Shown: positions 1 to 64,000 of the stretch, piece by piece | How positions within the stretch are numbered: position 1 is the first letter of the stretch | Layout: every line of letters starts with the position of its first letter | From: Datnioides undecimradiatus | Lineage: Eukaryota > Chordata > Actinopteri > Lobotiformes > Datnioididae | DNA length: 64,000 nt | Direction of reading: 5' to 3' | Assembly: GCA_008933995.1 (NCBI GenBank) | Contig: WARS01000015.1 | Location: forward strand, 5,645,861-5,709,860 | The notes under the pieces: model-generated | Databases searched by the model: none | Told to the model about the DNA's origin: nothing | The model's input: only the letters and a program-made list of their open reading frames with translations | Position numbers and translations under genes: made by a program

Positions 1-26361
<26,361 letters not shown>

Positions 26362-26511
26362 AGAGGAAAAACAAGGAGAAGGAAAAGGAGAGAGTGAGGA
26401 GGCACAAACAAACATGCCCAAATGTCTGTCTTAACATGTAATTTCATCTTATATTTAGTCTTAACAACTGTTGTCTCTTGACACAAGAGAACCAGTCTGC
26501 CAATGGGATGA

Positions 26512-26517
26512 AATAAA
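26512..26517 (+). terminator. frmd3: Proximal poly(A) signal for frmd3
   Basis: AATAAA 151 bases after the stop codon, followed by a modestly T-rich stretch. Canonical hexamer; use is inferred. Confidence 0.5.
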
Positions 26518-29500
26518 TTCACTTGTTTAAGAACAAATCTAATGTACTTACCTGAACAGGTGCAATGAATCATTTATGAGGGCTCACAACAAGCTAGTAG
26601 CTTTTATTATAAAGACACCTCAGATAGAAACACCATTAGGGCTCCCAGACTGGGTTCTGTCTGTATGACATTACAGAAAAACATTATTTATGAATGAATT
26701 ACAGTGAAACAAGTATCTGTTTCACCTCATTGGCAGCAAAGATTAAAGATAGAAAAGAGAGAAATAAGATTTTAATATTAGGATTCAATTGCTTGTTAAG
26801 ATAGACACTTTTGGCAGTGATGACCTGAAAAGAAAGAGGACTGAAGACATGCTGTAAGTGCTTGAGGAAGAACCTGTTGAAAGGAGAGATTCATGAAATT
26901 AAAAATTGAAGGAAGCCATGGACAGAGAAAGAAGTCACATGAAGGGAAAAAAGTGATTGGTTCAGTTTTATTAGGAGTTTAATTGTCTGTTCACTCCTGA
27001 TGCTGACAAGCTCAGGCAATGACTCTTTGGTAAATATCACCAACCCTTCTGATTGGGCTCGCCCTCAGAGCAGAGCTGATTGAACTGATCTGATTTGTTA
27101 AAGAGTCTGTCAGTCATGACGGAGTAAGTGGGAACAGAGTGAGAGGTAATTTAATTGTCACTGAACGCAACAATAGCCACAGTCAGAGGTACATTATATA
27201 TATTTAAAAAACAAAAGAGAAATATTGATAATTAATACCAATCTTAAAGAAGTTGTTTTTAACGTTTTGTACATTTTTATGTGATCCAGAACTTTCAGGA
27301 ATTTTTCAGTCAGAGGATCTACTTTGAGCTTATTTTGAAATTAAGAGTTTACAAAAGATTACAAAAAAAGCAAATTTATTGAAGTTTATCGGGGTGATGG
27401 GTGTTGAGAAATTCAAGATATTTTTTAAGACTACCGTCAGCGTTTGTTGACTCGGTAGCACCCTGGGTTTTTTCCTACAGAGGCTATAGCACAAAATCTT
27501 TTACACAGACCACAGATTACAACTGTTTCAGATTATGTGATGTCATTTTGGAAACAGGAGTGTGGCAGTGGAGAAACTTTTGTCCCTTTGTGATGATAAA
27601 ACTTGTTTGTTTTGTTGAACTTCTAAACGTCTTTTGAACTAAATGTTTGCTCACTAATTGAGGCTACTAGTGCATCTTTCACTGTGTTCGACAGGAGTTT
27701 TGACATAAAAAGTGAGGAGAAGAAAAGGTTGTAGGTTTATGAGAAAAATAAACTGTGGGGACTAGTGTTGTAATACTGGGCAAAACCAGGAGTTTTAACC
27801 AGAAGGTGGATAATTTGTTCGTCGATAGTTGTTTTAGTGTATCTGATCCTCTCATACAGGTCGCTCTGTGGTCATTGGTGTTGATCAGACTGAACAAACA
27901 TGGTTTTATCACAGTTGCAGGTATTTAACTTAGAGAGGCAGATTTATGTCTCCATATCAACTTAGAAATGATCTGTAGCCATTTCTAAGAGGGTCTGTGA
28001 AAATATCATGTTGAGCATCCTGTGTTCATCATTCAAATGATGGCAACAGTTTACAGCTATTAACAGAGTACATGACAGTATTTTCTCATTACAATGTCAG
28101 CAGCCAGCGAGTTATCTGGAGCTGTATACAGGGAATATGTTTAAAAGTGAAGTTTAAGGAATGTGATTGTAGTTTTAGTGGATATCAAGTTGTATTCATG
28201 GGCATTCACTGCTGAAATGGTTGAGGTTCCCAAAAAGTCTGTAGACAGTCAAAGATGAACAATAATGTGGCTAAAAGTGATTTTAAAACCTGTTTAGTAT
28301 AGAATACACACTTCATTCATCATCTGTCTCCTAATGTGTTGGTCTTTGTAACACAATAAATCATTATGTGTATTTTGGTAGTGCAAAAAAGTGAGGTTAC
28401 ACTGTGAAACAGTACAAATTTAAAAAATAAATGAAACAAAAATGTGATAAATAAATAGTCAAGTTTACATGGAAATTGCAATTGAAAGACAACGTGAACA
28501 ACAGCAAGAAAATAACCTGAATTTCTTCAAATTAAAAGAAGTTATGTATCTGATTAATTGTAAAGCTGCAGGACATGAGATGTAACTTCACGACTAAATC
28601 AGACTCCTGTAGTCCTACTGAGAAATGCATCAGCCACCTTTGGGAACATACAGCCATCTTTGCATGATTGTTCATCATACATGAGTGTCAGTGATAGTGG
28701 GTCGGGATAGAAAGAACAACAGAGAGGGACAGAGATGATGACAGTTGTTTTATTGATATAAACAGTTCTGTTCAAAATGTGGTTTGATTTGGATCAACTT
28801 CTCAGGAAAGGGCATTAGCAGTTTTTGTTCAAAACATAAATATATGTCTAAAAAAAGACAAAAAAAACAACAACCCCCAAGCATCTAATCATCGCATACA
28901 CCATACAGTTTATCCATAACATTCATACATGTCTTGCTATTATATTAATATCCAAACACTATATGTATTTATATCAAGTCTACAGCATAGATAGAAATAA
29001 GGCTGCAGACTGTGTGTCGTTGTCGCCATCATTTCATTTACATATGTATGCATCCATGTCATTCTGATGAGAATATAACCCAAACAGTCTTTACTGTTGA
29101 GAGCCAGTGCTGCAGTTCAGCCACCATAGATGACTCTCCATACTGCTCTATGGCTGAGCATATGCTGAGCTCTCACGCAGTACTTAGGCTCTTACAGTGA
29201 ACTGAACTTATGCTTTAAAGTTTATTTCCTGGAGTCACTCTTCATGCTCTTTGTCTTCTTCAGAGGAACCTGCAGCGCACATCACCATCAAAGCCCTCTC
29301 ATTGTAATCGATCACATGTTGCTGCCTCGTATTACCAGCTGTGTTGTCATGTATCTATCTGTAGACTTTATGCATTAATGAGCTTTATGCATAGAAAATA
29401 TGCAGTAACAACGGAAACACGCTTATTTGGGACAGAGCATTTATTTTCCTACTACAGTACATGCACTGAGTTTCAATGAAACCAAGCGAAGGGCCAAACC

Positions 29501-31431
29501 ACTATGATGACGTTTGCATTTAACATCACAGACTCTGAGATTTAAAAAAAAAAACCCCAAAAAAAAACAGCTTCACTGTCGCGGATGAAGCTGATCTGTA
29601 TGCACTGCTAAATGATCACTACCATCCCAAGATAACTAACAGAGGGAACTAACATCATCCTGTCCTCATGTTCAGCTGTTGCTCCTCCATATGCACCAAA
29701 CTGCTCGAGCGATTCACTGTAGATTTAAAATATATTAAAAAACACTCTGTACAGGCGTCATGCAAACAGCTGCACAGACATAGTTTGTTCCCAGCTTTGG
29801 TCTTTTATTCCTGTGCTTCATCCTCCTCTCAACTAACCCGAGAAATCTCTCACTCGCCTCCTTTTTCTGACCTCTCAATGCAAATTGCATGATCTCATCT
29901 GTAAATACTGTATTTATAGTCGTGGAACAAATACCCCAATCTAGTTAAGATTTCCTTTCTTTCTCCCCTCTCTGTGTCTTGTTTGTTGTAAAGCGATCTA
30001 GATATAGGCTTGGCTGTCTTGACCATCTTAGATGAATGCATGTTCTCTGTGTTTCTACCAAGAAAGGAAAACAAAAGAGTTTGCGACATTAAAAGGCTTT
30101 TCTCGCAGTCAGCAACATCAGGCATTTAAAAGCAAAACACGCCGTGCACACTTTGATTTTAATCACTGATTTGACAAGACTGAGTACTTGTGGTTGCTAA
30201 ATCTGTTAGCTTCCTTTCGCTTAATCTACACATTGATATGGGATTTTATCCTAAATTATGTCTCAGCACAAAGAGGAAAACTGTTGGGTGGCTGCTGGGA
30301 AAAGATCACTTTACAGTCCCTTAAAGAGCATCTCTACGATATTTGATAGGATAGGATAGTTAGCTTCGTTGTGCTTTTGCTGTGTGTGTGTGTAAATCAT
30401 TAAAGCCAGACGCTAACACCTAACCTCATTGCTAACGCAGCATGCTAATAACTGAATTGGTTGATCCAGAAACATTAATTGTTTGGATGTTCGGTTATTT
30501 AAAAGCAGCTCGACTCATTGCAAACAACAAAAGGCCTTTCAGCTCTGTAATAAGACAGATCTTTGGCCCCACATGACACTGTAGCATTATATTAGTTTGT
30601 AGCTCATTTATACGTTTAGCAGCCTTTATGAGTTTAAAAGGGACTTTCACCCCTTTGAGATTTAGCTCTTGTTTTGAGCTACTGAACTTGAGTTCCTGTG
30701 TTTTACAAACAGCATATAGATGGACCGAGAGTACAACTGTTGTTGCCTGTACTTACACAAAACTGTGATTTAAACAAAACATCATCAAGATCACACACCA
30801 GTTGATGTCATATCTGAGGTATTACTTCATACAAATCTAGAAGTTCCTGACATGAGTCAAGTATTTACAAACCTTAAATTTAATTACCAGCCTTTAAGTA
30901 TCAGTAAAAATTAAAAACAACCAAAATACTCCACAGATAAACCACACCTAGAATTCAAAGCAAACCCAATACACAAAATATTGCTTTACTGAATTTATTT
31001 AAGATTTTAAATATTTGAACTCAGGTCTACTATATGCAAAACTATTGGACGTCATATGATAAAAGAGAAAAATAAGCTGTTGTTTAATATATTATTTCAG
31101 TGTTGTGTGGGCATGTACAGTAGCAGATTCTCTTGCACGGTCACTTTGTTGTTTTTTGATTGTTAGTCAAACTGACTGTTTTCTTGTTTTATCGGTTAGT
31201 CAGATATTTGTTTTTCTTTTTTTGTCATTCAGTCTCTTTTAATAAGAAACTCTGGGAGATTTCATTTCAGAAGAATTAGAAGAAAAATAATAAAAATAAA
31301 AATAAATCCCTAAGTAATGACCCCCTCTCTTCTGGGACAACCAAGCCTTATGAACTTTGTGAAGTGAAAATTTTGAATGTTTGTATGTTATAAAAGAAAA
31401 TATGGATTGTTTTATATGTTAATACTGCCAC

Positions 31432-31437
31432 AATAAA
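31432..31437 (+). terminator. Possible distal poly(A) signal
   Basis: AATAAA in the context GCCACAATAAAGCTCCC, with a GT-rich element (TAATGTGTTGATT) about 35 bases downstream. This context is stronger than that of the proximal signal. It would end a long frmd3 3' UTR or an unseen transcript. Confidence 0.4.
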
Positions 31438-31903
31438 GCTCCCAAATGAATATATATTGAAATCTGGCACCTAATGTGTTGATTATTTATATGATTGCTT
31501 ATATGATAACTGCTGTAATCATCCTGTCAGTACAGAACAAAGTTTCTCAAAGCTTTGTCTCCCTCATGTGGTGTCAAACTGGGATTGACTTCCTGTTTGC
31601 ATCTCTATGGTGATGTTTGTGTGAGCAACAAAAGATTTCTGGGAGTGTTCAGACCTTTACAGTCAGGTGTCGACTGTGTTTCTTTTGGCTCTGCAGCTCA
31701 ACTATACCAACCCTGGGGGAGGATTTTACTGAAATAAGCAGAAGAGAATAAATCGCTGGGTGAGTGTTTAAGTGTGACTGTAGTGTAGCTGCTGTTTTAT
31801 GGCTTTGATATGTATTGCAGGATTATTATTTTGTGTAATGCATCAAATGTTATTAGTTGTTTTCTTTCTTTTTGGCAGGAGTGTGTCATCAGCCACCAAA
31901 AGA

Positions 31904-33461
31904 ATGGAGGCATGGAGGCAATGTGATGTTTTGAGCAGAGAGGCAATGGATGAATCTAGAGAAGATGAGCCACAGATTACTTTTCACGTAGCAAATCAAA
32001 CTATTCAGACACATCCTATGACAAGACCTGGACATGCTGTGTCTGAACTCCTGGAGGATGTTGGGAATTGTAGGCAGATCACCAACCAGGAGCTGAGCCT
32101 TCATTATCTCACTGACTCTCTCTTCACTGAGCAGCAGAAGCTCAGGCACGTGTTGGACTGGGCTCACAGTTTCCTCAGCAGTGATTCAGAGATTTGCAAC
32201 AAACTGTGTGGAGACGACAGCCTGATACTGGGCGATGAAAAGCAGAGGAAAACACTGAGAAAATCACCTGTGGGTAAGCATTCATTTGCAGTTAAACACC
32301 ATCATCCTGTCTCCTGCACTGCAGGTGGTAATAAGGTACTTGAAGGAGGAAGAGGAGGACGGAGCATGCAGACGTTTTGGCACCTTGAACCATCAAATAA
32401 CAAGAACAGTGGTTTAAATAATTACCTGTGTGCATATAAGCCTCCTTTCTCAGATGATCCCTGCTTTGTCCTCTCCTTTATCCCAGGGAGTAAGGAGGTA
32501 ACTTGGCCTGAGTACAAAAAAGCTCCTGAAAATATGAAAAGTACAAAGATACAGGATGCCACCAATGAACAAACTCCAAGTCAAGACAACACCTGCGAAA
32601 CAAAGTGCCTCTTTGTGTCTGATCAAAAACAATGTGCCTACTCATCAGACAGTGACACAAATCAAACACTTGCATCAGACAGTGAAGCAGGCTTTATCAT
32701 GCTGGACTCAAGAGACATATCAGAGCATCAGATGGAGCTGAACAAAGCTGAGGTGGAGGTGGAAACAAATAAGGAAGTGTGGATGGGTGAGAGGAAGGAG
32801 AAGGTAAATGAGGATCAAGACTATAGCTCTGCTTTTTTGAGGTATACAAAGAATACACTGAGCAACAGTAAGTTTGAGGGGGCACAGGAACAGATGGAAA
32901 AGACTTCAAACCTCAGTTTTAACTGTCATTTTAAAATACCTCCAACTTTAACTGTATATGAGCAGTACCAGCTTTGTGTGGATCAGTTGCATCACCTTAG
33001 AGTAAGTCAAAGCCAACATATCAAACCTGTAAAACAGACAAAGGCGTCTGAGGAAACTGCAGCACCTGGTAAAGCGCCGTCCACACCTACAGCCGGCATC
33101 GACTTGAACTCATCCACTGCAAATCCTAAGACTGAAAAACATTTTAACAAAAGGGTTACCAGTGCTGAAATGACAAAGGAGAGGACTTCAGAGGTCATTA
33201 ATAAGAAACGTGACAGATGTACATACAATAGAAATGGGGCAACACTTATAAAACAGGTATTGACAAAACACTGTGATAATCTGACTGTAGAGGACAAACC
33301 TGCAGCAGTTTCTGCTGAGAGCAGATCCATTACCTGCAACACACATCTGGAGCTTCATAGCAACACATGTGGTGAATTGATGAAGGGATCTGCAGGAGGT
33401 ATAAGCTCAACTGATTATGCTCCCACTGTGGAGAAGACTGTTGGATGCACTCCAAACCCAG
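31904..33461 (+). CDS. Long first coding exon of F-box/LRR gene
   Basis: A single 1.56-kb coding exon, unusual beside the 38-161 nt exons that follow. It encodes Ser/Thr/Lys/Glu-rich sequence with no recognised domain; SDSDTNQTLASDSEAGF and similar acidic serine clusters could be kinase sites. It ends CCAG|GTACTG in phase 1. The frame stays open to 33616, but that tail is intron. The 35 hydrophobic codons upstream of the ATG (from 31799) are the polypyrimidine tract of the acceptor and not a signal peptide. Confidence 0.75.
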
Positions 33462-33706
33462 GTACTGAATATATCATGTGTGCCACTCATTACTGTCCCA
33501 ACCTGCTGTGGAGAATGCAAATTATATCTGATTTAAGAAAAAGACTTTGGGTAGACAATTTTTTTTGTCTTATTGTCTTCCCGTGCATCAGAAATTATTT
33601 GAATGACACAATCTGAGCAGGAAAAATCACTCTTTGGTAGAACTACTCACAGATTATTGACTTTGGAAGGTTTTCCACAGCAGGTTTTGTTTACTATTTT
33701 GATTTG

Positions 33707-33741
<35 letters not shown>

Positions 33742-36024
33742 TCTCTGTTCAGGATTGTTTCCAAAGAGACATGGCAGGTTCAAACATTGTTGGAATGTCA
33801 AAGGTCCAAAGAAGAAAACTTGTGGGCACAATGCCTCATTGAGACTCTGTGAACAATCGCGTGTCTCCCTGTCTTCTCTAAACAATGAAGACATATTGCA
33901 AAGGTAACAGACAGAGTGCCACCTTTAGTGGACGGAAATCATTAAATTCATCTATATTGAGTCATTCAGCAATGCTGTAAATTTGCTTGCAAATATTGTT
34001 TCACACATACATAAGCAAGATAAATTATTAGCACATAATAATATGTGTTTTTAGGCGAGTGGGTGCACTTCCAGGCAAAATTACTATCTAGTCAAAATAT
34101 CAAAAACTATTTCAAATTAGCTCTCTAGACAGCATCTGAGATGATTATTGTGCTCTGCCTTTGAAGCTGACCTTGCCCCTGTGTCTTCTGCAGAGCTCGG
34201 CCATCAGGAGTGATCAAACACAGAAAAAGACACGCAAAAGAGGAGAAAGTGAAACCTACTTCAGTCTACAGGGATTCGCACAATTGCCTGCAGCCTGCAA
34301 GGATTCACACACCTCCTGGTGACCTTGGACCAGTGTCATCAGCCTTGGGTGAGTTCAGCGCAGAATATAAGCACATGATGAAAAGCTGCAAAAATAAAAC
34401 TAATAAATCAAGAAGCCAAAGCCACTATGGAGTCATATGAATGGCAAGATTTTAATACGCTTATAATTGTGGTTCCACATAGCACAGATTTGCTTATGTT
34501 CCTTTTGAGGAATCTTTGTTAGAGCTAAATATCAGACTTTAATCAACAGCAAGTCATAAGATAAAATGGAGTCTTATTAGAGTTTAAGAAAAAGAGTTTG
34601 CTTTGTGTGCATGTCTGTTTTAACTGTGTTGTTGGTTCCCACATTCAGCCAATATCAAGCAGTCATTATGATGACTTGACTCCTTCATGGGAACACAAAT
34701 CAAGCCCAAGTTTTTACTACTTAGTTTAGGTGAAGACTTCTTTGGTCATGCAATAATAACAGTTTAGTAAGATCAAGGTAATATCCAATGATGTTTTAAA
34801 AAGTCCTAACAATTCAGATTTTTATAGCCTGGAATAGAGAATGATAATATGAGTCTTTGTTACCTTTACAGGTGCAAGTCGGTGTGAGCAAAGTGACTGC
34901 AAATACACTGTGAGGAATCTTTATTTCTTCACTTTGTTCATGACATAATGATTTAATTCATCCACATGCAGTGTGATCACGTTTATCAAATGCTTTAGAA
35001 GCCAGTGGGATGGTATTTTAAAAGAGTTTCTCATTAAGAGGTTACTTTCAATTCAAATATGTATTTGTTGGACAGTTGTGATAATGTGTTGTGTAAACTG
35101 TATGTGTTGTTGTTGTCGTTACACCTTTTAGCCACCAGGCGTCCCTGTATGTGACCACTGGTTGTCTTTGCCTGATGAGGTGTGGCTGTCCATCCTGTCT
35201 CTGCTACCTCACAGTGATGTGTGCAGAGTGCTACAGGTCTGCAGGCGCCTGCACACACTGGCTGCTGATCACACACTCTGTGAGTCTGTATGATGCACAC
35301 AAACACTCCTCACTCTTAAAACATGTTTGAGACTTTTTGTGAATACATGGTGCTGTTTGGTTTCTTAAGGTTTGAAGAGTTAATGACCACTGGTAGAAGT
35401 ATTCAGATCCTTTATTTAATGTAAAGTATTTTATAAAACACTCAACTACAAGTAAAAATTCAGCATTCAATATCTTACTCAGACAACAGTATGTAAGTAT
35501 GATCAGCAAAATTGACTTGTTATCAAAACTAAAAGTACTCATTGTGCCGTCAAATGGTCCCTGTATGTGTTTAATTATTATAAATGGTGTTTTTTTTTAA
35601 TATCACTGCTGCATTAATGTGTATGTTGCAGTTTACTATCATCTATCATTTTTAAACTTCTTTATATACACTATTCATTTTAGCAATACGTCATATTCAG
35701 TGTTTGTAGCGTCACTGTTGTGTGAGAACCATCTATCTCTAAAAAGTCAACTTTCATGATGAGCTAGGAAAAAACACCTGTATTCATTTTCCAGCTAATT
35801 CAAGAAGGTTTTTAAATATTTTATTTAACTTCGGAAGAAGAATTTTCTCAGCCCCAACAACGAACTTTTAATCTTTGAGTTAATACCAAGTTGTGATGTG
35901 GTGGATTAAAAGCATAAAGTTACATGAAATTAAATACTCAGAACCTCTTATGTGTACTGAAGGTGAGTGGGATGTCCTGAACTTTTCCAAGGATTTCTAA
36001 AGTGTGCGTGCGTGCATGTGTGTG

Positions 36025-36078
<54 letters not shown>

Positions 36079-38576
36079 TCACATGGTGTGTTCCCATGAT
36101 GTAAGTGCTTCCAGTGCAGTGGTGTACTGTACCACTCCCTGGACAAACACACAGTAAGATAATCCAGACCAGCACCATCACATGCTCTCATAACTGTAAA
36201 CACACTGTGGTGTAGGTCACTGAATCACCCAAACAGGTTCATAAACTGAACACGACATCTTTCTCTTTTTCTGAAGGGAAAAGTGTGAGGATTGAAAACT
36301 CCGACCTGACTGATTGGTGGTTACTCTGTGTGAGCAGACGACGTCCTCGCAGCCTGTGTCTGTACAGCTGCAGCGGCCTGTCTCTCACCTCCTGCGGGCT
36401 GGAGATGTTTTTCACACTGTGTAGAAAAACTCTGGAGGTAAAAGAGTGAATCAGAACCAACTGACTGAAGAGATTTCTTTACTGTGGGGTGCTTTACTGA
36501 TCGCTCCTGGCAGACATGGAGGATCAGAGGCAGCTGAAGAAACGCTGTAGAGTGGACATTTGATGGAAAGTTCTGGTAGTGATGGTTTGCCATCACATGA
36601 CTTTGTAAGATTAGATCTTCCTGATCAATAAGACACTGTGCTGGTTGTGCGTTATGTGAAAAAAATCTTCCATTTTGAAAGCAAAAAATATTGCATCTAA
36701 GTAAGTGCATCTTCTGTCTTTATAATTTTTTTTTTTTACACACTGAACATTTTTTAGGCAACAGGTTTAAAATTAGATTTAAAGAGCCTGAGCTGATGAA
36801 AAATTACACAATATACATTATACATTTTCATTTCTGTAAAATTTATTTACATTTTCAACATTTTGCTTTGCCGTGCTTGCTTTAAATTATTATTTGAACT
36901 TAACAAGCAATGACAAACACATGTTAAAGATGATCTCTTCTACCTGTGTATCATTTATCAGCCAGTGTCATGTGCACAGTCACTCAGCTGGACTCTGCCT
37001 TTATATTAACCAGGTGAATAGTCTGTATTATATTTATCTTGTTGTTTATTACTTACAGGAACTCAAGGTCACAAGTTGTACTGGTCCTCATCTCCATGGT
37101 GACCGAGTGCTGCATCTGATTGGTCAGCTCTGTGAGCATGTGACCAGTGTGGATGTGAGCTGGAGTGGCGCAACAGACACAGGAGTGAAAGCTCTGAGTG
37201 ACTGCTGCTCCGGGTTTGTTTCACTGAATGTAAACACGCATGTGCATGTAGAAAATGTACAGTTGATCATTTACATGTTGAACTGAAATGTTAAATGTGT
37301 GATTTAGTGTTTTTTCATAAAAAAAAGATGCAGAAAATCACAGAACATTGAAAAAAATGAATCTTCCCTTCAGGTTGCAACTAAAAGCTATTGTCCTGAA
37401 TGGTTGCCATGTTACCGACGACCCACTGATGAAACTCATTAAGAGACATAAAGAAAGGTCAGTGAAAGTATATTTATTCAAGAACTGTAAAAATATGTTT
37501 ATGTTTATCATTAATAATAAGTTGTTATAGTTTGTACGGTCATTTTTTCTGCATGTCAAGACATATTTGAGAGAGTAGCATTTGTGTGTATTTGTGTGCG
37601 TTTTTTCTCTAAACTGACTTGAATAAATAGAGCCTTTTAGTTTTTGGAAGTGACTGATTTGACTTAATTATGTTTTGCCAATCTGTTTCATGTTTCACAC
37701 CTTTAAATCCTATTTTGTGACACTATGACTAGTGGGGTTTTTTTTGGTCATTCTGACAGTTACTTCCAACACTGCAGTTTCACCATACTTGGTCCATAAT
37801 TAGTACATGATTCAGTTGCTCAACATTAACATCATGTAGCGCAATTGACTCAAATGTTTTGGTTGTGTGGTTGTATTCGTAGATCATCTCACCAGAATGA
37901 GAACATGACAAATTTGCATTTTGAACTTTGTTTTTTGTGTTTGCATTTGTCTGGTTGTGTTTTTACATCAGCCTGTGCAGATTGGAAGTGTTTGGCTGTC
38001 AGTTTCTCACTCCATCCTGTCTACAGACAGTTTATGAGGTACTTTATTTTGACTAGTCATCAAATCTTCTTTGTTTTAAATTGCTAGAAATTGTTTAGTG
38101 TATTTCTTGTGTTGGTAGCACAGCACAACAACAACAGAATGTGTTTACTGCTCCATGTCCAGTATGCAGAGCTTCATTTCCTCTCTTTTAGATGTGTCCT
38201 CACCTCCAGCATCTTAACATTGGACAGGTGCCAAAAGTCAACGCACACAGTCTCAAAGTGATGACATCACAGCTCAAATGTCTCATTTCACTAAATCTCA
38301 CTGGACTACAGGCAGTGAGTTTGAAATTTTATGACTCATAATTTCTTGAAATCTGCACTGAAACTCTTGTTTGAATAAGAGATTCAGCAGTTCAACTTCT
38401 GACCTGTAGATTAAAATGTCCTCTCTGCATCTGTTTCCACTGTAATAGGTTTCAGATGCCATCTTAGACACATTGCTGCAGAGTTCTGTCAAACTTCAGA
38501 GCTTGACCCTCAGTTCCTGTCCCAGGGTCAGTGACCTGACACTGCACAGCATCAGCAAATACACACCTTGTATCAG

Positions 38577-38631
<55 letters not shown>

Positions 38632-39159
38632 TACACTCAAACTACATAAATCAGTTGTCAGTTGTCTTTATTGTGAGGAAACTGTGCTGATTTACATCAA
38701 TTCCCTTGAGATGCAAAGTGCTTTTTTGTTTATTTGCAGCCAAGTTAGACTCATGTGCGTCCAGTTTTTGGATGGTATCATGTATTATCATGTCCCTGAT
38801 ATTCTTAGGGTTATTGTGTGTACATCTGTACGTATGTGTGTCAGATCGCTGGATGTGAGTGGCTGTAAGGCAGTAACAGATGCAGGAGTTCAGTCTCTGG
38901 CTCTGGGATGTGGAGGACTTAAGCAGCTGGATCTCAGTTCCACTGGAGCAGGAAACAGAGGGTACAACACATGTCACACAACACACTGAGCTCAATATTT
39001 CTCCAGTGTTTGTGACTGTGTGTGTCAGACATGTCATGCATAATGGTCCAGTGTTGTGAGAGGTCATGATTCTATAATTTAGTACCATTAGTACAGAATG
39101 AATCTCCTCTATTGCAAGAAGATACTTTTTTATGACCACTCGAACAGATGTCGGAAAAT

Positions 39160-39231
<72 letters not shown>

Positions 39232-39746
39232 TGACACAGGGTTACTCTGCTGACGAATTACTGCAGCAGACATCTTGAAATTGTCAAACTCAGTTTCTGT
39301 CACATCACCTTCGAGAGCATACTGAAGCTCTGCGGACACTGTAAGAGGTAAACTCACACACATACAATCACAATTACAATATAACAACATTTATAAGTTC
39401 ATAATGGTGTAAAATCGTTCTCTCTTTGTTATCATGAGCACAATTTAACATCCATACTGGTGATAATCCCAAAAAAGCCAGTCAACACGATGACTACAAT
39501 GACCATTTAATGTTAGATTTAAAAAAAGAAAAAAAAATAGTTGAACTGTCTTCGCAAATGTCTCTGACTGTGGGATAACTTTGCTCAAAGGAAACCTAAA
39601 AAGCCCTGTCACATATCAGCTCACTTTTTCCATGTTCCCCTCTCTTTAGGTTGAAGGTGCTTCACCTCTACGGCTGTGCTCATCTCCCCAGTGAGAGAGA
39701 CATAAGAGCAGTGAACGCCACAGTTAAAATTTACCCTCAGCCCTGA
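31904..39746 (+). CDS. F-box / leucine-rich-repeat protein, unnamed
   Basis: Seen: coding exons 31904-33461, 33753-33903, 34194-34348, 34872-34909, 35132-35279, 36277-36437, 37059-37213, 37374-37457, 37972-38038, 38192-38314, 38449-38576, 38845-38961, 39240-39347 and 39650-39746 (TGA). All phases chain and give 1029 residues. Exon 1 is probably non-coding and ends at 31759 before GTGAGT; coding starts in the exon opened by the acceptor at 31878, with ATG 31904. The first 520 residues are polar, likely disordered, and unlike anything I know. An F-box (LPDEVWLSILSLLPHSD) follows at about residues 640-685, then about ten LRRs (SLDVSGCKAVTDAGVQSLA is typical). Family knowledge: F-box proteins bind Skp1 in SCF ubiquitin ligases and the LRRs pick the substrate. 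It belongs to the FBXL class by architecture, but I cannot assign a member. Confidence 0.85.
33708..33738. repeat. (TG)n microsatellite before a splice acceptor
   Basis: About 15 TG units ending 14 bases before the acceptor AG at 33751-33752 of the F-box/LRR gene. Confidence 0.95.
35132..35279 (+). CDS. F-box exon
   Basis: The exon, phase 0 to 1, encodes WLSLPDEVWLSILSLLPHSD, VCRVLQVCRRLHTLA and ADHTLW, the last residue being completed by the next exon. It fits the F-box consensus: LP.E at the start, a VC+ motif and a closing D..LW. This motif makes the gene a likely Skp1-binding SCF subunit. Confidence 0.88.
35386..35640. mobile_element. hAT-type MITE fragment
   Basis: Begins CCACTGGTAGAAGTATTCAG followed by ATCCTTTATTTAA, then ACAAGTAAAAATTCAGCATT and CTAAAAGTACTCATTGTGC. 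It matches a very common fish repeat whose full copies start CAGTGGTGGAAG (from memory). The right part is too diverged to place. It lies in the F-box/LRR intron 35280-36276. Confidence 0.6.
36016..36079. repeat. (TG)n microsatellite
   Basis: Slightly interrupted TG repeat in the F-box/LRR intron 35280-36276. Confidence 0.95.
36277..39746 (+). CDS. LRR exons of F-box/LRR gene
   Basis: Nine exons encode consecutive cysteine-containing-type leucine-rich repeats of about 26 residues: LCLYSCSGLSLTSCG, VDVSWSGATDTGVKAL, IVLNGCHVTDDPLMKL, LNLTGLQAVSDAILDTL, LTLSSCPRVSDLTLHSI, SLDVSGCKAVTDAGVQSL, then VKLSFCHITFESILKL and LKVLHLYGCAHLPSE near the end. The 117-nt exon 38845-38961 has phase 2 at both ends and could be skipped without a frameshift. 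Confidence 0.88.
38581..38626. repeat. (CA)n tract touching a splice donor
   Basis: About 23 pure CA units beginning four bases after the exon end at 38576; the donor itself reads GTACACAC and runs into the repeat. CA-rich RNA is a known hnRNP L binding element. Confidence 0.95.
39163..39228. repeat. (TG)n tract next to a splice acceptor
   Basis: About 33 pure TG units ending 11 bases before the acceptor AG at 39238-39239. The tract takes the place of much of the polypyrimidine tract. Confidence 0.95.
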
Positions 39747-41321
39747 CTCACATGCAAACATCTGAACACAGCTGGATAGATATAATGTTATAAAATAGTA
39801 AAAAACAAAGAATTATCAAATGATTTTTACTTTTATTACACTTAATCCTGTAATGTTCCACTGATGGTCTGTGTAAAGCATTATGACTTGTGTTCAGTGA
39901 TGTATAAAATGCAACAAATGAATGTATCTGTATGTTTTTAACTGTGTGTGTAGAATAGTTTAGCTGTGTTTGAATCTTTGGAAAGAGTTACTTGAGTTTT
40001 TCTATTTTGGATCAGGTTCATTAACTTGTTATCCGTAACTTGGCTCATTAGTCACCCCTGTTTGTTTGACAGCAAAACAACAAGACAATTATCAGTCAGT
40101 CACTTTAATGCTTGTATGGTTGTGCTGACAAAAGTGCATGCAAGCATCGCTGACTGTCTCCTCATATGTGCACCTTTGAGTATTAGATATAACTGAATTG
40201 TCATTGCAAATTAAATAGTTAAGAATCAAACAAGAAGTACAAAAGAGTAATGTGTGTATGTATAGTGGTAATATATAAATAACCAAACGTGGTAGATATG
40301 AATGACATTATATATAACATAAAACTAGTATAAACAGTATAGATAGCACATGTAAGTGTAGTGTAGGACATTATATACAGAATAAATAATAATATAAAAT
40401 GAATATTCACTTTATGTCAGATAGATAGACAATAGGATACATCTAAATACACCATAGCTCTGCATATGAATGTGAGACTATGTGCAGTGGTGGGGCAACA
40501 GCACTACTGGGTGGGACTGGTGAAGTATATCCAGAACTCAGCTGCCTGCCTTCACAACCTCCACTGGCTCCCAATCAAATATGGGGCTGACTACAAAATA
40601 CTTCTGCTCATCCACAAACTCCTCAATAACCTAGCCTCCTTGTCTGTCCAATCTCCACCCATCACCTGGATGCAAACTCACTTCTGACCACCAGGACCAA
40701 GCTTTGGATGTGGGACAACAAAGCCTTCTCCACAACATCTTCAAACTTGCCTTCTCCTGCTAAGTGACTCCGCTTTTCATCTTTTATTTACCTCCCATCA
40801 AACCAAACCACTGTCATTTCTGGTGTTTTTATGTACATTTAAAGGAAGTTTGAGTATCTAGAAAAGTATCATATAAAATAAATGTATTATTATTATTATT
40901 ATTATTATTGTTTTATATTTCAGTGATATTAGAAAATAGGAACACTGGCAGAGTCTGTATCTGAATCAGAGTGCAGCAGCAGAGGAGATGTTTAGTTGAA
41001 TATGTTAGTCTATTTTATCTGCCTTTTTCTGTCTAAGGTTTGTGCCCTTCTCTCAGTTTTATAGTCTGGAGGGGAACTTTAACAAATCGCTGACTGTATA
41101 TACTAATGAATATGAACCTTATGAATGAATGAAACAAAAAGTTATTTTGTTAAGTTTATACTCCTGCAGACCCTGGCCACACTGTTATTTCCCTCTTTTT
41201 TGGCTTCCCTGCGGGATTCTTCCACTTTGCCAGTCATGGCTTTAACAGCATTTGCAACACCATTTTTAAGGGGCCTTGTTTTCATCAAGAGGGCACATAA
41301 CGTGTCAAAAAAAGGGAAGGG
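39747..41321 (+). other. Intergenic, F-box/LRR gene to rasef
   Basis: About 1.6 kb. It holds the 3' UTR of the F-box/LRR gene, with no clear AATAAA near the stop (weaker AATAAA-containing runs lie near 40380), an AT-rich stretch at 40200-40440, a LINE remnant at about 40515-40760, and (ATT)n at 40887-40912. Confidence 0.6.
40515..40760 (+). mobile_element. 5'-truncated LINE remnant
   Basis: The frame at 40466-40687 contains IQNSAACLHNLHWLPIKYGA followed by DYKILLLIHKLLNNLA. This matches the conserved LHWLP....I.FK.LLL..K.L..LAP..L pattern found at the end of the reverse transcriptase ORF of many fish LINEs. The frame is short and broken. A (ATT)n tract at 40887-40912, common near LINE tails, follows. 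Confidence 0.7.
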
Positions 41322-41328
41322 TATAAAA
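41322..41328 (+). promoter_or_regulatory. rasef: TATA box for rasef exon 1a
   Basis: GGGTATAAAAGTG, a textbook TATA context. It predicts a start near 41350-41355 and a 5' UTR of about 190 bases before the ATG at 41546, with no intervening splice site needed. Confidence 0.6.
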
Positions 41329-41545
41329 GTGAGGTAGCAGAGGGATTGAGACTAATCCTGGAACTGCATGGGATTTTTTTCAGACATGGAGCAAACTGCT
41401 TTGCTTGCTCCCAGCTAACAGCCGCCTTCCAACCATCCCTGATTCTCACCAGATGGAAATGCAATGAATTAAATTCCTGACTTTGGTGTACAGTTGAACT
41501 CCATCAGGCAGCATTTGTTTTTTCAAGAGCCACATTGACAAAACC

Positions 41546-41865
41546 ATGGCATCAAAAAAGGGCATGAGTGAGGAAGAACAAAACCGCCTGAGTTTGCTCT
41601 TTCACGCCCACGACAAGGATAATTCAGGTCGGGTTGAAAAAAATGAGTTCTCTACCATCTGTCAGGAGCTTCATGTCCCGTCGCAGGAAGCTGTCAGTAT
41701 ATTCAACCAGCTGGATGTCAACAGAGACGGTACAGCGACCTTAGAGGAGTTCATCGGTGGCTTCAAAGAGCATCGCTTGGAGAAAGAAGATGATTCGGAG
41801 GAGGACGAGAACTGCTCTAAAAGTGAGGGAGACGGATTAAAGTGTGAGCAACAGGTCACATCCAG
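41546..41865 (+). CDS. rasef: rasef exon 1a: first EF-hand pair
   Basis: ATG in good context (ACCATGG), then [19 protein letters not shown]. Two canonical 12-residue calcium loops follow: [12 protein letters not shown] and [12 protein letters not shown]. An acidic tail with EDDSEEDEN ends at TSCAG... as TCC-AG|GTGAG in phase 2. It lacks the WENFERKMG...KFIPR segment that joins the EF-hands to the coiled coil in exon 1b and in the human protein. It probably has its own TATA promoter at 41322. Confidence 0.85.
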
Positions 41866-44800
41866 GTGAGATGTCATGAAAATCAAAAAACACTTCAGCC
41901 TCCTCCTTATTCAGAGGTTGGTGTTGTGATTATACAATGAACTTCATCACTTTATAACCAAACTGAGTGGCGAGACTCATACAGGGAGTTAAAAACAGGG
42001 GCCCAAGGCTGGTTTTTGCCCTGGGGCATCTTATTGAGCTTATCTGGCCCTGCTAATTCCCTCTATGATGTTACTCAATGTAAAGAATGCATCTAGTGAT
42101 CTATTACAGCTAAAACTATTACAGCTAAAAGTACACAGTGCTCTATGTAAAACTTTCTAAGAAACGTAATATTCAATTAAAACTAAAGTCATTTTATAGA
42201 TTTAATATTTGAAAATTAGTGAGTTTTCCCAAAGATGTAAGTTACGCAGAGTAGAGGACACTGTGTGCACTGTAGGAATTTATTTTCTGGCCTTTTCTTT
42301 CAAATTATACAGGTTCATGATCTCCGGCTCTATAATTTATATAATAAGTTTATTCAATCAGACTTACATTACAGGCTATTAGTCTTCCACCACAATAAAA
42401 GTACTTTCATTTGGCCTGAAGCCCGGACCGCCATTGTTAAAGTGAGAGAGAGAAAGACACATACACACACACACACACACACACAAGCACACACAGTTAC
42501 ACTCACAAGGCACGCACAGGTAATGATCCCTGTCGCGCTACCTGACTCAGACACAGCAGCTGATCTGTCTGTCCGGCTGGCTTCTGGTCGCAACAAACCG
42601 GGGAATTATCTGTCGATGACAACACAGGAGCCGTAGATCGAGTTAGATTAAGTAAATTATTTAAAACGGATTATTTCTGTGAATGCGAAACAGCTGTCAA
42701 CATGTTTGGATAAAGGCGGAAAAGTCTTTTTGGATCATAGTTTAGAGCTCCTGGGTCCGTCTCGGGGGGTCACCCAAATTCACTGAAACGCCTCCTTTCC
42801 CCCACAGCCAGCCACATCCCTCCATCAAGGGTATGAGCGCGGCGGAGCAGGAGCGGCTGCGCTCCCTTTTTCACACCTACGACGCGGACAACTCGGGGCG
42901 GATCGAGAGAAACGAGTTTCTCACCATCTGCGCGGAGCTGCAGGTGTCCGCCACCGAGGCCGAGCGGATATTTAACCGGCTGGACGTCGACCAGGACGGA
43001 ACCGTCACCCTGCTGGAGTTCATCAGCGGCTTCCACGACCGCTACGAGGAGGCCATGGAGACGGACGTAGGAGACGTGTCCGCCGCCTGGGAGAACTTCG
43101 AGAGGAAAATGGGCGAGCAGGCCAAGTTCATCCCCAGGTGAGAGCGCACACCTGACAGCCAGGGAGGTGGCACTGCGCAGACAAATTATGGAAATGTTTA
43201 GATGATATGATTGTGTTCAACAATGAGCGCATTGTGTATAAAGATCTCCACAGGGAGATATCTGACACAAGAGGCATCACAAAAAGGAAAATCCTCAACA
43301 AACAAAGCAGTTCACAAACTGAAGGGTCGAGTTTAAGTGCAGTATAAAACACTCATGTTGGGACTAGTGCAGCCATGTCATTTAAATAACATGCAAACAT
43401 TGTGAGAGTGATAGTTGTCTGTTATGAGCTGGGTGTAAGTGTTTTACATACACTTGTGGTGAGTGTGTCTGTTTTCCTGTACATGGGCAGGTTAATAAGT
43501 TTTCATGTTAACTCAAATGTGTCTGATCCAGTGGATACAGCGAGATAAGAAACTGTACAGCAGCTTTTAACATACAGGTAGCTGTGTGGAGACCTGCAGA
43601 CAATCAGAAGTTAAACAATTATCTAGTCTAAGCTTGCTTATTATGATCTTATATCTTCAGTTTCTTTTATTTACTGAAATATATGTCCTCAGCTGAGCCT
43701 TTACTGGTAAAATTTTATACATCTATCAGTCACTTTATTGATTTTTTAATGGATGTGTAAAAGGTCTGTATCCTCTCCCAAATGAATAATAATACTCTCT
43801 GTCGCCTATTGTAACTGGCTAATTGAAGCCAAGCTTCACCCTTAGCTACACCCATTTCACAAAATTCATTCATAGGCTAACTGGGTGGTGAGATACTGTA
43901 TCATCATTCATAACATTTGGCTAAATAGAGTGACATTTCCCTACTTAAAAGCAGTTTATAAAGGAGTCTCTCAGTATGAACTTTGAGCAGAGACACATCT
44001 CTTCCTCAATTTTTCCACTTTACATGAAAATAATGAAATATTTACATGATGTTGGCACTATACCATTTAATTATAATGGCTAAAATCAATGTGTTCATAA
44101 CAAGAATATTTTTTATAATAAAACTAAAAATAAAATCATTATGTGACAACCAACTTTAAATTTTTGATTTATTTTACTGTTTCTGACAAAATTCTGCTCA
44201 GACAGAGAAGATGTTTCTCAGAGAGAGAGACTTGTTAGAGTGGTCCTCCACCAAACTAAAACCAGAGGAAATCAGAAAACAGTGAAACATTGTCAGTGTA
44301 TGACAAGCACTCATCTCACATATTACATCGGTAACATAATCATACAGTACTGGAGAGGCAGTATCACATGATCAAATTTTCCTGGAAATCAGCGTTCATC
44401 GATACTTGAGGATGACTATAAGCGTTAAAGTGATCCTGCATCACTGGGTTTCTCCACTGTTGATTGTATTTACTCTTTGTGAATCCAAATGTAAATTTTT
44501 CTTGAAAACCAGTAAGAATTAACTGTTATGAAAAACAATTTTTCTTCACAAAATCAAACTTTGTGTATATTTTTAAACAAAGACGCTATTATGAAAATAA
44601 AACCCCTTTCCTTTTTTGCACTTTACACATCTTAGGCCACCTGTTGCTCATAAAATTTCTGTCTTCCACTTGCAGTTTCAGGCCCGCAAGAGTTTTTTTT
44701 TAGTTTTTATAGATCCTCATTTAATGTGTAACTCATAGTACTGCTTTGAGTTACTGTCTCTCATCATTGACTTCCCTCTTCTCAAGTGTTCCTCCTGCAA

Positions 44801-47800
44801 TGCTGCCTGAGTGTTTGTACAAAAGAATAATAAGTTAATAAGTAATAAGTTAAATATACAGCTTGGTGTCTGCTATCTAATCTATATCTACTCTATCATC
44901 TAGTTCACTTTCACATCAATGAAATTTCACTGAAATTATCAAGTTATATTTTTAATTAATTAATTTGATATTTAACTATTTATAGATATAATTATTAGAT
45001 TTTAGATATTTTAGCCAACGAAATTGTTTCTGATTCAGTAGATTTTAACCCCTTTATTTTCTGCACAGCCACTTGTGTTCAGACTGTGTTTAAGATTATA
45101 TACGTTTGGCTTATTTTGTAGAAAAACATGTTTGTGGTTGTGGTTCCTGGTGACATTATCAGCACCAAAACTCAGGTATCAAATCAGCAAAAGCATGCAG
45201 GTTTTAACTTGTTTCCAGTCTATCCACTTTATTGAAAGTGTACGTCTGCATCTGTTTTTATCATGTTTTCATATATTAATCCAGTGTTTATGTGCGTGTC
45301 AACATAATATCTATAGTGCCCGTGTGCGTTGTGTGCGTGTGTGAGTGGCCCCAGGCCTGGCATGAGACTCGTCTTCGTGCTGCTGCTCTCTGGATTTGAG
45401 ACATTGATTGTCACAGTGGTGCCATCTGTTAAATACACCCTCTTATCTTCAAGCAGTTATAGCCACTGTTACAGCAGTCAGCTGAGAGATGACAGTTTGG
45501 AAAACAGAGCACACAGCTCACTTCAGACAAGTGTCTGTTTTTCTGTGGATGAAAGGATATTTTGTGTCACTATGAGATAGAGACATCAGGAGCAGAAAAT
45601 TAATTACATTCCTATTCATACTTTTATTGCTGAGTGAGGCTGATGTAATGAGGCTCTCAGCTGACTGGGACACAAATTAAGTGCTGCGCTACAAGACGGC
45701 TCCTCTGCACAGCATCTTTATATATCACAAGATCTCTAAGATGCTTTCCAAATGCACTTTTGTTTTGAAATGCTTTAGTAAGTGTGGACACAGTGTCTTA
45801 AAGCACTAGGACATGCTATAGACCTCTGAAAGAGGCTCCATCATCATGGAGCCATTTCAGAGGTCTGAGTCACGAGTTCCCCTTGCTTTGAGCTTTTGAG
45901 CATGTTTCTCTTCTTTTTTTAAATCCAGAGAAATAAATGCAAATTGCAAACACATCAAATATCACGATGAATAACAAAAAACATCTTTATTGCTGGCAGA
46001 TATTTCTATTTACGTGTTTTTCTCCAACTTTAAGTGTTTAACCTCACATCACAGCCTAACAACAGTTTCTATGTACAACTTGTTTGTCCCTGCTTGTCTG
46101 TGTGTGTGTGTGTGTGTGTGTTTCTGTTGTGATCAGTTTATGTGTGTGTATGACGAAGCAGCAAGCTGTGTGTCACTGAGTTATTTGCAGACAGGCAGTA
46201 GTGTCTATATGCTTTAGCATTACAGCCAGTCCACCTTGTCAGAAGGCAAACACACGCACACACTGTAGTCTTTATATGACCCACTTTCACCCTTGTGTTG
46301 TGACGCAGACTGATTCATATATAATTGTAATAACTTCCTAACATGCATGCACACATTAATGTTGTAACTTATATATTGATGCATCCTTCTGGTCTGGTTT
46401 CTGTACTGTTTCAACAGGGAATTGTGGTACAGCATAAATTTACACTGAGTCACTGACAGCACGGTTTCTTCAAAGTGTCTTTATTTCCACGTGGCTTTAA
46501 AGGAATAATCCAACATCCTGGGAAATATTATTATGATTATTGTTATATCAATTTTTGGGGGTTTGTCTGCCAGACTATTTTTGTTTGGCACCTGTAGCTT
46601 GGTTGTCTTGTGACTGGAAATAGTCCTGCACAAAAGCCCTATTAGGGAACAATTTGATGTTTTTACACTTCAGTATTTGTACAGATTAAACAAAGTAGAT
46701 GTAACTTGTTAATGAGCACTGCTTTTAGGTGATAATGTTTCCTATTGAGTGAGCCACACTAGCTTTGTCCCTCTATTTTCAGTCTTTGTGCTAAGCTAAG
46801 CTAAATGACTGCTGTCATTATCACAAACAGACAGAACATCAACAGACAGATATGGGAGCTCTATCACTCTTTTCATCTAACTCCAAGAAGGAAATCAGAT
46901 AAGCATATTTACTCAAATGTCCTTTAAACTTGTCATTGTCACAGTCATTGTAATTCAATCACTAAAAATTTGACTAGATCAAATAATTAAATGATCATCT
47001 TAAATACATTGTACAGCTGACAAAGCAGACGTTCAGCTTCTGTATGAATGAAACATAACAACCAGAACTCTTAATCTTAAATTCAAAGTCATGTTTGAAT
47101 TTAAGAAATCTTGTTGGGGAAACATTACCATGCACACGCCAGCACTTCACAACAACAATGATATCAAATCCTGATTGTCTTCCAGGAATGAACAAGCAGC
47201 AACGTTGTACCAGAACATCAGCCTGACTGAGCCCAGACTGATACCTCAGCTTGAGAAAGTCATCATAAACTTCACCAAAGAGATCAAACAGCAGAACTCA
47301 GAGATGGAGAACCTGGCGCTTGCCATCAAACGGTGGGAATCACACACGCATTTACAAACATTCACATGTATCCTTGCGTCTCAATGGGACTGCAAAAAAT
47401 GAGAATGTGTGAAAAACATCGTAACATCGTCAAATAAACTGTGAGAGAATAACAATGTGGATACCAGATAAGACTGCGTAACTCCATGATAGATCAGTTT
47501 CAATGAATCATAAATGCTTTTGTCTTTGCAACAAAAGCGACAAAACCTCTTCTTCGTCATGGACACTTGGAAGAGGACATACTACACAAACACATAGGAG
47601 GCAAAGCTCAAACTCAACGTTCACACAGACAGAAGAAAGGGGAAGAGAGAGAGACAAGAGGAGAGGATGAATATCCTGAAGGGCAAAGATCCAGATAATA
47701 AAGTTAACAGTCCTCTCATTCACAGGACAAACACAGACTTTACGTGTTAAGTTAAATGACTCATTGAGCGTGATAGATATAAATAGGTACAGGTACCTGA

Positions 47801-50800
47801 AGTAATCAAAGAATAAACAACTAAGAATCAAGGCAAAAATATATGAGTTTTAACCAGGCAAGCCTGTTGCAAGCATGTTGCAAACTGAGTAAAACCAAAT
47901 GAAACCTTAATAAGGCTAAACTTAGAGGATTGAATGTCTTGAGGTGTTGAGGTGAATATAAAATGCTTTGAAAGTTTAAAAATAAAGGTCTGATGATGAG
48001 TCAACTGGAGATTTAACACAAAAGTTAAGCCACCCCTGGATGACTTATATTTATTATTTTAATGCTTTATGTTGTAAGTCAAGTGATGGATGGAGGTTAT
48101 TGTTACTGTTACTGTTTTTCAGAGCACAGGACCAAGCATCAATGCAGCTCAGTGAGATGGAGGACGAGATGGACCAACGTATTCAAGCTGCTGAGAGAAA
48201 AACACGAGATCAGGTGAGACAAATTAAGACGCGTGACAACAGGAAAACACAACTTTTTGATGATGTTTGAAATATTACAGGCTCGTGTTTTTGTTTCTCT
48301 GCAGTTTGTGTAGGCAAAGCGATAAGCGGGGCACGTTTGCTCAGCTCCTCCCTCATGTTAAACAAACGTACGCGGCTCAGTATCAAATTACTGATCCGTA
48401 GGCAGACACGCCAGCTGATCAGCTGGGTTTCACATCTCTGTGGATCCCAGATATGAAACAGTTGACAGATAAAGGTGCTTTTAGCCGCCAGTGTTTAAAA
48501 TGATAAGGCTTATTATATTTGCAGTGACAACGATGGCTGACGTGGATAAAAATAATCATCTATAAAGAATCAGGGTGCTGATAATGTGTCATCAGGGTGT
48601 AACAAACCTGAACTATTGTTCACCTGTTTGCAGTGAAGGATGAGGGTTTTTTGAGTGAACTTTGAGCCCTTTGATGTCTGCCTGAAATGTCATGTACGGC
48701 TGAATGAGACAAGTCAGATTTAGGGATGGAGCTGCTTAATTGATAATGATGCAGCTATATTTTAAAACAACAGGAACTTTTAGAATCATGAACTAAAGCT
48801 ATTTTATTCCCTTGTTGACTTTTCGATTTCATGCTTTTCCATCAATTGTAAGCTTCTGGATCACGCGTTGTTTGAGAAAGCTGGAGATATTTCCCGGAAT
48901 TTGGTGAAACACATCAAACAGTGTGTTAAACGATAAGATTTGATAACAATATTTAGCTTTCCATGACATAAATTAAAATGTGAAAACGACTAAAATCAGT
49001 GACTGAACAGTACAGCTCACCTGCAGGTTCATAAGGTTGTTTATTGTAATTGTAATTTTAACTTATGTCCCAATGCTTCTTTAAAACATGCACATGAACA
49101 TAAACCTTGCCTTATCACTGAGAGTGTGTATAAACTTATGTAAGTGTACTGCACTGACTCAGCTATCTCAGGAGCCGCTGTTTGTTCTGTGTAAGAAAGG
49201 CACACAAATTTAGAGGGCACTCGCCTGCATCCTGTCACACTGAAATGTATGTCGTGTTCTGACACCATTAAGGGAGGTTTTTATTTTTGGAAAACTGTAG
49301 ACGGTTGCTGATAGACGTATCGACTCCCCGGCAGCCTCCGAACAACGGTTCAAAAGCAGCCCAGAAATAGCACGGAGTGATGTGCCACAGAAATGACATA
49401 ACTGAAGAGAGAGAGAGTAAACACACACAATCACACTTTCATGAAATATATCACAAGCCATTATTTATTGGGGGGGTTTTCGCCCGTGTTTGTGTTTGTA
49501 TGCATCTTTATGCAGGAGAAGAAGCAAACAGAGGCCGCACTGAATGAGTTACGAAGGAGTTGTGAAAATGAAGTGTGTGAGCTGCAGTGTAAGATCCAGA
49601 GGATGCAGATGGTAAATGTTGAACTTTATTTTCATTCTAACACAACATTAACACGGTAGGTCAATATAGACTCCTGCCAACTCTATGAATATGCTGATTC
49701 GCCTCATACGGTCGCCTTAAATAAACCATCATACCAACCTCATGAGACTTGAGCCATGAACAGCCTACAATATAATGTTCAAATGTAAAAAATATTTTTT
49801 TATTTTCTTGTCTGTAGTTGCATTAGAATAAGTGTCATATTGGAGATTATAATGCAAATCTTTAAGCCATGCATTGCTACAGTCAGAGAGCACAATGCTG
49901 CACTGCTGTATCTCACTGACATGTGGGACAGGAATGTGCATTTGACCTATTTGAATGCAAACACTCTCAGTCTCTTAAAAGACTGTGCTGTAGATGTCTT
50001 TTATGAGCAACACTGACTGCATTCAAAAGAAGCTGAAACCACGACTAATTTATTCTTTCGACCTCTTGAAAACACAAATGTCAGCTGGAGTCAGTGAAAT
50101 CCACTAATTGAAACTTCAAAGCTACCATGACTGTGTGTGTGTGCGCGCATGTATGTGCATGCAGTCTCAATAACAACAGTTTGAGTCACAATCTAATTTA
50201 GGACAAATTACTTTAAACCTAAATGTGTGAACTCCATCAGATAGAAGAGAAGTACAAGAACATCACTGTGAAAGATGAGAGCCCAGCCTTGAAGAAGAAG
50301 ATCAATGAGCTGACACTGGTGAGAGTGAATATACTAATTTGTAACATCTTAGTTCTGTCGTTTCACTACAGTTAGTATTTTGGGGTGTCTCTTGACTTTC
50401 AGTTTATAACACACTCAGTTTCTTACATATTCCATCTTCCTCTCTGCAGGAGAACCAGAGGTTAAAGCAGGAGCTGCTGAAGACTCAGACCACACTTGCC
50501 TGTCTGCAGAGTGAGATGGACTCACTGAAGACAGAGTTAATGGATCAAAGCATCAGCTCTGAACGGTGAATTTATTATAGTTTGTTCTGGCTTTTGTGTC
50601 CTTATATGTGTCATACATTTACCATTTTCTTTACTTCAGTGTTCAGTCATTTCACTGGATTTATCTTGACTGTAAACCTTGAAAGTCTAAACCTAGTAGT
50701 AGAGGTACAGGTTTTCTGCCTTTTTCTCACCCTACTTGTGGATTAATGTGAACATGAGAATAATCACTGTATGCAACCTGTTCTCCATCTTTTATAACTT

Positions 50801-53800
50801 CAAATGCTCTAACCTCATGCTCATGACCTTAAAGTAGCATCTTTTTGTTTAGTGGTCATTTTTGCTCTATTTAAATTAACCTGTTTTTTCCTCATTTCAG
50901 TGTTTTATGAGGGAGGGATATATCTCTATCTGACATAAGGCTCTGTCTGAAACTTACTCTCCAAGTCCTGGTGAATGTGTTGAAAAAATAGTGATTTAGA
51001 GCTAAAAATCAACTAAAGGGACTCTTGTAAAATTACGTGTAACATATATAATATATATAATGAAGGGTTTCAAATGTATGCACTGACTCAGATCAACAGT
51101 GTCTCATTAAAGAGGTGCAACTCCAACAAGCATGCAAGAAGCCCCAACAGCCTGAGAAACATGAGAAGCAAACCTCCCTATTTTTAATTGCTGTTGAATA
51201 GTTGTCAGATGTGTCTGGGGACAAAAATCTCTGTTCACCATGTAAGTGACAACAGGAACATTCATTAATAGATTAATTTCACAAGAATCAATTATATAAA
51301 TCATGCTGTAAACTACTGATCAAACGACTTCTATGTGGAGAAGTTTTGCTACTGAGACATACAGAGAGACGGCGGCCACGCCCCCTGTGACAGACTGACA
51401 GTTAGTTCAATCCCAGGGGCCGTTTTCTCTTTTGTCACAGCAGAAACAGGATATCCTGGAGTGACTTCAGACACACAATAACTTCTTCAAAGCGTTGCTT
51501 AGCAACAGAAGCAACAGGGCCACGGGCGGGATAACACTGTGCCTTCCCTGACCCTGTCATTGCTGTTGTTTACATTGTAGTTTCTCTGTCTCTGAAGTGT
51601 CTCATGTTGAACATAAATTAGGTTTAATGTCTTTGAGTGGATCAGTTGATCTGCTGTGAAAAATTGGTTTTACAGACATGAACTGCACTTCACAGCCACG
51701 GAAATATCTCCCATCCTGTTTACTATCTGACCTCACGGTGCAAAGGTTTTCACTCGCACTAATGCAGATTGTCACTATTTTAATTGTTCTTTTGGTTTAT
51801 AATCATAATTGACTGTGTTTTGTTTCAGAGATGAGGAGCTCATGAAACACTTCTCCGATGAGCGAGACATCCTGGAGAGTCAGATCGAGATCTTGCAGTA
51901 TGTCAGACATGATTAAACACACTGATTATTGCTGAGATTTCCCACCACAGAGGGATAGGGATCTTATTGCACCTATTTTGAGAATAAAAAGTTGCAATAA
52001 TGTTTTTTTTCTGTGTGTAGGACAGCCAACAGGAAGCTTCATGACAGCAATGACGGCTTGAGGGCCACTCTGGAGAGGATCACCAGGGTAACGCTGCACA
52101 GTTAATCGAAAAATAATCAAAATTTTAAAGCTAGTTCATTTTAAATGTTAGGTTAGGTGGACTTCATATAAATTCTGGTGCTTCTCTGTATAAATATGCA
52201 ATTAACTTTTGGGTCATTTGACTGGATTTATTTGAAATACATTAAAGTTGAATTGCTGCTCAACACACCTCTGCATCATAATTGTAAACCCAGTTTTTAC
52301 ACGCTCGTTTTTCAGGGTGCACTTTTTATTTTTCACAGTAAGAAGGGCAGATCAAATGTGGTGTTTAAACCTTTTTATGTAATTTAAACACATTAAAAAT
52401 AAATTTATTGGAACAACAGATGAAACAGGAAACAGAAATACAGGTAGTTAACTTTAATTGTGTGTGTCTTACAGTCTGGTAACGTGGGGTCACCGTCAGA
52501 AATAAAGGACAGAAGCAGAAGTAAAAGCATCTGCTACACATCATCTTCAGCATTAATGGATAGGTAAGACCCACAAACAGTGCAGAGGTTAACAAATATC
52601 ACTGTGCCATCTGCACCAGTGTATGAGTTTACACACTATGTACAATATCATCTTTTTATTCCTAAAGCAAATTAAGCATTTTAAGTCTTCCTCATTAGGG
52701 AAACTCATGATAGCTCAAGCAGAGTAGGGCTTGAACAGTGCATTCACTTTATTATTTTCAGTTGCGTCAAGTTTAAGATTAAACCGTTAATGTAGGAGGA
52801 TTAACTGGTGAACAGTTTCAGGGCCTTTATGTCAGTTCAGGTTTATCAGGTTCAAAGCATTTGCATCAGGAAAGCACAAAAGGGGATTTTGCATAAGTGC
52901 ATAGTGACACAATCCAGGTGCTTTTCTTGGAAATGAACGGTTTGCTCCCCTAAAACACATTATTGTGGATTTACACAGCAATAATGTGTATAGTAAGATA
53001 CAATGTTTTTTTATGATGCCATCCAAGCTGACGCACTGAGAAGCTGAACCACATGATTCTGTGATGCTTTAGAGTTGGACTGTTGATATTTTGTGTTGAA
53101 GTTGCAATATAATATATTCAGCTGCACTTTATGTCAGATTAGGGCAGCAGCATTGCACAGCTATCCTAACTATTAGGATAAAGAACAGCGGGGTTCTGAT
53201 AATAACACACACAGAGAGGGTTTGACTTGATTCTCTGCTCTACTCCACTGTTTCTTTAATGGCAAATAATGGTTTGCTGGCATCTCATAAGGCTGAATGT
53301 TGGATAGTTTACCTTTAAAGAATAGTGCAGATAACAAATCAATAAAAAGACAGATATTGGTGTATGCAGATAGCGTTTCAGTTTATCAGGACTGAATGCG
53401 TTTCCCGCCTTAACTTTACTTTGGCATGCCGAATGTTTCTGGCAAAAAGCAATTCAAGACTCACTGTAAAACCTCAGTATTGGCACTTCAAGTGAAAGAT
53501 TTTGGGCACCTTTGTGTTAAATGCAGGTCAGTTCCCCTAATTGCAAACAATTTTTGTTCTCAACTACACCTAGTAATAACAAGCTGTTCAGGTTTAATTG
53601 TTTAGTTTATTTTTATTTGGGGATATTTTAGCCTTTACTGACCAGAATACAGTGAGGAATGAAACCAGGAAGTGTGGATAGAGCGGTGGGGTTGATGAAC
53701 AGCAAAGGTCCCCAGATTATTGCCTCCACTTTAAATCAATAGAGATGAAAGCTGGTGGATCAATTTCTACTGAAGATATTGTCAATATGGCTCCAGACCA

Positions 53801-56800
53801 AAGTGTCCAAACTGGTTAGTGCCATTTTATTGGGATCAAGGCAGAGCTGAGCTGACCTCTGTGCGATACATCACAGACTATTTCCTGACTTCCTCTTCAG
53901 GTTCTGCCAGCGCATGGACGATTTCCCTCTTTACAGCCGCCGGCCCAGCTGTGACACTTTGGCCTTGGCCATGTGTGACCCGGGCCTGAGGCGCAGACAC
54001 AGCAGTGAGTACGAGGAGGACAGCCTGCCTGAGGTCTACATGGACAGTGGCCTGTCGACGCTCAGGGGATCACATGGAGGCTACGACTCAGAGCAGGAGG
54101 TCAAAGGTCAGGAAGAGGAGGAAGATGAAGACAGAGGGGAGAAGAAGAAGGAGGATGACAACAATGACAGCATGATTGGAGAATACTCTGACACTGAGGT
54201 GAGACACAAAGACAGTCATTCATATGTACATGTATGTCTACCTGGGTCATGTCTTACCTCTAGCACTAAACTCAAAGTACAAATAAGGCTGATGGGTATT
54301 TTGATTATTAATCAAAGTGTCGGGAGAATTTCACCTGACGATGGTGCAGCATATAAATCAGGCAGAATCAGATGTCGTTACATACAAGATATTTCACTCA
54401 AAACCACAAAACTTATCTTCATGGTGGCAATAGACGAAAAGTCAGAGCCTCGTAGAAGTCTGCAGGATTCATCCGCAGAGAAATATCTGTACAAAATGTC
54501 ATGCCAATCCATCCAGTACTGGTTGAGATATTTCAGTCAGGATCATGGTGGTGAAGCAACAGCGCAGCAATCAGCACAGTGCCCAGAGCAACCACTGCTG
54601 GAACAGCAGAAACTGACATGAAGAATACTTCATAAAGCTTTTGGAAAGCTTCTAGTCAGAAATTTAAAAAAAACATGAAAGTTTTCCAGTTTCTAGTTTT
54701 GTCGGCAGCTACTGTGCAGGTCTGTGAGTCGGTTTAAATACAATGATGTCTGGTAATTTGTGTCTACATCGCAGCCTGCAGAGACTCAGGATGGTGAATC
54801 GGCATTCGGGTCAGACAGCAGCTCAGTTTTGGACTGGAAGCCGTCTGAATCCATTAGTGTGACCAAACCACCAGCAACAACTACACGCAAAGCCCTCAGT
54901 GCCATCAGTATTCAGGTAAGATAAGAGAGCGGGGAGGAGATCTAATCAAGTTACACGGTTAGTTAGAAGATGATCCCATTGATTTGGGTGACTTTTAGGC
55001 CTTTTTGTTCAAAGCTGCCATCATGTCGAACTCTCTACATGTGTTGTGAAAAGCAATGCAGAGAAATGTATCTAATTAATTAATTAATCCCATTCAACAC
55101 TGAGCTAAACACACATTTTGGGTTCACACTGCATTTTCTCAAGCATCATTCTTTATACATACTTTACAAGTTCAGCTCAACTAAAACTCATCAGTGTGTT
55201 CTTTGCTTATGAAGACACTGTGATATAGTGGAAATTACAACCTGTAACTAATCTGTAATCTAGTCAGCTAGTCTATCAGTACTGTCTCTGCCTCCCCTTT
55301 ACAGAAGGAGGACAAGGACAACATTGACCTGGGCTACATGACATCAGAGAAGGCCTACAGGATCGTGTTGGCTGGAGATGCTGCAGTGGGGAAGTCCAGC
55401 TTCTTGCTTCGCCTCTGCAAGAATGAATTCAAATTAAACTCCAGTGCTACACTAGGTAGGTTGGACAAACTGACTAATGATTAATTTTTGTAAATATTCA
55501 GTCAATCTCATTGGTTACTGATGATGAGTAGTGCAACAGCACCGTAATATCATCATGTAAAATGTGTGTTTTCATTTTTAGCGTGTAACAACTGATTTTT
55601 TACATTCATGTGTTCAGGTGTGGATTTCCAAATGAAGACACTAATCGTGGATGGAGAGCCTGTTTTACTACAACTATGGGACACTGCAGGACAAGAGAGG
55701 TGTGTGTTAATGTTTGTAGATGTTAAACAAAAATGTAAATAGATTTATGTACATGAAGTTAATTGCTTCATTTTAAGTTAATATACCAGTATAACACTGT
55801 CTAAGCAGACACTGGTGAAATTGAGTGTCCTTGTATGCTTGTATGCATCTTGAACCATTTTCTCCTCTCAGGTTTCGCAGCATTGCAAAGTCTTATTTCC
55901 GCCGAGCAGATGGTGTGTTGCTGCTGTACGATGTCACCTGTGAGAAGAGCTTCCTTAATGTTAGAGAGTGGGTGGACGTGATAGAGGTAATGTGCCGTTC
56001 TCCTCTGCTAAAAAGTGACCAACTCACAATGTTTTTGACTGAGTCACTGTAAAAATATTTTCAGGCTTCTCTTCTTTCCTGTGATGGAGACATGTCTTGG
56101 CAGCATTTGTGTTATTACAAGTAAAAGTGTCACACATTCACTTGAAGATCAAACTAAGTGATCTTACTTGTTTCCCTTTTCACATGCAGCAGATACGTAA
56201 GTGTTGAATGTACATTGAATGGGCCGTGTTCTGCTGTTAAACTGTGGGCATGCTGACATTTCTGTGACTTATTATTATTATTAATGCATGCAGTTTGTGT
56301 CTTTTTGTCATGTGCTGTCTGACATAATGCACAATGTGCACCAGTGGTGGAATACAACTAGTGGTACTTATTTACTCAAATGCTGCCCTTAAGTACAATT
56401 TTGAGATTCTCAAACTTTACTTAAGGATTAATCAATTAGAATTATTGGCTATTATACTTCTGTTACTTTGTATTTCTACATGACTATATTTTGGTCGTTA
56501 GTATTTTACCTTTTACTCCACTGTATCTATTGAAAACCTTAGGCCCAAATTTATTTATGGATTTAGAAGATTGAAACAAAAAATAAATAAACAAACAAAC
56601 TGCTGTGACCTTAAAGTGATGTACATTTTAATGCATCAATAATAATCTAGTAACTTAATACATATGATTCCATAATTAGCAATTCTGCATGATGTGTACT
56701 TGCCCTTACTTTTGTGATATTACTCAACTTAGAGTTTGAACAAGATTTACTGGGGTTTTGCTTCCACCACTGATGTTCACACTGTGATTAAAACCAATAG

Positions 56801-58040
56801 TTTCAGTTTTTTAACAGTTTAACATTTTTTTATTTCCTTTGTTCATTTTTATATTCTGTTTATTTTATTCTCTTTTTTTATGTGTTTGCATAGCAGGATG
56901 TGTCGCAGGCGGACATTCCCATCATGCTTGTGGGTAATAAGTGTGACCTTAGACAAGATGGAGTTAACTGTGTTCCTACCAGCTATGGAGAAAAACTGGC
57001 CATGGTAATGACAAACAGAGTCACATTTCTCTGCTTTTGAGGACATTTTAATGAGTACATTACTCACAACACATTTATTACACTTGCTACACGTCTGCAC
57101 ATGCAACGTTGCACTTCTTTAAAACAAATAAGAGGTTTATAATTAGCAGTATATTAAACATCAAGGTTTAATGATTTCCTGTCTTCATCCCACAGACTTA
57201 CAACACTCTGTTCTGTGAAACTAGTGCCAAAGATGGCTCCAACATCCTGGAGGCTGTGCTGCACCTGGCCAGGTAAGACACAACCGTTTCAGTCAGCTAA
57301 ATGTTTAAAATAAATACATTTAAATTTGGACATAATAATGGATTTTTGAGCGTATGTCCAAGATAATTTATCACCATCAGGTAGAAAACACTGAGAGGTT
57401 AAAATGTGATGGCACCACCAGGAAAATTAAAAACATACTCAGGATCACCTTTTATACAATATGAACAGGAAATGGTCTGGAAGCCTAACTTACAATTGCG
57501 CTGCCCTCTGGTGTCTAAAAGTAAGACCAAAAGGTCACTGTGAAGCAAGACTAACAGAAGAATTAGAGGTATTTTTAATGTAAATGGACAAAAGTCATGT
57601 TTACATTCAGTATTGCTAAGCAAAATGCAATGACGCATCACTGTAGTCTAACATATATGTTTATTTTCTGTTCAAAAATAACTAAACGTGGACATCTCAT
57701 AGAAATAGCTCAATATAGCGTATAGGGACCTATAATTTGTTTATAGTTATAGCTCATTAGTCTCCTGCAGATTAGGCATGAAAACTGTTGTTCCTGTCCC
57801 CCTGAACCTTGTCAGCTGTAATGAAATTGGTTTAAGATAATTGGTTAGCAGCTCCCTGCACAAAAAAACATTAATTTACACTATAAAAATGTTTTAATGC
57901 AACTATTTCTTGGTCCTGTTTTCTTTCCACTCCATAGGCAGGTAACAAAACATGCTACTTTTGATGAAAAAACTCACTATCAGTCGCTGCCCAGCTTAGA
58001 TGCTCCCAGAAGAAAACCGAACTTCTCCTGCTGCACCTGA
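41546..58040 (+). CDS. rasef: rasef, RAS and EF-hand domain-containing protein
   Basis: Seen: exons 41546-41865 (1a), 42808-43137 (1b), 47186-47332, 48123-48213, 49516-49611, 50241-50318, 50450-50565, 51829-51897, 52021-52087, 52475-52563, 53901-54198, 54775-54915, 55305-55455, 55618-55699, 55872-55986, 56897-57004, 57196-57272 and 57938-58040 (TGA). Phases chain throughout. Predicted lengths: 715 aa (1a only), 825 aa (1a+1b) or 710 aa (1b only, ATG 42833); the human protein is 740. Order of domains: EF-hand pair(s), coiled coil, acidic Ser-rich linker, Rab-type GTPase, C-terminal CCT for prenylation. Family knowledge: RASEF (Rab45) is a membrane-associated, self-associating large Rab GTPase found near the nucleus. 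All five nucleotide-binding motifs are intact. Odd: the EF-hand exon is duplicated. Confidence 0.96.
42700..43150. promoter_or_regulatory. rasef: CpG-rich segment over rasef exon 1b
   Basis: The local CpG and GC content rises sharply over exon 1b and the bases just before it, then falls again. This is typical of a vertebrate CpG-island promoter and would fit a second start site for rasef. Part of the rise may only reflect a GC-rich coding exon. Confidence 0.45.
42808..43137 (+). CDS. rasef: rasef exon 1b: second EF-hand pair
   Basis: Closely related to exon 1a ([19 protein letters not shown] against [19 protein letters not shown]), with intact loops [12 protein letters not shown] and [12 protein letters not shown]. 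It ends [17 protein letters not shown], as in the human N-terminus. It is GC-rich and CpG-rich, unlike everything around it. CCTCCTTTCCCCCACAG just before 42808 is a good acceptor in phase 2, and the frame is open from there into ATG 42833. The exon is 330 nt (phase 2 at both ends), so it may be an internal cassette after exon 1a or an independent first exon. Confidence 0.85.
45820..45866. repeat. 47-nt inverted repeat (hairpin)
   Basis: AGACCTCTGAAA plus GAGGCTCCAT on the left pairs with ATGGAGCC plus ATTTCAGAGGTCT on the right across a 4-base loop, with one small internal mismatch: about 20 base pairs. It is too short for a usual pre-miRNA. It may be a relic of a MITE or an RNA structure in the rasef pre-mRNA. 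Confidence 0.75.
46497..46925. mobile_element. Degenerate fish MITE with long inverted arms (copy 2)
   Basis: Left end TTTAAAGGAATAATCCAACA and right end AAATGTCCTTTAAA are roughly inverted. Inside are GAAATAGTCCTGCACA, CAGTCTTTGTGCTAAGCTAA and TTTTCATCTAACTCC, which match the right arm of copy 1 at 4740-5045. Confidence 0.6.
47186..52563 (+). CDS. rasef: rasef coiled-coil exons
   Basis: Eight exons (47186 to 52563) encode heptad-rich helix: [113 protein letters not shown]. These align with the self-association coiled coil of RASEF. The last exon (52475-52563) is Ser/Arg-rich linker. Most introns are 0.1-2.6 kb and AT-rich, without recognised elements. Confidence 0.92.
53901..54915 (+). CDS. 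rasef: rasef linker exons
   Basis: Exons 53901-54198 and 54775-54915 encode a flexible linker: [15 protein letters not shown], the conserved [14 protein letters not shown], a long Glu/Asp/Lys run ([17 protein letters not shown]), then [13 protein letters not shown]. The open frame runs on past the donor at 54199 to 54621, but that part has no family similarity and is intronic. Confidence 0.9.
55305..58040 (+). CDS. rasef: rasef Rab-type GTPase exons
   Basis: Six exons encode the GTPase: P-loop GDAAVGKSS, switch I ATLGVDFQMK, switch [13 protein letters not shown], base-recognition NKCD and [27 protein letters not shown] lies between. All key residues are present, including the usual Gln in WDTAGQE. 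The end NFSCCT* is a CCX-type double-cysteine motif for geranylgeranylation. The exon at 56897 has a TAGCAG double acceptor that would add one Gln if the first AG is used. Confidence 0.96.
56342..56772. mobile_element. hAT-type MITE, 431 bp, in rasef intron
   Basis: Ends are CAGTGGTGGAA and TTCCACCACTG, an exact 11-bp inverted repeat. The flanking octamers ATGTGCAC (56334-56341) and ATGTTCAC (56773-56780) differ at one base, the 8-bp target duplication of hAT elements. No transposase. It contains TTACTCAAATGCTGCCCTTA and other motifs of a common fish family; the fragment at 35386 is a relative. Confidence 0.82.
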
Positions 58041-59599
58041 TCAAATTCACCTGAGCTGGAGCTCCGCATCTGATTCAGTGTGATCCAAGCACAGGAGGAA
58101 AAAGGACTACAAATGCAGAAAAGTGACACAATCTCTGCAACATCAGGAACAAATCATCACCATGAATAATATACAAAACACATGGATCAAGTGAGCAAAC
58201 CAGCGACCAGAGACCTGAGCAGAATATCTCCAATTTCAGCTCACATATCAAGTCTTACTGTATTTCAGAAATTTGCGGATGTCTCAGTCTGTGTACACTT
58301 CTTACCATGTGAAAGCTGTGTTAATGTTTTTATTATTATAGTTTTATAATAATGCACATATATTTGCATAAGCTCCTTCCACATATTTGATATGATTTGC
58401 ATGGGTTTTCCCAAGACTGGTACAGCCATGTTGTGAAGGTACTTCAGAGTAGACGCCAGAGAAAGTGAAGTGAAATGTATGAGGAGTAGTTGAAAGTGAA
58501 ACCAAGTATTAGCATGGTTTTAAAGTGCTATTAGTATGTGACACTGACAAATAGAGTGTTAATCTGGCATACTGTTGTGATGAATATCTGGATTTGCTAA
58601 TGACTCTGGCAGTTATACAGAAAAGTAGCTCAGTTATCATCAGTGTGAGTGCTGGTTTGAGTGTCTGTGGCATGTTGGTGGCCTGAAAGGAAACAATGTT
58701 TATGGTTTGCACCTCACACAATGTCAAACTCAATTACAAGTGAGCTTCTTGATTTCTGACATGGAGACACTGAGAATTATGGGAAGTTTAATCTCAGCCT
58801 CGTTTTTCCCAAACAGTGAATCCCGGTGCAACATGCAATCACACGAGACTTTCTGCTAATGACACAATCCACAGTCTTCACTAGTTTACCCCACAGTGTT
58901 ACTTTTTCTTTTCATTTGACTTCCCACTGAGGATGGCGTTTTGTTATAGAATTTATATTTTTAAAGTTATAACAAATCATTTTCAATTTGCACAAATGTT
59001 TCACACACCTACTGTGATTTTATTATCTGGTATGAATAATGATAACAAGGTAAGCATGTAAGAGAGGTGGCAGCAGAACCCTGATCTTTATCCCTGAGAT
59101 ACACAACATGACTAAGTCTTTGTAAATGTCTACATGTGACTTATTATTACATCTTAATAATTATTCATTATCAGCCTGCTTGGGGGGGCAGTATACAAAG
59201 GTGTCATTGTGCTTCTCATGAAATCTTTGCAGTGTCAAAAACCACTTCCCACAAAACATCTTTGAAGTGGGAAATGGGGGCCTGTGTGTGACAATTTTTT
59301 ATTTTTATTTAATTTAATTTCTTGATTTGACAAACAAATAACAGATAAGTTGCATGACGAGCTAAAGAAGATGTAAAAGATATAAAACAGAAACATGAAA
59401 AGATACAAAACAGAAAAGATACAAGACAGAAATGAAAAAGAAACAAAAAGGCCATCTAAAACGAATATAACATTTCTAGCATTTAAAGTGTTCAGATTTG
59501 TAGAGTGTAGTTCGCTTGAAGCATACTGAACCCTTTTGCCACATGGGTCACAGTTCTATCACTGATGTTGTCTCACACTTGACTCTCAACTTCAGTGTG

Positions 59600-59948
59600 C
59601 GTGTAGCATGGAAGCTATTTATTTCTTCACAGATTAAACTTCCTTTTGCATACATGTCTTTGCTCATTGTCATAAGAGGTGCAGCTGCGAAATAACTGTC
59701 TTTGCAGCAAAGGTTCTCCTTCGTCAATAAAAAATAAAATGTGAATGTCACAATATAAGACTGCTATCATCCACATAAGACAAGAGGTCTTTATTTGAAG
59801 ATTTATGCAGCATATTTGATTTCTCACTGTCCACATAACTTAGAGAGCTGAAACATATACTTAAAGGTGGCATCTTAAGCTTGGCACAGGCGGAGAAGCC
59901 TTTTGCTGCAGCAGAACCAGAGATATCACCTTTTTTTAATCCACACAT
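59600..59948 (-). pseudogene. Possible decayed hAT transposase C-terminus
   Basis: Three overlapping minus-strand frames look like one protein broken by frameshifts. Fragments such as SYVDDSSLIL, then FAAAPLMTMSKDMYAKGSLI, resemble in order the C-terminal dimerisation region of hAT transposases (SSA.ERLFS..G.......R..L...). The similarity is weak and judged by eye; it may be chance. Confidence 0.25.
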
Positions 59949-60249
59949 TATTGTTCGTTGTCAGAACATGGTGCCCATGTTACCTATGATGCAACTCAAC
60001 TACCAAATTTTCAGTCTGAGATGTTATAAGTGTTATAAGGCACTAGTGTTATAAGGCACTAACCTCTGTTGCTTATAAATGAAGCCAACACAGAGCAAAA
60101 ACAAACATTTTTGCAGCTGGTACAAAAAATGGTTTTGTTCTCTAATTAACATGTTGGGTAAATTCAAATATAATTCACCTGTCTAAATTTCATGAAATCA
60201 TGAAATGATGTGCAATTAGGGGTGTAGCCTTTTTGAGTGACAGGTGGGT

Positions 60250-60300
60250 GCTATCTATCTATCTATCAGTCTGACTGTCTGTCTGTCTATCTATCTATCT
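60250..60300. repeat. (CTAT)n/(CTGT)n microsatellite
   Basis: Tetranucleotide repeat with mixed CTAT and CTGT units. Confidence 0.9.
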
Positions 60301-60497
60301 GCCTGTTGTAGCCAAACAATTTGCACTCCCTTCATAAAGACACAAAGGAGGAGACAAATCAATAAATCAGATAATTTCTTCTTTGTTGCTGCCCTAAAAC
60401 ACCCTCCTGTTAGTCATACTCCCCAAGCGTCTGCAAGTGTCTCCAAGCATAGCTGTTTGAATAACTACAACATATGTTAGGGATTTTTCTCTTGCTC

Positions 60498-60534
<37 letters not shown>

Positions 60535-60700
60535 ATGTTTGTGTGTTTGTGTATTTAGAGCTGGCACGGGTCCCTGTCTCCACCTCCCATCTGTTTATAT
60601 TGTCATGTGCTTGATGAGGCGAGACCAGTCATTTGTCAAACAACATGTGGGGTAGCAGAGGTGGGGATGGGGTGTGTGGGGAGAAGCAGCTGAGAATGGT

Positions 60701-60704
<4 letters not shown>

Positions 60705-60735
<31 letters not shown>
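60705..60735. repeat. (TG)n microsatellite
   Basis: About 15 TG units downstream of rasef; a similar tract lies at 60504-60533. Confidence 0.95.
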
Positions 60736-60739
<4 letters not shown>

Positions 60740-61563
60740 CGTGCATGTGGTAACAGGGGGATAATTAGATAAGGGGACTGTGTAGCAGAGAGGTTAATGA
60801 CAGTAATGAATATATTAGTGTAGGAGAGAGAGAGCAGGTTCTCTTTGCTGTTGTGCATCTGCAAGTTCAGAAAATACAGAACAGCATAAAACCTTAATGT
60901 CTCCTGCAGTTTGGATTCTTTAAAAAAAAAAAAAACCTCAATCATGTCTCTGTAGATGCACCATGAGGAAAGAAATATGATATGTTTTCTAGAGTATTTT
61001 CAAATGAAATGCAGTTTGTATTAACATAAAGTGGGTAAAGCAGTTTTATGCTTCATTTACCATAAAATACATGCTAAATTGCTGCTACCTGATTAGATAA
61101 TTTGCAAAATCACATTTTAGTAAAATGTTTTAATTTAAAAATGGAGCAGCATCAGCTCCATATAATTTATCAGGCATCATTTTGAAGCTTTTTAATCATT
61201 ATTATGATTTATTCTGTATATGTCACATGCTTTATAAGTTTCAGGTTGAGTCATCACAAAAAGTTCTTGTTCACAAACTTCACAAAAAGTGATTAAAAGA
61301 AAGAAATCTGTGGCGTAAATTAATTTAAGTCCTTGTGGTTCATCTTTCAAACCTCATCAGTCAGTTTGTCAAAGTTGTACACACACACACTCTCAAACAC
61401 ACACAAAGATTGATGGCGGGAGCGTGGGGTGTCACCATCTGGAAAGGTCAGAGGTCAGGAAACGGGACCACTGGTCACTCTGATGACATCTGGGATGGCA
61501 GACTGTCTGTCCAAATCCACCTCCAAGTCAGACGCATACAAGTAAACCCACACCACCACCCCT

Positions 61564-61586
61564 AACACACACACACACACACACGT

Positions 61587-61621
<35 letters not shown>
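61564..61621. repeat. (CA)n microsatellite
   Basis: About 28 CA units with one CACGTG interruption in the middle. Confidence 0.95.
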
Positions 61622-61625
<4 letters not shown>

Positions 61626-64000
61626 ACAGAAACAGTCTGGTGCACTGGATATCTGTCATATTGTTTGTCTGGTTTTGTCATCAAAGCAAGCAGCAATGTC
61701 TGCAGTCTCCCTCATGCTAACTGTGTGTGTGTCTGCGTTGTCACTTGATATTGTAAATACATCATCTAAGTTCATGTCCTGGTAATAAAAATAAAAGACA
61801 TATATTGAAATATACACAGTCAATTTTCAGGTGTTACTGTTTGGTTTGAACTTGATCTTGAAAACCGCATTAGCTCTCTCATCATATGTTGCTTTCTAAA
61901 GTTACTGCTTCATACATCTGGTAATTGTTTTAATCTAAAAACAAAAGATGTACACATCAGTTTTTTTCTGTCAGGACAGGTCAAGCACATGCAACAATGT
62001 GTGCTATTCCACTTCTGCAGGCAAGAGGGCAGCAGCCTCCTATAATACGAGACTGGCGTGTTGAACTGTGGGTGTAATGTGTTGGCCTGTGCTTTTATAA
62101 ATAGTATTTCATGCCATTATGTCACACTCCTACATTAAAGGTCTTTCATTATTAAATTTTATATAGATTATGTATTTATATAAGTCTGAATGCTTAACTT
62201 GACATATTATCTGTGGTGCTATCCAGCAGCAAATCACAATCATCTTTCACCTGAAATCCATCTGTTGCAGGTTTGAATTGGATTTCTCTGTGTTTGAATA
62301 CAAGCGACATTTCAATTTTATTTGAACTTCAATTTCTGGTCAAATGAAAAAACATGTGTCTTGGTGCATGATATTGCAGTAAAAAGTCCAACAGCTGCCG
62401 GCTCAACATGTTACACCTGTAAAACTGTTACAAAACACCCAAAGCAACAACAGGAGACTTTTTTGTACGTGTGACATGTGATCCAGTCAAATCACAGAAG
62501 AGCCGCTGCAGCTCTGTTTATCTCAATGACCGCTCAGTTAGCTCTATAGAAGGACGAGAGGGGATTAGTAGCCGTTTTATAATGTGTGTTAATCTGACAG
62601 ATTAGCTTGATTGGGTTAATCTGAGTACATTTGTGTGTGTGTCTCTGTGTGTGTGAGTGCATGTCTCTCCCTCTGTCATTCTACATCTTGGCTCCACAGT
62701 TTAAAACCACATGCAGTTGCAGTATTTGAACTTTGTCGCTGTTAAGATTCAAAGTAGATTTGATGGTATTTGACGGTTGATGTGGGGGGAGGTTGCCAGG
62801 CTGTATTCTTCACAGTGTCTAAACAGTGTTTTGTTGATGTCTTGTCAATAAACTCCAGCTGCAGTCGATGTCCACAGAGTCTCTCTATAAACTGAATCCC
62901 CTTTGGAGACCAGACATCAGTATTCATGCATAAGCCTGTATCCCCACTGCTACTTAAGAATGATATTTTAACCACTAAAAATCAGGTGGCCTGTGTTTTA
63001 TCTTAGTCGAAGTGTAAAAAAACAGATTAGGCACATTTACATTCATCTATGAAATCCACTGGCAGTCCATTGACATCTGTACGTGTGTGTGTGTCTACAC
63101 ACAAAGCAGGCACCCTCTGACATAATGACCCTCCCAAGCCATGCAACAATATAGAGATCTTGTCTAGAAACTGTATTGACTTATCGACCAAACCTGTCAC
63201 ACACGAGAGCCGATATCGACATGTTGTTCACGTGGGAATGTAACCTACATTTGGTTTAGAGCAGCTGCCATCTCATTTATCACAAACTCTATTACTTTGC
63301 TAAAGGTAATCAAAAGAAGGATGGCACTGTAGCTTCATTCTGTGTTTTATTGCTTCGACACACCATAAATAAATACTTAAATGCCAAAACCAACGTGTTA
63401 ATCAGCTCCTTTCAATCTCCAACTCTTCTCCCCTGTTTCAAGCAATTGGATTCAACTTAAAAGGTAAATCTCACAATTCCAGCTGTGTATTTATAGACAT
63501 TTGATGCACTAGTCCTTTTTTGGAGCAGGAGGGGGATGCAATTCAAAATAAGTTACAGGAACATGTCATCCTTTGCAGCAGTGTACTCACCGATATGTTT
63601 TCATAGTTTTCGGACAAAAAATTTGTTGACAAGTAAGAATGTGCAGAGCATTGTCAGGATGTCCTTTAATGCTTTTTGTCTTCACTACCTCCCATAAAAC
63701 TAATTTAACTCTTTCTTGCAGAGTGGTCACTACAGTGGACAGCTATTCAAAAGCCATTTTCTTGTATATGAATAGGTTGAACAGTGTTACACATGTCAAA
63801 ATACGTTCACATTACTGTAAAAAAAATATTTTTTTAGTTAAAAAACTCAAAACGTATGCTGTTCACCTGAGTGGACAAGTGGAAAATTCCCCCTTTTTTT
63901 AAAAAAAAAAGTGATTTTTTTCATGACCTAAGAAAAATAAAAACACTCTGGCTGAAGTTTTCATGATTCATGCATGAAAGGGTTAATAGCTTATGAGTTA

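Follow-up and report, generated by a model that had tools for sequence, protein, structure and literature searches.

The window analysed here is a stretch of 64,000 nucleotides of contig WARS01000015.1 from Datnioides undecimradiatus, whose source assembly comprises 581 Mb in 497 contigs. Between 41.5 and 58.0 kb, its + strand carries one rasef (Rab45) gene with tandem EF-hand exons, 1a and 1b. When the encoded GTPase domain was compared with the PDB, the top match was human RASEF (2p5s, 3.4e-87), followed by Rab8A (2.1e-43); because the first match lies so far ahead of Rab8A, the gene is identified by sequence as RASEF. The following features are discussed below.

41322..41329, + strand: TATA-like box (GGGTATAAAAGTG context), 224 bases 5' of the 1a ATG; candidate 1a promoter
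41546..41865, + strand: rasef exon 1a; ATG in the strong context ACCATGG, EF-hand pair, acidic tail, donor CAG/GTGAGA in phase 2
42600..43199, no strand assigned: CpG-rich stretch; candidate 1b promoter, which includes the GC-rich coding exon
42806..42807, + strand: acceptor AG before 1b, phase 2; would permit 1a-1b-2 splicing
42808..43137, + strand: rasef exon 1b; EF-hand pair and conserved WENF...EQAKFIPR tail, ATG at 42833, donor CAG/GTGAGA in phase 2
42821..42832, + strand: S-I-K-G segment, 12 bases immediately 5' of the 1b ATG, which match codons 3-6 of 1a at 8/12 bases
47186..47332, + strand: rasef exon 2; start of the coiled coil, acceptor common to both first exons
48123..54915, + strand: rasef exons 3-11; coiled coil and linker
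55305..58040, + strand: rasef exons 12-17; Rab GTPase domain and C terminus to the stop codon

All 16 downstream exons are preceded by AG, and GT follows each of the 15 that need a donor. When the first exons were joined to these 16 exons and translated, the three splice forms contained no internal stops and had the lengths predicted by the sequence-only reading: 715 residues for 1a-2, 710 for 1b-2 and 825 for 1a-1b-2. Exons 2, 3 and 6 of the coiled-coil middle are 57, 83 and 54% identical to a human RASEF sequence. Exons 4, 5 and 9 gave no match to it at E <= 1; like exon 17, which is also without a match, they were placed from frame and splice borders alone. The predicted protein ends in ...NFSCCT, with cysteines for putative prenylation, the last exon being set by frame and acceptor only. 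A tandem acceptor (TAGCAG, 56891-56896) precedes exon 15 and could add or drop one residue of the GTPase domain.

Exon 1b together with exons 2-17 has the domain order of human RASEF/Rab45 (PDB 2pmy, 2p5s), namely EF-hand pair, coiled coil and Rab GTPase. Known RASEF was said at the outset to have a single EF-hand pair, in agreement with PMC8303950, which describes two EF-hands; here two exons offer two pairs. As the other RASEF features tested are present, the fish gene is, on its predicted protein, a variant of RASEF.

Both EF-hand exons score above the curated cut-off for Pfam EF-hand families, and the best PDB sequence match of each is 2pmy, the human RASEF EF-hand. The two are 65% identical in protein (46/71 residues, E 2e-32) and 69% identical in DNA over 209 aligned columns. 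The tandem duplication in matching phase that had been proposed is borne out: both frames are open, both exons end in phase 2, and the donors are identical over nine bases, at the coordinates originally given. Base differences fall on codon positions 1, 2 and 3 in the numbers 17, 14 and 40 over 71 codons (chi-square p 0.0002), and dN is 0.23-0.24 while dS is saturated (1.4 by LWL85, 3.7 by ML, undefined by NG86). With low dN, saturated dS and an excess of third-position changes, we therefore read the duplicate as old and its protein as kept under purifying selection. No match between the copies was found below E 1 outside the exons (41301-42000 against 42561-43300). An assembly artefact or recent haplotypic duplication, which a tandem arrangement might bring to mind, is ruled out by the saturated dS and the dissimilar flanks, together with the 65% protein identity, and we give it practically no credence. 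Judged from these comparisons, the duplication is real and under selection, and it affects the sensor exon of a known gene.

The copies differ in their second calcium loops and in their tails. Ligand positions are kept in all four loops, as expected from the claim that each exon has two canonical loops, but loop 2 of 1a, with Ala at position 8, does not match the PROSITE EF-hand pattern, whereas the other three, 1a loop 1 and both loops of 1b, do. The layout described as common to 1a and 1b likewise holds through the second EF-hand and ends there. The 1b tail (WENF...GEQAKFIPR) resembles human RASEF, whereas the 1a tail is acidic; homology between the tails was considered and rejected, the similarity being confined to an EQ and the donor region and not convincing. 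Structural models built from two-row alignments (mean pLDDT 72 and 70 for the two EF-hand exons) contain the EF-hand pair in both cases, with an additional low-confidence tail helix in 1b only. A Foldseek search with the 1a model ranked 2pmy first (E 3.5e-4), with a modest TM-score of 0.39 by query.

A genome search with 1a hit three places: 1a, 1b and C334:9442635-9442820 (37% identity). The last belongs to a second, compact RASEF-like gene on the - strand (C334:9433700-9442820), with an EF-hand exon, coiled-coil fragments and Rab GTPase exons downstream; we infer that it is possibly a paralogue not kept in mammals. Its loop 2 also fails the PROSITE pattern. No second EF-hand exon was detected at this gene by tblastn at E up to 10, over about 9.6 kb upstream and a stretch downstream. 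The idea that 1a was taken from another EF-hand gene was rejected, the sole other match being this 37% identical exon, which starts a separate RASEF-like gene; the search scored 5 candidates with no calmodulin-type gene among them and was not exhaustive. A second true copy of rasef was also rejected: a search with the coiled coil at E up to 10 gave 12 matches, of which eight are the gene itself, one (E 0.09) is the C334 gene and three are weak (E 1.2 to 5.9). Relatives were also sought among viral contigs, where 10 pattern matches were obtained and 0 were confirmed.

To which copy the ancestral state belongs was examined with five rows (1a, 1b, human RASEF, the C334 exon and CRACR2A). The tree with human as the tetrapod, of the kind suggested by the sequence-only reading, grouped 1a with 1b (support 81/86, not decisive), but the alternatives that join human with 1b (p-AU 0.095) or with 1a (p-AU 0.098) were not rejected. 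Human was placed beside the 1a and 1b pair with support of only 49/30, CRACR2A formed a long branch, and the end branches measured 0.42 for 1a and 0.11 for 1b. Over 63 hand-aligned columns, 1a and 1b share 41 identities, 1b and human 33, and 1a and human 28; the C334 exon has 22 to 25 identities in 62 columns with each of the three and carries WEEF, similar to the WENF of the 1b tail. In comparison with human, 1a has 7 private residues and 1b has 2. Because 1b has diverged less by this count and by branch length, and keeps the conserved tail, it is most likely the ancestral exon and 1a a derived copy that arose on the fish side, although the alignment behind this has only some sixty columns.

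The same asymmetry could mean that 1a begins a separate short or truncated gene, or is a decaying relic, and is never joined to rasef exon 2: the conserved tail is gone from it, it has diverged further than 1b, and the PROSITE pattern does not fit its second calcium loop. Such a fate is improbable in our judgement, given that the 1a frame is open, that dN is low against saturated dS, and that the 1a donor is strong and in a phase that fits exon 2 (score 11.4, the same as that of 1b; five + strand sites in the window score as high, both donors included). In addition, only 942 bases separate 1a from 1b, and no further EF-hand copy was found in the window at a significant E-value.

We consider it rather probable that 1a and 1b serve mainly as alternative first exons that exchange the calcium- and dynein-binding head of the protein. 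The first coding exon would have been duplicated in tandem long ago, leaving two EF-hand exons under purifying selection. Transcripts starting at a CpG-rich promoter of its own would carry 1b and encode canonical RASEF of 710 residues; those starting at an upstream TATA-type promoter would carry 1a, skip 1b and join exon 2, giving 715 residues with a flexible acidic linker in place of the conserved link to the coiled coil. The richness in CpG around 1b and the TATA-like box ahead of 1a both favor two separate first exons. In the three 200-base blocks of 42600-43199, observed/expected CpG is 0.99, 1.08 and 0.81 and GC is 0.43, 0.64 and 0.59, the middle block (42800-42999) being the highest in both, while observed/expected CpG is 0.21 in the two blocks before 1a. 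The contrast between the exons is real yet not clean, because the block inside 1a reaches 0.88 (GC 0.48) and GC just before 1b is only 0.43. Two further observations count against alternative first exons: the eight bases of the TATA-like box, TATAAAAG, occur nine times in the window (6 on the + strand and 3 on the - strand), which makes the box weak as lone evidence, and the leader before 1a would contain five upstream ATGs if transcription begins near 41352.

A precedent for such a change of the N terminus exists in mouse, where, according to PMC5057473, Rasef-S/TSG arises from an alternative transcription start and first exon, as proposed here. The mouse first exon drops the EF-hands, whereas fish 1a encodes a second pair.

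The acceptor before 1b is where the sequence-only reading had placed it, ending at 42807 in phase 2, with the frame open up to the 1b ATG. Together with the homology above that ATG, it counts against the use of 1a and 1b purely as first exons, in which neither would have a role unless they are relics. Both would find a use if transcripts began with 1a and took in 1b as a true internal exon, with 1a-1b-2 (825 residues) as a major product and two EF-hand pairs in series before the coiled coil; we hold this as a tentative possibility. The acceptor scores 7.75, which is the best of any AG within 42500-42832 and mid-range among the acceptors of the gene itself (leave-one-out range -4.5 to 12.8, with a matrix built from the 16 acceptors placed in this analysis); the phases of 1a and 1b match with an open frame, and back to the upstream stop 1b has no in-frame ATG other than 42833. 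Set against this, AGs scoring at least as high number 108 of 4220 on the + strand (1.7 per kb, a count that contains the gene's own acceptors and this site) and on the - strand 84 of 4224, and chance alone would place about 0.05 in-phase acceptors in the interval from the upstream in-frame stop to the ATG. Phase and open frame over 8 codons would amount to a weak coincidence, and the CpG-rich stretch suggests that transcripts start at 1b.

The similarity of the 12 bases above the 1b ATG to 1a, as if these codons were once translated, is significant (8/12; 0.0047 by the binomial and 0.0059 from random pairs, that is p ~0.005) and falls to chance level further upstream. It had been taken to indicate that 1b was copied from, or used as, an internal exon; the homology holds, but internal use fits it no better than a lost start codon does. 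In our alignment the human start lies about four codons 5' of the 1b ATG. Judging from the match, the codons above the 1b ATG were probably translated for some time, from a former upstream start or by read-through from 1a.

Whichever way the exons are joined, the head that they encode belongs to a class known to contact dynein. Dynein adaptors use their EF-hand pairs to bind LIC1, a light intermediate chain of dynein, and calcium is needed for this by CRACR2a and not by FIP3 or NIN (PMC7655957). The same text reports that the calcium-binding residues of human Rab45 are kept in both EF-hands. According to a 2021 review, human Rab45 is mainly epithelial and its EF-hands were at that time uninvestigated (PMC8303950). 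Two sources speak against a calcium effect: in that review the interaction of Rab46 with dynein is independent of calcium, and a paper on KASH5 points out that EF-hand adaptors may bind calcium without being regulated by it (PMC10071310). CRACR2A/Rab46 (PDB 6psd) is, like RASEF, a large Rab with an EF-hand pair, which binds LIC1 in a calcium-dependent manner in PMC7655957. It has a single pair with one calcium site, and its sequence is far from 1a and 1b. LIC1 binding by CRACR2a requires residue F58; its aligned counterpart is Leu in both 1a and 1b and Val in human RASEF, so by alignment a hydrophobic residue is kept at this position. Under the preferred use of 1a and 1b as alternative first exons, swapping the pair could alter the calcium response of RASEF-dynein transport, and we infer that the 1a and 1b forms may differ in this respect.

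Ninein (NIN) is not known to have a Rab domain or a first-exon duplication. As a dynein adaptor it carries more than one EF-hand pair, which makes it the nearest precedent found for the four-EF-hand form; its second-pair region showed no LIC1 binding in PMC7655957. A Rab-type GTPase with four EF-hands in series beside two single-pair isoforms, acting as a three-state, calcium-tuned dynein adaptor, possibly in pigment cells, is an unlikely outcome on present sequence data. The literature covered, from which subscription papers are mostly absent, yielded no report of a second rasef EF-hand exon; what PMC9004415 lists with human RASEF is a transposon fossil and not an exon copy.

EF-hand dynein adaptors differ in their calcium control, and a single coiled coil and Rab domain served by two EF-hand exons would constitute a natural swap experiment. 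The cell can probably make two, perhaps three, versions of one transport protein that differ in calcium sensing, and the locus is one more example of a duplicated first exon through which a sensor domain would be exchanged. Color change is a setting in which fast organelle transport matters. In two fish expression studies, rasef differs in expression between killifish color morphs and is listed among color-change genes of Midas cichlids (PMC4168119, PMC3623868). The link to pigment rests on these two studies, and an easy pigment story is countered by mouse cells, in which knock-down of Rab45, unlike that of Rab44, left melanosome distribution unchanged (PMC9586991).

Elsewhere in the window, an open frame of 610 codons from stop to stop (31784-33616) has no Pfam match at E <= 0.01. 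A second open frame (25840-26361), also without a Pfam match, resembles the C terminus of FRMD3/FRMD5; FRMD3 lies next to RASEF in human. A leucine-rich repeat gene lies on the + strand at about 36500-39750 (LRR_6 in the one exon tested) and ends some 1.8 kb 5' of exon 1a.
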